A DNA stretch of 64,000 nucleotides from assembly GCA_022842845.1 (NCBI GenBank), contig JALHOT010000003.1, forward strand, positions 248,001-312,000, in the 5' to 3' direction. This DNA is from Cyclobacteriaceae bacterium (GTDB lineage: Bacteria; Bacteroidota; Bacteroidia; Cytophagales; Cyclobacteriaceae). Positions 1 to 64,000 of this stretch are shown here, piece by piece (within the stretch, counting starts at the first letter, position 1; each line of letters begins with the position of its first letter). Below the pieces are notes generated by a model that saw only the letters and a program-made list of their open reading frames with translations, was not told the origin of the DNA and ran no database searches. Position numbers and translations under genes: made by a program.

Positions 1-696
1 TAAGGCTTCATTCTTATTGGCAGGATTCATCTGGTATGTTTTTTTATCACCAAATTTCGGAGCTGAGTCCAGGGCATCGCGGAAAGGATTATAAAAAGCA
101 CTGGCGTACTTGGCGGTATAACTCATGATTGATACCTCTGTAAAACCATTAGTATCCAACACTTCACGAATATAGCCCACTCGGCCGTCCATCATATCTG
201 AGGGGCCAATAATATCAATACCGGTGGCCGCCTGTGCCAGAGCCATCTTGCCTAAAATTTCAAGAGTCTCATCATTCAAAATTTTTCCATCCTTTACCAA
301 GCCATCATGGCCATCGCTACTGTAAGGATCCATGGCCACGTCCGTCATAATACAAGCCTCCGGAAATTGCTTTTTTATTTCGCGAAGTGCTTTCAGATAA
401 AAAAAGTTTGGATCGTAACTTCTGGTCGCTATTTTATCCTTCAGCGAATCCTCTACAGCCGGAAAAATATCAAAAGCTTTAATACCCAACTTTAAACATG
501 TTTCAATTTCCTTCAACATTAAATCAAGAGAGAATCGATAAATGCCGGGCATGGAGGCCACCTCAATTTGTTGATGACTTCCGTCAACTAAGAAAAGCGG
601 ATACAATAGATCATCTGTGGTAACTTTTGTTTCCTCTACTAGCGATCGGATGGCTGCACTTTTGCGATTTCTGCGTGGCCGTTGAATATTGTTCAT
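1..696 (-). CDS. hemB: Delta-aminolevulinic acid dehydratase (porphobilinogen synthase), truncated at window edge
   Basis: Minus-strand translation from ATG at 696: MNNIQRPRRNRKSAAIRSLVEETKVTTDDLLYPLFLVDG...MPGIYRFSLD...DGHDGLV...GADIIGPSDMMDGRV-like (here GIDIIGPSDMMDGRVGYIRE); open to window start. Confidence 0.93.
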   Translation of the reverse strand, partial: MNNIQRPRRNRKSAAIRSLVEETKVTTDDLLYPLFLVDGSHQQIEVASMPGIYRFSLDLMLKEIETCLKLGIKAFDIFPAVEDSLKDKIATRSYDPNFFYLKALREIKKQFPEACIMTDVAMDPYSSDGHDGLVKDGKILNDETLEILGKMALAQAATGIDIIGPSDMMDGRVGYIREVLDTNGFTEVSIMSYTAKYASAFYNPFRDALDSAPKFGDKKTYQMNPANKNEAL

Positions 697-765
697 GTAT
701 AGTCAGAAAGATATGACTACAAAAATAGCGAATGAATACCGTGCTTGTTAGTAATTTTTGCTGCC

Positions 766-1452
766 TTAGCCTACGCGGTAGCCCAAGGTGCCGTATACCA
801 AGTGCTTTAAAAAAGATAAGATCTCCTGATCATCCTTTAACTGCCCAAAATCTGTTAATGATGGTAAATGCTGCATAAAAAAATGTTGATGGTGCACCAT
901 TTCTAACAGTGTACTTGCCAAGGATCGCGAATATTGAAAGGCCGGATTATACTCCAGAAAAATCTGTGCGATGCGGGCACATAAATCCTTGTATGGCTTA
1001 AAAAACAACTGTTGATTATCTTCTGTAACGTGGCTGGTTAAGTAAGACTTAGAATTTTCCTTTGTTACTAAGGATTGCAAAACTCGTTTCTCAACCGCAG
1101 GCCCGCCCATTAAGTCGCCATCTATTCTGTGCAGTAAAATGCTTAACACTGTATCAATTTTGCTGGTAGCATTGGGAAGGTTTGCGGTGTGCACCATGAC
1201 CAGGTATTCCTGCCAGCGCCAATACCAGCCCACCAGGTAAAGCAAAAGCCTATGCTTATTTTCGAAATAGCGGTAAATACTCGATTCGTTAGTGTTGAGT
1301 TCAACCGCCAGTTTTTTAAAGGTAAATTCCTCCAGGCCCACCCGCTCAATTAAAATGGCCCCCTGCTGAACAATGCGCTTACCGAGTTCAGAACTGGCCG
1401 GATCTCTTAAAAACAGCTTTTCATTCATCTGTATCTGAAGCTGCCAGGTCAT
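766..1452 (-). CDS. TetR/AcrR family transcriptional regulator
   Basis: N-terminal HTH pattern ILIERVGLEEFTFKKLAVELNTNESSIYRYFENKHRLLLYLV typical of TetR. Confidence 0.85.
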   Translation of the reverse strand: MTWQLQIQMNEKLFLRDPASSELGKRIVQQGAILIERVGLEEFTFKKLAVELNTNESSIYRYFENKHRLLLYLVGWYWRWQEYLVMVHTANLPNATSKIDTVLSILLHRIDGDLMGGPAVEKRVLQSLVTKENSKSYLTSHVTEDNQQLFFKPYKDLCARIAQIFLEYNPAFQYSRSLASTLLEMVHHQHFFMQHLPSLTDFGQLKDDQEILSFLKHLVYGTLGYRVG

Positions 1453-1562
1453 TTTCCTTTAAATTTTTAGGTGTTGGACAAAGTTATTGAAAAAATCAGA
1501 ACATAAGTCTATAGCTTTCGTTAATGAAAGTATTACTTTTACTTATAAAACTAATACTACCT

Positions 1563-3011
1563 ATGGAGATTGCAAAAAAACCAATAACGGTTGCTTTTGG
1601 GGATGGTATAGGGCCAGAAATCATGGAATCAACCTTAGCCATTTTAGCTGCAGCAGGTGCCCAAATAGCCCCGGAAATCATTGAAATAGGTGAAAAACTA
1701 TACCATCAGGGCCATAGTTCAGGTATAAAACCAGATGCCTGGGAATCCATTCGCAGAACCAAAGTATTATTAAAGGCACCCATTACTACCCCCCAGGGTG
1801 GAGGTGTGAAGAGCCTTAATGTAACCATGCGCAAAATGCTTGGCTTGTACGCCAATGTAAGGCCTTGTGTTTCTTACGCGCCATTTGTCTTTACCAAACA
1901 TCCGGTAATGGATGTAGTAATCGTTCGCGAAAACGAAGAAGACTTATATGCAGGTATAGAGCATCAGCAAACCGATGATGTGGTGCAATGCCTGAAACTA
2001 ATCAGCAGACCGGGTTGCGAAAAAATTGTTCGTTACGCTTTTGAATACGCGCATCAGTATGGTCGTAAAAAAGTTACCTGCCTCACAAAAGATAACATCA
2101 TGAAAATGACCGATGGTCTTTTCAGAAAAGTGTTTGAAGAAGTTGCGCTGGAGTATCCTCATATAGAAAGCGAACATTGGATAATCGATATCGGTACCGC
2201 CATGTTAGCCGATACGCCAGAAAAATTTGATGTGATTGTTACGCCAAATTTATATGGAGACATCATCAGCGATGTGGCCGCACAAATAACCGGCTCGGTA
2301 GGAATCGCGGGATCCGCTAACATCGGAGAGCAATGCGCGATGTTCGAGGCTATACATGGCTCGGCTCCGAAAATTGCAGGCCTTGACAAAGCCAATCCCT
2401 CAGGTCTATTGCTGGCGGCAGTACAAATGCTGATTCATATTGATCAGCCAACCGTAGCAGAAAAAATTCATAATGCCTGGTTAGCAACCCTGGAAGAAGG
2501 TTTACACACAACCGATATCTACCATGTTGATATCAGCAAACGAGAACTTGGCACAAAAGCATTTACGGAAGAAGTTATACGCAACCTTGGTAAAAAACCG
2601 GTTCACTTAAAAGCGGTGAGTTATGCCAATGCGCACAAACCCATCACTATAAAAGTGAAAGAAAAACCAAAGGCTCAAAAAGCAACAGTAGGGGTCGACA
2701 TATTTTTGCATTGGAAAGAGGGTTCACCTAATACATTAGGCAAAGCCATTGAACCGATGGCCAATGATGCCCTCCATTTAAGCATGATCACCAACAGAGG
2801 TATTAAAGTTTACCCTGATGGCTTGCCCGAAACATTTTGCACAGATCACTGGCGCTGCCGTTTTACAACAGACAATTTCAAACCAACCAGCTACCAGGAA
2901 ATACTTGCGTTGATGGAACGCATGACCAAACAAGGTTTTGACATTGTTAAAACTGAAAACTTATGCACGTTTGATGGTAAGCCTGCCTTCTCTTTAGGAC
3001 AAGGACAATAA
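1563..3011 (+). CDS. icd: NADP-dependent isocitrate dehydrogenase (long form with C-terminal extension)
   Basis: ITVAFGDGIGPEIM; VRENEEDLYAGIEH; NLYGDIISDVAAQITGSVGIAGSANIG; C-terminal extra domain as in Thermus-type IDH. ORF track start is 1524; ATG at 1563 (MEIAKKPITVAFGDG) preferred. Confidence 0.9.
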   Translation: MEIAKKPITVAFGDGIGPEIMESTLAILAAAGAQIAPEIIEIGEKLYHQGHSSGIKPDAWESIRRTKVLLKAPITTPQGGGVKSLNVTMRKMLGLYANVRPCVSYAPFVFTKHPVMDVVIVRENEEDLYAGIEHQQTDDVVQCLKLISRPGCEKIVRYAFEYAHQYGRKKVTCLTKDNIMKMTDGLFRKVFEEVALEYPHIESEHWIIDIGTAMLADTPEKFDVIVTPNLYGDIISDVAAQITGSVGIAGSANIGEQCAMFEAIHGSAPKIAGLDKANPSGLLLAAVQMLIHIDQPTVAEKIHNAWLATLEEGLHTTDIYHVDISKRELGTKAFTEEVIRNLGKKPVHLKAVSYANAHKPITIKVKEKPKAQKATVGVDIFLHWKEGSPNTLGKAIEPMANDALHLSMITNRGIKVYPDGLPETFCTDHWRCRFTTDNFKPTSYQEILALMERMTKQGFDIVKTENLCTFDGKPAFSLGQGQ

Positions 3012-3023
3012 CCGCTCAGAACA

Positions 3024-3863
3024 ATGTCAACTTCTGTGGAATTTTTTAAAGGCCGCAAAGCAGTGATTGCCACTAAACATAGCAAGGAAACTGTTATGCA
3101 ACCATTATTGAACGAGCACCTGGGAATAGATTGCTTTACCATTCCGGGATTCGACACAGACGTTTTCGGAACCTTTGCAGGGGAGGTGGAACGAGTATTG
3201 TCACCTATTGATACTTTGCGTGCCAAGATTAATGCTGCCCTTGACATGAGTCAGCAAGATCTTGGTTTTGGCAATGAAGGATCTTTTGGGCCACATCCAC
3301 AAATTCCTTTCATTCCTTGTGGACTGGAACTGGTGATGATGATCGACCGAAAGCACAAGCTGGAAATCGTTGCTTCAAACCTTACCACTGAAACTAATTT
3401 CAGGCAGGAGACTATCAATAACATTCAAGCTTTAGAAACTTTTCTTCAGTCAATTGATTTCCCTTCGCATGCGGTTATTCTGAAACAAGAAAATAATGCC
3501 GGGCTAAAAAAGGGTATAAATAATTGGGAAGATCTTTATCAAGCTAGCCAAGCATTGGGTTTGGAAACAAACGCTTTAATCGCAGAACCAGACATGCGCG
3601 CCCTCTTTAACCCAACACGCATGGAGACGATCAAAGCCACTACACAAATGCTGGTTGACAAAATTCTGCAACAATGCCCTGAATGCCACATGCCTGGTTT
3701 TGGAGATGAGCAAAAAATCAGCGGGCTACCTTGCGAATGGTGTGGAGAAGCAACCGATCTGATGAAACAAAAAATAATTGTTTGTCAACACTGTCAATAT
3801 CAGGTTAGCTACGAGGTCGATCAGAAAGCTTCACCTATGTATTGTAATCAATGTAACCCCTAA
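3024..3863 (+). CDS. DUF6671-like protein with C-terminal zinc-ribbon cysteines
   Basis: CPECHMPGF..CEWCGEATD..VCQHCQYQ..YCNQCNP: four Cys pairs at C-terminus; N-terminal FFKGRKAVIATKHSKE. Confidence 0.6.
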   Translation: MSTSVEFFKGRKAVIATKHSKETVMQPLLNEHLGIDCFTIPGFDTDVFGTFAGEVERVLSPIDTLRAKINAALDMSQQDLGFGNEGSFGPHPQIPFIPCGLELVMMIDRKHKLEIVASNLTTETNFRQETINNIQALETFLQSIDFPSHAVILKQENNAGLKKGINNWEDLYQASQALGLETNALIAEPDMRALFNPTRMETIKATTQMLVDKILQQCPECHMPGFGDEQKISGLPCEWCGEATDLMKQKIIVCQHCQYQVSYEVDQKASPMYCNQCNP

Positions 3864-3867
3864 CGTT

Positions 3868-3957
3868 ATGCACACATTTACACGCAGTAAAAATGGTAAT
3901 TCATGGTTCTGGCCGGCATTGCTTTTGGCCTTACTGATTATTGAAATTATTCGGTAA
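3868..3957 (+). CDS. Small 29-aa putative membrane peptide (not in ORF track)
   Basis: ATG..TAA ORF: MHTFTRSKNGNSWFWPALLLALLIIEIIR; one hydrophobic segment. Confidence 0.35.
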   Translation: MHTFTRSKNGNSWFWPALLLALLIIEIIR

Positions 3958-3972
3958 TAAAAATACAGCGAT

Positions 3973-4137
3973 ATGAAAAAGAGCATGCTTGACTACTGTA
4001 AACTCATCTTATCAAAAGTAAGTTTCGACAAAAGACTGTTACGGAAAGAGTATCGCAAATCAATCACTGTATTGACCCTGAGCGAACGCTACCATTTGAA
4101 GCAATGGCTGAGGAAGGAAGTGCTTCGGCAGACTTAA
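3973..4137 (+). CDS. Small 54-aa basic hypothetical protein (not in ORF track)
   Basis: ATG..TAA ORF: MKKSMLDYCKLILSKVSFDKRLLRKEYRKSITVLTLSERYHLKQWLRKEVLRQT. Confidence 0.5.
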   Translation: MKKSMLDYCKLILSKVSFDKRLLRKEYRKSITVLTLSERYHLKQWLRKEVLRQT

Positions 4138-4171
4138 ATATATTCGTTAATGCAGAGGCTGCTCTATATTA

Positions 4172-4747
4172 CTACTCATCAATCTGCAGGCTTGTGATCT
4201 CCTTGTTATTGTAGTATAACTTTGCTTTGGGCAGGTAGCACTCAATTTCCTGATAGGTAATGCTTACGTGCTTACCCACTAACTTTTTAGGATCCTCTTG
4301 AAATTCATCTGAGCCGGGGAAATAACGAAGCCAAATCAGCTTGTGCTCTTTACCACCATTTTCTTTTAGTGTAATAAATAAAAAGTCTTTCTCCTCCACA
4401 GATTTGATTTTACCGCTTAAGCTTAACACATCAGTTTCATCTTTTCCTTGTTCTATAAAGGCACTAAAAACATCTGGACAAATAGGCGCCATCTGAATAC
4501 CTACTTTCTCACCAAGCTTTCGCATGGCTTCACTGTCCGTCATTTCAAGATCCATATTGTTTCGCTGGGCACTCTCCAGCATGCAAAGACCCAAAGCCAT
4601 TTCTACTTCTTTACGCTTGGTCATATCCATCTTTCTTTTGGAAATACACTCGCAGGTTTCAATAGCTAATGTTCTGTAAATATCTTCCTGAGCAATAGTT
4701 GTAAACGAAATGACTAAGGCAAGTAAAAAGAAAAGCGGTTTTTTCAT
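4172..4747 (-). CDS. Secreted hypothetical protein
   Basis: Signal peptide MKKPLFFLLALVISFTTIAQ; no recognised domain. Confidence 0.65.
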   Translation of the reverse strand: MKKPLFFLLALVISFTTIAQEDIYRTLAIETCECISKRKMDMTKRKEVEMALGLCMLESAQRNNMDLEMTDSEAMRKLGEKVGIQMAPICPDVFSAFIEQGKDETDVLSLSGKIKSVEEKDFLFITLKENGGKEHKLIWLRYFPGSDEFQEDPKKLVGKHVSITYQEIECYLPKAKLYYNNKEITSLQIDE

Positions 4748-4818
4748 AGGGGTTGATTATGCCATAAAAGTAAGAAAAGATTTCTCCTTTCATGTTCGCA
4801 CATCCATATGACTGGTTT

Positions 4819-5025
4819 TCACTCCTTTATAAATTCCAGGATATCTCCTGGCTGGCAATCCAGTTCTTTGCAAATAGCCTCTAAGGTAGAAAAGCGGATG
4901 GCTTTCGCTTTGCCTGTTTTTAAGATAGAAAGGTTGGCAAGTGATAAATCAATTTTCTCTGCCAACTCTTTTGATTGCATCTTACGCCTGGCCAGCATAA
5001 CATCTAAATTTACAATGATGGGCAT
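4819..5025 (-). CDS. Xre/YozG-like HTH transcriptional regulator
   Basis: 68 aa: LDVMLARRKMQSKELAEKIDLSLANLSILKTGKAKAIRFSTLEAICKELDCQPGDILEF. Confidence 0.9.
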   Translation of the reverse strand: MPIIVNLDVMLARRKMQSKELAEKIDLSLANLSILKTGKAKAIRFSTLEAICKELDCQPGDILEFIKE

Positions 5026-5027
5026 AG

Positions 5028-5672
5028 TTAAATCGTTAAGGCTGCCTCTTTTTCCATTTCAATACCTCTTTCGTAAACCATAGCAATAATGAATATTACC
5101 AAACCAACCTGAACATAATTATTCACAAAATCAGCATTAAATCTCAACTGATTTTCAGAAACCTCCCTAACCATTTTATCAATCAAAGCATTTGTAGATA
5201 TCAACGCTACACCCCAAGCCACATATGATGCTCCCAACCATTTCAATCTTTTTTTATTTCCTTCCAAGAATGGCTTCTCTTTTGAAATATTGTGAAGGAC
5301 AAGAAATAGATTAAAGTAAGTGATTATGTAAAAAAAAGAATTTAATGGTGAAAAATTAAATATTGGTAAAAATGAGAGTGGAACTGCCAGTTGAGCAGCA
5401 AAAGGTAATTTAAGTTCTGCCTCGCCCGTGTTACTTCTTGAAAAAAATAGTTTCTCTGCAGTCTCGATTGTAAGGGTATCATTCGGCATGACAATCAATG
5501 CAACAGAAACGGATATTGGCTTGGGACTGAAGTTCGTCTCAAAACCATCATAGAGTATTGAACAAGTAAGAAGTAAAAAAATTAAGGTCGAAGCCACCAA
5601 ATTGGATAACAAAACAAATTTGACAACTACAAAAAGTAATGGTGTCGCTTTTAACTTTCTTGCAAATTTCAT
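5028..5672 (-). CDS. DUF2975-like membrane protein
   Basis: Four hydrophobic segments, C-terminus YERGIEMEKEAALTI, immediately upstream of the YozG-like HTH gene. Confidence 0.7.
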   Translation of the reverse strand: MKFARKLKATPLLFVVVKFVLLSNLVASTLIFLLLTCSILYDGFETNFSPKPISVSVALIVMPNDTLTIETAEKLFFSRSNTGEAELKLPFAAQLAVPLSFLPIFNFSPLNSFFYIITYFNLFLVLHNISKEKPFLEGNKKRLKWLGASYVAWGVALISTNALIDKMVREVSENQLRFNADFVNNYVQVGLVIFIIAMVYERGIEMEKEAALTI

Positions 5673-5676
5673 GAGT

Positions 5677-6336
5677 CTATATTGTTAAGTCTTGTTCTTC
5701 TTTTAATTGTAAGCCTTGTTTAAATACTTCTACCAGAATAAGCACTATTAATCCAGCCGCAATCCATGAAGAGACAAAAGAGCCTTGCCCAAAATTTAGT
5801 CCAACCCAATATCCTGCAGTATATAATGGGCTTGTTGAATTAATAATTGAATGCGAAAAGAACTCATCAATTACATAGTGTTTGGCCCAATCGCCAAACC
5901 AATGAAATGGTTCAATTAATAAAAGAAGAATACCTACCAAACGTAAATGGCCAATTGTTTTGGCTGAGAATGGATTCTTTACTTGCAATGACTTAACGAT
6001 TCGTTTTAGAGTAATAATGATCAAACCCGTATACAGTATTTGAAAGATTGTCATTCCTAGAAATAATGTGCGCAGCAGGGGACTTGAAGTATTAAAACTT
6101 ATGGCTACATCTGTTGCTACTAATGATGGTTCCGTAATGGATGAGTCATTTGCCTTAATTGCTGATAACTCCGCACTTAGCGGATAATTTCTCCGGGTAT
6201 CTAAACCTAGCAAAAAATGAGTACTGTCAATTTTACCTATCAGGTAAAAACAAATGACGACAACTCCACCAAAGACGTAAACTAACAGCGAAAAATTGAT
6301 AATCCACAGCAGGACTTTATAACTAATTGCCTTCAT
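5677..6336 (-). CDS. DUF2975-like membrane protein (tandem paralogue)
   Basis: Four hydrophobic segments, C-terminus EVFKQGLQLKEEQDLTI matching the neighbour's ending. Confidence 0.75.
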   Translation of the reverse strand: MKAISYKVLLWIINFSLLVYVFGGVVVICFYLIGKIDSTHFLLGLDTRRNYPLSAELSAIKANDSSITEPSLVATDVAISFNTSSPLLRTLFLGMTIFQILYTGLIIITLKRIVKSLQVKNPFSAKTIGHLRLVGILLLLIEPFHWFGDWAKHYVIDEFFSHSIINSTSPLYTAGYWVGLNFGQGSFVSSWIAAGLIVLILVEVFKQGLQLKEEQDLTI

Positions 6337-6368
6337 ATCATAAAAAATATGACACGAATTAAAATAAA

Positions 6369-6391
6369 TATTTATTGATTATCAATAAATA
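6369..6391. promoter_or_regulatory. Perfect 11-bp inverted repeat (1-nt centre) upstream of the DUF2975/HTH operon
   Basis: TATTTATTGAT-t-ATCAATAAATA. Confidence 0.5.
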
Positions 6392-6402
6392 ATTATCAAA
6401 AA

Positions 6403-7197
6403 TCACTCTTCTTGACCGTGGCTGTCTATAATATGCTGACTGATAAGCTGATACAACTCCGCAATGGCTGCGTCTTCCTGCAACAGGGCCATATGCCTGT
6501 CGAGGGTTTCCAGGTCGCCCCGCACAGCCGGGCCGGTTTGCGATGCCTCCGGGCCAATGGCTAAGGATTTATTAATTGTTTCACTAATCAAAGGCTTCAG
6601 CCAATCATAGGGTAGCTCACTAACATCCATAATATTTTTTGAGATGGTGAGCATATGGTTGGTGAAGTTGGAGGCAAAGACGGCTGCTACATGTAATGCC
6701 GCGCGCCTGGTTGAATCGATAGCCAATACCTTTTTGCTAATGGCTTTTGCCATCTTCATCAGCTGCTTTTCTACATCCTGATTTTCGCATTCAATAAAAA
6801 TGGGAAGCTCTGCAAAATCAACTTTCTTCTGTTTGCTAAAAGTCTGTAAAGGATAGAACACACCAATGTTAAGCGTAGCTGCCCTAGCCAGCACCCGTAA
6901 AGGCTGACTACCAGAGGTATGAACAAGAATGCCATTATCTGGCAAGATGATTTCCTGCAGCACCTCAGGCAAGGCATCATCACTTACCGTAAGAAAAAAT
7001 ACCTGCGAATCGCTATTCGAAAAGTCAAGATCTGTCTTTACCTCTGCCTGGTATAACTTGTGTACCAGCGCACTGGCATTTTTTTGAGAGCGGTTATACA
7101 CTTCGCGCACCACGTAACCAGCATTATCGAGCGCAGGTGCCAGGTGCCAGGCCACATTGCCTGCACCAACGAAGGAAATAGAAAAGGCAGATTGCAT
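6403..7197 (-). CDS. Rossmann-fold and DUF2520 domain-containing protein
   Basis: ISFVGAGNVAWHLAPALDNAGYVVREVYNRS; VFFLTVSDDALPEV; HTSGSQPL; GVFYPLQTFS. Confidence 0.85.
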   Translation of the reverse strand: MQSAFSISFVGAGNVAWHLAPALDNAGYVVREVYNRSQKNASALVHKLYQAEVKTDLDFSNSDSQVFFLTVSDDALPEVLQEIILPDNGILVHTSGSQPLRVLARAATLNIGVFYPLQTFSKQKKVDFAELPIFIECENQDVEKQLMKMAKAISKKVLAIDSTRRAALHVAAVFASNFTNHMLTISKNIMDVSELPYDWLKPLISETINKSLAIGPEASQTGPAVRGDLETLDRHMALLQEDAAIAELYQLISQHIIDSHGQEE

Positions 7198-7245
7198 GGT
7201 CTAAAAATACACTTTCAAAAGAAAACATTGCTATACACAATCGAT

Positions 7246-7261
7246 TGCTTTATATAAAGCA
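7246..7261. promoter_or_regulatory. 16-bp perfect palindrome in divergent intergenic region
   Basis: TGCTTTATATAAAGCA between divergent 6403..7197(-) and 7336..8634(+). Confidence 0.35.
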
Positions 7262-7335
7262 TCAGGCGCGATGATTAAAGTCAAGATTACAGCATGCTTG
7301 GAGATCTATCTTTCGTGCGTAAATTGTTTGATATG

Positions 7336-8634
7336 AATAATACTCTTCCCTATGTTTCAGCAGTAGAAGCCGTTAAACACATTCAATCTGGCGACCGTGT
7401 GTATGTACACGGCAGTGCTGCTACCCCTCAATGTTTATTAAAAGCCTTAGCTACCAATTGTGATCACTTAAGGCAAGTCGAAATTATTGCAGTGAGTACT
7501 TTAGGCGAACTGGAAATAGCCAAGCCCGCCTATAAAGATCGTTTCTACTTTAATTCACTCTTTGTCTCTGAGAATATTCGTGCAGCGGTGAATGGAGATA
7601 ATGGCGAATACATTCCTATTTTCCTGAGTGAAATTTCAAAACTTTTTGAAAAGGGTATTCTTCCAATTGATGTTGCCTTGATCCATGTGTCTTTACCGGA
7701 CAAGCATGGCTATTGCTCGCTGGGCACTTCGGTGGATGTGGCCAAGTCGGCCGTAAAGCATGCCAAAAAAATTATTGCACAGATTAATCCCAACATGCCC
7801 AGAACTTTAGGTGATGGTTTTGTCCACATCAATCAGTTTACGGCCATGGTCGAATGCAATGATGTATTGCCACAGGTTCGGTACAGCGATCGCATTTCTG
7901 AAGCTGAACAAATCATCGGGACCAAGATTGCAGAATTGGTAGAGGATCGTTCTACCCTGCAAATGGGAATTGGTGCCATCCCAGATGCCACGCTTCAATC
8001 TTTAACACATTGTAAAGATTTAGGCGTTCACACAGAAATGTTTTCGGATGGTGTGATCGACCTGGTTAAAAAGGGTGTGATTACCAATGCCTACAAAAAG
8101 AAGCACCGCGGCAAAACCGTGGCGGCTTTTGCTATTGGTACCGACAAGCTTTATCATTTTATTGATGACAATCCAAGCTTTGCCTTTTTAGAAGCTGACT
8201 ATGTGAACGACACGCGCGTGATTCGGGCCAACCCTAAAGTTGTTGCCATTAACAGTGCCATAGAAATTGACTTAACCGGGCAGGTTTGTGCCGACTCCAT
8301 CGGTACTTATCAATTCTCCGGGGTTGGTGGGCAAATGGATTTTATCCGAGGCGCCTCTTTATCAGATAACGGTAAGCCCATTATTGCCCTCTGCTCTGCT
8401 ACGAAAAAAGGAGAGTCGAAAATTGTACCACACCTCAAAACGGGTGCTGGGGTAGTTTCTACCAGGGCACACGTGCATTATGTAGTAACAGAATATGGAG
8501 CTGCCTATTTATATGGCAAGAATCTTCATCAGCGCGCATTAGAGTTAATGAAAATTGCCCATCCGGCCAACCGCGAAATGTTGGAGAAAGAAATCATCGC
8601 ACGTTTTGGCAGTAACCAGTACAGACTCAGTTAA
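7336..8634 (+). CDS. Acetyl-CoA hydrolase/4-hydroxybutyrate CoA-transferase family protein
   Basis: GDRVYVHGSAATPQCLL; LQMGIGAIPDATL; HTEMFSDGVIDLV; GVGGQMDFIRGA; VVTEYGAAYLYGKNLHQRALELMKIAHPANREML. Track start 7294; MNNTLPYVSA start at 7336 preferred. Confidence 0.9.
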   Translation, partial: NNTLPYVSAVEAVKHIQSGDRVYVHGSAATPQCLLKALATNCDHLRQVEIIAVSTLGELEIAKPAYKDRFYFNSLFVSENIRAAVNGDNGEYIPIFLSEISKLFEKGILPIDVALIHVSLPDKHGYCSLGTSVDVAKSAVKHAKKIIAQINPNMPRTLGDGFVHINQFTAMVECNDVLPQVRYSDRISEAEQIIGTKIAELVEDRSTLQMGIGAIPDATLQSLTHCKDLGVHTEMFSDGVIDLVKKGVITNAYKKKHRGKTVAAFAIGTDKLYHFIDDNPSFAFLEADYVNDTRVIRANPKVVAINSAIEIDLTGQVCADSIGTYQFSGVGGQMDFIRGASLSDNGKPIIALCSATKKGESKIVPHLKTGAGVVSTRAHVHYVVTEYGAAYLYGKNLHQRALELMKIAHPANREMLEKEIIARFGSNQYRLS

Positions 8635-10986
8635 TTATTCACTTCTTAAATTATCTGTAGGATTAGCCATGGCCGCTCTCACCACTTGAAACAAAATAAC
8701 CGAAAGCGTTACCATGACTAATCCCACACAGGTAAAAACAAAAATTGTATAATCTATCTCGGTGTGATAGGCATAGCCTTCCAGAAAATTTTGCATTAAG
8801 TAATACGCCAGAGGACAGCCTACCACCAGGGCTACACATGTCAATATCAAAAACTCTTTACTCATCATAGCAATGAGATTAGGTACGTTGGCACCCAATA
8901 CTTTTCGAATGCTGATTTCCTTCTTCTTTCGTTCGGTTGCGTAGGCTGCCAAACCCAACAGTCCTAATGAAGAAATGAGAATAGCCATGACAGTGAAGCC
9001 AGTAGCCAGTTTGCCTACCACTTTTTCTTCTCGATAAAGTCTGTCATAATGACTATCCAAAAAGCTATATTCAAATGGAAACTGAGGGCTAGCCACTTTC
9101 CATAATTTCTCCATTGAAGCCAAAACACTTTGTGTTCTACCTGGTTCCACTTTTACATAAAACCTTCCTGTCCACTGCGGGTAACACAAAATAACCATGG
9201 GATCGATGGCTTCATTTAAAGAACGGCCATGGAAATCTTCAACGATACCAACAATCTTTCCTTTCTTCCCCCATTGATCTGTCTCTAATCCGATGGGGTT
9301 TTCAACTCCCATTTGTTCTGCGAGCTTTCGGTTGATGATAACATTGGTCGTGTCTCCCATCTCTTCGGAAAAGAAACGTCCCTCTGCCAATTTAAAATTC
9401 ATCGTCTCCATAAAATCATACCCCACCACTAAGGTTCTTACATACAAACGGCTGTCTTCTGCTTTACCGGGCCATGAAAAGGAACTGTTCTGGTTCTGGA
9501 CTTGTACCAGGCTTTCGTTAGCAGTGGAGGCATGCATCACCCCTGGTATCTTACTGATTTCTGTAGTCATCACATTTAAATCCTTTACACCTCTGCCCGG
9601 GAAAACAACAACATTCTCTTTGTCGTAGCCCAGGTTCTTGGACTGGATAAAATCGATTTGCTTGTAAATAACAAGTGCACTCACCACCAGCACAACAGAA
9701 ATGGCAAACTGAAAGACCACCAAAGCTTTGCGCAGGGATGTTCCTTTTGCAGTAGCCACAGCACCTTTTAATGCGCCTATAGGATTAACGGCAGAGAGTA
9801 TCAATGCCGGATAAACACCTGCCATCAGACCTGATACTACTACAATGAATAAGATGGGTAATAAATAGGCAGGATCACCGTACTGAATACTGATTTGTTT
9901 TGATACTAAGTCATTAAAGAACGGAAGTACCAACTCTACTAAACCAAGTGCCAGCAACATGGATACGGAGGAAACCAATAAAGATTCCCCTATTAATTGA
10001 AGTGTGAGAGAAACTCGCTGGGCACCAATAGATTTTCGTACCCCAATTTCTTTATGCCTGATGGCTGCACGTGCAGTGGCCATATTCATAAAATTGATAC
10101 AAGCAACCAACAAAATAAAAATAGCAACCACACTAAAAATTTGCACATACTTTATCCTGCCGCTTACCGGAAACCCATTTTCGAAAGAGCCATATAAGTA
10201 GCGGTCAGCAAAGGGTTGTATGTAATACGTGAGGCGCTTTTGGTCCTCTTCCGTTAATTCCAATACCTTGGCTACATGGTCATTAATTTTCTTCTGAGTT
10301 TGTGCTACATTAAATGATTCATCTCTGAACTTAAAAAAGAGCGGGTAATCACTGTTGCCCCAATCCTGCGGACGATATTTTTTGTGAACATCAAAGTGGG
10401 CGATAAACTCAAACTGCAAACTCGATTGGTCTGTCACATCCTCCATTACCGCAGTAACCACTAAATCATTCTCAGATCTTACTTTAATTACTTTACCGAT
10501 TGGATCTTGATCGCCAAATAATTTTTGTGCCAGGCTTTCAGTAAGTACAATGGATGCAGGATTAGGCAAAGGATTAGTGGCATCGCCTGCTATCATCTTA
10601 TAACTAAAAATTTTAAAGAAATCCGGATCAGTGAAATATCCATTAGGCAAGAAGGTCAGGTCTTCATACTGAAAGAGCCGTGGACCATCGTTAGCCACTT
10701 TGGCTACATATTCAACTTCTGGTATACTGGTTCTGATTTCATCAGCCAAAGGCCCTGGAGTGACATGCCAGGTAATCGTTCCTTCCGGGTTGTTCAGGTT
10801 TAAAACGATATGATGAATCTTATCTATATCTTGATGAAAGCGGTCCTTTTGAAGTTCATCAGCCAACCATAAGTAAATAATAAATGTACAGGCAAGGCCA
10901 GTTGCCAGACCGGCTACGTTAAGAACAGAAAATAAGCCCTGACGGAAAAAACTTCTTACGGCTACAAAAAGGTAGTTTTTAAACAT
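8635..10986 (-). CDS. ABC transporter permease, FtsX/MacB-like periplasmic core domain
   Basis: Two FtsX-like TM blocks (FMNMATARAAIRHKEIGVRKSIGAQR; AYATERKKKEISIRKVLGA) and MacB-PCD regions. Confidence 0.9.
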   Translation of the reverse strand: MFKNYLFVAVRSFFRQGLFSVLNVAGLATGLACTFIIYLWLADELQKDRFHQDIDKIHHIVLNLNNPEGTITWHVTPGPLADEIRTSIPEVEYVAKVANDGPRLFQYEDLTFLPNGYFTDPDFFKIFSYKMIAGDATNPLPNPASIVLTESLAQKLFGDQDPIGKVIKVRSENDLVVTAVMEDVTDQSSLQFEFIAHFDVHKKYRPQDWGNSDYPLFFKFRDESFNVAQTQKKINDHVAKVLELTEEDQKRLTYYIQPFADRYLYGSFENGFPVSGRIKYVQIFSVVAIFILLVACINFMNMATARAAIRHKEIGVRKSIGAQRVSLTLQLIGESLLVSSVSMLLALGLVELVLPFFNDLVSKQISIQYGDPAYLLPILFIVVVSGLMAGVYPALILSAVNPIGALKGAVATAKGTSLRKALVVFQFAISVVLVVSALVIYKQIDFIQSKNLGYDKENVVVFPGRGVKDLNVMTTEISKIPGVMHASTANESLVQVQNQNSSFSWPGKAEDSRLYVRTLVVGYDFMETMNFKLAEGRFFSEEMGDTTNVIINRKLAEQMGVENPIGLETDQWGKKGKIVGIVEDFHGRSLNEAIDPMVILCYPQWTGRFYVKVEPGRTQSVLASMEKLWKVASPQFPFEYSFLDSHYDRLYREEKVVGKLATGFTVMAILISSLGLLGLAAYATERKKKEISIRKVLGANVPNLIAMMSKEFLILTCVALVVGCPLAYYLMQNFLEGYAYHTEIDYTIFVFTCVGLVMVTLSVILFQVVRAAMANPTDNLRSE

Positions 10987-11129
10987 AGCTATCTAATTAT
11001 GGATAGCATGCAATTCAAGAATGAAGCCAAGTATAGAAAGGCTTCAATAAGAAAAAATACAGTTTTAGAAGGCTTAGGTTTGTTCGAAAAATTCGAATGC
11101 GAACAAAAACGACCGCCAGCGGACAATCT

Positions 11130-12269
11130 TTAAACAGCTATGTTAACAAAAGAGGTAAGCTTTTCTACAGCTGTATCGATATCTTTTTCGGTATTATACT
11201 TACTGAAAGAGAAACGGATGGCTCCACGCTTAGAGTTAGGATACAAGGCTCCCAACACATGAGAACCTGTAGTAGCACCACTAGAACACGCACTACCACC
11301 TGATGCTGAAATACCCTGCAAGTCGAGATTGAAAAGCAGCATGTCATTCTCCTCTGACTCAGGGAGACTAACATTCAGCACTGTGTACAAACTTCTTTGA
11401 AGATTATCAGAGTCTCCGTTAAAGTCTACTCCAGGAATATTGGCTTTCAATTTTTCAATCATGCGCGACTTCAGTTTTGTAATGTACTGCTGATGCTCAT
11501 GCATTTCGCGGTAGGCAATCTCTAATGCCTTGGCGATACCGATAATACCATATACATTTTCAGTACCACCGCGCATGTTGCGCTCTTGCGCACCCCCATG
11601 GATAAACTGCTCAATCTTATGATCTTTCTGAATGTACATAAAGCCCACTCCCTTAGGACCATGAAATTTATGAGCAGCTGCTGTCATCCCACACACATGC
11701 AACTCCTTCATATTATGCGCATAGTGCCCCATCGTTTGTACCGTGTCTGAATGAAAGAAAGCTTTGTATTCTTTAGCCATTTCACCAACACGTTTTATGT
11801 CGAGCAAATTCCCAATTTCATTATTGGCATGCATCAGTGAAATCAACGCATTGGGGTATTGTTTCAATAAGGCTTCCAAATGAACCAAGTCTACATGACC
11901 CTTCGCATCCAGTTGTACATAATGCAATTGAATGGCACCTCGCTTAGCGAGGGTTTCTAATGTATGGGTAACCGCGTGATGTTCTATAGGTGTTGAAATG
12001 GCATGCTTGATACCATACGTTTGAGCCCCACTCACAATGAGCGCATTATCTGCTTCTGTACCTCCGGATGTGAAAATAATTTCACCCGGTGTGCAGTGTA
12101 ACAATTCTGCTATTTTCTTACGGCTCGATTCAATCGCGGCTCTTACCTTTCTTCCGTGTGCGTGCGTGGAAGAGGGGTTACCAAAATCTTCGAGCATGAA
12201 AGGTTTCATAGCCTCGAATACTTCAGGATCGAGGGCAGTAGTGGCTGCGTTGTCGAGGTAAATTCTCAT
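11130..12269 (-). CDS. Cysteine desulfurase (NifS/IscS-like)
   Basis: YLDNAATTALDPEVFEAM; FTSGGTEADN; AAHKFHGPKGVGFMY; SGGSACSSGATTGSHVLGAL. Confidence 0.92.
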   Translation of the reverse strand: MRIYLDNAATTALDPEVFEAMKPFMLEDFGNPSSTHAHGRKVRAAIESSRKKIAELLHCTPGEIIFTSGGTEADNALIVSGAQTYGIKHAISTPIEHHAVTHTLETLAKRGAIQLHYVQLDAKGHVDLVHLEALLKQYPNALISLMHANNEIGNLLDIKRVGEMAKEYKAFFHSDTVQTMGHYAHNMKELHVCGMTAAAHKFHGPKGVGFMYIQKDHKIEQFIHGGAQERNMRGGTENVYGIIGIAKALEIAYREMHEHQQYITKLKSRMIEKLKANIPGVDFNGDSDNLQRSLYTVLNVSLPESEENDMLLFNLDLQGISASGGSACSSGATTGSHVLGALYPNSKRGAIRFSFSKYNTEKDIDTAVEKLTSFVNIAV

Positions 12270-12298
12270 GATACTATTTATAAATCCTTAACTCAATA

Positions 12299-13687
12299 TT
12301 ACAAATTGGCAATACGCTTAATGTCATCGATGATACGCTGCGCCAAGGCATCTGCCTTTTTTTCATTTTGCGACTCTGCATATATACGAATGATCGGCTC
12401 TGTATTGCTCTTGCGCAAGTGCACCCATTCCTTCTCTGTTTCAAAATCAATCTTCACACCATCAATGGTATTCACCTTTTCTGATACGTATTTTTTCCTA
12501 ACCTCTTCCAACACCTTATCAACATTGATCTGAGGGGTTAATTCAATTTTATTTTTAGAAATAAAATATGCTGGATAAGTTTTGCGCAACTCAGAAGCAC
12601 TCATACCCGATTTTGCCAAATGTGTTAAGAATAAGGCAATACCCATGAGGGCATCTCTTCCGTAGTGCAGGTCACCAAAAATAACACCCCCATTACCTTC
12701 ACCACCGATCACTGCTTTTGTGTCCTTCATGGCAGTTACAACATTTACCTCACCTACAGCGGCTGCTTTGTACGTACCACCACGCTTTTCAGTCACATCG
12801 CGTAAAGCACGCGTAGAAGATAAGTTAGATACCGTATTGCCTTTACGTTTACTCAGCACATAATCAGCCACTGCTACCAAAGTATATTCTTCACCAAAAG
12901 GTTTTCCATCTTCCTGTACCAAGGCCAGCCGATCCACATCCGGGTCAACGATAATACCGAGATGACATTTCTCCGCTTTTACTTTTTTACAGATTGCTTT
13001 AATATTTTCTGGAAGCGGTTCCGGATTGTGAGGAAACTTTCCATTGGGTTCTGTGTACATGCCCACAATTTTTTTAACCCCCAAAGCCTTTAACAATTGC
13101 GGTATGGCAATGCCACCCGTGGAGTTAACGGCATCTACGGCAATTTTGAATTTTGCTTTTTGAATAGCCTTTACATCTACCAACTTATTTTTCAAAATCA
13201 GTGCGATGTGCTTTTTAATGTATGTGTCGTTGGATATATACTTACCCAGTTTGGTTATTTCTGCAAAATCAAAAGCCTCTTGCTCGGCAAGTTTTAGTAC
13301 CTCAGCACCATCTGCACCCGAAATAAATTCACCCTTTTCGTTGAGCAGCTTTAAAGCATTCCATTGAATAGGGTTATGACTGGCAGTTAAAATAATACCG
13401 CCCCCTGCTTTTTCAAGTGGCACAGCAATTTCAACAGTAGGTGTGGTTGATAAGCCAAGGTCGATCACATCTAAACCCAAACCTTGCAAGGTAGAAGTTA
13501 TCAGGGTGCTGATCATCTCACCAGAGATGCGCGCATCCCGACCAATCACTACTTTTTTACCATTGCGTGCTTTGATCCAGGTGCCAAAGGCAGCGGCAAA
13601 TTTTACTGCATCAATAGGGGTTAGATTATCACCGGGCTTGCCACCAATGGTGCCCCTGATGCCTGAAATAGATTTAATGAGCGTCAC
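12299..13687 (-). CDS. glmM: Phosphoglucosamine mutase
   Basis: SISGIRGTIGG; LTASHNPIQWNALKLLNEKGEF; IVDPDVDRLALV; GEGNGGVI; RKSNTEPIIRIYAE. Confidence 0.9.
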   Translation of the reverse strand: MTLIKSISGIRGTIGGKPGDNLTPIDAVKFAAAFGTWIKARNGKKVVIGRDARISGEMISTLITSTLQGLGLDVIDLGLSTTPTVEIAVPLEKAGGGIILTASHNPIQWNALKLLNEKGEFISGADGAEVLKLAEQEAFDFAEITKLGKYISNDTYIKKHIALILKNKLVDVKAIQKAKFKIAVDAVNSTGGIAIPQLLKALGVKKIVGMYTEPNGKFPHNPEPLPENIKAICKKVKAEKCHLGIIVDPDVDRLALVQEDGKPFGEEYTLVAVADYVLSKRKGNTVSNLSSTRALRDVTEKRGGTYKAAAVGEVNVVTAMKDTKAVIGGEGNGGVIFGDLHYGRDALMGIALFLTHLAKSGMSASELRKTYPAYFISKNKIELTPQINVDKVLEEVRKKYVSEKVNTIDGVKIDFETEKEWVHLRKSNTEPIIRIYAESQNEKKADALAQRIIDDIKRIANL

Positions 13688-13794
13688 AGAAAATCAGTTA
13701 AAATTTTCCGCAAATTAAGAAGAATAAATGGTTGTAATACGTATTGCTCAGCTCATGAATCTGGCGAGCAAACAGCTGCGACTAAAAGATGAGC

Positions 13795-14025
13795 CTATCG
13801 ACCAATTTTGGGCATCTCGGCCGGAGGGCCAGACGGACTGGCACAGGCATCGCCTTCGTTGATAGTTTTTCCGCAAAATCCACATTGAACCCCCTCCTTA
13901 TTCAGCCAGGGACTTTGTGAGGCACATGTGCCCCTGAACTCGCCATTCTTTAAAAAGATCAACCTGACAGACATTAATCCGAAAAAGAGAGCAAAAACTC
14001 CGAGGGTAAGCAGAAAAACAGTCAT
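13795..14025 (-). CDS. Small membrane-anchored Cys-containing protein
   Basis: MTVFLLTLGVFALFFGLMSVRLIF...CASQSPWLNKEGVQCGFCGKTINEGDACASP. Confidence 0.6.
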   Translation of the reverse strand: MTVFLLTLGVFALFFGLMSVRLIFLKNGEFRGTCASQSPWLNKEGVQCGFCGKTINEGDACASPSGPPAEMPKIGR

Positions 14026-14113
14026 GCTAATTGTGTTTTACGTAGTACGAATAGCGATTTTTACAAGCCTTGCAAAGATACAACCAAAGCAGCATTCAAT
14101 TAGTTTAACATCT

Positions 14114-14926
14114 ATGAAAAAACCTTATTCCACCCCCGACCTGAAACGCGAGGAAAAGCTAAATGCCTTTGACCGCCTGCTCACCGTGATGAATGAACTT
14201 CGGGAGAACTGCCCCTGGGATAAGAAGCAGACATTAGAGAGCCTGCGACACCTCACCATTGAAGAAACCTATGAATTGTCGGACGCCATTGTAGAAGGCA
14301 ACCTTGCCGAGGTGAAAAAAGAATTGGGTGACTTAATGTTGCACAATGTCTTCTATGCAAGAATTGCGCAAGAGCAAAATGCTTTTGATGTTGCCGATGT
14401 GCTGAATTCGATATGCGATAAGCTGATTGAAAGGCATCCGCACATTTACAGCGATGTAATAGCCGAAGATGAGGCCACCGTAAAAGCTAATTGGGAAAAA
14501 ATTAAATTAAAAAGCGGAAATAAATCCGTGTTAGAGGGTGTGCCTAAATCGTTACCCGCTTTAGTGAAAGCTATACGTATACAAGACAAGGCGAGGGGTG
14601 TTGGTTTTGACTGGGAAAAGAAAGAACAGGTGTGGGAGAAGGTTGAAGAAGAGATGCAGGAATTTAAGCAAGAGTTTAATGCTGTAGAGAAAGGAGCCAT
14701 CAATAAAGAAAAAGCCATGGCCGAGTTTGGTGACCTGCTTTTTTCGCTGGTTAATTACGCACGCTTTATTGACATAGATCCTGAAGAAGCTTTAGAACGC
14801 ACTAATAAAAAATTTATTAAGCGTTTTCAATACCTGGAAAGCGAATCGGCTAAAGACGGAAAGCAAATGGGCGAAATGACTTTGGCAGAAATGGATGAGT
14901 ATTGGAACAGGGCGAAAGAATTGTAG
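14114..14926 (+). CDS. mazG: Nucleoside triphosphate pyrophosphohydrolase
   Basis: LRENCPWDKKQTLESLRHLTIEETYELSDAI..KKELGDLMLHNVFYARIA; second MazG-like domain. Track start 13928 includes unlikely N-terminal extension; ATG 14114 preferred. Confidence 0.92.
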   Translation: MKKPYSTPDLKREEKLNAFDRLLTVMNELRENCPWDKKQTLESLRHLTIEETYELSDAIVEGNLAEVKKELGDLMLHNVFYARIAQEQNAFDVADVLNSICDKLIERHPHIYSDVIAEDEATVKANWEKIKLKSGNKSVLEGVPKSLPALVKAIRIQDKARGVGFDWEKKEQVWEKVEEEMQEFKQEFNAVEKGAINKEKAMAEFGDLLFSLVNYARFIDIDPEEALERTNKKFIKRFQYLESESAKDGKQMGEMTLAEMDEYWNRAKEL

Positions 14927-14951
14927 CCTTAACAATAGATAATAGGCAACA

Positions 14952-16196
14952 TTATTTAATCCAATTCCTACTCAAACTCCACTTCATGAGCGGGCCGCTC
15001 GTCATGCTGGTGACTAAAGCCATAATAACCAAAGACACGAATACTTTTTCGTTAATCAAACCATTCTCGAGGGCAATGAGTCCAAGGATTATTTCCATGG
15101 CACCCCGGGCGTTCATGCCAAAGCCTGCGGCTAGTGATTCCTTCCAATTAAAACCTCCTAACCTTGTTCCAACACCACTGCCAATAATTTTACCTGCAAA
15201 AGCAATGAGGATGATGGCAACAGTAAGCGGTAAATCGAAATTAGTGACAAAGTTTACCTTCAAGCCAATAGCCACGAAAAAGAGGGGAGCAAAAATGTTA
15301 TTAATAAATTGATGAATAATTTCTTTAGCACGTTCGCTCATGTGCTCTGAGTCACCCAAAGCTACACCAAAAATAAACGCACCGAATATCGCATGTATAC
15401 CAATGTACTCAGTGAAAGAAGCTGCCAAAAAACACATGGCTAATGAAAGTGACAGCAAACCACCCGGCCAGGCAAGCTTTTTGTTAATCCAAGGCAAAAT
15501 TCTATTCAGTAAACCTCGCCCTACGGTAAGCATAAGGGCTGTAAAGCCAACGGTGAGCATAATGGTTTGCCACAAAGAAATATTCTGATGGCTTTTACCG
15601 ATCATACTGAGCACTACAGAAAAAATAAGCCAACCTATTAAATCATTGATCATGGCTGATGAAATAACCAGCATGCCCATGCGCGTTCTGAAAATACCCA
15701 GGTCCATCAAAATGCGGGCAATGACGGGCAATGCTGTAATGGCCATAGAGGTACCCATAAACAAGGCAAAAGCCAGGTGATCGCCATTGGCAAAGCCGAA
15801 AAACTCAGGGAATACATAGGGGAAAAGAAAGCCTATGGCAAACGGAACAATCAAGCCCAAGGTACTGGTAAACAATGCCTGTCTTCCCTGTTGTAATACA
15901 ATGTGAAGGTCTACCTCCAGGCCTGCAATAAAGAGCAACATAACAACGGCTACCTGTACAAAGCCATCCAATACAATACCTGAAGATCCTGAGGGGAAAA
16001 TAACCTCAAACCATTCCGGTGAGAGCATCCCCAAAATAGTTGGTCCCAGAATAATACCCGCCACAATCTCCCCTACTACTGTAGGTTGCTTTAGTTTTCG
16101 TGCGATCTCTGCAAAGAGTCTTCCCATCATGAGCATCACCGCCAATTGCATGAGCAGTTTCATCACCTCCATTTGTGATAGCTTATCCATTGGCAC
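14952..16196 (-). CDS. Cation:proton antiporter (CPA2, KefB-like)
   Basis: LKQPTVVGEIVAGIILGPTILG; LFIAGLEVDL; SMAITALPVIARILMDLGI; GMNARGAMEIILGLIAL. Confidence 0.9.
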   Translation of the reverse strand: MPMDKLSQMEVMKLLMQLAVMLMMGRLFAEIARKLKQPTVVGEIVAGIILGPTILGMLSPEWFEVIFPSGSSGIVLDGFVQVAVVMLLFIAGLEVDLHIVLQQGRQALFTSTLGLIVPFAIGFLFPYVFPEFFGFANGDHLAFALFMGTSMAITALPVIARILMDLGIFRTRMGMLVISSAMINDLIGWLIFSVVLSMIGKSHQNISLWQTIMLTVGFTALMLTVGRGLLNRILPWINKKLAWPGGLLSLSLAMCFLAASFTEYIGIHAIFGAFIFGVALGDSEHMSERAKEIIHQFINNIFAPLFFVAIGLKVNFVTNFDLPLTVAIILIAFAGKIIGSGVGTRLGGFNWKESLAAGFGMNARGAMEIILGLIALENGLINEKVFVSLVIMALVTSMTSGPLMKWSLSRNWIK

Positions 16197-17055
16197 CCTC
16201 CTTTCTTTGAGATGGGTTTACAATTAATAAATTGCAGGGTAGATCTTGAAAAATGTATTCAAGGTCGTGTGTAAAGACACGATCGAGGAACCAGAGCTTT
16301 CGTGGAGAGGCCCCCACTATTAATAAATCAGTTTGCTTGCGCTCAGCAAATTTCGAAAGCTCAAATCCTGATTTACCAGAAAGTAATTTAATATTAACTT
16401 TTAATCCCTGGTGCGGAATAGCCTGCAGCATTTTCTCCACATTCTCTATCTCTGATTTTAGCAGGCGGTTGCGCACTTCATTGTATTCATCTTCACTGCA
16501 ATCATCAAGAGAAGCCATACTAAGTCCATACAACTTTACTTCTCTTACTATGTGTACCCAATTACTTTGATCAGCCTGCGCCATAGCACAAGCTGTCTTC
16601 AAAGCCTCCTCGACATACGCACTATCCTCTGCATTGACCACAATATTTTTAAAGGGATGAGGGCTGGCAGAAGGATTAGTAAGCATTAATACTGAGCAAT
16701 TTGATTTCCGCAAGATCTTCCTCGCCACCGAGCCAAGGTAGTGTTGCATAATATTCTCCTTTTTCAAAGCACCCGCTATCAATAAATCAACCTGCTCCTC
16801 TTTGCAGGCTTTTAAGATACAAGCTGCTGGCTCGCCTTGTTTCCACACAACTTTCACCCTATTTAAGTCGAGTTGATAGTTGGAGAGTAGTTTTCTGACT
16901 TTATCCTCTGCTTCAGAGGTTTTAGCACCAACATGCACCAATACTAAAGAGCTTTCATAAGCCAATACAAGGCGCAAGGCTTCAGCCATCATGGCCTCCA
17001 TACGTGGAGAAAAGGCAAGGGCCAGTCCAATCTTACGAAATTTTTGAAAGCTCAT
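16183..17055 (-). CDS. Universal stress protein (tandem USP)
   Basis: Two USP-like halves; overlaps antiporter start by 14 bp. Confidence 0.8.
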   Translation of the reverse strand: MSFQKFRKIGLALAFSPRMEAMMAEALRLVLAYESSLVLVHVGAKTSEAEDKVRKLLSNYQLDLNRVKVVWKQGEPAACILKACKEEQVDLLIAGALKKENIMQHYLGSVARKILRKSNCSVLMLTNPSASPHPFKNIVVNAEDSAYVEEALKTACAMAQADQSNWVHIVREVKLYGLSMASLDDCSEDEYNEVRNRLLKSEIENVEKMLQAIPHQGLKVNIKLLSGKSGFELSKFAERKQTDLLIVGASPRKLWFLDRVFTHDLEYIFQDLPCNLLIVNPSQRKEGANG

Positions 17056-17170
17056 GCTTCAAAAATAAACGAAAATCCAACAATTAAACGAATCGACATC
17101 GATTGCATCCGCTATTAATTGATTTTCCATCAAAATCTTGCACGCATTAAGCTTAGCCTGATTTGTCACA

Positions 17171-18511
17171 TTGTTACAATACCGGGCAAACTACTTTTGC
17201 CACGTGAATCTGAATCGTGTGAACTTCAAGAAAACCATCCGCAATCTCATTATTGGTGAGACAAACTACATCGAATCAAGAGGGCAGTACAAGCGCGCCA
17301 TGCTATCGGGCCAATTTGCTTTATTAGCTATATTGATCTTGCTGATCTATTTCTTTATAGAGATCATGATCAGAGATACAAATCTCCTTCTTGGAAGTGT
17401 TTATATCATACCTGTATTTTTTCTTGCTTATTCAATTTATTACCACCGAAAAGGACAACACTGTACAGCCAACTATTTTCTGTTACCCACCGTAAATATT
17501 GTTGTATACCTTTTAGCTTCAAGCGAGTCGCCTAACTCAGGCGCATTTATCTTTTTCTTACTTACAAGCATGGCCTCTTTTGCTGTATTTGACTATACCA
17601 TGCGCTTATGGTCTATTCTTTTCACAGCGTTTACCTACACCTTATTTGTACTGGCCTATTTTGTTGATTTTTCCTTTTTGCCGAAACGCGACTATTCACA
17701 AGATGAATTGTTATTAAGCGTCATCATTAATTTTTCAATAGGCTTGCCAACAGGGGCCATGATGGTATACCTGTTGATCAATCTTAATTACTATAATGAT
17801 ATGCAGTTAGTTCAAAACAACAAGCTGCTGATGAAGGCTAATAATGAATTAGACCGATTTGTTTATAGTACCTCCCACGATTTACGTGCGCCTCTCACAT
17901 CCCTGCTTGGCTTAATTAATATTGCAGAAAATAGTAAGGACCAGCAGGAAGCTAAACGCTACATGAACATGATGCGAGACCGGGTGGCTTCTCTTGATAA
18001 ATTTATCAAAGACATTACTGACTACTCGCGCAACAACAGACTGCATATTGGCAAGGAGAATATAAAGCTAGCCAATCTCGCTACCGAAGTATGGGAAACC
18101 CTTCAGTTTGCCCCCGAAGCACAAAATATCCATTTTGATCTTGACATTCCTGAAGATTTAGAAGTACTCTCTGACAGAAGTCGATTAACTATCATATTAT
18201 CGAATCTCATTTCAAATGCCATTCGTTATCACGATAAAACAAAAGCAGAGCGTTACATACGCCTTCGTGTACTCACAAGCGACTACGGATTTTATTTGAA
18301 GATAGAAGATAATGGTCAGGGTATTTCACCCGAATACCATCAGCGTATTTTCGATATGTTTTACCGCGCCAACGAAAAGTCGCAGGGCTCTGGTCTTGGT
18401 TTGTACATTGTAAAGGAAACGCTTGAGAAATTGTCTGGCTCAATTCACCTCGAGTCTGCTCCTGGCATCGGTTCAACATTCACCGTAAGGCTTCCCCTCA
18501 GAACTAATTAA
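17171..18511 (+). CDS. Membrane sensor histidine kinase (true start probably downstream of 17171)
   Basis: Several TM segments; DRFVYSTSHDLRAPLTSLLGLI (H-box), LISNAIRYHDK (N-box), IEDNGQGISPEYHQRIFDMFYRANEKSQGSGLGLYIV (G boxes). Confidence 0.9.
   Translation: MLQYRANYFCHVNLNRVNFKKTIRNLIIGETNYIESRGQYKRAMLSGQFALLAILILLIYFFIEIMIRDTNLLLGSVYIIPVFFLAYSIYYHRKGQHCTANYFLLPTVNIVVYLLASSESPNSGAFIFFLLTSMASFAVFDYTMRLWSILFTAFTYTLFVLAYFVDFSFLPKRDYSQDELLLSVIINFSIGLPTGAMMVYLLINLNYYNDMQLVQNNKLLMKANNELDRFVYSTSHDLRAPLTSLLGLINIAENSKDQQEAKRYMNMMRDRVASLDKFIKDITDYSRNNRLHIGKENIKLANLATEVWETLQFAPEAQNIHFDLDIPEDLEVLSDRSRLTIILSNLISNAIRYHDKTKAERYIRLRVLTSDYGFYLKIEDNGQGISPEYHQRIFDMFYRANEKSQGSGLGLYIVKETLEKLSGSIHLESAPGIGSTFTVRLPLRTN
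17192..17199 (+). promoter_or_regulatory. Candidate Bacteroidota -7 element TACTTTTG with TTG 18 nt upstream
   Basis: TTG-N18-TACTTTTG; matches TAnnTTTG pattern. Confidence 0.4.
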
Positions 18512-18959
18512 CAGGTTGATCGGTGATGGTCAATGTATTGCCCATCAAACTTGTTCTGTACTGCAAAAGAGGTCGCCAGGCGGGACCGCCAGTGGGGTTG
18601 CCATTGTCAAATCGAAAGGTTGAAGAGCAGCAGGCATCGTTCATAAAAAGACCTGATGGGTGTACGTTAACTGTGGCACAAGCATCTTGTGGTTGATAAG
18701 AGCAGGTACGGTCAAAAGCCAAAATGGTTATATTATCTAATCGATATAATATTAGTCCGCGGGTCGCACCTTCACTTAATGCCTTATAACCCCCTATTGA
18801 TTGTAATGGCGCGTAGGCTGGCAAAGCAATATTCAACTCAATAGTTTCAAAAGGAACGATAGGAATAGCATCATCGCTCAATTGTGGCTCGCAGGCCAAC
18901 AAGCCAATAAAGCCGATGATTAGAAGCTTCTTTAAAAAATTAAGATTTACCGTAATCAT
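18504..18959 (-). CDS. Putative lipoprotein with degenerate Rieske-like domain
   Basis: MITVNLNFLKKLLIIGFIGLLACEPQ lipobox; FDRTCSYQPQDACATVNVHPSGLFMNDACCSSTFRFDNGNPTGGPA. Track start 19097 lies inside the upstream CDS. Confidence 0.6.
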   Translation of the reverse strand: MITVNLNFLKKLLIIGFIGLLACEPQLSDDAIPIVPFETIELNIALPAYAPLQSIGGYKALSEGATRGLILYRLDNITILAFDRTCSYQPQDACATVNVHPSGLFMNDACCSSTFRFDNGNPTGGPAWRPLLQYRTSLMGNTLTITDQPVN

Positions 18960-19794
18960 AAAAACCTCTTCCACTTTTTTTCCCAAGGTGGCCTGCCAAA
19001 ACCTTTTGTTGTTGCACCCTGCTTGGTCTGAAACGCGGCTCTTGATGGAAGCCATTGTATAACGATGAGGTAACAGAAAAATTGATGTCAATGCCAATTA
19101 AATCCATTAGCTCGAAGGCACCCATCTTAAATCCTGAAGCGCGCAATAGTTGATCAATCTGCTCGTGAGAGGCTACACCTTCTTCCACCAGCTTCAGCGC
19201 TTCTACGTAATAATGCCTGGCTACCCGGTTAACAATAAAGCCTGGAGCATCGCTGGCGATTACCGAAACCTTGCCCAGTGATTTAACTACGTGTTGCAAT
19301 TTTTCTACCACTTGCGGATCGGTAGCAGCGCCACTGATGATTTCAACCAGCTTCATAACGGTAGCGGGATTAAAAAAATGCAGCCCTGCAAAGCGTTCGG
19401 GATGACGCAAAGATGAAGCCAGTTGTGTTATAGGAATCGATGAAGTATTGGACGTGATAATAGCAGAAGGCGACACAACTTTCTCGATGGCCGCAAAAAG
19501 TTTTCGTTTGGCTTCAGCATCTTCTACGATGGCTTCCACCACCAAGTCTGCCGGCACATCTACTGTTTCAGTACCTTTAATCCTGCTAGCAATCGCCACG
19601 GCATCCTCTTTCGAAATTTTACCCTTGGTAACGAGCGCAGCCAAACTTTGGTCAATGTTCTGCAAGCCTCGTTGAATAAATTCCGGTTGTACATCAAAGA
19701 GAAATGCGTGATAGCCTGCTTGAGCAAAAACCTGGGCAATGCCCTGACCCATGGTGCCAGCACCGGCTACCAGAATTGTTTTAATATTTTTCAT
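18940..19794 (-). CDS. 3-hydroxybutyryl-CoA dehydrogenase family protein
   Basis: VAGAGTMGQGIAQVFAQAGYHAFLFDV; SNTSSIPITQLASSLRHPERFAGLHFFNPATVMKLVEII; GFIVNRVARHYYVEALKLVEEG. Confidence 0.92.
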   Translation of the reverse strand: MKNIKTILVAGAGTMGQGIAQVFAQAGYHAFLFDVQPEFIQRGLQNIDQSLAALVTKGKISKEDAVAIASRIKGTETVDVPADLVVEAIVEDAEAKRKLFAAIEKVVSPSAIITSNTSSIPITQLASSLRHPERFAGLHFFNPATVMKLVEIISGAATDPQVVEKLQHVVKSLGKVSVIASDAPGFIVNRVARHYYVEALKLVEEGVASHEQIDQLLRASGFKMGAFELMDLIGIDINFSVTSSLYNGFHQEPRFRPSRVQQQKVLAGHLGKKSGRGFYDYGKS

Positions 19795-20897
19795 TTTCGA
19801 TAAAAGTCTTGAATGGTTTTACAAACATACAGAATCTGCTCCTGGCTAACTTCTGGCACAATGGGTAGTGATAGCACCTCATGCTGTAATTGATAAGCTA
19901 CAGGAAAGTCGTCTCTCCTTGCGTTCAAGAATGCATAAGCCGGCTCGAAAGGAATGGCTAATGGATAATGAATATCTGTAGCTATGCCCGATTCTTCCAG
20001 GTATTGTTTCAATTGATCACGCTCCTTTACCTTAATAACAAATTGATGGTAAGTATGCTGCGCTTTAGGGCGAAGGTGGGGCAATTGGATTTCCTCAATG
20101 TTTGCCAAAGCATGTCTATAAAGCTTGGCATTCGCTACTCTTTGTTCATTCCATGCTTCGATATGCTGTAGCTTAACACGTAAAATAGCGGCTTGTATTT
20201 CATCCATACGGCTGTTGTAGCCAAGTGTGAGATGTTCATTTTTTGTCAGACCGCCATGGTTGGCAAGCCTTCTTATGCGCGTTGCGAGTTCTTCATCCTT
20301 GCTTACAGCACAACCAGCATCGCCCATGGCTCCCAAATTCTTGGTCGGGTAAAAACTAAAGGCTGATGCCTGCCCAAGTGTTCCTGCCAGAACCCCATCG
20401 AATTGAGAAAAGTGAGCTTGTGCACAATCTTCAATGAAGAATAAATTATGCTCGTCCCCAAAATTTTTGATTTGTGGCAGATCACCAGTTTGTCCGAATA
20501 GATGGACAGCAATTAAAGCTTTGGTGCGAGGGCTTATCAAAGCTTCAGCTTTCTTTAGGTCGATGGTAAAATAATCAGGGTCGACATCTACTAACACAGG
20601 CTTTGCCCCTAGTAAGGAAATAACAGAGGCGCTTGATATCCAGCTAAAGGCAGGCGTTAATACTTCATCACCCGCTTTGATACCGAGGGCTTTTAGAATC
20701 AGCAACAGCGCATCTGTGCCATTGCTAAGCCCAACACAGTGATCTAGTCCAAGTTTAGCTGCAAAGGCATTCTCAAACTTCTTTATCTGTAGGTTTTGAA
20801 GGTAATGACCACTTGTTGCTACTTCTTTGATAGCCGCGTCAATCTCTGGGGCAATACTGAGGTATTGGCTTTGAAGATCAACGAAGGGTACCCTCAT
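19791..20897 (-). CDS. DegT/DnrJ/EryC1/StrS family aminotransferase
   Basis: VGLSNGTDALLLILKALGIKAGDEVLTPAFSWISSASVI; FIEDCAQAHFSQFDG; AFSFYPTKNLGAMGDAG. Confidence 0.9.
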   Translation of the reverse strand: MRVPFVDLQSQYLSIAPEIDAAIKEVATSGHYLQNLQIKKFENAFAAKLGLDHCVGLSNGTDALLLILKALGIKAGDEVLTPAFSWISSASVISLLGAKPVLVDVDPDYFTIDLKKAEALISPRTKALIAVHLFGQTGDLPQIKNFGDEHNLFFIEDCAQAHFSQFDGVLAGTLGQASAFSFYPTKNLGAMGDAGCAVSKDEELATRIRRLANHGGLTKNEHLTLGYNSRMDEIQAAILRVKLQHIEAWNEQRVANAKLYRHALANIEEIQLPHLRPKAQHTYHQFVIKVKERDQLKQYLEESGIATDIHYPLAIPFEPAYAFLNARRDDFPVAYQLQHEVLSLPIVPEVSQEQILYVCKTIQDFYRK

Positions 20898-20901
20898 ATA
20901 T

Positions 20902-21942
20902 TTATACTACCGTACTGAACTGGCGCAGAAATCTCAAATCATTTTCGGAATAAAGACGCAAGTCATTTACCTGATAACGCAGCATAGTAACACGTTCGAT
21001 ACCCATACCAAAGGCAAAGCCTGTAAATTCTTCGGGGTCAATTCCACAATGCCTCAACACATTTGGATGCACCATGCCAGAGCCCGCAATCTCTACCCAA
21101 CCGCTATACTTGCAGACATTGCAACCTTTGCCCTTACAGATAAGACAAGAAATATCAATTTCTGCACTGGGTTCAGTAAAGGGGAAGAAAGAAGGGCGGA
21201 AACGGATTTTGGTATCCTGGCCATACATCTCTTTTGCAAAGTGATAGAGTGTTTGCTTTAAGTCTGCAAAACCCACATTTCTATCTACATAAAGCCCTTC
21301 AACCTGGTGGAAGAAGCAATGGGCACGGGCAGAAATGGCCTCGTTTCGATACACCCGGCCAGGCATGATGGCACGAATGGGAGGCTTCTGGTTTGTCATC
21401 ATGCGTACCTGCACGTTGCTGGTGTGCGTACGCAAGAGCATGTCTTGGCTTGCTCCATCCTGACCCTTCTTTTCTACAAAAAAAGTATCCTGCATTTCGC
21501 GGGCCGGGTGGTTTTCTGGGAAATTAAGGGCTGAGAAATTATGCCAGTCGTCCTCTATTTCAGGGCCATCGGCAACCGAGAAACCTAGGCGCTCAAATAT
21601 CTCAATAATGCGGTTACGGGTAAGCGTAAGCGGGTGTTGGTTGCCCTGCTTTTCAGGCACTGGTGGCAAGGTAAAGTCAATATCTAATGATGCTGCTGAA
21701 CTGCTTGATTCAAGTTTTTCTTGCCATTCGGTAAACTTACTTTCTGCAAGCTGTTTAAGCTCGTTTAAAGGCTTGCCAAAGCGTTGCTTTTCTTCTTTGG
21801 GAAGGGTTTTGAGAGTTTCAAACAGTTCACTAATTGAACCCTTTTTACTTATATATTTCAAGCGGAAGACCTCCAATTCGCCCTGTCCATTCGGATTAGC
21901 TGATTGAATCTCTTGTACCAGTTCTATTATTCTATTTTCCAT
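20902..21942 (-). CDS. pheS: Phenylalanyl-tRNA synthetase alpha subunit
   Basis: HPLTLTRNRIIEIFERLGF; GPEIEDDWHNFSALNFPENHPAREMQDTFF; LRTHTSNVQVR; GFAFGMGIERVTMLRYQVNDLRLYSENDLRFLRQF. Confidence 0.95.
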   Translation of the reverse strand: MENRIIELVQEIQSANPNGQGELEVFRLKYISKKGSISELFETLKTLPKEEKQRFGKPLNELKQLAESKFTEWQEKLESSSSAASLDIDFTLPPVPEKQGNQHPLTLTRNRIIEIFERLGFSVADGPEIEDDWHNFSALNFPENHPAREMQDTFFVEKKGQDGASQDMLLRTHTSNVQVRMMTNQKPPIRAIMPGRVYRNEAISARAHCFFHQVEGLYVDRNVGFADLKQTLYHFAKEMYGQDTKIRFRPSFFPFTEPSAEIDISCLICKGKGCNVCKYSGWVEIAGSGMVHPNVLRHCGIDPEEFTGFAFGMGIERVTMLRYQVNDLRLYSENDLRFLRQFSTVV

Positions 21943-22987
21943 GAATTTGGATATTTCTTTGGGCAATCTTAAGCATCTGATTAATGCCTAAAAGTAAAAT
22001 GATAACAATTGGTAAAATTACCAGATAGGTTTGATTTCTTAAAAGCAAAGCTAACGTAATAAAAAAGATATTGATACCTGCTACTAGAAGTGTTGTTTTT
22101 GCATGACTAAAGCCCAGGTTAAGAAATTGATGATGAATGTGATTTCTGTCTGCCTTAAATGGAGATTGCAATTTTCTTAGCCTTAGAATAATGACCCGTG
22201 CTGTATCAAACACTGGAATTATAAGTATACAGACGCAAGTGCTTATAGAGTCTTTAAAATGAAAGCTATTTGATTCTTCCAGCGAGTAATTCTTATTGAT
22301 AAAATTAATGGCCAGGTATGACATTACAAACCCAACAGCGAGTGTACCTGTATCACCCATAAATATTTTTGAAGGCTGCCAATTAAATAGTAGAAATCCG
22401 CCAATTGCTCCAACAAAGGCAAAGGCTAATACTGCTAAATAGAAATTATCAGTAAGAAAAAACCATGACCCGAATACAGATAAAATAACAAGGGCAATTG
22501 TGCCCGCTAATCCGTCAAGACCATCGATTAAGTTATAGGCATTAGTAAGTATGATGAACGTAAAAGTAGTTATCATCCAACGCAATTCTATTGGCCAAAT
22601 TGAATCATTGATTTCATAAAATGATTGAAGGTACTCCTCATTAAAAACAACCAGGATGACTATTGGCAATAATTGCCCAAGTAACTTTTGCATTGGTGAG
22701 AGTGTAAGAATATCATCTCTTAATCCCGTTATAAAAATAACGGCCAAGGCAACAAAGAAGTATTTCATTGCTATCCATTGTGTCAATGGATATGAGATAA
22801 CAAGGGTAAAGACTACACCTAACATGATGCAGATGCCTCCCATGGAAGGTTTGAATCTGCTATGTATTTTGTGTAAGCCGGGGCTATCAAAAAGCTTCCA
22901 CTTATACAAAAGTTTTATAAGGACTGGAAAAGTCAATACTGCTATTGTAAATGATATTACCGCATAGAGTATTAAATAGAATAACAT
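21932..22987 (-). CDS. Polytopic undecaprenyl-phosphate glycosyl-1-phosphate transferase (MraY/WecA family)
   Basis: HSRFKPSMGGICIMLG; NAYNLIDGLDGLAG; GFLLFNWQPSKIFMGDTGTLAVGF; ADRNHIHHQFLNLGFSH. Confidence 0.92.
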   Translation of the reverse strand: MLFYLILYAVISFTIAVLTFPVLIKLLYKWKLFDSPGLHKIHSRFKPSMGGICIMLGVVFTLVISYPLTQWIAMKYFFVALAVIFITGLRDDILTLSPMQKLLGQLLPIVILVVFNEEYLQSFYEINDSIWPIELRWMITTFTFIILTNAYNLIDGLDGLAGTIALVILSVFGSWFFLTDNFYLAVLAFAFVGAIGGFLLFNWQPSKIFMGDTGTLAVGFVMSYLAINFINKNYSLEESNSFHFKDSISTCVCILIIPVFDTARVIILRLRKLQSPFKADRNHIHHQFLNLGFSHAKTTLLVAGINIFFITLALLLRNQTYLVILPIVIILLLGINQMLKIAQRNIQIHGK

Positions 22988-22998
22988 TTTACATTTCT

Positions 22999-24381
22999 TT
23001 AATAGGCCTTGTCACTTCCTCTTATCAGGCTGACAACAGTTAAGAAGATAATTTTTATATCCAGCCAGAATGTCCAGTTTTCAATATAAAATTTATCCAG
23101 TTTAAATCTATTACGCATATCACTTATGGTTTTAGTTTCCCCTCGATACCCCATACTTTGAGCTAGGCCGGTAACTCCGGGTTTAACAGAATGTCTCATC
23201 ATAAACTTCCCCACTTGCTTACTATACTCCAAAGTATGTTTCAACATATGTGGTCTTGGCCCAACCACTGACATATCTCCAACAAGCACGTTTAAAAACT
23301 GAGGCAGTTCGTCAAGGCTGCTTTTTCGTAAAAAGGCACCGACTTTTGTAATACGGTTATCGTATTTAGTTGCTTGTTGAGTATCAGATTCTTTATTGAC
23401 TTTCATGGTTCTGAATTTCAGGCAATAAAAATCCTTGTTGTCTCTACCTGTTCTTTTTTGTTTAAAAATGACAGGCCCTTTACTATCAAGTTTTACTATA
23501 AGAGCGATTATTGGGAACAACCACCAAAAAATAGTAACAATGAAAAATAAAGAAAAGATGAAATCAAAAGTTCTTTTGACAGCCTGATTTCTTCTATCAT
23601 CTAAAGGAATTGATGAGACATTTAAAATTGGAATTCTATCGTATCTATCTAAAGCAGGTCCCTTGGAAAAAAAAGCCCTGAAATCAGTGATGATTTTGAC
23701 CTTAACATAATAGTCATCACATAAGTCAACTATTCGTTTCACTTCACCATATTTCATGTATGGGAGGCAACAATATACTTCATCAACTTGCTCTTGAGTG
23801 AAGTAAGACTCGACATCTTCGATCTTACCCAAACAATCGTTACTGGATACTCGATCATCAAAATAGCCAAGCAGTGTATACCCAAATTCAGGGTGAGTCT
23901 CAAAGAATGATTTAAGATGCTTACTTAAAGTACCATAACCAATAATAACGACCTTACGGTAGTTATTGCCCCTTCTCCTATACCTATATAGCAAATAAAG
24001 TTGTGCAAGCCGCCATACTAGAATTATCAAAAAGAGGCTTAAATAGACTAGTGGAGGACCCCATTTGTGAATAGGGCGAAAATTAAACATGTAAATGGCA
24101 GTGCCTGTAACTAGAAAGTGTTGAAAGACTATGTAAAAAACATCCCTAATCAATTCCGACTCACTGTAGACCCGAACTTCACGATAAGGCCTTGTATATA
24201 AGGTAATTACAATCCAAGAAACATTAACTATAATCAAAAAATAAGGCCATGATTTCTCATAAGTTTCATGGGAAACCACAAAGTGTCCGGTAACATAAAG
24301 CAAAACCCAAACAAGATTTAAGGCCAGGATATCACCAGAGAAGGTGATATACTTTAAATAACTGGAGAAACGATGCTTCAT
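22999..24381 (-). CDS. Undecaprenyl-phosphate glucose phosphotransferase-like (WcaJ/PHPT family)
   Basis: VVIIGYGTLSKHLKSFFETHPEFGYTLLGYFDD; KRTFDFIFSLFFIV; GPVIFKQKRTGRDNKDFYCLKFRTM; LRKSSLDELPQFLNVLVGDMSVVGPRPHM. Confidence 0.93.
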   Translation of the reverse strand: MKHRFSSYLKYITFSGDILALNLVWVLLYVTGHFVVSHETYEKSWPYFLIIVNVSWIVITLYTRPYREVRVYSESELIRDVFYIVFQHFLVTGTAIYMFNFRPIHKWGPPLVYLSLFLIILVWRLAQLYLLYRYRRRGNNYRKVVIIGYGTLSKHLKSFFETHPEFGYTLLGYFDDRVSSNDCLGKIEDVESYFTQEQVDEVYCCLPYMKYGEVKRIVDLCDDYYVKVKIITDFRAFFSKGPALDRYDRIPILNVSSIPLDDRRNQAVKRTFDFIFSLFFIVTIFWWLFPIIALIVKLDSKGPVIFKQKRTGRDNKDFYCLKFRTMKVNKESDTQQATKYDNRITKVGAFLRKSSLDELPQFLNVLVGDMSVVGPRPHMLKHTLEYSKQVGKFMMRHSVKPGVTGLAQSMGYRGETKTISDMRNRFKLDKFYIENWTFWLDIKIIFLTVVSLIRGSDKAY

Positions 24382-24438
24382 TCAATGAGAGGTAGCTGTT
24401 TTAATTAGCAATTTGCCTAAAAATTGATATTAAAAAAA

Positions 24439-25587
24439 CTACGAATTTGACAGCTCTTGGTATACTGCTAATATTCTTTGCACCATTAATTCATCAGTGA
24501 ATTCTTCCAGATAACGACTCCGCCCCCCCTTACCTAATCTATTGGCAAGAGAAGGATCTGAAGTTAATTTTTGAATGGCTACAGCAAGCGCCTCTGGATT
24601 AGCTGGAGGAACATTAATACCTGAAACTCCATCTAGGTTTACCCAGCTTGTTCCTGATCCAATAATATTTGTTGCAACAATAGGTTTGGAATAAGTCATC
24701 GCTTCCAGCATAACTAATCCAAACGCCTCATTTTTAGAAATAGATGGAAGGCAGAAAACATCGCAACGCTGGTATAAATTACTTAGCTCTTCTTCACTTA
24801 CCTTCCCTGCGAATACAAATCGCCCGCCAGGCTGAGTTTCTTGTACTATGCGGTCATACCTATCCTTCAATGGCCCTGTACCAGCTAGAATTACAACATG
24901 ATCCTCAGGTAGCTGAGAGGCTGCCCTAATCAAAAATTCAAACCCTTTATAATCGGTAAAGCGCCCTAATGAAAATACTACCTTTTTATCAGAATAAAGT
25001 TTTGATTCAGAAATACCTAAAAATTGTAAAGATCGGTCTGGTATGCCAAGCGGTATAACCTTACACTTACTTTTAAATCTATTTAAGGGGATTGAGCTCT
25101 CAAGATAATTAGGGCTTGTTACCAAAATGCAATCTGCTCGTTTCAATAACAGCCTTTCAAAATATTTAAAAAAGAAATACAATTTCTTTTGTTTAATAAT
25201 ATCCATATGCCATTGGACAACTAATCTTGCTTTAGGTTGGCAAATAAGAATAGCCAGTGTGGCAAATGGGTCGGGATGGTGAAGATGTATAATGTTATAC
25301 TTATTGTTTTTTAGAAGGCTATACAGTTTCGGAATAATACCTGGAATTATAGGTGTTGCTGCAAACTCTGTCCATCGTGCTATTCTGTATATCCAATATC
25401 CATTTTTTTGACCTTCTTCGTATTTATTAATATTGTTTGAACACAATACGTCACACTTAATTTCCCTTCTATTTAATCCCTCCGTTAGTAAAAAATTAAC
25501 CTTCTCTATGCCGCCAAAGTAGGGATAATAGTATTTCCCAACTTGTAGAATCCTAGGCTTATCCATTTTATTCATGTGCACCAGCAT
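24439..25587 (-). CDS. Glycosyltransferase family 4
   Basis: GKYYYPYFGGIEKVNFLLTEGL; FSLGRFTDYKGFEFLIRA; CDVFCLPSISKNEAFGLVMLEAMTYSKPIVATNIIGSGT. Confidence 0.9.
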   Translation of the reverse strand: MLVHMNKMDKPRILQVGKYYYPYFGGIEKVNFLLTEGLNRREIKCDVLCSNNINKYEEGQKNGYWIYRIARWTEFAATPIIPGIIPKLYSLLKNNKYNIIHLHHPDPFATLAILICQPKARLVVQWHMDIIKQKKLYFFFKYFERLLLKRADCILVTSPNYLESSIPLNRFKSKCKVIPLGIPDRSLQFLGISESKLYSDKKVVFSLGRFTDYKGFEFLIRAASQLPEDHVVILAGTGPLKDRYDRIVQETQPGGRFVFAGKVSEEELSNLYQRCDVFCLPSISKNEAFGLVMLEAMTYSKPIVATNIIGSGTSWVNLDGVSGINVPPANPEALAVAIQKLTSDPSLANRLGKGGRSRYLEEFTDELMVQRILAVYQELSNS

Positions 25588-26806
25588 TTAAGCTTGAGGC
25601 TAGACCAAAACCCATAAACGTTAGAAAAATATAGGTGGCATGGGGAGCAAGGAAATCTCCTCCTGTGACAGTCCACTGAACGATACTTTGAAAAAGCAAA
25701 AATTCCCAACAGCACTTGTACCAAAAATTATTTCTTCTATTGACAAATATCATTAGATAAAAAATTGCAAATAATAGCGTGCCTATTAAACCTGAACATA
25801 CCAAAACTTCAAGGAAATAAGACTCTACAACAGTAGCGTTTGCTGTAATCAGCAGAGCATTTTCGTCAAAACCAAAGCCAAAAATAATATAATGCAATTT
25901 AGTAATCCAAGCAGATAAAAGTTGAATATAGTTATCAAGCCTGCCTTGAGTGGATCCATCAAAGCCACCTCCATCATAAGTATTGGTTAGCCTTTCAAAA
26001 ATATTGGGTAATGGAATTTCATTGGATAGACTAAAATATAAAATCATCAGTGTTAGAAATACAATAGAACCCACCAAAGTTCTAATTGAAATTTTAAAAT
26101 CAAACTCTTTAAAATAAACGTAGACAAAATATAAGCTCATCGTTAAAAAACCACCTCTTGAAATTGTAAGCAGAACAGTGAGGATGGCAAAAACAACTAA
26201 CCATTGAGATCGATCTGTTTTTTTAAGATTAAAGTTCAAAATTAGTAGCGCAAGAGACCAGCCGGCAAGAAGATTACCCGAGCCGCTAACTGCTTTTAAA
26301 AAGAAGAAAGAATCTGTGTCAATAACTAAACCAGCTAGTGGAATCATACGAAGACCCACTTCATAACCCCATAAGATAAGATTTGCAGATGGTTTATATT
26401 GAGTATAATAAAATATCATAATTACGATACAAATCGCAAAGTGTATGTAGAAAGGTTTGTTATACACCTTTCTTACTATTAAAGCATTATCAGGAATTTT
26501 AGGGTAGTAGTTGTATGCCCAAACAAAAAGACCAAAACATAAGATTAATCTGCTTACGTATAAAATTGAATGAGTTGGAAAAAATCCAAATATTAATGCC
26601 GTAATACTTGATGATACCAACGTGAAGTAGATCACAAATAAATAATAGGATACAATGGTCGAATGCAGCTTTATTTTCTCTTTTGCAAAGGGGGCATATA
26701 AAAACAAATACAGAAGAAGAGCTAGCTCACCAATTAGTATGCCCCAATGATTAAGAAATTGAATTTTTGGAAAAACTAAAAAGTATCTGAAAAAAAAATC
26801 AAGCAT
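25568..26806 (-). CDS. O-antigen polymerase/ligase-like multi-TM protein
   Basis: About 10 hydrophobic segments with FAILTVLLTISRGGFLTMSLYFVYVYF and LITANATVVESYFLEVLVCSGLIGTLLF, as in Wzy/WaaL-type proteins. Confidence 0.65.
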   Translation of the reverse strand: MLDFFFRYFLVFPKIQFLNHWGILIGELALLLYLFLYAPFAKEKIKLHSTIVSYYLFVIYFTLVSSSITALIFGFFPTHSILYVSRLILCFGLFVWAYNYYPKIPDNALIVRKVYNKPFYIHFAICIVIMIFYYTQYKPSANLILWGYEVGLRMIPLAGLVIDTDSFFFLKAVSGSGNLLAGWSLALLILNFNLKKTDRSQWLVVFAILTVLLTISRGGFLTMSLYFVYVYFKEFDFKISIRTLVGSIVFLTLMILYFSLSNEIPLPNIFERLTNTYDGGGFDGSTQGRLDNYIQLLSAWITKLHYIIFGFGFDENALLITANATVVESYFLEVLVCSGLIGTLLFAIFYLMIFVNRRNNFWYKCCWEFLLFQSIVQWTVTGGDFLAPHATYIFLTFMGFGLASSLNAGAHE

Positions 26807-28028
26807 TATTTTCTTTTTTAAAAATTGGATTAATGCAGGTAACGCTGATTAAAAACATAAACAACAAGACACCCTTATGCCTATTCAGGATTGCTTCAGT
26901 TTGAGATGCTAGAAGGAAAAAAACAGGGAATGCAAAAGCTAAAATATTTTTTGTAGATAAAGCTGATCTAAAGTATGAGTAATAAACAAAAATCAATGAA
27001 ATAATACCAGGCAGTCCTGCACCTAAAATGGAAGTCAGCCAGTCATTATGAGCATTAAAATTACTATGTATCCCCTCTTGAAATGATAAACGATGATATT
27101 GCTCATTAAGTAAATTTTGAATATCACCTATACCAACACCTAAGTAAAAATTATCTTTTAAAATTTCAAAGCCAGCTCTAAAAATAAAACTTCTGGGATC
27201 TTGACCTAACCCATTAACTAGTTGCAACATTCGATCGTTGAGATAGGGTATAAAAAGAATACTACACACTGTCATAAGGATTATGACACCACTGAATAAA
27301 AACAAAACGATTCTCTTATTTCTATTTTTCGTCTTGAGTAATGTTACCAGAAAATAGGTTAACGTCATCAAAACAAAAAGTATCAACGCCAATCTAGAAC
27401 TCATAAAAGCGAGGAAACCCACCAAATAAAATCCCAATATCAATGCTGCTATAATATTCAATAATCCTTTTTCTATCTGCCCGGTGATAAGAAAAAATAA
27501 CGCACAAACAATGTAGATGGAATACTGGCTTGAATTTAAATTTATCGTTTCAGGAAGTACCCAGGAAAAATAACTCCAATCAGAAAAATCAATTCTATAA
27601 ACAATTATAGTGGAGATAATACTGTAAACACTAACTGCTACTACCCCCAAAATGAAATTAATCATGATGAGCCTTTTCTCCTTTTCAATTTCTGGTATAC
27701 CTGATAGTAGAAAAGGAAGGAAAAGCATCGCCAATTTTGTTTCCAAATTCTTTACTCCTGTTATTACATCTTCAGAATAGAGTAGACTTAACACTAATGT
27801 TGTATAATAAAGAAGAATGGCTATAAAAACAGTATTTGATCTTAAAGCTTGCCAAATGTGCCCAAAACGCTTATTGATAACTATACAAACGAATAATAAG
27901 CCCAAAAAGGGTATATTAATCTTAATTGGGAACAGCATAGTAAACACAAACCCGTGAAAAGCTATTCTTTCAAGAAGAACAGACCATACTTGCCCGGTAT
28001 TTTGTTGATGAGCCTGTAAAACACCCAT
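26799..28028 (-). CDS. O-antigen ligase family multi-TM protein
   Basis: GFLAFMSSRLALILFVLMTLTYF; FRAGFEILKDNFYLGVGIGDIQNLLNEQYHRLSFQEGIHSNFNAHNDWLTSILGAGLPGIISLIFV (Wzy_C/O-antigen ligase signature). Confidence 0.8.
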   Translation of the reverse strand: MGVLQAHQQNTGQVWSVLLERIAFHGFVFTMLFPIKINIPFLGLLFVCIVINKRFGHIWQALRSNTVFIAILLYYTTLVLSLLYSEDVITGVKNLETKLAMLFLPFLLSGIPEIEKEKRLIMINFILGVVAVSVYSIISTIIVYRIDFSDWSYFSWVLPETINLNSSQYSIYIVCALFFLITGQIEKGLLNIIAALILGFYLVGFLAFMSSRLALILFVLMTLTYFLVTLLKTKNRNKRIVLFLFSGVIILMTVCSILFIPYLNDRMLQLVNGLGQDPRSFIFRAGFEILKDNFYLGVGIGDIQNLLNEQYHRLSFQEGIHSNFNAHNDWLTSILGAGLPGIISLIFVYYSYFRSALSTKNILAFAFPVFFLLASQTEAILNRHKGVLLFMFLISVTCINPIFKKENNA

Positions 28029-28082
28029 ATTTTCACTAAAATTGCCGCATAAATTGATTGCAATTTAACTTTTTATAAATAT

Positions 28083-29951
28083 ATGTGTGGTATTTTAGGT
28101 CAAATTACAGCGAATTATCAACGGGATTTGGTGCTCAAGGCTCTTAAGGAAATTCATCATAGAGGTCCAGATAATTCGTCTTATGAGATCTTTGACAATG
28201 TAGTACTCGGCCACAACAGACTCTCTATTCTTGATCTAGATGTCAGATCTAACCAACCTTTCAGTAGTTATGACAATCAGCTAATCATAATCTTTAATGG
28301 TGAGATCTATAATTTTCAAAAAATAAAGGCAGAACTTATTGAGATGGGGCACGACTTTAAAACCACCTCTGATACCGAGGTAGTAGTGCATGCATATAAA
28401 CAGTGGGGAATAGAGTCTTTTAAGCGATTGCACGGAATGTTTGCTTTATGTATTCTTGATCGTACCAAGAACAAAGTAGTTCTAGCTCGCGATCGCTTTG
28501 GTGAGAAACCTCTTTTTTATTACCATGATCAGAAGCAAGGTTTGTTTTTTGCTTCTGAGTTAAAGGCTCTCAAAATTCTAATTGGCGGAAAGCCAGAAAT
28601 CGATTCAACTGCAATACTTGACTACCTCCATTTTGGTTTTGTTCCAGCGCCAAAATCGATTTACAAAAATCTGTTTAAAGTTAAACCTGGGTATTTTCTT
28701 GAATTCAACATCTCGAATAATTCAATAGTGCAATGTCAGCCTTATTACAACATTCAATTTCAAGAAGAAAATCATAGATCCTTCGAACAGAAAAAAGAAG
28801 AGTTCGATCAGATTGCTAAGCAAGTTGCAAAAGAGATTTCTATATCTGATGTATCCTTAGGCGCATTTCTGAGTGGGGGGGTTGATTCTAGTGGTGCCGT
28901 TGCATACCTTAAACAAAGCAATCAGAAAATAAGCACATTTACTGCGGGTTTTGATGTTGACAATTATGACGAATCAATTTACGCAGATTTGGTAGCTAAA
29001 CATTTAAATGTTCAAAATACAAACAGAACAATCACCTACGAAGACTTTAGGGTTGCATATGGTAAAATGGTGAAAATGTATGATGAGCCACAAAACGACT
29101 TTTCGTTTATACCAACCTATCTTATCTGCAAAGAAGCTTCAAAGCATCACAAAGTGATGATTTCCGGAGATGGGGCTGATGAGATTTTTTGTGGCTATCC
29201 ACGCTACCACAAATTGAAAAAATTTGAAGTCCTCCAAAAATTCAAAAGTATTGGCAAAGTTATCAGTAAAATTGCCTCACTATTGCCTGTAACATCTAAT
29301 ATCAGAAGGCAAGCCATTCTTTTGGAGAAATCAGGAGTTGATTTCTTCTATTACATAATGTGCCTTAATTTTTCACCAGACATGGCGGATCAAGTTTACG
29401 GTCCAGTGTTAAAAGAAACCGCTAACAATTACACATCACGTTCAATAATTGATGAACATCTTCGAGAGTTAGGTCTACAAAAATCGTTGATACAGCAACA
29501 AAGATATTTAGACATTAAAATGACACTAGCCGATGACATGTTGGTAAAAGTTGACAGGGCAAGCATGGCCAATTCTCTTGAAGTTCGCCCATTTTATCTT
29601 CATCCGCTTCTGACAGATTTTGCATTCAGTCTTAGTCCCAATGAGCTAGTAACTTCAAAAGATGACAAACATTTCTTGAAAAAATGTTTGGAGAAGTATC
29701 TGCCAAACTCTATTCTGTACAGAAGTAAAATGGGATTTACTTTTCCACTGAAGGAGCAACTCCTGAAAGAACTTCGCCCATTTTTTGATGAATGTGTTTC
29801 TTATCTCCCGGACAATCTAATCAATAAAGCAGGAATTAATAGATTAATAGATTTGCATAACAAAGGGGACAGAAACTTTATTCCGCAATTGAATAGTTTG
29901 ATGTTTTTAGGTTATTGGTTAAAACTCCAAGATGAAGAAGGCGATGAGTAA
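28083..29951 (+). CDS. Asparagine synthase (glutamine-hydrolysing) family amidotransferase
   Basis: MCGILGQI Cys2 glutaminase; HRGPDNSSYE; LSGGVDSSGAVAYLKQ; SGDGADEIFCGYPRY. Confidence 0.93.
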   Translation: MCGILGQITANYQRDLVLKALKEIHHRGPDNSSYEIFDNVVLGHNRLSILDLDVRSNQPFSSYDNQLIIIFNGEIYNFQKIKAELIEMGHDFKTTSDTEVVVHAYKQWGIESFKRLHGMFALCILDRTKNKVVLARDRFGEKPLFYYHDQKQGLFFASELKALKILIGGKPEIDSTAILDYLHFGFVPAPKSIYKNLFKVKPGYFLEFNISNNSIVQCQPYYNIQFQEENHRSFEQKKEEFDQIAKQVAKEISISDVSLGAFLSGGVDSSGAVAYLKQSNQKISTFTAGFDVDNYDESIYADLVAKHLNVQNTNRTITYEDFRVAYGKMVKMYDEPQNDFSFIPTYLICKEASKHHKVMISGDGADEIFCGYPRYHKLKKFEVLQKFKSIGKVISKIASLLPVTSNIRRQAILLEKSGVDFFYYIMCLNFSPDMADQVYGPVLKETANNYTSRSIIDEHLRELGLQKSLIQQQRYLDIKMTLADDMLVKVDRASMANSLEVRPFYLHPLLTDFAFSLSPNELVTSKDDKHFLKKCLEKYLPNSILYRSKMGFTFPLKEQLLKELRPFFDECVSYLPDNLINKAGINRLIDLHNKGDRNFIPQLNSLMFLGYWLKLQDEEGDE

Positions 29952-31086
29952 AGGGTTAATAAAAGTGATATACCTTGACCATTCAAATGATTTTTCCGGA
30001 GGCCAGAAAAGTCTTTTAGCACTTCTTACACTCATAGATCGATCCCAGATTGAACCAGTAGTTATCATTGATATAGCTGCAATGAAAATGGAGAGCGAAC
30101 TAAGAAAACTTAACATTAATTTTTATAAGATCAATTTCTACAATATCAAATATCTAGAATATGCTTTAGTGCCAATTGTGGTTTTTAATTTACTTATATT
30201 GATAAAGAAATTAAAGATTGACTTGCTACACTGCAACACATTCAAAAGCGGACTTCTAGGATCAATTCTTACTCTATTCTTAAATACTCCTCTTATATTT
30301 CGAGCACGTCTCGGTATTTTATTTCTTTCTCATGGCATTTTGGATAAAATCATTTTTAACAGAGCACATCTAATACTTGCAAATTCTTACTATGTAAAAC
30401 AAACTTTTACTACACGTTTTGGAGAAAGTAATAAGGTAAGTGTTGTATATAATCCTCTGGTTGATGAAATTATTCTGAAAAAGGAGATACAGTCTTTATT
30501 AAGTAAACAATACTTTAATGATTCCTCCATTTTCTATTTTGGTGTAATCAGTAGAGTTGAGCCCTTCAAAAGACTTCATGATGTTGTGGATGCAGTAAAA
30601 GAACTGGTTAGAACGAGAACAAATTTCAAGGTTTTATTTATTGGAGCAAAATCAAAAGCAGATGGAGATGACTATTTCAATTTACTTCAATCAAAAATAA
30701 AGGAAAATCAATTACAGCAATTTTTTGAATTTACAGATTACGTATCGGATATTCATGAAATAACCTCCCTTCTTAATTGTGTACTTTTGTGTACCGAAGG
30801 CGAAGCACTTTCCCGTGGTGTATATGAAAGCCAATTGCTTGGAGTACCAATTATCGCATCTGATTCAGGTGGTAACCCTGAATTAATTGTTCACAATGAA
30901 ACCGGGCTACTTTTCATGCCAGGTGACATAAAAGATCTCGCAGAAAAAATGAATCAAATAATGAATGACAAAACGCTCTCAGATAAAATATCAGTAAGCG
31001 CTAAAGCTAATGTTAAAAACTTATTTGCTAACTCCCAGACAATTGATCGGGAAATTTCCAACTATCAATCACTTATGTCTAAATAA
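29932..31086 (+). CDS. Glycosyltransferase family 4
   Basis: SNDFSGGQKSLLAL; FGVISRVEPFKRLHDVVDA; CTEGEALSRGVYESQLLGVPIIASDSGGNPELI. Confidence 0.88.
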   Translation: MKKAMSKGLIKVIYLDHSNDFSGGQKSLLALLTLIDRSQIEPVVIIDIAAMKMESELRKLNINFYKINFYNIKYLEYALVPIVVFNLLILIKKLKIDLLHCNTFKSGLLGSILTLFLNTPLIFRARLGILFLSHGILDKIIFNRAHLILANSYYVKQTFTTRFGESNKVSVVYNPLVDEIILKKEIQSLLSKQYFNDSSIFYFGVISRVEPFKRLHDVVDAVKELVRTRTNFKVLFIGAKSKADGDDYFNLLQSKIKENQLQQFFEFTDYVSDIHEITSLLNCVLLCTEGEALSRGVYESQLLGVPIIASDSGGNPELIVHNETGLLFMPGDIKDLAEKMNQIMNDKTLSDKISVSAKANVKNLFANSQTIDREISNYQSLMSK

Positions 31087-31384
31087 TCATTAAGAAGTAC
31101 AGTTGGAAAGACATATCAAATAGAATGTAAATTCATAGATTTAAATTCAATTAGCACCCCAATCGTACAGAGTAGAGCAGAATAAAGACTTGTCCCTCAA
31201 TATTGAAAGCCTACACAATTTAGCAGCATCTAAAATTAATGAATCCACTTATAATCAGCATCCTGTTGGAATGTGGTAAACTCCGCATTGCCTTTTATGG
31301 GTAGTGGAGTCATGTATTATAATGAACCGTGTAACAGACTAAAGACCTTGAATTCTTAATTATACCAGGTTTAATCTTGGCCCA

Positions 31385-32731
31385 TTATGATTGCCATTTA
31401 TCAAATAAAACAAGGATCAGTACGCTTGTAAAAATACTTAACATCATCAACTTCATTGAATATTTGAATGAGTAGAGTCGTTCGGAGATATACACATACA
31501 AAAAGGCTCCTAAAGCAGCTGCTAATGTGGTAGCTTGTGCAATACCGATCATGCCAGAAGTTCTAATAAACACCAAGCTAAGTACATAAATCAACACAAC
31601 AACCATAAAAGTAATGAGTGTTACGTAGATTGTTTTTCTTTTAATCTGATAACCGAATCCAAACAAAAAGAAGCTTCCCAAAAGCCACACCGATAAAATA
31701 ATATATGGTAACACTGGAATAGCCATTTGATACTTGTCCCCTCCGAAAATATTAATAATAAGAGGTGACATTAAAATTGAAATTATACTTACTGGTACTG
31801 TGGCGAGCCAATACCCTGTAAAGATTTTTCTGCTTAATCCCTGACCCTCTTCTGTGGCATAATTAACTGTGATAATAGGCCGGAAACCACTAGAGATAAT
31901 TTGCAATGTAAACGTAACCACCTGCCCTACACGATTTACCAATGCATACAGACCTAGTGTCGACAAACCAAAGAATGATGTGATTAGCAAGCGGTCTACA
32001 AATTGCATAAAGTAGCTCGACAAATATGTTGGCACATACGGCAGGGAAAGTCGCAGTAAGTCTTTAAAGTGATCGGCAGGCAAAAATCTTACGGCTAAAT
32101 ACGATCGCGCGTAGTAGGCGCTTAGTATAACACCTATAGTACTTCCCGCAATTGCTCCCAGTATGTAATTGGCAAGGGTACTTTTCCATATTAGCATACA
32201 CACAAGTCCTCCAACAATGCCTAAAATGTAAGAGGTGAAGTTGATCAAGGCAGCAATCTTTGCATTACCTAACCAACGAATAAAATTATACACCAAATAA
32301 TTGAATTGATATAAAATGGTATAAATGAATAATCCATGGATTAAGTAAGGATTAAAATCATTGGTTGCAAATCCTAAGTACCACGTCACTATTGCAACTA
32401 ACCACAGGAAAACAATTGATAGAAGGCTTACGAAGAGTGTCGTAAACAATAGACTATGCAAGGCCACTGTATCATCCTTATTCTCGGCAATTTTTATGGC
32501 CGCTCCCGAATCCATACCCAACCCACCTAGTAATACAATAAAGCTGGAAGCAAGAATGAACAAATCGTATGTAGCGAATTCTTCAAGTGTGAGTAGGCGT
32601 GCAAAAATTGGAATGATTAAAAGCCCTATAACACGTGAGCCTACCTGAGCTAGCAAGTAATAATTAGTGTCGACTAACCCTTGCTTTAGAAGACGGTCAC
32701 CCTTGATGGACTGTAGAATTCTTTTTATCAC
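31385..32731 (-). CDS. Oligosaccharide flippase family protein (Wzx-like)
   Basis: About 12-14 TM segments; NYYLLAQVGSRVIGLLIIPIFARLLTLEEFATYDLFI. Confidence 0.85.
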   Translation of the reverse strand: MIKRILQSIKGDRLLKQGLVDTNYYLLAQVGSRVIGLLIIPIFARLLTLEEFATYDLFILASSFIVLLGGLGMDSGAAIKIAENKDDTVALHSLLFTTLFVSLLSIVFLWLVAIVTWYLGFATNDFNPYLIHGLFIYTILYQFNYLVYNFIRWLGNAKIAALINFTSYILGIVGGLVCMLIWKSTLANYILGAIAGSTIGVILSAYYARSYLAVRFLPADHFKDLLRLSLPYVPTYLSSYFMQFVDRLLITSFFGLSTLGLYALVNRVGQVVTFTLQIISSGFRPIITVNYATEEGQGLSRKIFTGYWLATVPVSIISILMSPLIINIFGGDKYQMAIPVLPYIILSVWLLGSFFLFGFGYQIKRKTIYVTLITFMVVVLIYVLSLVFIRTSGMIGIAQATTLAAALGAFLYVYISERLYSFKYSMKLMMLSIFTSVLILVLFDKWQS

Positions 32732-33984
32732 GATTTTTTATTGTTGATAAGATCAACAATCTGCTGCACAGGCTTATCAATGCTTTCCTCCGTAAACCAA
32801 CGATGAGCCTCTGCTCCAATCTGCTTTAGCTTATCCTTGTTTACAGAATAGTGTGCCAACGCGTTGGCTACCATATCGGAGGAATAGGCATTGATCATAG
32901 GATAAAGAGTCTCCTTGGGATATAGAGAATCATTGCGATGGTGCATCACCGGCTTACTTACAGACATGGACTCGTAGACTACGCCATAGGTGGACCAACT
33001 TGAATCGCTTAGGTTGCCAACTACCAAGTCTGCCAGACTCATACCCACTAAAAGTTCCTTTCTCGGCAAAACAGGAAACCAATGAACTTTGTCGGCAATC
33101 CCCAATTCTTCGCAAAGCTTCTTCGACTCCGGAAAATCCGATCCATAAGCGAATGTGATAATGGAGGCCTTACCTTGGTATTTCTTTATGAACTCACTAA
33201 ACCCTTTGAACAAGCGGTCATTTCCCTTATAGCTGGCAGGATCTTCTTCATACTTCCAGCAATGGCGGCAGTTGCTAAAAATCAGAAAGTCAGTGCTCTT
33301 TCGGATATCATTAAATTTTTCGAACCAAGGTGAGCGTTGATAATATTTCGCAATTGACTCACTGTTATACTGAGGTGTATAAATCATAGGCACACTAAAC
33401 CTAAAATAGGTATTACGAAACCCCAGCTTTCTTAAGGCCACGGCATAGATATCCTGTCCGGAAGATAAGAATGCAGCATTCCTTGTTTGCCTAATTCCTT
33501 TGCGTTGATGCAGTACAAATGGGATGTATCCTTTCCAATTTGCTGACCTCGAAACAGACTGTTGGATTTCTGAGTTCTTTTTAAAAAAGGAAGAAAAGTA
33601 ACTTATAAATTTCTTGGGTTTAAGCAGGTTAAAAAATGGATAATGGTATAGGTCAGATCCATAAGGAGTAAACAAATCCAAAGTCATTCCTGCCTTTGCA
33701 AGGTAGGCGGGTGCTGTACCACATCCTATTATGAAGTGATACTCGCCAAGTTCCTTTCTAATTTCATCCACAGAAACTTGTTCCATTTCATAGGGATTGC
33801 CCCAGGAAATTGTCTTCACATATGACTTGTAGGAATCATCATACGAGTCAGCTTCCGGAAGGAAGTGTGTAGAGTCATAAGGCAATATATATAACACAGC
33901 ATCAAAACCTCTATCACGCAAGAATCGGCACATGTTAAACAGATTGTTATTCATATTACCTAAAAGAGCGATTTTCCTTTTCAT
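32728..33984 (-). CDS. GT-B-like glycosyltransferase
   Basis: ALLGNMNNNLFNMCRFLRDRGFDAVLYI; LGIADKVHWFPVLPRKELLVGMSLADLVVGNL; GVVYESMSVSKPVMHH. Confidence 0.7.
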   Translation of the reverse strand: MKRKIALLGNMNNNLFNMCRFLRDRGFDAVLYILPYDSTHFLPEADSYDDSYKSYVKTISWGNPYEMEQVSVDEIRKELGEYHFIIGCGTAPAYLAKAGMTLDLFTPYGSDLYHYPFFNLLKPKKFISYFSSFFKKNSEIQQSVSRSANWKGYIPFVLHQRKGIRQTRNAAFLSSGQDIYAVALRKLGFRNTYFRFSVPMIYTPQYNSESIAKYYQRSPWFEKFNDIRKSTDFLIFSNCRHCWKYEEDPASYKGNDRLFKGFSEFIKKYQGKASIITFAYGSDFPESKKLCEELGIADKVHWFPVLPRKELLVGMSLADLVVGNLSDSSWSTYGVVYESMSVSKPVMHHRNDSLYPKETLYPMINAYSSDMVANALAHYSVNKDKLKQIGAEAHRWFTEESIDKPVQQIVDLINNKKS

Positions 33985-34034
33985 TCAATCTTGCTTAATT
34001 GTTATTGGATTTGCTTCTCTGATCTTGCTTAAAC

Positions 34035-35381
34035 CTACAGCTGCCGTCTTTTCTTAAAGCGATCGTTGTGCAACGTACCCTCTTCAATCGAAATTTTTAC
34101 CGGCACTTTAAAGCTCTGCATTTTCTGTTTACAGAAAGATTTCAATTCACGAATAAATTGCGCCTTATCAAGCTCTTTACTTACCAATACTTTTGCACAA
34201 ACAATGTTTCCAGTGAGGGGATGCTTTTCTCCATATACTGTAACGTCAACAACGTTTTCAAATTCTAGTATTACGTTTTCAACCTCCTGAGGATATACTT
34301 TCTCTCCGCCTACATTAATGATTTCAGACTTCCTTCCCAATATTTTAAGATACTCACCATCCTGTTCAACGAAGTCACCCGTAATAAAATATCCATCTTC
34401 CGTGAAGGGACTGGGTGCGTTTAAATATCCTAGCATAGCAGAGTCGGCTTTGATCTGTAATATGTTTTCTACAACTCTCAATTCAAAACCTTCACCTCCT
34501 ACCTTCACCCACAGTGAATCATCACTCTTCGATTTTGAGCGAAGGACTCCTAACTCAATTAGTCCATACGTTTGTTGAAATTGAATATTACTGAAGATGG
34601 CCTTCGCTTTGGTAAGTGTGGACCCTGGCATGGGCTCGGTGCCATAGGTAATCAATTTAAGACTGCTCAAATCATACTTCTTATATACTTCACTTAAGAT
34701 CAGCAGATTAAGGAAGGTTGGTGACGTTGGTAGCAATTCAATTTTATGCTTTTCAATGAATTTGCAAATCTCCTCGGGCTTACGGTCTTTCGTAGCCAAC
34801 ACCACACCTGCATTCGAAAGTGTGTGGAGCAGTGTGTTTAGTCCACCCCAGTGGTCAAACAATAGAAAGTTGACAGTGCGGAGTGCGGTTCGCTTTGCTC
34901 TGAATTTGTTCAGCAATTTAGTAAAGTCATGAACAGCGCCTTTAGGCTGTCCGGAGGTGCCCGATGTAAATAGAACCAGTCCGGGTACTTTACGGTCGTT
35001 CAGGGTCTTGTAATAATTGTGGTCAGCAATATTCTCTGTTTTGGAAATTGAGTACTGATCGGTAGTCACGTCCACAGAAATTATCTTTTCTACTTGAGCA
35101 ATGACAAACTTCTTTGTGTCCGACTCCTTTATCTCATAATTAAACGGAACGATGATATTCTGATTTTCAATCAATGCCATCAATAGGCAAATAGTAGTTG
35201 GTGTAAAATCGCCACGCAACGCAACCACCTCACCATTCTTCACCTGGTTATCTGAGAGGAATTGCAAGCTTCGTTTTATTTCATTCCTAATCCAGGAGTA
35301 ATCTAAGGTATGATCTTGCCAGATGATAGCTGGTGAACTTGCGTTCTCCTCAAATACGTTATTGAAAAAATCGATATGCAT
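34035..35381 (-). CDS. AMP-dependent acyl synthetase/ligase (ANL superfamily)
   Basis: LVLFTSGTSGQPKGAVHDFT; QQTYGLIELG; YFITGDFVEQDGEYLKILGRKSEIINVGGEKVYPQEVENVI. Confidence 0.92.
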   Translation of the reverse strand: MHIDFFNNVFEENASSPAIIWQDHTLDYSWIRNEIKRSLQFLSDNQVKNGEVVALRGDFTPTTICLLMALIENQNIIVPFNYEIKESDTKKFVIAQVEKIISVDVTTDQYSISKTENIADHNYYKTLNDRKVPGLVLFTSGTSGQPKGAVHDFTKLLNKFRAKRTALRTVNFLLFDHWGGLNTLLHTLSNAGVVLATKDRKPEEICKFIEKHKIELLPTSPTFLNLLILSEVYKKYDLSSLKLITYGTEPMPGSTLTKAKAIFSNIQFQQTYGLIELGVLRSKSKSDDSLWVKVGGEGFELRVVENILQIKADSAMLGYLNAPSPFTEDGYFITGDFVEQDGEYLKILGRKSEIINVGGEKVYPQEVENVILEFENVVDVTVYGEKHPLTGNIVCAKVLVSKELDKAQFIRELKSFCKQKMQSFKVPVKISIEEGTLHNDRFKKRRQL

Positions 35382-35390
35382 AAGCTGAAT

Positions 35391-36404
35391 TTAATATCTA
35401 ACAATTGCAGAACCCCAGGAGAGACCAACACCAAATCCAGAGATCAGTATAGTATCGCCCCGTTTTATTCTACCCGCTTCAACTGCATCCTTTAATGCTA
35501 TTGGAATGGAGGCAGATACCGTGTTGCCAATTTGGGCAATGTTAATAAAGACCTTTTCATCTGAAAGTTTTAGCGCCTTTACCAATGAATCAAGTGTTAG
35601 TTTGCTCGCCTGATGAAATACAAACAAGTCAATTTGTTCCAATGCAAGGTTGTTTCGCTTAAGCAGGTGTAGGATTTGTTTAGGAACGGTTTGCGAAATG
35701 AACTTCCATACGCCAAAACCATTCATATGTATGTTCTCCATCGACCTAACGTTTCCACTCATATCAGCAGTCTCCTCTTTCGTTATTTCAGAAATCGGGT
35801 TTCGTACACCCCCAGCAGGAATGTAAAAAGAGTCAAAGTCCTTTCCGGAAGACTCTAGTATTACGTCAATAATATTACTATCTGAATTTTCGGTGCGCTG
35901 TATAAAGGAAACTGCGGCAGCATCTCCAAAAAGAACTTTTGTTGACCTGTCGTTTTCGCCTATAAATTTGGAATATGTATCGGCATTTATCAGTAACACA
36001 TTATCAACAACACGTGTTTCTATTAATCCCCTGGCTATGGCAAGTCCGTAAACATAGCCAGAGCATGCAAGATTATAATCGAATGCCAGCAGCTGATGCG
36101 AGAGTTCAAAATATTTTTGTAAAAGGAACGCGTTAGAAGGCATAATAAAATCAGGGCTCTGTGTGCAGAAGATAATACCCTGAACTCTTGACTTATCTAT
36201 TCCAGAATTATCGAAAAATTTCTGTGTTGCTTGTATAGCTAGGTCAAGTGCTGTTTCATTTTTAGAGGCGATGTGCCGATTCCTTACACCTGATTTACTT
36301 TCAACCTTGTCAACATCCCAATCTGGATGTTTTTCTTTCAGCATTTGATTTGTTAAAATGCCTGCGGGCAAGTAGTATTCTATATGTTTTATTTCAACCG
36401 CCAT
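35391..36404 (-). CDS. 3-oxoacyl-ACP synthase III (FabH-like)
   Basis: LLAFDYNLACSGYVYGL (Cys), DLFVFHQASKLTL (His), INIAQIGNTVSASIPIAL (Asn), ISGFGVGLSWGSAIVRY. Confidence 0.93.
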   Translation of the reverse strand: MAVEIKHIEYYLPAGILTNQMLKEKHPDWDVDKVESKSGVRNRHIASKNETALDLAIQATQKFFDNSGIDKSRVQGIIFCTQSPDFIMPSNAFLLQKYFELSHQLLAFDYNLACSGYVYGLAIARGLIETRVVDNVLLINADTYSKFIGENDRSTKVLFGDAAAVSFIQRTENSDSNIIDVILESSGKDFDSFYIPAGGVRNPISEITKEETADMSGNVRSMENIHMNGFGVWKFISQTVPKQILHLLKRNNLALEQIDLFVFHQASKLTLDSLVKALKLSDEKVFINIAQIGNTVSASIPIALKDAVEAGRIKRGDTILISGFGVGLSWGSAIVRY

Positions 36405-37029
36405 TTATCATTTCATTGTTGATGAGCCTGGTGTATTCCTCTGTGATTACAAACTCTTTTCCGTGCCCAGGGTAAACTTTAAAACCTTTGAAATCACCTA
36501 AAATCTTGTTAACGGATTGATTCAGTAAAGGCAAGTTACCACCCGGGAGATCCGTTCTCCCAATTGTTTCACTGAAGATTAAATCACCAACGATAATATT
36601 ATTGTCAATTACGAAGGTAACACTTCCTGGGGTATGTCCTGGTGTATGAACTACAGCTATCTGCCTATCACCCAACCTAAATGAGGGTATTTGATCAATA
36701 AAACCATCAATAGCCGGAGTAGAAAAAACTCCAACTCCCTTTGCGAGTTTTCGGTAGAGATTAGCCTGTCCTACCAGTCGCTTATCCAATGAGTGAATAA
36801 AGAAGGGAAGATTATACTTTTCTTTGAACTGGGCCACTGCTCCTAAATGGTCGAAGTGAGCATGTGTATTGATAATGCCCTTTAATTTTATGTTCTTTTT
36901 ACCAAATGCATCATCTAAAACATCGAAATCATCGCCAGGATCTATAAGCCAACCCTCGTGCTCATTGTAAAGCAAATAAGCATTTTCATACCATTGCCCT
37001 ACAGTAACTTTATCAATGAATACTGACAT
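36394..37029 (-). CDS. MBL-fold metallo-hydrolase (glyoxalase II-like)
   Basis: INTHAHFDHLGAVAQF; VVHTPGHTPGSVTFVIDNNIIVGDLIF; VYPGHG. Confidence 0.9.
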   Translation of the reverse strand: MSVFIDKVTVGQWYENAYLLYNEHEGWLIDPGDDFDVLDDAFGKKNIKLKGIINTHAHFDHLGAVAQFKEKYNLPFFIHSLDKRLVGQANLYRKLAKGVGVFSTPAIDGFIDQIPSFRLGDRQIAVVHTPGHTPGSVTFVIDNNIIVGDLIFSETIGRTDLPGGNLPLLNQSVNKILGDFKGFKVYPGHGKEFVITEEYTRLINNEMINGG

Positions 37030-37751
37030 TACACTCCTCCCAAATAAATTATCTGCCCTGTTATAGCGCTACTTTCTGCTCGAATTAACCAGTCTGTAGT
37101 ATTCGTAACATCTGTCATCACTCCATATTGAGGTATTGCATTTCTTGACAAGACATCTTTTAGCGCTTGTTGATCGATCTGTGCTGAAAGCTCAGTTTCA
37201 ATAGCGGAAGGAGCCACTACGTTAACAGTAATGTTACTGGCGTATACTTCCTTCGCAAGGATTTCCGTATAGGTGTTAATGGCCGCTTTTGTAGTAGCAT
37301 AAATAGATTCTCCCTTCACTTTTAGTTTAGCCGCCATAGAGCCCATATTAATAATTCTTCCAAACTTGTTTCTTGCCATCAGTTTTACAGCCTCTCTACA
37401 AAATAGTATAACAGAGAAAACGTTTACCTGAAAGCTATGCGTAATCGTCTTTAAGGGAATCAAGAGCGCGGGTGAGAGTGTGGGGTTAATGGCTGCATTG
37501 TTTATCAGTATGTCAAGTCTACCATATTCTTTACGAATGGATGTAAACATTTCCATAATTTGTTTCTCATCGGCAATGTCTATACTGAAATGTCTGTAGT
37601 CATTACTTTCAATTGATGCCTGTGATCTGCTGCATCCGATAACTTTATAACCAGCCGAGAGGTAGTGTTTGGCTATATGTTCTCCAATACCCCTGCTGGT
37701 ACCTGTAACGAGAACAACTTTTTTTACTTCTGCGATCTCATTGCTCATCAA
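37029..37751 (-). CDS. SDR family oxidoreductase (FabG-like)
   Basis: VVLVTGTSRGIGEHIA; LINNAAINP; GSMAAKLKVKGESIYATTKAA. Confidence 0.92.
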   Translation of the reverse strand: MMSNEIAEVKKVVLVTGTSRGIGEHIAKHYLSAGYKVIGCSRSQASIESNDYRHFSIDIADEKQIMEMFTSIRKEYGRLDILINNAAINPTLSPALLIPLKTITHSFQVNVFSVILFCREAVKLMARNKFGRIINMGSMAAKLKVKGESIYATTKAAINTYTEILAKEVYASNITVNVVAPSAIETELSAQIDQQALKDVLSRNAIPQYGVMTDVTNTTDWLIRAESSAITGQIIYLGGV

Positions 37752-38025
37752 TAAGCTTGGTTATATAGTCAGCCAAGGTCTTAACAGTTTTAAAAGGGCT
37801 TGATTCCATAGACATAGCACGCTCGTCTGCAATAGAAAGATAGTTGCCTGTCTCTTCTTCAAGCTTTTGTTCAATAGACGTGATTAAATGTACCAGTCCC
37901 ATTGAATCAAGGATACTGTTTTCACCAAACAGCGAAGAATCTTCATTCTTCAAAACGGGTGTTTCCAAATCAATGTTCACTTCATCAATAGCTTCATAGA
38001 TTACCTTCAATACAACATCTCTCAT
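37738..38025 (-). CDS. Acyl carrier protein
   Basis: 95 aa; LFGENSILDSMGLVHLITSIEQKLEEE with DS phosphopantetheine-attachment Ser. Confidence 0.9.
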   Translation of the reverse strand: MRDVVLKVIYEAIDEVNIDLETPVLKNEDSSLFGENSILDSMGLVHLITSIEQKLEEETGNYLSIADERAMSMESSPFKTVKTLADYITKLIDEQ

Positions 38026-38034
38026 GGCATTTTA

Positions 38035-38739
38035 TTATTTAGTTGAATTCTTTGTGACTTCCCATTCTTGAATGATATCGGCCGGAACATCAATTTTATC
38101 TAACATTCTTGGTGGGTTACCTAGTACAAAAATGCCCTCCTTTACATCCTTTAGTATAAGACTTCCCATACCAACTTGTGCTCCTGGGCCGATTTCTACA
38201 TTTTCACCTATATTAGTGCCTGATCCTATAAAACTATACGGCCCCACTTTAACACCAGTGGTGGTGGTAATTGAAGAGCCCATTAAAGAACCTCTTCCAA
38301 TTAAATTGTTCACCGCTATAACACAACTCGCAGCAATAATGGCAAAGGATTCTATCCTTGTGTGATTAAATACTACCGTTCCGTAATGAATAATACAACC
38401 ATGTCCTACTTTGGCGGTTGAAAATACTTTGGCGGTTGGATGTATTAATGTTTCGAATCTTTCTTCTGGTAACTGAAGCGCTTCCAAAATTTTACTCCGT
38501 ATTATTCTTGTTCTGAATGATCCAATAGCAAAAATGAATTTCACAGAAGCGGGTAATGTTTTTGCTTTTGCAACGGGACCCAAAACAGGTATTTCCTTAA
38601 GTGAAGTTCCATGAAGCGCTGTGTTATCATCGAGGATGCCAATCACCTTGTATCTTGGTGATTTCTCATTTATGTCCTCAATCAATTCGTGAATTTCCCA
38701 AAAGGCATAGCCGCCACCGATTATAACAATTTCCTGCAT
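38035..38739 (-). CDS. NeuD/PglD-family sugar O/N-acyltransferase
   Basis: EIVIIGGGYAFWEIHELI; VIGILDD; left-handed beta-helix hexapeptides HPTAKVFSTAKVGHGCIIHYG...IGENVEIGPGAQVGMGS. Confidence 0.87.
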   Translation of the reverse strand: MQEIVIIGGGYAFWEIHELIEDINEKSPRYKVIGILDDNTALHGTSLKEIPVLGPVAKAKTLPASVKFIFAIGSFRTRIIRSKILEALQLPEERFETLIHPTAKVFSTAKVGHGCIIHYGTVVFNHTRIESFAIIAASCVIAVNNLIGRGSLMGSSITTTTGVKVGPYSFIGSGTNIGENVEIGPGAQVGMGSLILKDVKEGIFVLGNPPRMLDKIDVPADIIQEWEVTKNSTK

Positions 38740-38745
38740 ATTATT

Positions 38746-40632
38746 TTAAATCTTCTCTTTATTAAGAAATATGCGACACCACCACTCGAAATTCATAAAA
38801 GACCAAATCAAGAGCCGGTGATTTACATGATTATTGATATGGTCATTTACAATACTTTTCATATAGTCTTGGCTCACAAACTCTGACGACACTGTTTTAT
38901 TGTTCAACAATAACTCTTTAACGTAGTTAGCGTTTTCACCTCGGTACCAGCTTTCGTCTGGAGCAGAAAAACCTTGCTTTTTTCTATTGATGATTCTTTC
39001 AGGGATAAATCCCTCCATAGCTTTCCTCAATACATTTTTACCGTCATCAAACTCCTGATAGGCCTTCTTCTTCTTTTCGCTGTTTTCATCAATTCGCTTT
39101 CTGTTCTCTAGCTGCCCTAGCTTGTGTCTTACTGGAATTGTTTGAGCAAAATCAACTAAGTCATTATCAAGAAATGGGAATCTTTCCTCAAGGCCATTTG
39201 CCATACTTAGTTTATCACCTACTAAAAGAAGACCGGGTAAAAAGGTCTTTATCTCAAAGTATAAAGAATTGTTAATGTGTTGCTCAGGAGTATCGTAATT
39301 TAGAGATTTATTGAAAGTAAATACACGTTCAAATATTTCTCTTGGCTCTTCATTTCGTATTGACGATGCTACGTTAGGAACAAATAGTCTAGATCGATCA
39401 CCGTCTGGCACAAGTCTCTGCCAGAAGTCATAGTAATTATTAAAAAAATCTTTTTGATCAAGTGACTTAAAGACTCTGTAATAGCGCCATGGATAACCTC
39501 CGAATAGTTCATCACCCCCAGTTCCTTGTAAGCAAACTTTTACGAATTTACTTGCAAGTCTTGAGATATAATAGTTAGGATAACTCATGCCAACTCGTAA
39601 ATCTTCAAGGTGATAAACAAGTTTGGGCAAACTCCAACTCAAGTCACCAGCATTCATAACTTGTTCATAATGCTCGGTCTTGAAATGATTGGCCATTAAC
39701 TCAGCATCTCTTCTCTCATCGTAATTGGCCTCCACACCAGTCACTTCACTCATATCAAAGCCACATGTGAAGGTGGACAATCTATCCACTTGCTTGCTGG
39801 CTATCGCTGTTATAGAACCTGAGTCCATACCACCTGAAAGATAAGAGCCAACGGGTACATCAGCAATCATTTGACGTGTAACGGCCTGCTTAAATAACCG
39901 AGATGTCTCTTCTCTGGCATCTTCAAAGGTCATCTTCTCATCTGTCTTACTAAAGTCATAATCCCACCAAGAGCTATGTTTTACAGCTGTTGTGTCTTTA
40001 TTGATTTTCACAGTATTAGCGGGAGGGAGCATAGTCACATCCTTAAAAAGTGTGCGAAAACTGAAAAGATTTTGAAATGTAAAATACTCGTTGAGAGCCC
40101 CTGTGTCAATACTAACCTTAAAATCAGGATGTGCTATGATTGATTTAATTTCTGATGCGAAAACCAACGTTTTCCCGTTGTGCCAATAATATAATGGCTT
40201 AACTCCATAACGATCTCTGCTCAGAAAAAGTGTTTCTTCCTTGGTATTCCATGCAGCAATTGCAAACATACCATTCAGTCTTTTAAAAAAGGAGGGGCCT
40301 TGATAAGCCAACCCTTCACATATTACTTCGGTATCTGTAGTGCTGACAAACTCATGACCATTAGTTTTCAACTCCTGTTTCAATTCCAGGTAATTGTAAA
40401 TGCATCCATTAAAAAGAATTACCCACTCATTATTCTTAGAACTCATGGGCTGCGTTCCTTTGGGAGATGTATCTAGGATCGATAGTCTTCTATGCGCCAA
40501 TGCTACCCCTCTATCAATAAAATATCCCTCAGCATCTGGGCCGCGATGAGCTATTAGATCAGCCATTTTTTTTAAATGACTCTGACTAAAAAGTTCTCCG
40601 TTTAAATTAAATACTCCAGTAATTCCGCACAT
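38746..40632 (-). CDS. Asparagine synthase (glutamine-hydrolysing) family amidotransferase (second copy)
   Basis: MCGITGVFN; IAHRGPDAEGYF; YLSGGMDSGSITAIA; GTGGDELFGGYPWRYY. Confidence 0.93.
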   Translation of the reverse strand: MCGITGVFNLNGELFSQSHLKKMADLIAHRGPDAEGYFIDRGVALAHRRLSILDTSPKGTQPMSSKNNEWVILFNGCIYNYLELKQELKTNGHEFVSTTDTEVICEGLAYQGPSFFKRLNGMFAIAAWNTKEETLFLSRDRYGVKPLYYWHNGKTLVFASEIKSIIAHPDFKVSIDTGALNEYFTFQNLFSFRTLFKDVTMLPPANTVKINKDTTAVKHSSWWDYDFSKTDEKMTFEDAREETSRLFKQAVTRQMIADVPVGSYLSGGMDSGSITAIASKQVDRLSTFTCGFDMSEVTGVEANYDERRDAELMANHFKTEHYEQVMNAGDLSWSLPKLVYHLEDLRVGMSYPNYYISRLASKFVKVCLQGTGGDELFGGYPWRYYRVFKSLDQKDFFNNYYDFWQRLVPDGDRSRLFVPNVASSIRNEEPREIFERVFTFNKSLNYDTPEQHINNSLYFEIKTFLPGLLLVGDKLSMANGLEERFPFLDNDLVDFAQTIPVRHKLGQLENRKRIDENSEKKKKAYQEFDDGKNVLRKAMEGFIPERIINRKKQGFSAPDESWYRGENANYVKELLLNNKTVSSEFVSQDYMKSIVNDHINNHVNHRLLIWSFMNFEWWCRIFLNKEKI

Positions 40633-40639
40633 TGCAATG

Positions 40640-41653
40640 CTATTTACTTAAAATCATTTTTTTATAAAAAGCACGCAGGATGTCCCCGGGAGGGAATGTA
40701 TGTCCCCTATTTAGGTTATAGTACTCTACCTTTCCTGTATCCCTCAAGTAACTAAAAGTCTCAAGCGATTTATTCTCATATCCGTAGACAGGATTTTCAC
40801 TATCCTCCCAAGAAAAAAGATACTTTGTCTTACTTTGTGCAATCCCCCTCTTGATAAATTCCTTACTAAAGTAAGTCATTAGATTAGAGAAGATTGGTTG
40901 ATTCATTGTGGCATAGAATAATTCATGGAATAGTATGGAATAACCAGACGCCACAACAACAGCATCTGGTTTAGATAATAATGAAACCATTAAGGATGCA
41001 AATCCTCCTTGAGAAAGACCCACAACTATAACCTGAGAGTATTTAAGCTTTAGTGCTTTAATCAAAGCTACGATCTGAATAAAGTAGTTAGCTGTGTAAG
41101 ATTTCCCATTATTAATAAGTGTAGGGACTAATGCTGATTGGCTTAATTTATTAATTCCGTTATGGATCGCCAGAATATCTTCGTTTGGCTTTATGTATAA
41201 AAAAGAATCTCCCAATTCAGCATTTAGATCGAAAACGTTATCATACTCATTATGATAATTTGGTGCGCCATTATAAATCGCAGTACTTTGGTTATCCATT
41301 GATCCTGGAATCATCAGGATAGCAACCTCTGGATTCAATTTCCCCCTCTTGAAATAGGCAAATGACTCATCCCGTTTTTTTTTAATACTGAAGGAAACCT
41401 TAAACAAAGAATCAGTTATCAGTAACGCATCTTCAATTTTTGTCTTATCATAGGATGATTGAAGTTCATGATCTTCGAACGGGAATTTTTCCTTCAAGAA
41501 TAGACTAATTGATCTTATTGTTGTTATGCTATCGTAAACTAAGTTTGAGGAGATCAAGGGAGCATCAAATGCAGAAACTGCCCACTTATCCCTTGATTGA
41601 GTAAAAGATTCAAAACTTGTTAGCAGAATAACACAAATCAATAATCCCCTCAT
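40640..41653 (-). CDS. Secreted alpha/beta-hydrolase-like protein, function unknown
   Basis: Signal peptide MRGLLICVILLTSFESFTQS; VIVVGLSQGGFASLMVSLLSKP nucleophile-elbow-like GLSQGG; NRGHTFPPG late His. Confidence 0.55.
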   Translation of the reverse strand: MRGLLICVILLTSFESFTQSRDKWAVSAFDAPLISSNLVYDSITTIRSISLFLKEKFPFEDHELQSSYDKTKIEDALLITDSLFKVSFSIKKKRDESFAYFKRGKLNPEVAILMIPGSMDNQSTAIYNGAPNYHNEYDNVFDLNAELGDSFLYIKPNEDILAIHNGINKLSQSALVPTLINNGKSYTANYFIQIVALIKALKLKYSQVIVVGLSQGGFASLMVSLLSKPDAVVVASGYSILFHELFYATMNQPIFSNLMTYFSKEFIKRGIAQSKTKYLFSWEDSENPVYGYENKSLETFSYLRDTGKVEYYNLNRGHTFPPGDILRAFYKKMILSK

Positions 41654-42807
41654 AAATTCTTAAGGTGGTGAACCACATATTCATAGTCTGCAGCAGTCAT
41701 CCTATTATGAAGGGGAATGGCCATTGAGAAGTTATTGGCAGCCATTGCTCCTGGATAATCCTCTGCTTTAAAACCATACTTATTCTTATAAAAGTCTAAC
41801 ATATGAACTGCGTGAGTTCCAGGACGAGTAGAAATACCCACTTGCTGAAGCTTTTCCATTATTTCATTTCTTTTTAACGGAGCTATGCTTTCATCAATCA
41901 TTGTCACAAATGATTGCCAGCCATGTTGGTAGTCGCTCGTGAACTGAGGTAATTTCAGCCAAGGAATATTCCCAAGTTCCTTCTTGTAGTAACCAGCCCA
42001 TTGGTTTCTTTCGTCAATGAATTTGTCCAATTTCTTAATCTGAACTACGCCAACTGCTCCTTGAAGATCTGTCATTCTGTAATTGAATCCCATGAGATTA
42101 AATCCAGGCAAGATGTATGGCTTCGCTCCATGATGACGCTCCTCTTCGGAAATTGAGGCTCCGTGATTTCGAAGTGATTTAATAGTCTCTGCTAATTGAT
42201 CATCATTAGTAGTTACCATTCCACCCTCTCCTGTTGTGACAGATTTTCTTGGATGAAAAGAAAAACAGCCAATCGTACCGAGCCCACCAGCAGGCACACC
42301 TTTGTACCCGCTTCCTGCTGCACAAGCTCCATCTTCAATCAATGGAATATCTCCTGCAATTTCCTTTATTGCATCCATGTTTGCGCATAACCCAAAAAGA
42401 TGAACAGGTATGATTGCCTTTGTCTTCTTAGTGATTCTTTTCTTCAAGTCTTCCGGATCTATGTTGAAGGTCTTGGGATCTACATCCACGAAAACCACTT
42501 TGGCTCCTTGATACAATACGATATTGGCAGTAGAGACCCAGGTAAAAGCAGGCACAATTACTTCGTCCCCTTCTTTGACATTAAGGGCCACAACAGCTAA
42601 ATGTAAAGCGGTGGTTGCGCTTGTAACAGCCATTGCATGCTTTACTTTATGTCGTTCAGCAAAAAGATTTTCAAACTCCCGCACTTTCGGACCAGAAGTA
42701 AGCCAACCTGTCATTAAAGGCTCTTTAGTAGCTAGCCATTCTTCTTCACCAGTAACGGGGAGGGAAATGGGTATGTTTCTTTTATTCATATCAATCAATA
42801 TTTTCAA
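41650..42807 (-). CDS. DegT/DnrJ/EryC1/StrS family aminotransferase
   Basis: AMAVTSATTALHLAVVALNVKEGDEVIVPAFTWVSTANIVL; IEDGACAAGSGYKG; CFSFHPRKSVTTGEGGMV. Confidence 0.92.
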   Translation of the reverse strand: MKILIDMNKRNIPISLPVTGEEEWLATKEPLMTGWLTSGPKVREFENLFAERHKVKHAMAVTSATTALHLAVVALNVKEGDEVIVPAFTWVSTANIVLYQGAKVVFVDVDPKTFNIDPEDLKKRITKKTKAIIPVHLFGLCANMDAIKEIAGDIPLIEDGACAAGSGYKGVPAGGLGTIGCFSFHPRKSVTTGEGGMVTTNDDQLAETIKSLRNHGASISEEERHHGAKPYILPGFNLMGFNYRMTDLQGAVGVVQIKKLDKFIDERNQWAGYYKKELGNIPWLKLPQFTSDYQHGWQSFVTMIDESIAPLKRNEIMEKLQQVGISTRPGTHAVHMLDFYKNKYGFKAEDYPGAMAANNFSMAIPLHNRMTAADYEYVVHHLKNL

Positions 42808-43787
42808 TTAATTTTATCAACACCACTTGCAATTCTCCAATCAATTAATCTCTGAAGTCCCTGCTCCAAATTATATTGATGCGTAAAATTTAAGTCTTCG
42901 GTGGCTTTCTTAGCAGACCCTATTCTGTTTTTAACAAACTGTCTTGCATCATCTGGTGCATATGGCTCGTACTTCACCTTTAGGCTTGATTTTTTCAACC
43001 GGAGAATTGTTTCGCAAAGATCTTTAACGGTAGTCTGAACTTCGGTGCCCACATTATAGAAGCCACACTCGATCTTGCTTGTTAAAGCATTAACATTCGC
43101 CCTTGCGACATCTTCTACGTAAATAAAATCATAGGCTTGTGATCCATCACCGTTAATCACAGGGGTTTCATTAGCGGCTATCTTATTGAGCATGATGGGG
43201 ACTACTCCGGTGTAAACAGCATGCTGATCCTGGCCTGGGCCATAAACATTCATATATCTCAATCCAACCACTTTCAATCCGTAGCGATCGTTAAAGGCAG
43301 TACACATTGCTTCTCCTGCAATCTTTGTCGCTCCGTAAAAGTTCTTATTATTGAACGGATGCTCTTCAGTCATTGGCACCTGAACGGCATCTCCGTAAAC
43401 AGAAGCTGAGGAGGAATAAACCAATTTCTTTACCTTATGCTTAACGCAAGCTTCCAATACGTTAAATGTTCCAGCAATATTTACTTCAAAAGCAGTTCTG
43501 GGAAAGTCCTTGCAATGAAGCAACCACATAGCTGCTAAATGAAAAACATAGTCCATTCCTTCTACAGCTTTGTCGAGAATATCAATATCCTTGATGTCTC
43601 CGCCAAATGGAAAAACTGTGCACCGCGAGTCTTTTAAAAGATCGTTTATATTGTCCATTTTACCCCGAGCAAAGTTGTCATAAATCACAACTTCTTTAAT
43701 TGGATGTTTTAAAAGCTCGCGCACTACAAAGTTTCCTATGAAGCCGGAGCCACCAATAACCAATACTTTAGATCCTTTTAAATCCAT
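42804..43787 (-). CDS. NAD-dependent epimerase/dehydratase (GalE-like SDR)
   Basis: KVLVIGGSGFIGNFVVREL; YSSSASVYGDAVQ; FYGATKIAGEAMC. Confidence 0.9.
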   Translation of the reverse strand: MDLKGSKVLVIGGSGFIGNFVVRELLKHPIKEVVIYDNFARGKMDNINDLLKDSRCTVFPFGGDIKDIDILDKAVEGMDYVFHLAAMWLLHCKDFPRTAFEVNIAGTFNVLEACVKHKVKKLVYSSSASVYGDAVQVPMTEEHPFNNKNFYGATKIAGEAMCTAFNDRYGLKVVGLRYMNVYGPGQDQHAVYTGVVPIMLNKIAANETPVINGDGSQAYDFIYVEDVARANVNALTSKIECGFYNVGTEVQTTVKDLCETILRLKKSSLKVKYEPYAPDDARQFVKNRIGSAKKATEDLNFTHQYNLEQGLQRLIDWRIASGVDKIN

Positions 43788-43807
43788 AACCTCTATTATT
43801 ATTTATG

Positions 43808-44719
43808 CTAGTTTTTTTTTGTGCTGTTTATTCTAATTTGATGTGCTAATTCAATGGAAGGTCTTGCTTCTGTTAAACGGAAGCCATTACCTTTCAATAT
43901 TTCTTCATAGCTTTTAGTATGAAGATCAGTGAAACCATCACTGAATTCGATCTCTTCACCCTCCGTTCGTAAGGATCGGTATGTCCTTTTTCCTTGTTCT
44001 CTAAATTCTGCAGGAATGTGCATGTAATTGATGCTCAACATCCACTTTACTTTTGCTCTCTCTAATTCAATGAATCCTTCTGCCGAATCATCATCAACAC
44101 GAGTAACTTCATTTTTAACGACTCCTCCAAAAACCCATATTAACATATCAAAGAAATGTATACCAATGTTAGTCGCTATCCCCCCCGACTTGGATAAATC
44201 CCCCTTCCAACTAATTTGGTACCAATGACCCCGCGAAGTTATATAAGTTAAATCAACATCGTAAATCTTGTCCTTAGGGCCATTTTGGACTTTATTTCTT
44301 AAAGCAATGATACTAGGATGAAGCCTCAGTTGCAGGATGGTATTTACCTGTTTGCCTGTTTCTTTTTCGATTTCGCTAAGGGCGTCTACATTCCATGGAT
44401 TTAGCACCAAAGGTTTTTCGCAAATTGCATCTGCACCATGCCTAAGGGCAAAGCGTATATGTGAATCATGCAAGTAGTTGGGGGTACAAATCGTAACGTA
44501 ATCAATTTTGGTTCCTTGTCGCTTAAGCTTATCGAGATGCCTGTCAAATCGTTCAAACTCGGTGAAAAAATCACAGTCTGGAAAATAAGAATCCAATATC
44601 CCAACATTATCATGCCTATCTAATGCTGCGACTAAGTTATTCCCTGTGTCTTTTATAGCCTTTAAATGTCTTGGTGCGATGTATCCTGCTGCCCCAATAA
44701 GCGCAAAGTTCTTTTTCAT
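43808..44719 (-). CDS. wbpB: Gfo/Idh/MocA oxidoreductase, WbpB/WlbA-like (UDP-N-acetylglucosaminuronate 3-dehydrogenase)
   Basis: MKKNFALIGAAGYIAPRHLKAIKDTGNNLVAALDRHDNVGILDSYFP..FFTEFERFDRHLDKL closely resembles WbpB N-terminus; CTPNYLHDSHIRFALRHGADAICEKPLVLNPWNVDAL. Track start 44788; MKKNFALIG start preferred. Confidence 0.85.
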   Translation of the reverse strand: MKKNFALIGAAGYIAPRHLKAIKDTGNNLVAALDRHDNVGILDSYFPDCDFFTEFERFDRHLDKLKRQGTKIDYVTICTPNYLHDSHIRFALRHGADAICEKPLVLNPWNVDALSEIEKETGKQVNTILQLRLHPSIIALRNKVQNGPKDKIYDVDLTYITSRGHWYQISWKGDLSKSGGIATNIGIHFFDMLIWVFGGVVKNEVTRVDDDSAEGFIELERAKVKWMLSINYMHIPAEFREQGKRTYRSLRTEGEEIEFSDGFTDLHTKSYEEILKGNGFRLTEARPSIELAHQIRINSTKKN

Positions 44720-45044
44720 AGTGCCTGATTTCCAACCTAATCTTAGGTTATCCTCAATCTCAATTTTTAGATGACAAATAAGTTGCAAATATAATTGATT
44801 TGTTTATTAGTTCTCAATTCTATAAGAAATTCAGCAATAGTTCTAGTGAGAGTTTACGCTCTGATTTTTGTTTGGTTGGGCATTCAAGGCTGTTTTTCCT
44901 ATTGCCAATATTCATACTGCACACATCTGTCAATCAAATACTTGGGTAAAAAAATCAACAAAAGTTTTTGCTTTATCTAGAAAAAAAAACGTAAGATTGA
45001 ATTTATTCAATCTTTTAAAATCCCTTAGACGTAAAATTCGCTCA

Positions 45045-46982
45045 ATGTCAGGCTTTATTCATCAGTTTTCGTATAATCTTTACCTCCTATTAATCATTTT
45101 CATTATAGGTTCGTTAGTTGTCAGGCTCATAAGTTTTGAATTCCCTACCAACTCCGTTGGCTTTTTCCTTGTTGTGGCGGCCGTTCTTTGTTTTGTAGTG
45201 ACTCTTGGGGCAGCCTACTACACAGGCTTCAGAACTATTCTTTTAGGGCCTCCCATTTTGTTCTTTGTTTACCTCTACTTTAGATCCAAGTCAGTAATTA
45301 CCACGCCAAGTAAGAAATTGGACAAACAACTTTTCTTTGAATGGTTTATTGTCCACATAGTTGTGTTTGGGATTTACTACTATGTATCAAATGCCGTCCC
45401 CTCTGATTTTTTCAATATTCCCTCAAGAGACATGGCCTTTTACGCCCGATCTTCTTATCAATTGGTTGACAAGGGGATTGAGACACATACATTCAATCCT
45501 TTTTATCAAGAACTTAATCAACTAGAGCCTTATCACTACTTTGATCTTTGGCTTAACGGCATAGTTTCCAAAGTTACAGGCAACAATAATCTACTGAACA
45601 TTTTCTATGTTATCTACCCGTTGGGAGTTAGTGTTACATGGCTGGGAATATGCGCCATCCTCTCACTGTTTAAAAATTTGACCAGGTTAGACAAGATTCT
45701 TGCTTTTGGAGGCACCATGGTTGTGGGGTCTATTCTCCCAATTACAATCAGCTTTAGTGAATTCATGAATAATGCTAGCTCATGGCAACTATTAGCGGAC
45801 ACTCCACCGGGCTATTTATTGTATAATTTATGGTATTTCCCGAAACTTTTCCCGGTTTATTGGGGAGTTGCTGTCTCACTGGTTTTTCTAATTCAAAAGA
45901 ACATTAAGGCCTCTATCTTCTCACTCCTTTGTTTGTGCTTTTATTTTACACCCACTGCTCCCGCCATCGTAATGGGAATAATGGCCTTTATACTACTTCG
46001 TCCAATACTTATACAAAAGTGGGATAAAACTATGGAATCCATTGTGGCCATGTGTTTATTTACAATTGCTTTCATTGCCTTCTTCTATTGGATGCTTCAA
46101 CCCGCACCAGTGATCCACAATGTTGGTCCCGAAGAACATCTTTTTAAAATGATCAAGCGAGGGATTCGATATCTATTTGATGCTTCTTTGCAAACGTTAA
46201 ATGTATACATCCTTTGGGTCACACCCTTGTTGATTGGTCTATTTGCCACTGGACTTTGGAAAAAGCTTTGGAAAGATTATAAGGAAGCAATACTTTTTGT
46301 TACGGCACTATCTTTCGCTGGCATGTTTGCATGGGGGTTTTTCCGGGCCATGCAGGATGCGGATCAGATGTATACAAATTTTGGATTGGTCATTCTAAAT
46401 CTGACTATTGCAGTTTCCTATATTGTCATTCTGGGCACACTTTCGAATAAGGTCTCTCGTCTTACATTAACTGTTGTATTCGTGGGACTATGCTATTTTT
46501 CCTTCTCTCCGAACTTAAGGTATGGTTCTAACTTCTATCCTGAAAAGTTATACAGCGACCAATTCTTAGCTGAAGTTGAAAAGATTGCCCCTCAACTAAG
46601 TAGGCTTTCGGCTTTCGCATTTAGTAAAGAGGACTATCAGAAACCCATTCACGCGGAAGTCGAGGTTCTTGGGCAGTATCTGTCGCTATTTCGATCTGAT
46701 CTAACACCTGTATCGTTATCCATTTTTAACATGCCCATTTTTTTAAAACCCAATACCCCTCTACCCGAAGGTTTGTCAAATCATCCATTTTATAAATTTG
46801 TGGAGGAGCAAAAATCAACCGGGAAGTTTGTTGATCTAGAGAAATGTAAATGCGATTTAATTCAAAAATTCAAAATTAATCACATAATTGTCAAGAATAT
46901 ACAAGATGTCCCAACATGTTTAAAAATAGAAAGAACTATTAATGATTTGTCTTCAAATCAAATTTTGGTTTTAGTAGAGTAA
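45045..46982 (+). CDS. Large multi-TM protein, candidate GT-C type glycosyltransferase
   Basis: About 12 hydrophobic segments; first large loop has IPSRDMAFYARSSYQLVDKGIETHTFNPFYQEL..EPYHYFDLWLNGI; soluble C-terminal tail. Track start 44868. Confidence 0.5.
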   Translation: MSGFIHQFSYNLYLLLIIFIIGSLVVRLISFEFPTNSVGFFLVVAAVLCFVVTLGAAYYTGFRTILLGPPILFFVYLYFRSKSVITTPSKKLDKQLFFEWFIVHIVVFGIYYYVSNAVPSDFFNIPSRDMAFYARSSYQLVDKGIETHTFNPFYQELNQLEPYHYFDLWLNGIVSKVTGNNNLLNIFYVIYPLGVSVTWLGICAILSLFKNLTRLDKILAFGGTMVVGSILPITISFSEFMNNASSWQLLADTPPGYLLYNLWYFPKLFPVYWGVAVSLVFLIQKNIKASIFSLLCLCFYFTPTAPAIVMGIMAFILLRPILIQKWDKTMESIVAMCLFTIAFIAFFYWMLQPAPVIHNVGPEEHLFKMIKRGIRYLFDASLQTLNVYILWVTPLLIGLFATGLWKKLWKDYKEAILFVTALSFAGMFAWGFFRAMQDADQMYTNFGLVILNLTIAVSYIVILGTLSNKVSRLTLTVVFVGLCYFSFSPNLRYGSNFYPEKLYSDQFLAEVEKIAPQLSRLSAFAFSKEDYQKPIHAEVEVLGQYLSLFRSDLTPVSLSIFNMPIFLKPNTPLPEGLSNHPFYKFVEEQKSTGKFVDLEKCKCDLIQKFKINHIIVKNIQDVPTCLKIERTINDLSSNQILVLVE

Positions 46983-47084
46983 TTTTAATTTGTTGGATCA
47001 ATGTTATGCACTTTCATTTAGAGTTCTGCATCTCGATGGATAGATATAAATCTTCCAATCTTTCAGTAATTTTTTAAATGTTAG

Positions 47085-47865
47085 TCCGTAATCATACCAC
47101 TAAATTTAAGCTAACAATAAGATTATGAAACAGATTTTTGTGGTGTAGTCTGTTGTGTTTAAAATAGAACTCATCTAGGTATTTTTGAAGGTACTTTTCT
47201 TTGATCAAATGATAAATCCCAGCAAATTTCGTTTGGCGTCATCGATAGCAGTATGTGCCAAATCAAGACTATGTGCATTCTTCTTAGTCGACTTATAAGT
47301 TATGTCTATATCTACAAATCAACATAGCTTGTCGATTGATTGGTAAGCACTAAGCTTTCTTTGTCAATCGAGGTTTTTACTATTCGTCTGTTTGCTGCCT
47401 TCAGATTTGCCTATCTCCATCTTAAAATTGCCGCAGTAGCGTTGAATATACCCTTCAACTTCTAAGGGAAAAGACTCCTTCATTACGGTTATCTGGACTT
47501 CTTTTAGCTCCCCTTTTCTCGTTTAAGATTCTTATGTAATCGATTTGGGTACATGTAGAAAATTGGCGTCATCCAACTCAATCATACCTGTAAGCAGCTG
47601 ATCATCATCTGCTTTCCGCATAGCAGCACTAATTTTTTCCATTATGGCACAAATGGGTTGTAGGGCCCTTCCTCAAGTTGCCTTCTAACCTCATGGACTG
47701 AAAAACCCATTTTGTTTGAACTCACTAAATCCTGAGTGATGTACCAATAGTGATAGCTTAGTTTAGCAAACTAATTAAACAGTGCCGCTACCAAGTATTG
47801 TGGGGAACCCACAAGCCCTGCCTTGAAATTGTTCCTTGCCTTAAAGCCAATAGTGATCAGTTCCA
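47085..47865 (-). pseudogene. Decayed IS1595-family transposase remnant
   Basis: Minus strand, several frames: YHYWYITQDLVSSNKMGFSVHEVRRQLEEGPYNPF / PIMEKISAAMRKADDDQLLTGMIELDDANF / AIDDAKRNLLGF..IKEKYLQKYLDEFYFKHNR, interrupted by stops and frameshifts. Confidence 0.7.
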
Positions 47866-48080
47866 TGACACTTCACTTTTTGTAAAGGATGGTCCCTAAA
47901 GTGATTCATGCACGAATTCTCAGATGGCAATCGCTTATAAAACTGAATAAATCCGTATACCTTGATTTTTTTTATCAAGGCCTTTATCTATTGAGACAAC
48001 CTATGTCAAGTTTGGGTATCTTTACGGATCAGGCCAATTTATTATCTGTCTATTTAAAAACTAAACCATGAGTTTACACA

Positions 48081-48776
48081 ATGGCTAAAAAGGTGGCCAT
48101 CATACAATCCAACTACATTCCTTGGAAGGGGTACTTTAACATTATAAAAGATGTAGACGAATTTGTATTACTAGACGATGTCCAGTATACCCGCAGAGAT
48201 TGGAGAAATAGAAATATAATTAAAACCCGTCACGGACTTAAATGGATTACTATTCCAGTGGAGGTTAAAGGTCGATTTGATTCAAAAATTAATGAGGTCG
48301 AAGCTTTTGGTGAGGAGTGGAGAACTCACCACTGGAATCAGCTGTCAGATGCTTATAAAGAAGCTCCCTTTTTTGAATTATACAAAGACGTGTTTAAACC
48401 ATTATTCCTTAATGATACTGAAAAAAAAATAAGCATTATTAATTATAAATTCATTTTCGCAATCAACAATTTGATGGGTATTACAACACCTATTAGGTGG
48501 TCAAGTGAATTTAGCACAACTCAAGACAAAACAAATCGATTAATTTCTATTTGTAAGTGCCTGAATGCTGACGAGTATATTTCGGGGCCTGCTGCCAAAG
48601 CGTATTTAAATGAAGCTGAATTCCATAAACACCACATCCAGGTTAGGTGGGCAAACTATGATGGCTATAAGGAATATCCACAACTTCACCCTCCCTTTGT
48701 ACATGGTATAACTATCCTGGACTTATTGTTTAATCAAGGAGAAAATGCAAAGGACTTTCTTAAAATGAGTATATGA
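48081..48776 (+). CDS. WbqC family protein
   Basis: VAIIQSNYIPWKGYFNIIKDVDEFVLLDDVQYTRRDWRNRNIIKT; FVHGITILDLLFNQG. Confidence 0.9.
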   Translation: MAKKVAIIQSNYIPWKGYFNIIKDVDEFVLLDDVQYTRRDWRNRNIIKTRHGLKWITIPVEVKGRFDSKINEVEAFGEEWRTHHWNQLSDAYKEAPFFELYKDVFKPLFLNDTEKKISIINYKFIFAINNLMGITTPIRWSSEFSTTQDKTNRLISICKCLNADEYISGPAAKAYLNEAEFHKHHIQVRWANYDGYKEYPQLHPPFVHGITILDLLFNQGENAKDFLKMSI

Positions 48777-49705
48777 AGCCAAAGATTACAATTGTAACAA
48801 CGCTATATTACTCAGAATCTTTTATTGAGACATTCTATAGTCGTATAAAGCATTCAGTTGAACAGATAACAGATCTGTATGAAATTCTCTTTGTAAATGA
48901 TGGCTCTCCTGATAACTCAAAGCAAAAAGTGTTGCAACTGTCTCAACACGATGACAGAATCGTACTTATTGATCTCTCAAGAAATTTTGGCCATCATCAA
49001 GCTATAATAACCGGACTACAGTTATCAACAGGTGATTTTGTTTTCTTGATTGATTCCGATTTGGAGGAGGATCCCGAATTACTAAATTTATTCTGGCACG
49101 AAATGATTAGTAATACAGAGGCGGACGTAGTCTATGGAATACAAGCCAAAAGAAAAGGTGGTTTTTTTGAAAGAATTTCAGGCAGTCTCTTTTACAAAAT
49201 ACTCAACTCAATGACAAAGGTGAGCTATCCATCTAACACATTAACTGCAAGGTTAATGAAACGAAACTATGTAGAGGCTGTTTTAAGTTTTAAAGAAAAA
49301 GCGTTGGACATTTGGTCTGTATTTGCACTGGCTGGTTTTAATCAAGTTGGCATGTCTGTTACCAAAGGAAGTAAGGGCTCAAGCACCTACACTTTAAATA
49401 AAAAGCTTGGTATGACGATAGAAATTGTAACATCGCTAAGCAATAGGCCTTTATACATTATATTTTTTATAGGTACTATTTGGCTTTGTCTTTCTTCCTT
49501 TAACATATTACTAATACTTGCAAATAAATGGATCTATAAAACCGAAACGGAAGGATGGGCAAGCATTATGGCTTCAATATGGCTGATTGGAGGCGTAATC
49601 ATTTTTCTGCTTGGACTGATTGGCATATATTTATCGAAAATATTTCTTGAAACAAAAGGAAGACCAGTCACATTAATCCGAAAAATTTACAAAAAGAATA
49701 ATTGA
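48773..49705 (+). CDS. Glycosyltransferase family 2, ArnC/GtrB/DPM-like with two C-terminal TMs
   Basis: FVNDGSPDNSKQKVLQL; DLSRNFGHHQAIITGLQLSTGDFVFLIDSDLEEDPELL; two hydrophobic C-terminal segments. Confidence 0.9.
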   Translation: MKPKITIVTTLYYSESFIETFYSRIKHSVEQITDLYEILFVNDGSPDNSKQKVLQLSQHDDRIVLIDLSRNFGHHQAIITGLQLSTGDFVFLIDSDLEEDPELLNLFWHEMISNTEADVVYGIQAKRKGGFFERISGSLFYKILNSMTKVSYPSNTLTARLMKRNYVEAVLSFKEKALDIWSVFALAGFNQVGMSVTKGSKGSSTYTLNKKLGMTIEIVTSLSNRPLYIIFFIGTIWLCLSSFNILLILANKWIYKTETEGWASIMASIWLIGGVIIFLLGLIGIYLSKIFLETKGRPVTLIRKIYKKNN

Positions 49706-50325
49706 TGTCCAGCAATCCGACCCACTTTTACAATGACAAACTCTCACAATTTGGTGATTCAGCCAAAGGTGTAGGCTGGAAAGATGAGGCGGCTCAAATC
49801 ATACGATTTGAACAGCTTGCTAAAGTTATTCGTGCTGACACAACCTTTTCCATCAATGACCTGGGTTGTGGGACGGGTGGTTTTGCAAGTTTTTTAGCCG
49901 GAAAAAAGTCTCTTTTCGTTTACAAGGGATATGACATTATGGATGAAATGGTGCAAAGAGCTATTCTGTCTTTAGGCAATAGTCCCAATTGTTCTTTTTC
50001 TACTATTGCGGACTCCTCTCAAATGAGCGTTGCGGACTATACGGTAGCCAGTGGTATTTTCAATCTCATGTTTAATAAAACAAAAGAGGAGTGGTTACAA
50101 TATATTTTAGATACCATCACCATAATGAATGAAAAAAGTACACACGGATTTGCTTTTAATGCACTAACGAGATACTCTGATCCTGAGTTCATGAAGGATG
50201 AATTGTATTACACTGACCCCTCCTTCATTTTTGACTTCTGCAAAACCAGATTTTCTAAAAACGTTGCGTTACTACATGACTACAACCAGTATGATTTTAC
50301 CATTTTAGTGAGAAAAAATCTTTAG
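49702..50325 (+). CDS. Class I SAM-dependent methyltransferase
   Basis: FSINDLGCGTGGFASFL; YKGYDIMDEMVQRAI. Confidence 0.82.
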   Translation: MMSSNPTHFYNDKLSQFGDSAKGVGWKDEAAQIIRFEQLAKVIRADTTFSINDLGCGTGGFASFLAGKKSLFVYKGYDIMDEMVQRAILSLGNSPNCSFSTIADSSQMSVADYTVASGIFNLMFNKTKEEWLQYILDTITIMNEKSTHGFAFNALTRYSDPEFMKDELYYTDPSFIFDFCKTRFSKNVALLHDYNQYDFTILVRKNL

Positions 50326-50329
50326 CTAT

Positions 50330-50692
50330 ATGGGTTATGCTTACATTTTTTTAACAATAATTCTTACCGTTTATGGTCAAATTATTCTGAAATGGCGATT
50401 AGATCAGATACATGATATCCCAGAAAACGCCATAGAAAAAATTGTGTTTTTTATAAAATCATTATTCGATCCATATATATTTTCAAGTTTTTTATCTGCA
50501 TTTTTTGCGAGCCTTAGTTGGATGGCTACTCTTAAAGAATTTGAGCTTTCAAAAGCTTATCCCTTCATGAACCTATCATTGGTTTTTGTTGTGATACTGA
50601 GTTATTTTATTTTCCACGAAACCCTTTCGGTTTTTAAGATTGTTGGTTGCGTTTTAATAATTGTTGGTGTTCTTCTAGTTTCCAAAGCATAG
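50330..50692 (+). CDS. EmrE/ArnE/ArnF-like small four-TM transporter (EamA/DMT superfamily)
   Basis: 120 aa, four TMs; YGQIILKWRLDQ; FELSKAYPFMNLSLVFVVILSYFIFHETLS. Confidence 0.82.
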   Translation: MGYAYIFLTIILTVYGQIILKWRLDQIHDIPENAIEKIVFFIKSLFDPYIFSSFLSAFFASLSWMATLKEFELSKAYPFMNLSLVFVVILSYFIFHETLSVFKIVGCVLIIVGVLLVSKA

Positions 50693-50693
50693 T

Positions 50694-51824
50694 ATGATAG
50701 GCTTTAATAAACCCTACTTAACAGGAACTGAATTCAAATACATTGAACAAGCCATAGCTCTTCAAAATATTTCGGGTAATGGGGTCTTTACAAAGAAGTG
50801 CCAGTCTTTCTTTGAAAAAAAATACAACTTCAGTAAATGCCTGCTGACCCATTCTGCTACGGCAGCACTTGAAATGGCAGCCATCCTTGCTGATATAAAA
50901 CCAGGCGATGAGGTAATATTACCCTCTTACACCTTTGTTTCTACCGCCAATGCCTTTCTACTACGTGGGGCAACACTAATCTTCTGTGATTCCAATGAGA
51001 ACGATCCCAATATTGATGTTAGTCACCTTAAAAGTCTTATAACTGGAAAAACAAAGGCCGTTGTGATTGTTCACTATGCTGGTGTAGGTTGTGATATGGA
51101 CGCGATTCTTTCACTAGTAAATGAAAGAAACATATTGCTAATAGAAGATGCTGCTCAAGCAATTGATTCCTACTATAAAAAGAGGCCTCTAGGCTCATTT
51201 GGTCATTTTGCTGCCTTTTCATTTCATGAAACAAAAAATCTTATCTCTGGAGAAGGGGGGATGCTAGTAATCAATGACAATAGATTTATTCAGCGGGCTG
51301 AGATTATTTGGGAGAAGGGTACAAACAGGGCTTCCTTTTATCGAAAAGAAGTAAGTAAATACTGTTGGGTTGATATTGGCTCTTCCTTTTTACCTTCAGA
51401 ATTAACAGCCGCATTTTTATTTGCGCAACTGGAGGCTTTAGATCTTATTCAGCAAAGACGCAGAGATCTTTGGAATTTATACTACAAACTTTTGTATCCA
51501 TTGAAAGAGGCTGGCAAAATTAAACTGCCTCCTATTGATATTGAGAATTATGGAAATGCTCACATATTTTATACTATTACTGAAAATATTTCTCAGAGGG
51601 ATGCCTTGCTATTGCACCTAGAACAGAATGGAGTTCAAGCTATATTTCATTACTTAGCTTTACACAAAAGCCCATATTTCCAGAGTATTAATAGTCTTCA
51701 GCCATCACTAAGAAACGCTGAGCATTTTGAAGAAACCCTTATTAGACTTCCTCTTTACTATGAATTAACAGAAAATCAAATTATCTACATCTCAAACCAA
51801 ATAATTCAATTTTACAATAGGTGA
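50694..51824 (+). CDS. wecE: dTDP-4-amino-4,6-dideoxygalactose transaminase-like (WecE/RffA)
   Basis: FNKPYLTGTEFKYIEQAI..SGNGVFTKKCQSFFEKKY; HSATAALEMAAIL; AAFSFHETKNLISGEGGML; SKYCWVDIGSSFLPSELTAAFLFAQLE. Confidence 0.88.
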   Translation: MIGFNKPYLTGTEFKYIEQAIALQNISGNGVFTKKCQSFFEKKYNFSKCLLTHSATAALEMAAILADIKPGDEVILPSYTFVSTANAFLLRGATLIFCDSNENDPNIDVSHLKSLITGKTKAVVIVHYAGVGCDMDAILSLVNERNILLIEDAAQAIDSYYKKRPLGSFGHFAAFSFHETKNLISGEGGMLVINDNRFIQRAEIIWEKGTNRASFYRKEVSKYCWVDIGSSFLPSELTAAFLFAQLEALDLIQQRRRDLWNLYYKLLYPLKEAGKIKLPPIDIENYGNAHIFYTITENISQRDALLLHLEQNGVQAIFHYLALHKSPYFQSINSLQPSLRNAEHFEETLIRLPLYYELTENQIIYISNQIIQFYNR

Positions 51825-52001
51825 TGAATTCTGATTCTACAGAAATTGAAGTTGTCTGAACATACCTCAAATTTTTGGGATAGAGCTGCTAATCGAAATT
51901 CCTGAGAATGGATTAACTATATTTTATTCTCATTTAGTACAGTACTCGTATTAAAGTTCATGAGCCTCGGTTTTCTGTAGGGCTGAAAAATGCATAAACA
52001 A

Positions 52002-52580
52002 CTAGACTTTAAATACTCGGTTGTTACTTAGTTTATACTTATCATTACTCTCTTCACAAATAGCCTCTCCATTTTCATCGAACTTTAAACGATGCCCAAA
52101 CTCACTCATCCAACCGATTTGTTTTGCCGGATTGCCCACCACTAATGCGTAGTCGGGCACATGCTTGGTTACCACCGCACCTGCACCAATAAAAGCAAAT
52201 CTTCCAATATCATGACCACATACAATGGTTGCATTAGCTCCAATGGAAGCTCCCCTTTTTACCGTTGTTTTGGCGTATTGACCTCTTCTGTTAACGGCAC
52301 TACGCGGGTTAGTCACGTTTGTGAAAACCATGGAAGGCCCTAGAAAAACATCATCCTCACAAATTACACCTGTATAAATGGATACGTTGTTTTGCACCTT
52401 TACATTGTTGCCCAAAATCACTTCTGGTGATACAACAACATTCTGACCGATATTACAATTTTCTCCGATTTGACAATTTGGCATGATGTGGGAGAAGTGC
52501 CATATTTTAGTGCCCTTACCGATTTCACAACCCTCATCAACAATGGCCGAGGGATGAACTGAGTAGTCTTTTGATTCCAT
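52002..52580 (-). CDS. wbpD: Left-handed beta-helix acyltransferase, WbpD-like
   Basis: [87 protein letters not shown]. Confidence 0.87.
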
Positions 52581-52583
52581 TAC

Positions 52584-53711
52584 TTAACAAAAAAAATCTT
52601 TAATACAAGATACAATATAGTGCTGTTGCTCCTCCACCATTTCGGTATGAATTGGCAGCGAAATTACTTCCCTGGAAAGTGACTCTGTCAAAGGGAATGA
52701 ACCTTCTTCAAAGCCTGGTCTCTTATACGCCTTCTGCAAATGCAAAGGCACAGGATAATAAATCATGGTGGGAATGCCCTTATCTTCCAAATACTTCTTC
52801 AATACATCTCGCTGGCCGTTTTTAATTTTCAAAGTGTATTGATGGAATACATGCGTTGAATGAATGCTGCGCTTAGGTATTTCCAGATCATTGATGCTGG
52901 CTAATTCAGCATCGTAATAATTTGCAACCTTATTCCGAGCCTGTTCATATTCACTAAGGTAATTCAACTTTACGTTTAGGATCGCAGCCTGAAGGGTATC
53001 TAAACGACTATTTACTCCTATCACATCATGATGATATTTGATGCGCTGCCCGTGGTTGGCCATCATTTTAATCTTTTCTGCGAGTTCTTTGTCTCGGGTA
53101 AATAATGCACCACCATCACCGTAGCATCCCAGGTTTTTTGATGGGAAAAAGGAGGTCGTTCCTATAGTACCCATGGTACCTGCACGCATTTTTCTGCTAT
53201 CACTGAAAGTGTATGTAGCACCAAGCGCCTGTGCTGTGTCTTCAATTACATGAAGGTTGTACTTATTAGCTATTGCCAACAGTGGCTCCATATCAGCACA
53301 TTGTCCATACAAATGAACGGGAACAATTGCCTTTGTTTTAGTTGTAATTTTTGACGCTAGTTGGTTTACATCAATATTAAAAGTAGCGGCATCGACTTCC
53401 GTGAAAACGGGTGTAAGTCCCAACAGGGCAATTACCTCAGCAGTGGCCACATACGTATGAACAGGTAAAATGATTTCATCTCCTGGTCTTAAGTCAAGAG
53501 CCATCATGGCAATTTGTAGAGCATCTGTTCCATTGGCACAGGGGATCACGTACTCTACATTGTTATACTTTGCCAAAGCATCAGCAAATTGTTGCACTTG
53601 TGGTCCTTGAATGAAGGCAGTAGTATTTAAAACTTCCTGCATGGCAGCATCAATCTCAGGCTTGATTTTTTGATACTGCTTTTGCAGATCGACCATTACA
53701 ATCTTATCCAT
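52584..53711 (-). CDS. wbpE: DegT/DnrJ aminotransferase, WbpE-like
   Basis: MVDLQKQYQKIKPEIDAAMQEVLNTTAFIQGPQVQQF; PCANGTDALQIAMMALDLRPGDEIILPVHTYVATAEVIALLGL; TSFFPSKNLGCYGDGGAL. Confidence 0.85.
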   Translation of the reverse strand: MDKIVMVDLQKQYQKIKPEIDAAMQEVLNTTAFIQGPQVQQFADALAKYNNVEYVIPCANGTDALQIAMMALDLRPGDEIILPVHTYVATAEVIALLGLTPVFTEVDAATFNIDVNQLASKITTKTKAIVPVHLYGQCADMEPLLAIANKYNLHVIEDTAQALGATYTFSDSRKMRAGTMGTIGTTSFFPSKNLGCYGDGGALFTRDKELAEKIKMMANHGQRIKYHHDVIGVNSRLDTLQAAILNVKLNYLSEYEQARNKVANYYDAELASINDLEIPKRSIHSTHVFHQYTLKIKNGQRDVLKKYLEDKGIPTMIYYPVPLHLQKAYKRPGFEEGSFPLTESLSREVISLPIHTEMVEEQQHYIVSCIKDFFC

Positions 53712-53729
53712 TATTATATCCTCTGTCTT

Positions 53730-54755
53730 TTACTTATTATTTAATAAATACCATTCAATGGTTTTAAGAATCCCCGAATCGAAATCCTCCGCTGCCTTCC
53801 AACCAAGTTCCTGTTCAATTTTATCGGCATCAATGGCATAACGTTTGTCATGCCCAGCTCTATCTTGCACGTAGGTAATCAATTGTTTAAACGATGTGCC
53901 ATCGCTCTTTGGCCTCATTACATCGAGCATAGAGCAAATCTTGTCCGCTATTTGATTATTTGTGCGTTCATTTTGCCCACCAATATTATAGGTTTCTCCG
54001 GATCTTCCCTTTTCAAAAACCAAATCAATTCCCTTAACATGATCCAATACATATAACCAATCTCTAATGTTTTTGCCGTCACCATAGATGGGGATATTCT
54101 CTCCTGCAAGCGCCTTCCTAATGATGGTTGGTATTAGCTTTTCAGCGTGCTGCTTGGGACCATAGTTATTTGAGCAATTTGTTGTGACTACATTTAAACC
54201 ATAAGTGTGGAAATAACTTCGCACAAGCAAGTCGCTGGAAGCTTTAGAGGCAGAATAAGGACTGTTGGGCGCATAAGGAGTCTTCTCAGTAAACAAGCCA
54301 GTTTCCCCTAGTGAGCCATAAACTTCATCGGTTGATACATGCAAAAAGCGATAACCCTCTGCATTGGCTTTATGCTTAAAAGGAGCATCCATCCATCGAT
54401 GGCGCGCTACATCCAATAATGTAAATGTTCCGAAAACATTTGTTTTGATAAAGGCTTCAGGCCCCGCGATTGAATTATCTACATGTGATTCTGCGGCAAA
54501 ATGAATCACTCCTTCTATGGCAAACTCATTGAAAACCTTCTCTACTAATGATCGGTCACAGATATCTCCTTTAACAAAAGTGTAACGAGGGTTATTCTCA
54601 ACTTCTTTAATGTTAGCTGGATTACCCGCATAGGTTAACAAATCAAGGTTTATAATGCGACAATCATTATGCTTATTTAAAAAGTAAGGAATGAAGTTGG
54701 ACCCAATAAAACCAGCTCCGCCTGTTACCAATATTGTCTTCATATTATCCCGCAA
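53730..54755 (-). CDS. rfbB: dTDP-glucose 4,6-dehydratase
   Basis: [99 protein letters not shown]. Confidence 0.95.
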
Positions 54756-55623
54756 AACGTTCGTTCGAAATTTTGATTAAGTATTGACCATATTGATTTT
54801 TTGACAGCGGCTTGGCCAACTCCAGCAATTGTTCCTTGGTAATGTATCCTTTTCTAAAGGCAATTTCTTCCAAACAAGCTATTTTCAACCCCTGTCGCTC
54901 CTCAATTGATTCAACAAAATTAGACGCTTGTAGTAATGACTGATGTGTGCCTGTATCTAACCAGGCCATTCCTCTACCCAATAGCTTTACTGAAAGCTTT
55001 CTTTCTTGCAAATAAAGTCTGTTCAAATCAGTGATTTCTAATTCACCTCTTTGAGATGGTTTTAATGTTTTAGCCTTGGCCACTACTGAATTATCGTAGA
55101 AGTATAAACCGGTTACAGCATAATTAGATTTTGGATGCTGAGGCTTTTCTTCGATAGAAATTACTGAACCGTCTTCACTGAACTCAGCTACGCCATAGCG
55201 TTCAGGGTCACTTACATAATAGCCAAATACAACAGCACCGCCCTTTATTCTACTGGCTTCTTCAAGAATTGAAGAGAATTTGTAACCGTAAAAAATATTA
55301 TCACCTAGTATCAAACAACAAGAATCACTGCCAATAAAATCTTCTCCTAGTAGAAACGCCTGAGCAAGTCCATCTGGTGAAGGCTGTACTTTATATTGAA
55401 TATTGAGACCAATAAATTTTCCATCTCCCAACAAATTCTTAAAGAGTTCAATGTCGGTCGGTGTTGATATTATTAGAATATCCCGGATATCTGCCAGCAT
55501 TAAAACCGACAAAGGATAATAAATCATCGGCTTATCATAAATTGGGAGTATCTGCTTAGACACAGATTTAGTAAGGGGATATAACCTGGTCCCTGAACCT
55601 CCGGCAAGTATTATTCCTTTCAT
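54745..55623 (-). CDS. rfbA: Glucose-1-phosphate thymidylyltransferase
   Basis: [55 protein letters not shown]. Confidence 0.96.
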
Positions 55624-56639
55624 CAGTTTATTGATCTAATTCTCTTTTCCCAATGCCAGGCATGCTGCAAGGCATCTTTAATAGTGAACCTTGGTTTCCA
55701 ACGTAAAACATTAAACGCAAGATTTGCATCTGCAAAAACCTTTGCCACATCACCTGGTCTTCTTGAGCCTATCTTATAATTTAACTTAATTTGGTTAACC
55801 TCTTCAAATTGATTAACCAACTCCTTAACTGATACCCCGAAGCCGGTGCCTACATTAAAAATATGATTGCCCAAATTCTGGTTTATGAAATCCAAGGCTT
55901 TTACATGAGCATCTGCCAAATCAGTTACATGAATGTAATCGCGTACACAAGTGCCATCAGGTGTAGGGTAGTCGTCACCAAAAATTGTTAATTGATTTCT
56001 CAAGCCAATGGCAGTTTGTGTGATATAGGGTACAAGATTATTTGGAGTACCTAACGGCAGTTCTCCAATGAGTGCTGATGGGTGAGCTCCTATGGGGTTG
56101 AAGTAACGAAGTGAAACAACATCAATGCCTAAAACTTCTATATCTTCCAGTATTCGCTCACACATTTGTTTGGTAGCTCCATAAGGAGAGTTCGCCTTCT
56201 TTATAGCTGCTTGCTCGTTAACCGGTACAGTATCAGGCTCCCCATAAACCGTACATGAAGAAGAGAAAATAAGTTTAGAGACCTTGTGCGATTGCATACA
56301 CCGCAACAAGCTCGTTAAAGAAAACAAGTTGTTCTCGTAGTAATCGAGCGGCTTCTCAACTGACTCACCAACCGCTTTAAAAGCAGCAAAATGAATGACT
56401 GCATCAATCCTATTATTGCTAAAAATCTCTGCTAAAGCATTGTAATTTCTGCAATCAACCTTCCGGAAAGGAATAGTAATACCCAGCAGATTCTTCAGCC
56501 CATCCAATAAACGCTGATCACTTCTCGATAGATCATCAATTATCAAAACATCATACCCAGCCTCAACCAGTTGAACCACTGTGTGCGAGCCAATATAGCC
56601 TGCCCCGCCTGTGACTGCTATGCGTTTTCTTATACTCAT
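55623..56639 (-). CDS. galE: UDP-glucose 4-epimerase
   Basis: [79 protein letters not shown]. Confidence 0.92.
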
Positions 56640-57892
56640 TATAAGCGCCCAGAAACGTGCTTGTCTTTCCAAATGCCCTTCACATCAAAAAGAACTGCGT
56701 TTTGATGTTTGATTTTTGACAAATCCAATGAAATAAATTCGTTATGAGAAACCGCCAAAACAATTGCATGGTATTGTTTACTAAGATTTGATATAAGTGT
56801 TAATCCGTACTCATGCTTGACCTCTTCTGCGTCCGCTTGAGGATCATAAATATCTACATTCGTGCCGAAGCTCTTCAACTCCTGGATAACATCAACCACC
56901 TTGCTGTTGCGTATATCAGGACAATTTTCTTTGAAGGTTATTCCTAAAACGAGGATATCTGCATTATGAACGGGCAGTTGGTTTTGCGCCATCAGTTTAA
57001 TAACGCGGGACGCAATGTGGGCGCCCATATTATCGTTAATTCTTCTGCCTGCAAGAATTACTTCAGGGTGGTAGCCAAGGCTTTCGGCTTTATAAGTTAA
57101 GTAATAAGGGTCTACTCCAATGCAGTGACCCCCAACTAAACCTGGTTTAAAAGGTAAAAAATTCCATTTGGTACCTGCCGCTTCCAGCACCTCGCTTGTA
57201 TCAATACCCACACGCTCAAAAATCATCGACAATTCATTAACAAAAGCGATGTTAATATCTCTTTGAGAGTTCTCAATTACCTTAGCTGCTTCTGCTACTT
57301 TTATAGAAGATGCCTTATGTGTTCCTGCCACAATAATTTTATTGTATAAAGCGTCAACTTCATCTGCGATTGCTGGTGTGCTACCACTGGTTACTTTCTT
57401 AATGGTAGTGACTCTATGAAGTTTATCGCCTGGGTTAATCCGCTCAGGAGAGTAGCCACAGAAAAAGTCTACATTAAATTTCAGGCCACTGACTTTTTCA
57501 AGAACAGGCACACACACTTCTTCCGTGCAACCCGGATAAACTGTTGATTCATAAATAACAATATCACCCTTCTTAAGTGCAGCACCGACTGTTTTACTGG
57601 CGCTTACCAGTGGAGAAAGATCCGGCTTTTTGTATTCATCGACTGGTGTAGGTACCGTAACAATGAAATAATTAACAGATTTCAGATCCTCAGGATTGGA
57701 TGAGTAACTCAGTTTAGTGGAGCGTTTTAACTCTTCTGGTTCAACTTCCAATGTTCTGTCGTGGCCCTTTTGAAGTTCATCTATTCTTTGTTTGTTAATA
57801 TCGAAGCCAAGTGTGTCAGCTACCTTTCCAAACTCTACTGCAAGAGGCAAGCCAACATAACCAAGGCCAATAATTCCAATTTTCTTTGTCAT
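56639..57892 (-). CDS. Nucleotide-sugar 6-dehydrogenase, WbpA/TviB-like
   Basis: KIGIIGLGYVGLPLAVEFGKVADTLGFDIN; YESTVYPGCTEEVCVPVLE; GYSPERINPGDKLHRV; GGHCIGVDPYYLTYKAESLGYHPEVILAGRRIND. Confidence 0.93.
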   Translation of the reverse strand: MTKKIGIIGLGYVGLPLAVEFGKVADTLGFDINKQRIDELQKGHDRTLEVEPEELKRSTKLSYSSNPEDLKSVNYFIVTVPTPVDEYKKPDLSPLVSASKTVGAALKKGDIVIYESTVYPGCTEEVCVPVLEKVSGLKFNVDFFCGYSPERINPGDKLHRVTTIKKVTSGSTPAIADEVDALYNKIIVAGTHKASSIKVAEAAKVIENSQRDINIAFVNELSMIFERVGIDTSEVLEAAGTKWNFLPFKPGLVGGHCIGVDPYYLTYKAESLGYHPEVILAGRRINDNMGAHIASRVIKLMAQNQLPVHNADILVLGITFKENCPDIRNSKVVDVIQELKSFGTNVDIYDPQADAEEVKHEYGLTLISNLSKQYHAIVLAVSHNEFISLDLSKIKHQNAVLFDVKGIWKDKHVSGRL

Positions 57893-57896
57893 TTTT

Positions 57897-58919
57897 CTAT
57901 TTCGATTTATAATAAGCTAAATACCAATCTATGAAATTACCAATACCCTCTTTTATTGGGGTGTTAGGTTTAAAGCCAACCGCGTCTGTTAAAGCTTGAA
58001 CATCTGCATATGTTTCTGGCACATCACCTTCTTGAAGTGGAAGTAAATTCTTTTGTGCTTTTATACCAAGTTTTTCCTCGATGGCCTCAACAAAAGCCAT
58101 TAACTCAACTGGTTGATTATTTCCAATGTTGAAAATTCTGTAGGGAGCAAAGCTTGAGGCAGGATCAGGTAATAGTCCATCCCATTTTTTGTCTGGTGTT
58201 GGAATGGTTGGAATAAGCCTTGTTATGCCCTCAACAATATCATCAACATAAGTAAAATCTCTTTTCATTTTACCATAATTGTAGATATCAATGGGTTTAC
58301 CTTCCAATATTGCCTTTGTAAAAATAAAAAGCGCCATATCAGGTCTTCCGTATGGGCCATAAACCGTAAAAAAACGAAGGCCAGTGGTTGGGAGATTATA
58401 TAGTGCTGAATAAGTGTGAGCCATTAACTCGTTCGACTTCTTTGATGCAGCATACAAAGAGATTGGATGATCAACATTATTATGAACAGAGAAGGGCATC
58501 TTCTTGTTGGCTCCATACACAGAACTTGATGAGGCATATACCAAATGCTTGATATTATTGTGCCTACATGCTTCCAGGATATTTAAGAAGCCGTGAAGAT
58601 TACTCTCCAGATATGCATGTGGATTAGTGAGTGAATATCGAACACCTGCTTGTGCTGCAAGATTCACGACAAAATCAAAGCCATTATTTGCAAACAAGCT
58701 ATTAACCTTGTTTCGATCAATTAGATCACCCTCAACAAACTGAAATCCCGGAATGGCTTGTAAAATTGCCAGTCTGCTCTTCTTTAAATTGACATCGTAG
58801 TAATCGTTAAGATTATCGTAACCTGTAACTGAATAGCCCAACGAAGACAGCTTTTGAGTTAAATGAAAACCAATAAAACCTGCTGCACCCGTGACTAAAA
58901 CCTTATTTTGTGCGTTCAT
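57897..58919 (-). CDS. NAD-dependent epimerase, UDP-glucuronate 4-epimerase-like
   Basis: [108 protein letters not shown]. Confidence 0.92.
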
Positions 58920-59000
58920 AATTAAAAATTGTGCAAAATTATCAAAAAAAGCTGATTTTAAGCTGGTTTTCTTGTGTTAGATTTGTGCCAAATTAAACTT

Positions 59001-60035
59001 ATGGAAGATAATAAGGTTAAAAGCACAAGCTCAGATGAAATTGATTTATCTCAATTGTTTCGCTGGATCGGAAAAGGCTTCAGCAACTTTGGGCAGGGAA
59101 TCTTGAATGCACTTGCATCTCTTCGTTCGCTGTTCTTCAAAAACAAAGTATTCTTTGGCATTATTATACTATCTGGAGTTTCTTTAGGGGTGATTTTTTC
59201 TGAGTTTTTACAGAAAAAACACTACAACTCTTCCATGATTATAAGCTGCGACTACTTAAACAGCCGTATACTCACAAACAGTATGGACAAGCTAAATCTA
59301 CTTTGTCTAGAAAAGGAAAAGGAAGGCTTGGCGAATGAACTTAAAATAGATATAAATACAGCTAAAAACATATTAGAATTTAATTCGAAGGCTTTCGTAT
59401 CGGAGAAGGATTTGGTTGAAATAGAAGTATTGAAAGAGCAGTTGAATAATGTAGCCCTCGATAAGAAGGATATTGTGAACAAGGTTATTGCCAAGATAGA
59501 AATTGAAAACAAAAACGCTTTTCTAATCGAAGTAAAAGTGCTTGACCCGGAAATTATTAAAAATCTGGAGCAAGCGTTGGTTAACTACATCAAAGACAAC
59601 TCCTTCATTCAAAACCGAATTTCTGCTAATGCAACAACCCTTCTTGAGCGAAAGGCCAAACTTCAAAGGGAATCAAAAAAGCTGGATAGTTTAAAGGCAG
59701 TTCTGTTTGAAAATTATGCTTCCATGGCAAAAGAAAATAGCCGTCCTGGCTCTAATAATGTCATTCTTAGCGATAAGTATTTAACAAATCCACTAGATGT
59801 GTTTAGTCAAGATTTAACCATCCATAGTCAAATTCAAAGCATTGATTATCAATTATCAGTGAAGCCGGATTTTGAAGTTGTGGATGGCCTTACTTCCTTT
59901 AAAGAACCGGACAGCGCCAGCCTACCTAAAATTCTGGTCATTGCCTTCTTCTCATCATGGGTTATGGGTTACATCATCTTGGGATTATTTAAGTTCGATC
60001 GCTACCTAGCTTCTCTCTCAAAAACAGAAGCATGA
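59001..60035 (+). CDS. Wzz-like/polysaccharide co-polymerase-like protein
   Basis: Two flanking TM segments (NKVFFGIIILSGVSLGVIF; LPKILVIAFFSSWVMGYIILGLF) around a coiled-coil-like periplasmic region; next to polysaccharide genes. Confidence 0.5.
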   Translation: MEDNKVKSTSSDEIDLSQLFRWIGKGFSNFGQGILNALASLRSLFFKNKVFFGIIILSGVSLGVIFSEFLQKKHYNSSMIISCDYLNSRILTNSMDKLNLLCLEKEKEGLANELKIDINTAKNILEFNSKAFVSEKDLVEIEVLKEQLNNVALDKKDIVNKVIAKIEIENKNAFLIEVKVLDPEIIKNLEQALVNYIKDNSFIQNRISANATTLLERKAKLQRESKKLDSLKAVLFENYASMAKENSRPGSNNVILSDKYLTNPLDVFSQDLTIHSQIQSIDYQLSVKPDFEVVDGLTSFKEPDSASLPKILVIAFFSSWVMGYIILGLFKFDRYLASLSKTEA

Positions 60036-60688
60036 TCCTTACACTCCTCAAAAAGGAATTTACACTAGAACTAAGAAAAAAGTCCGTTATCGCTGGTATC
60101 GGACTTTATCTTTTTAGCCTCACTTTCATTTGCTATATAACTTTTGCCTTGCGACATAACAGCATCAATGCTGCCACCTGGTCTGCGCTGTTTTGGCTAG
60201 TCATTCTATTTTCAGTTGTTAATAGTCTGGCCAAAAGTTTTATTGGAGAAAAGAAGGGGCTCGCTATTTACTACTACCAAGTGGCATCGCCACAGGCAAT
60301 TATTCTGTCCAAGATTATATACAATACGCTTCTTGCCATCGTTCTTTCACTGGCAGGCTTCATTCTTTTTAGTTTACTCATCGGTAATCCAATTCAACAC
60401 GCAAGTCTTTTTGTGTCAACATTACTACTCACAAGTCTGGGTTTTTCCAGCTCTTTAAGCTTGATATCTGGCATTGCCTCGAAAGCCAACAATAGCAATA
60501 TCCTAATGGCCGTGCTGAGTTTTCCTGTGCTCATCTCAATTTTATTAATGGCCATCCGGATTACTAAAAATGCATTGGACGGAATCGATTTAGCTGCCAG
60601 TTATGACGAGCTACTCAATCTGATGGCAATAAATTGCATTGCCACAGCGCTCGCCTATCTACTCTTCCCGTATATTTGGCGGAGTTGA
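60032..60688 (+). CDS. ccmB: Haem exporter protein CcmB
   Basis: KKEFTLELRKKSVIAGIGLYLFSLTFICY; SLAKSFIGEKKGLAIYYYQVASPQAIILSKIIYN; about 6 TMs; position upstream of ccmC. Confidence 0.85.
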   Translation: MILTLLKKEFTLELRKKSVIAGIGLYLFSLTFICYITFALRHNSINAATWSALFWLVILFSVVNSLAKSFIGEKKGLAIYYYQVASPQAIILSKIIYNTLLAIVLSLAGFILFSLLIGNPIQHASLFVSTLLLTSLGFSSSLSLISGIASKANNSNILMAVLSFPVLISILLMAIRITKNALDGIDLAASYDELLNLMAINCIATALAYLLFPYIWRS

Positions 60689-60703
60689 TCTGAAAATTTG
60701 CCC

Positions 60704-61366
60704 ATGAAAAAGAATTGGTGGAAATACCTGGGTGTTGTAATCCTGCTCTACGTCCATTTGGGGGGCCTTTTGTTGGAAGCTCCCCGTCTTAACATCCTGA
60801 ATGAAACTGTGAGGGCTCTGTACTTTCATGTGCCAATGTGGTTTGGCATGGTGCTCTTATACATGGTTTCTGTGTATTATGCCGTAAAGTTTCTCCGAAA
60901 TCCTCTTTCTGATGCTGATATTAAATCGGTAGAATATGCCCACGTAGGCACTGCCTTCGGAATTTTGGGTATTCTTACCGGTATGTTATGGGCCAATTAT
61001 ACCTGGGGCTCTCCCTGGCATGGTGACCCTAAACAAAATGGTGCGGCTATAGCCCTGCTTGTTTATCTGGCTTATTTCGTGTTGCGTGGCTCCATAGAAA
61101 ATGAAGAACAAAAAGCCAGGCTCAGTGCTGTGTATAACATCTTTGCATTTGCGGCCATGGTTCCACTAATATTTATCATTCCACGCCTTACTGACTCCAT
61201 GCATCCAGGTAATGGTGGTAACCCTGGTTTTAATGCCTATGATCTCGACAGCCGAATGCGGTTGATTTTTTACCCAGCCGTTATCGGTTGGTTTTTAATT
61301 GGTGTGTGGATCGTATCGCTCAGGGTGCGTTACCGTTTATTGCAAAATCGTTTAATTGAAAATTAG
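60704..61366 (+). CDS. ccmC: Cytochrome c biogenesis protein CcmC (CcsA-family)
   Basis: IFYFHVP-like LYFHVPMWFGMVLLYMVS; NYTWGSPWHGDPKQNGAAIALLVYLAYFVLRGS (WWD-type region); about 6 TMs. Confidence 0.9.
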   Translation: MKKNWWKYLGVVILLYVHLGGLLLEAPRLNILNETVRALYFHVPMWFGMVLLYMVSVYYAVKFLRNPLSDADIKSVEYAHVGTAFGILGILTGMLWANYTWGSPWHGDPKQNGAAIALLVYLAYFVLRGSIENEEQKARLSAVYNIFAFAAMVPLIFIIPRLTDSMHPGNGGNPGFNAYDLDSRMRLIFYPAVIGWFLIGVWIVSLRVRYRLLQNRLIEN

Positions 61367-61368
61367 GT

Positions 61369-61581
61369 ATGAAGAAAATATTGATTTTGACAGCACTTGT
61401 GCTCAACACATTGATAAGCTTTGCACAGGCCTCTTCGGTAGAAATGGCAGATACCATGCGTGCCAATGGCAAAATTTATGTGGTGGTTGGTATCATCATG
61501 ATTGTATTGCTTGGCTTTATTGCCTACCTGTTTATGCTTGACCGCAAGCTTACCAAGCTCGAGAATGAGCACAAAAAGTAG
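61369..61581 (+). CDS. CcmD-family small membrane protein
   Basis: 70 aa, signal-like N-terminus, ADTMRANGKIYVVVGIIMIVLLGFIAYLFMLDRKLTKLENEHKK, between ccmC and ccmE. Confidence 0.75.
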   Translation: MKKILILTALVLNTLISFAQASSVEMADTMRANGKIYVVVGIIMIVLLGFIAYLFMLDRKLTKLENEHKK

Positions 61582-61688
61582 CTTAAATGTAAGGCTTGTT
61601 AAAACTTGTTAAGGCTAACTATGTTTGGTGATAAAAATCACCGCTCTCCATGGGGATTTGATGTATTTTTGAACTTCAGCATGCGCTT

Positions 61689-62093
61689 ATGAAAAAGTCT
61701 CACATCTTCATCATTTTGGTTATTGCAATGGCCATTGCCATTGTCATCAGTACAGGTAATGATGCCAGCACCTACGTTAGCTTTAACGATGCCTACCAAA
61801 TGGCCTCCAATGGTAACACTTCACAAATACATGTAGTGGGTGAACTTAAAAAAGATGCCCTTGGTAATGTCGTAGGCATTTATGAAGGTGCCGACAAGGT
61901 ATCCTTCACTTTCATCATGATTGATGAACAACAAAAAGAACAAATAGTACAATACAATGAACCCATGCCGGCTGATTTTACCAAGTCTGAAAAGGTAGTG
62001 GTCATTGGCAGCTACCAGGGCGATAATTTTATCGCTGATAAAATTCTTTTAAAATGTCCTTCCAAATATCAGGAAGAAACTGTAACTGTATAA
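61689..62093 (+). CDS. ccmE: Cytochrome c maturation protein CcmE
   Basis: N-terminal TM; VVGELKKDALGNVVGIYEGADKVSFTFIMID; YNEPMPADFTKSEKVVVIGSYQGDNFIADKILLKCPSKYQEE. Confidence 0.9.
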   Translation: MKKSHIFIILVIAMAIAIVISTGNDASTYVSFNDAYQMASNGNTSQIHVVGELKKDALGNVVGIYEGADKVSFTFIMIDEQQKEQIVQYNEPMPADFTKSEKVVVIGSYQGDNFIADKILLKCPSKYQEETVTV

Positions 62094-62126
62094 ACCAAGC
62101 TTCACATTTCATTCAGCGGGACTGCT

Positions 62127-64000
62127 ATGACTGGCCTGCTAATCGGTATAAGACACATGCATTATTTCATCGGTAATCTCGGGCATTTTCTGGTCATCCT
62201 TTCTTTTGTTACGTCTTTGGCGGCATTCTTCTCATACTTCAAAGCTACAGGCAAAGAAGATATTCAGGAGAAGGAGGCATGGCTGCTCAATGGTAAAATC
62301 AGTTTTTACCTGCACGCACTGGCAGTACTTGGTATATCGGTTACGCTCTTTGTCATCATTGCTAATCATTACTTCGAATACCACTACGCTTATAGCTATT
62401 CTGATAAGAAACTACCAACGCACTACCTCATTTCTACTTTTTGGAATGGACAAGAAGGTAGCTTCCTGCTCTGGATGTTCTGGCAAGCTGTTTTAGGCAT
62501 TATACTGATTCACACTAACAAATTCTGGCAAGCACCTGTCATGACCATCTTCTCTCTGGTCCAGGCATTTCTTGCTTCTATGATTTTAGGCATTGTATTA
62601 CCCATTATTGATTTCAAGCTTGGCAGCTCACCATTTATACTGCTCAGGGAATCGATGGCAGATGCGCCCATCTTTAAGATGAATCCGGAATTCATCCCCG
62701 AAGATGGTAATGGACTCAATCCTTTGCTCCAAAACTATTGGATGGTGATCCACCCCCCCACACTCTTTCTTGGCTTTGCAACCACCCTTATTCCATTCTC
62801 CTTTTGTATGGCCGGTTTGTGGCTGAAAAAGTACCGCGATTGGGTAAGACCTGCACTCCCCTGGGCACTTTTCTCTGGCGCGGTGCTTGGGCTTGGCATT
62901 TTAATGGGTGGCTATTGGGCTTATGAAACCCTGAACTTCGGTGGCTACTGGAACTGGGACCCTGTAGAAAATGCTGTGTATGTTCCCTGGTTGGTGCTCG
63001 TAGCTTCTATCCATACGATGATCACCTATAAAAACAGTGAGACAGCATTGAAGGCTTCCATTATTTTAGTGATCAGCACTTTCGTGTTAATCCTCTATTC
63101 TACTTTCCTTACTCGCAGTGGTATTTTGGGCGATGCATCCGTTCACTCATTCACGGACTTAGGCATGTCCGGGCAATTGCTCATGTATCTGTTGGTATTT
63201 CTTATAGGAGCCGTCATTCTTTCGGCCTTGCGCTGGAAAGAAATTCCGACTAGTGAAAAAGAGGCCTCTGTCTATTCGCGCGAGTTTTGGATTTTTTTAG
63301 GTGCTACAACCTTGTGCCTGATGGGATTTCAGGTACTCGTGCCCACCTCCATTCCTGTCTGGAATAAATTTGTTACGCTCTTTGGCGGAAGTTCTAACAT
63401 GGCTCCACCAGCCGATCAGGTGGGCTTCTATTCTAAATTTCAATTATGGTTCGCTATCGCGATAGGCCTGCTATCAGCAGTAGGTCAATTTTTTTGGTGG
63501 AAAAAAATCGATAAACATGAACTGAAAAAAGAACTGCAGCTTCCTGTTCTCATTGCATTACTTTTATCAGTTATCATCATCACCATTGGTCAAGTAACAA
63601 AACCTGCCTACTTACTGCTGATCATCGCAGGTGTATTTACCATTGTAGGCAATAGCAAAATCCTACTGTCTGTTGTCAAGAATAATCCTGCACTTTCCGG
63701 TGGTGCCGTTGCCCATATTGGTATGGGGATGATGTTAATCGGAATTCTATTTTCTTCAGGTTATTCAAAAGTAGTATCCATCAATAACACTGGTTTACTG
63801 TACTCACGCGATGCAGGAGAAGAATTTAACCGTGATAACCTGCTGCTGTTTTTACACGAACCGCGCACCATGGCCGGCTACGATATAGAATACATTAGCC
63901 AGAAATTAGAATTAAGAAATGGCAATGGGTTCATTAATAAGTATGACGTACAGCTGACGCCCGATGAAAACAAAGTAATCGCTTTGAAGAATGGGAATGG
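62127..64000 (+). CDS. ccmF: Haem lyase CcmF/CcsA-type cytochrome c assembly protein, truncated at window end
   Basis: MHYFIGNLGHFLVILSFVTSLAAFF; STFWNGQEGSFLLWMFW; LNFGGYWNWDPVENAVYVPWLVLVASIHT; STFLTRSGILGDASVHSFTDLGMSGQLL. Start may be 62127 or 62157; open to window end. Confidence 0.93.
   Translation, partial: MTGLLIGIRHMHYFIGNLGHFLVILSFVTSLAAFFSYFKATGKEDIQEKEAWLLNGKISFYLHALAVLGISVTLFVIIANHYFEYHYAYSYSDKKLPTHYLISTFWNGQEGSFLLWMFWQAVLGIILIHTNKFWQAPVMTIFSLVQAFLASMILGIVLPIIDFKLGSSPFILLRESMADAPIFKMNPEFIPEDGNGLNPLLQNYWMVIHPPTLFLGFATTLIPFSFCMAGLWLKKYRDWVRPALPWALFSGAVLGLGILMGGYWAYETLNFGGYWNWDPVENAVYVPWLVLVASIHTMITYKNSETALKASIILVISTFVLILYSTFLTRSGILGDASVHSFTDLGMSGQLLMYLLVFLIGAVILSALRWKEIPTSEKEASVYSREFWIFLGATTLCLMGFQVLVPTSIPVWNKFVTLFGGSSNMAPPADQVGFYSKFQLWFAIAIGLLSAVGQFFWWKKIDKHELKKELQLPVLIALLLSVIIITIGQVTKPAYLLLIIAGVFTIVGNSKILLSVVKNNPALSGGAVAHIGMGMMLIGILFSSGYSKVVSINNTGLLYSRDAGEEFNRDNLLLFLHEPRTMAGYDIEYISQKLELRNGNGFINKYDVQLTPDENKVIALKNGN

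Follow-up and report, generated by a model that had tools for sequence, protein, structure and literature searches.

A putative exchangeable acyl-ACP cassette in a Cyclobacteriaceae O-antigen/capsule locus

Gene content and integrity of the cassette

Six genes packed on the minus strand between positions 34035 and 38739 of the window, i.e., the whole stretch of 64,000 nucleotides analysed here, encode a PglD-like acyltransferase, an ACP, an SDR, an MBL hydrolase, a KAS III and an AMP-ligase. Which product would such a set of enzymes make, and is it destined for the polysaccharide locus in which the genes lie? The original prediction described six tightly packed or overlapping minus-strand genes, and all six open reading frames were found, as follows.

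34035..35381, minus strand: AMP-binding ligase, 448 aa, putative activator of a carboxylic acid that is then loaded on the ACP (Pfam AMP-binding, 97 bits; A3/A5/A7/A8/A10 motifs)
35391..36404, minus strand: KAS III, 337 aa, Cys114/His264/Asn294 (family match; own clade)
36394..37029, minus strand: MBL-fold hydrolase of the glyoxalase-II type, 211 aa (full set of metal ligands)
37029..37751, minus strand: FabG-like 3-oxoacyl-ACP reductase of the SDR family, 240 aa, start probably ATG 37748 (S138/Y151/K155)
37738..38025, minus strand: dedicated ACP, 95 aa, phosphopantetheine Ser41 (invariant Ser, structural model, fold search)
38035..38739, minus strand: PglD/VioB-like hexapeptide acyltransferase, 234 aa, Val143 replacing the catalytic His (TIGR03570, PDB sequence and fold matches)

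The acyltransferase and ACP genes are 9 bp apart, as are those of KAS III and the ligase. The ACP and SDR genes overlap by 14 bp (about 11 bp if the SDR starts at ATG 37748 and not at TTG 37751), SDR and MBL by 1 bp, and MBL and KAS III by 11 bp. Only 6 bp separate the upstream edge of the cassette from the end of an AsnB gene, and the next gene downstream begins about 50 bp away. Base composition gives no sign of recent import (39.4% GC in the cassette versus 39.2% in the window).

Pfam and profile searches assign the enzymes to the NeuD/PglD hexapeptide, SDR, MBL, KAS III and AMP-binding families, and their catalytic residues are intact, except in the acyltransferase. The Cys/His/Asn triad predicted for KAS III was confirmed, C114/H264/N294 being intact and conserved, and so was the S...YATTK active site of the SDR, in which S138/Y151/K155 are intact and invariant among the cassettes compared. 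All metal ligands of the MBL protein (H56/H58/D60/H61/H132/D149/H189) are present, and they are invariant in four cassettes. The ligase retains an intact P-loop and intact TGD and A8/A10 motifs, and motifs A3/A5/A7/A8/A10 are kept in four homologues at 59-63% identity; its profile gave no match in the PDB at E<=1e-30, hence no substrate specificity was read off. The ACP has no Pfam match, and its match to DltC is weak. Nevertheless, its phosphopantetheine serine, Ser41, is unchanged across 12 homologues, and its predicted structure is a helical bundle (pLDDT 91.5), whose closest solved folds are ACPs, albeit with weak E-values.

The cassette KAS III and those of four other cassettes form one clade (support 100/100). 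Next to it (91/84) stand the KAS III proteins of PglD-linked glycan loci; the FabH copies of this genome lie apart. A role in housekeeping FAS was rejected, because the two other FabH-type copies elsewhere in the genome sit on separate branches and only a single member of this ACP type was found in the genome. A resorcinol-type pathway (DarB/StlD, dialkylresorcinol) was also rejected, with scores of 49-55 bits against cutoffs of 450-550.

Recurrence of the cassette and exchange behind a constant sugar module

Four other Bacteroidota genomes (loci L006, L007, L052 and L075) have the genes in the order ACP-SDR-MBL-KAS III-ligase as well, at roughly 37-65% identity. The arrangement is therefore more than chance. 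Enlarged cassettes in L076 and L080 add a MaoC-SDR fusion and FkbH, and L076 has a second ACP; MaoC-SDR fusions and FkbH are typical acyl-ACP enzymes. Six of the seven core or enlarged cassettes lie inside glycan loci, the exception being L075. That is, homologues are not found mainly outside such loci, a result that favours the original prediction.

On its upstream side, the cassette is preceded by a sugar module comprising three genes.

38746..40632, minus strand: AsnB-like amidotransferase, part of the constant sugar module (69-77% identical in 11 relatives with differing downstream genes)
41650..42807, minus strand: PseC/ArnB/LegC-like aminotransferase, proposed maker of the amino sugar that is acylated (63-77% identical beside AsnB in relatives)
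42804..43787, minus strand: epimerase-like SDR of the sugar module, with SSASVYG (69-78% identical in relatives)

As a whole, this module (epimerase-like protein, aminotransferase, AsnB) is 63-78% identical in relatives, and the slot downstream of it varies. The slot is occupied by the acyl cassette in the window, L052 and L080; by formyltransferases in L098, L100 and L101; by a hexapeptide transferase, with or without amidotransferase/HisH/HisF, in L095-L097; by a module of PglD, two KAS and an ACP in L099; and by hexapeptide and FemAB-type genes in L102 and L103. Most of these alternatives are amine- or acyl-modifying functions. Between the window and L080, the sugar genes are 67-73% identical, versus 30% for KAS III, which there belongs to another lineage. 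At the level of sequence comparison, this exchange behind a constant sugar module is the strongest functional evidence for the cassette. Because the sugar module is constant and the slot is exchanged, the cassette most likely makes an exchangeable short-acyl group for an amino sugar.

The same comparison alters the place of AsnB, which had been named with the ligase and the MBL protein as a feature of a candidate undescribed decoration pathway. AsnB tracks the constant sugar module while the acyl cassette is exchanged, and thus probably takes no part in the acyl pathway. Amidation of the acyl group by AsnB, of the kind seen in malonamoyl starters, was rejected on these grounds.

Genes for ACP, KAS and ligases also make up natural-product pathways. 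The product could accordingly be a free small molecule or lipid, e.g., a short acyl amide or a polyketide-like compound, with the position in a glycan locus partly coincidental. Two loci point in this direction: L075 carries the whole five-gene cassette and a GNAT, and about 8 kb of flanking DNA on each side is free of glycan genes; in L077, ACP-MBL-ligase and an acyltransferase domain occur together in surroundings that are not those of a glycan locus. We nonetheless consider a free product very improbable, given the six cassettes in glycan loci, three of which immediately follow the sugar module, where relatives have other amine-modifying genes.

A PglD-like acyltransferase without the catalytic histidine

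The hexapeptide protein has the Pfam PglD_N and Hexapep domains, as in NeuD/PglD/VioB, and scores 140.7 bits against TIGR03570, under the cutoff of 160.8. Its closest PDB sequence is VioB, and its closest folds, in a search with a medium-confidence model (pLDDT 72), are VioB/PglB/PglD/PerB. An invariant pair, Asp37-Asp38, aligns to Asp35-Asp36 of PglD, which binds the sugar nucleotide (PMC8040287). The fold, a left-handed hexapeptide helix with a PglD-type N-terminal domain, and the domain order are those of the PglD/NeuD/VioB/PerB sugar N-acetyltransferases. However, the catalytic His of that family (His125 of PglD, His142 of Pcryo_0637) is missing in all four cassette acyltransferases, where its position is taken by Val/Ala/Val/Pro (Val143 in the window copy). 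It is retained in VioB and in seven PglD-type proteins of other KAS-containing (wfp-type) loci. The four cassette copies carry a new invariant His, His118, which could not be placed in the active site from the weak pLDDT 72 model.

The gene for this protein lies directly before that of the ACP in the window, L007, L052 and L080. It is missing from L006, and in L006, L075, L076 and L078 a GNAT is encoded nearby in place of the hexapeptide protein, which suggests that the two represent one interchangeable transferase function. The original prediction had the hexapeptide transferase move the acyl group to an amino sugar. Its assignment to the PglD-like family and fold stands, but transfer by this protein cannot simply be assumed, because the catalytic His of PglD/VioB/PerB is gone and GNAT substitutes in some relatives. 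This loss in four out of four cassette acyltransferases is new.

The residues at the His site, together with the lack of a hexapeptide gene in L006, would also fit a PglD-like protein that is not the transferase of this pathway, such that another enzyme, or an O-linked acceptor, receives the acyl group. We regard this as rather unlikely, since the gene is kept directly before the ACP in four loci with the Asp pair invariant, and since the GNAT near the other cassettes suggests a single interchangeable function.

Proposed pathway and relation to known systems

We propose that the six genes probably form an exchangeable acyl cassette that occupies the slot for amino-sugar modification in an O-antigen/capsule locus, and that the product is a short acyl group, perhaps 3-hydroxyacyl. 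The ligase would adenylate a carboxylic acid and load it onto the dedicated holo-ACP, or else supply a CoA primer. KAS III would extend this primer by one C2 unit, and the SDR would reduce the 3-keto group, yielding a 3-hydroxyacyl thioester. The aminotransferase would provide a nucleotide sugar with a free amine, onto which the hexapeptide protein (GNAT in some relatives) would transfer the acyl group, and the MBL protein would hydrolyse thioesters that are stalled or incorrect. Once acylated, the sugar would join the repeat unit, to be flipped by the nearby Wzx-like protein. Counted against this proposal are the L075 cassette and the L077 partial set outside glycan loci, the four hexapeptide proteins devoid of the catalytic His, and the source of the keto sugar for the aminotransferase, since the epimerase-like protein lacks the Asp-Glu motif of 4,6-dehydratases.

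Enzymes of the VioB/PglD and GNAT families typically depend on CoA, and 8 of the 11 loci examined have both MBL and ligase. Both facts would fit a switch of carrier, in which the finished 3-hydroxy acid is cut from the ACP by the MBL protein and then activated again by the ligase, this time as a CoA thioester for the PglD-like or GNAT transferase. Such a cycle would waste ATP, and the uninterrupted ACP-SDR-ligase sets that lack MBL (L078, L079 and L081; Aeromonas) are better explained by a ligase that loads the ACP; a carrier switch thus seems distinctly unlikely.

ACP-based kits that acylate surface amino sugars are already known. The Pseudomonas syringae viosamine island (vioA, vioB, vioS, vioR, acp) yields N-(3-hydroxy-1-oxobutyl) viosamine, and deletion of vioR abolishes the acylated viosamine (PMC3927599). 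This island, like its P. aeruginosa PAK counterpart, combines an aminotransferase, a NeuD/PglD-type acyltransferase, KAS III, a 3-oxoacyl-ACP reductase and a dedicated ACP, as the window does. Compared by gene descriptions, it has an extra methyltransferase and neither AMP-ligase nor MBL is listed; the transferase of the window has lost the catalytic His of the VioB type. Another precedent is Flavobacterium psychrophilum, in which wfpC-wfpG (ACP, KAS, 3-ketoacyl-ACP reductase, PglD homologue) are proposed to acylate a 4-amino sugar, and in which the O-antigen R-group genes vary between strains (PMC6519341). Also a Bacteroidota O-antigen locus, it differs in its two KAS genes and 3,5-dihydroxyhexanoyl product, and ligase and MBL are not mentioned in the gene descriptions compared. 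The KAS III proteins of wfp-like two-KAS loci form clades neighbouring that of the cassette, not within it. In the window, as in viosamine/wfp-type systems, ACP, KAS III, reductase and NeuD/PglD-type acyltransferase are adjacent in a glycan locus, and the aminotransferase at 41650-42807 would supply the amine. These precedents, together with the gene neighbourhoods, lend good support to the predicted dedicated ACP pathway for an N-acyl group on a glycan amino sugar.

By itself, the ligase does not mark an undescribed pathway of the kind that had been suggested from ligase, MBL protein and AsnB together. In Aeromonas, the group II islands for flagellar glycosylation carry consecutive genes (orf1-orf3) for ACP, 3-oxoacyl-ACP reductase and AMP-dependent synthetase (PMC7874193), and comparable sets occur in enterobacterial islands (PMC4875605); novelty of the ligase gene alone was therefore rejected. 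The relative order of the three is shared with the window, where MBL and KAS III are inserted before the ligase. The Aeromonas islands, likened by gene descriptions, contain LuxE and LuxC, with KAS III, MBL and a PglD-type transferase not named. LuxE/LuxC are not present after the window ligase, which is followed by a 418-aa protein with no Pfam hit and then by Wzx. A literature search of limited scope found nothing relevant on an MBL gene in such glycan acyl loci. What is new, judging from gene content, is that a ligase and an MBL protein are combined with a single KAS III.

More tentatively, and less likely than not, the cassette acyltransferase may represent a distinct class of acyl-ACP:amino-sugar acyltransferase, PglD-like in structure and working without the His, served by a ligase-primed, single-KAS ACP line with MBL editing. 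Together they would equip a surface amino sugar with an acyl group not seen before, and the whole line would be a plug-in that is exchanged for modules of the formyl, acetyl or amidine type.

Acyl groups on amino sugars contribute to O-antigen serotype, as antiserum reactions in F. psychrophilum indicate (PMC6519341). With a constant sugar module and exchangeable downstream modules, the acyl group becomes predictable, and testable by comparing otherwise matched loci. In addition, the use of acyl-ACP could be studied in the cassette acyltransferases, which are naturally occurring PglD-like enzymes devoid of the catalytic His.

Composition and conservation of the acyl cassette

The acyl cassette of the window (34035-38739, minus strand) encodes a PglD-like acyltransferase, an ACP, an SDR, an MBL hydrolase, a KAS III and an AMP-ligase. 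As originally predicted, its six ORFs are tightly packed, with gaps of at most 9 bp or overlaps of 1-14 bp, and the KAS III and SDR retain their catalytic residues, as in sequence do the MBL protein and the ligase. Pfam and NCBIfam assign AMP-binding, KAS III, MBL, SDR and NeuD/PglD hexapeptide families. The ACP has no Pfam match; Ser41 is invariant across 12 homologues, and the structure model is confident (pLDDT 91.5), with best fold matches that are mostly ACPs but have weak E-values (0.06 and above). This type of ACP is single-copy in the 3.76-Mb genome (47 contigs). Further KAS III-type genes occur outside the cassette; two of these resemble FabH and fall on separate tree branches.

A KAS III scan yielded two loci in Bacteroidetes MAGs, L006 and L007, at 58-60% identity. 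Searches of the order, class and family added L052 (genome G638), L075 (G1052), L076 (G858) and L080 (G1109), along with looser ligase relatives (L077, L078, L079, L081). The gene order ACP-SDR-MBL-KAS III-ligase is identical in the window, L006, L007, L052 and L075. In L076 and L080, a MaoC-SDR fusion and FkbH (268-277 bits; cutoff 147) are inserted between KAS III and ligase, with a methyltransferase and a second ACP also inserted in L076 only. These enlarged cassettes probably specify, in the same slot, an acyl pathway that is longer or of the glyceryl type:

L076, 3269-11588: enlarged cassette
L080, 6880-14133: enlarged cassette

The cassette is rare, its ligase being found at E<=1e-90 in 4 of 297 family genomes and, at that threshold, in none of four other members of the window's genus.

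In neighbourhoods examined in stretches of at most 20 kb, the predicted glycan setting was borne out for the window, L006, L007, L052, L076 and L080, as judged by aminotransferases, a Gfo/Idh/MocA dehydrogenase, epimerase-like genes, and glycosyltransferases or a flippase. L075 is the exception: a complete cassette plus GNAT (8063-12631) has no glycan locus visible around it; it is flanked by ORFs resembling a signal peptidase and a sigma factor and by genes for a carbon-nitrogen hydrolase and a GH65 enzyme. Its GNAT lies directly behind the ligase; a GNAT is at or near the position of PglD in L006, L075, L076 and L078. In L077 (5330-11462), ACP, MBL, ligase and acyltransferase-domain genes adjoin the gene for a NACHT + sulfatase-modifying-factor protein, a setting that is not glycan-like.

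An exchangeable slot behind the sugar module

Upstream of the cassette lies a sugar module:

42804-43787, minus strand: epimerase-like gene
41650-42807, minus strand: aminotransferase
38746-40632, minus strand: AsnB

With AsnB as bait, 12 of the 297 family genomes, the window's own included, were found to contain it at 69-100% identity, accompanied by the epimerase-like gene and the aminotransferase at 63-78%. The genes downstream of this module differ:

Modules downstream of the sugar module
Window, L052, L080: acyl cassette
L098, L101: formyltransferases (in L100, formyltransferase further down)
L095-L097: hexapeptide transferase, with or without WbuX-like amidotransferase/HisH/HisF
L099: PglD-like protein, KAS III, ACP, KAS III
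L102, L103: hexapeptide and FemAB-type genes

The sugar genes of the window share 67-73% identity with those of L080, whereas the two KAS III proteins share 30% and sit on different tree branches. This combination of a constant sugar module and varying follow-on modules provides the strongest reason to think that the cassette decorates the amine that the aminotransferase would make. It also places AsnB on the sugar side; that is, AsnB travels with the sugar genes while the following module changes, which speaks against its predicted membership in the acyl pathway. The sugar itself is assigned from family matches below their curated cutoffs.

Across L095-L103, from related species, the epimerase-like/aminotransferase/AsnB module is constant and the modules after AsnB vary among amine- or acyl-modifying types. 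Between aminotransferase and AsnB, the window encodes an alpha/beta-hydrolase-like protein of 337 residues (40640-41653) with GLSQGG and no Pfam match; a counterpart (37% identical) occupies the same place in L095, and none does in L052 or L080. Genes at 43808-44788, 52002-53711 and 56639-57892, i.e., a Gfo/Idh/MocA dehydrogenase, a hexapeptide acetyltransferase, an aminotransferase and a UDP-HexNAc 6-dehydrogenase-like gene, together resemble a 2,3-diacetamido uronic acid pathway.

Acyltransferase and proposed mechanism

The solved structure nearest to the PglD-like protein (38035-38739) is VioB. In enzymes of this type the likely base is the equivalent His142/His125, and an Asp pair binds the UDP-sugar (PMC8040287). 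Alignment with VioB and other PglD-type proteins places valine at the histidine position in the window (Val143) and L052, alanine in L007 and proline in L080; Gly-His-Asp is kept in seven copies resembling the Flavobacterium psychrophilum wfp genes. The Asp pair is kept (D37-D38), and His118 is invariant in these four acyltransferases and absent from the others compared. The protein may transfer without that base, may use His118 as a replacement, or may have a different role.

We propose that the ligase would put an acid onto the ACP, that KAS III would extend it by C2 and the SDR reduce it to a 3-hydroxyacyl group, and that the hexapeptide protein or GNAT would transfer this to the amino sugar, with the MBL protein editing. 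ACP-SDR-ligase sets without a nearby KAS, in L078 and in Aeromonas, favor a model in which the ligase loads the ACP and extension by KAS III is optional. A carrier switch, in which MBL releases the acyl group and the ligase re-activates it with CoA, is possible, but accounts less well for MBL-free sets.

Relation to known systems

Related systems were compared with the cassette through their published descriptions. The viosamine island (vioA, vioB, the KAS III gene vioS, the reductase gene vioR, and acp), in which deletion of vioR abolishes modified viosamine (PMC3927599), shares the dedicated acp, KAS III and reductase; an MBL gene is not described there. The wfpC-G genes of F. psychrophilum, read by their authors as following the same logic to a 3,5-dihydroxyhexanoyl product (PMC6519341), include two KAS genes, in contrast to the single KAS III with ligase seen here. 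Aeromonas group II islands share acp, 3-oxoacyl-ACP reductase and AMP-dependent synthetase, with luxE and luxC in addition (PMC7874193), and similar sets occur in enterobacterial islands (PMC4875605). The pathway, put forward as a candidate for an undescribed one, is therefore familiar in its overall logic (PMC3927599, PMC6519341) and its ACP-reductase-synthetase set (PMC7874193, PMC4875605). What goes beyond these four descriptions is the MBL gene, the single KAS III together with a ligase, the acyltransferase without catalytic histidine, and the exchangeable slot behind a constant sugar module.
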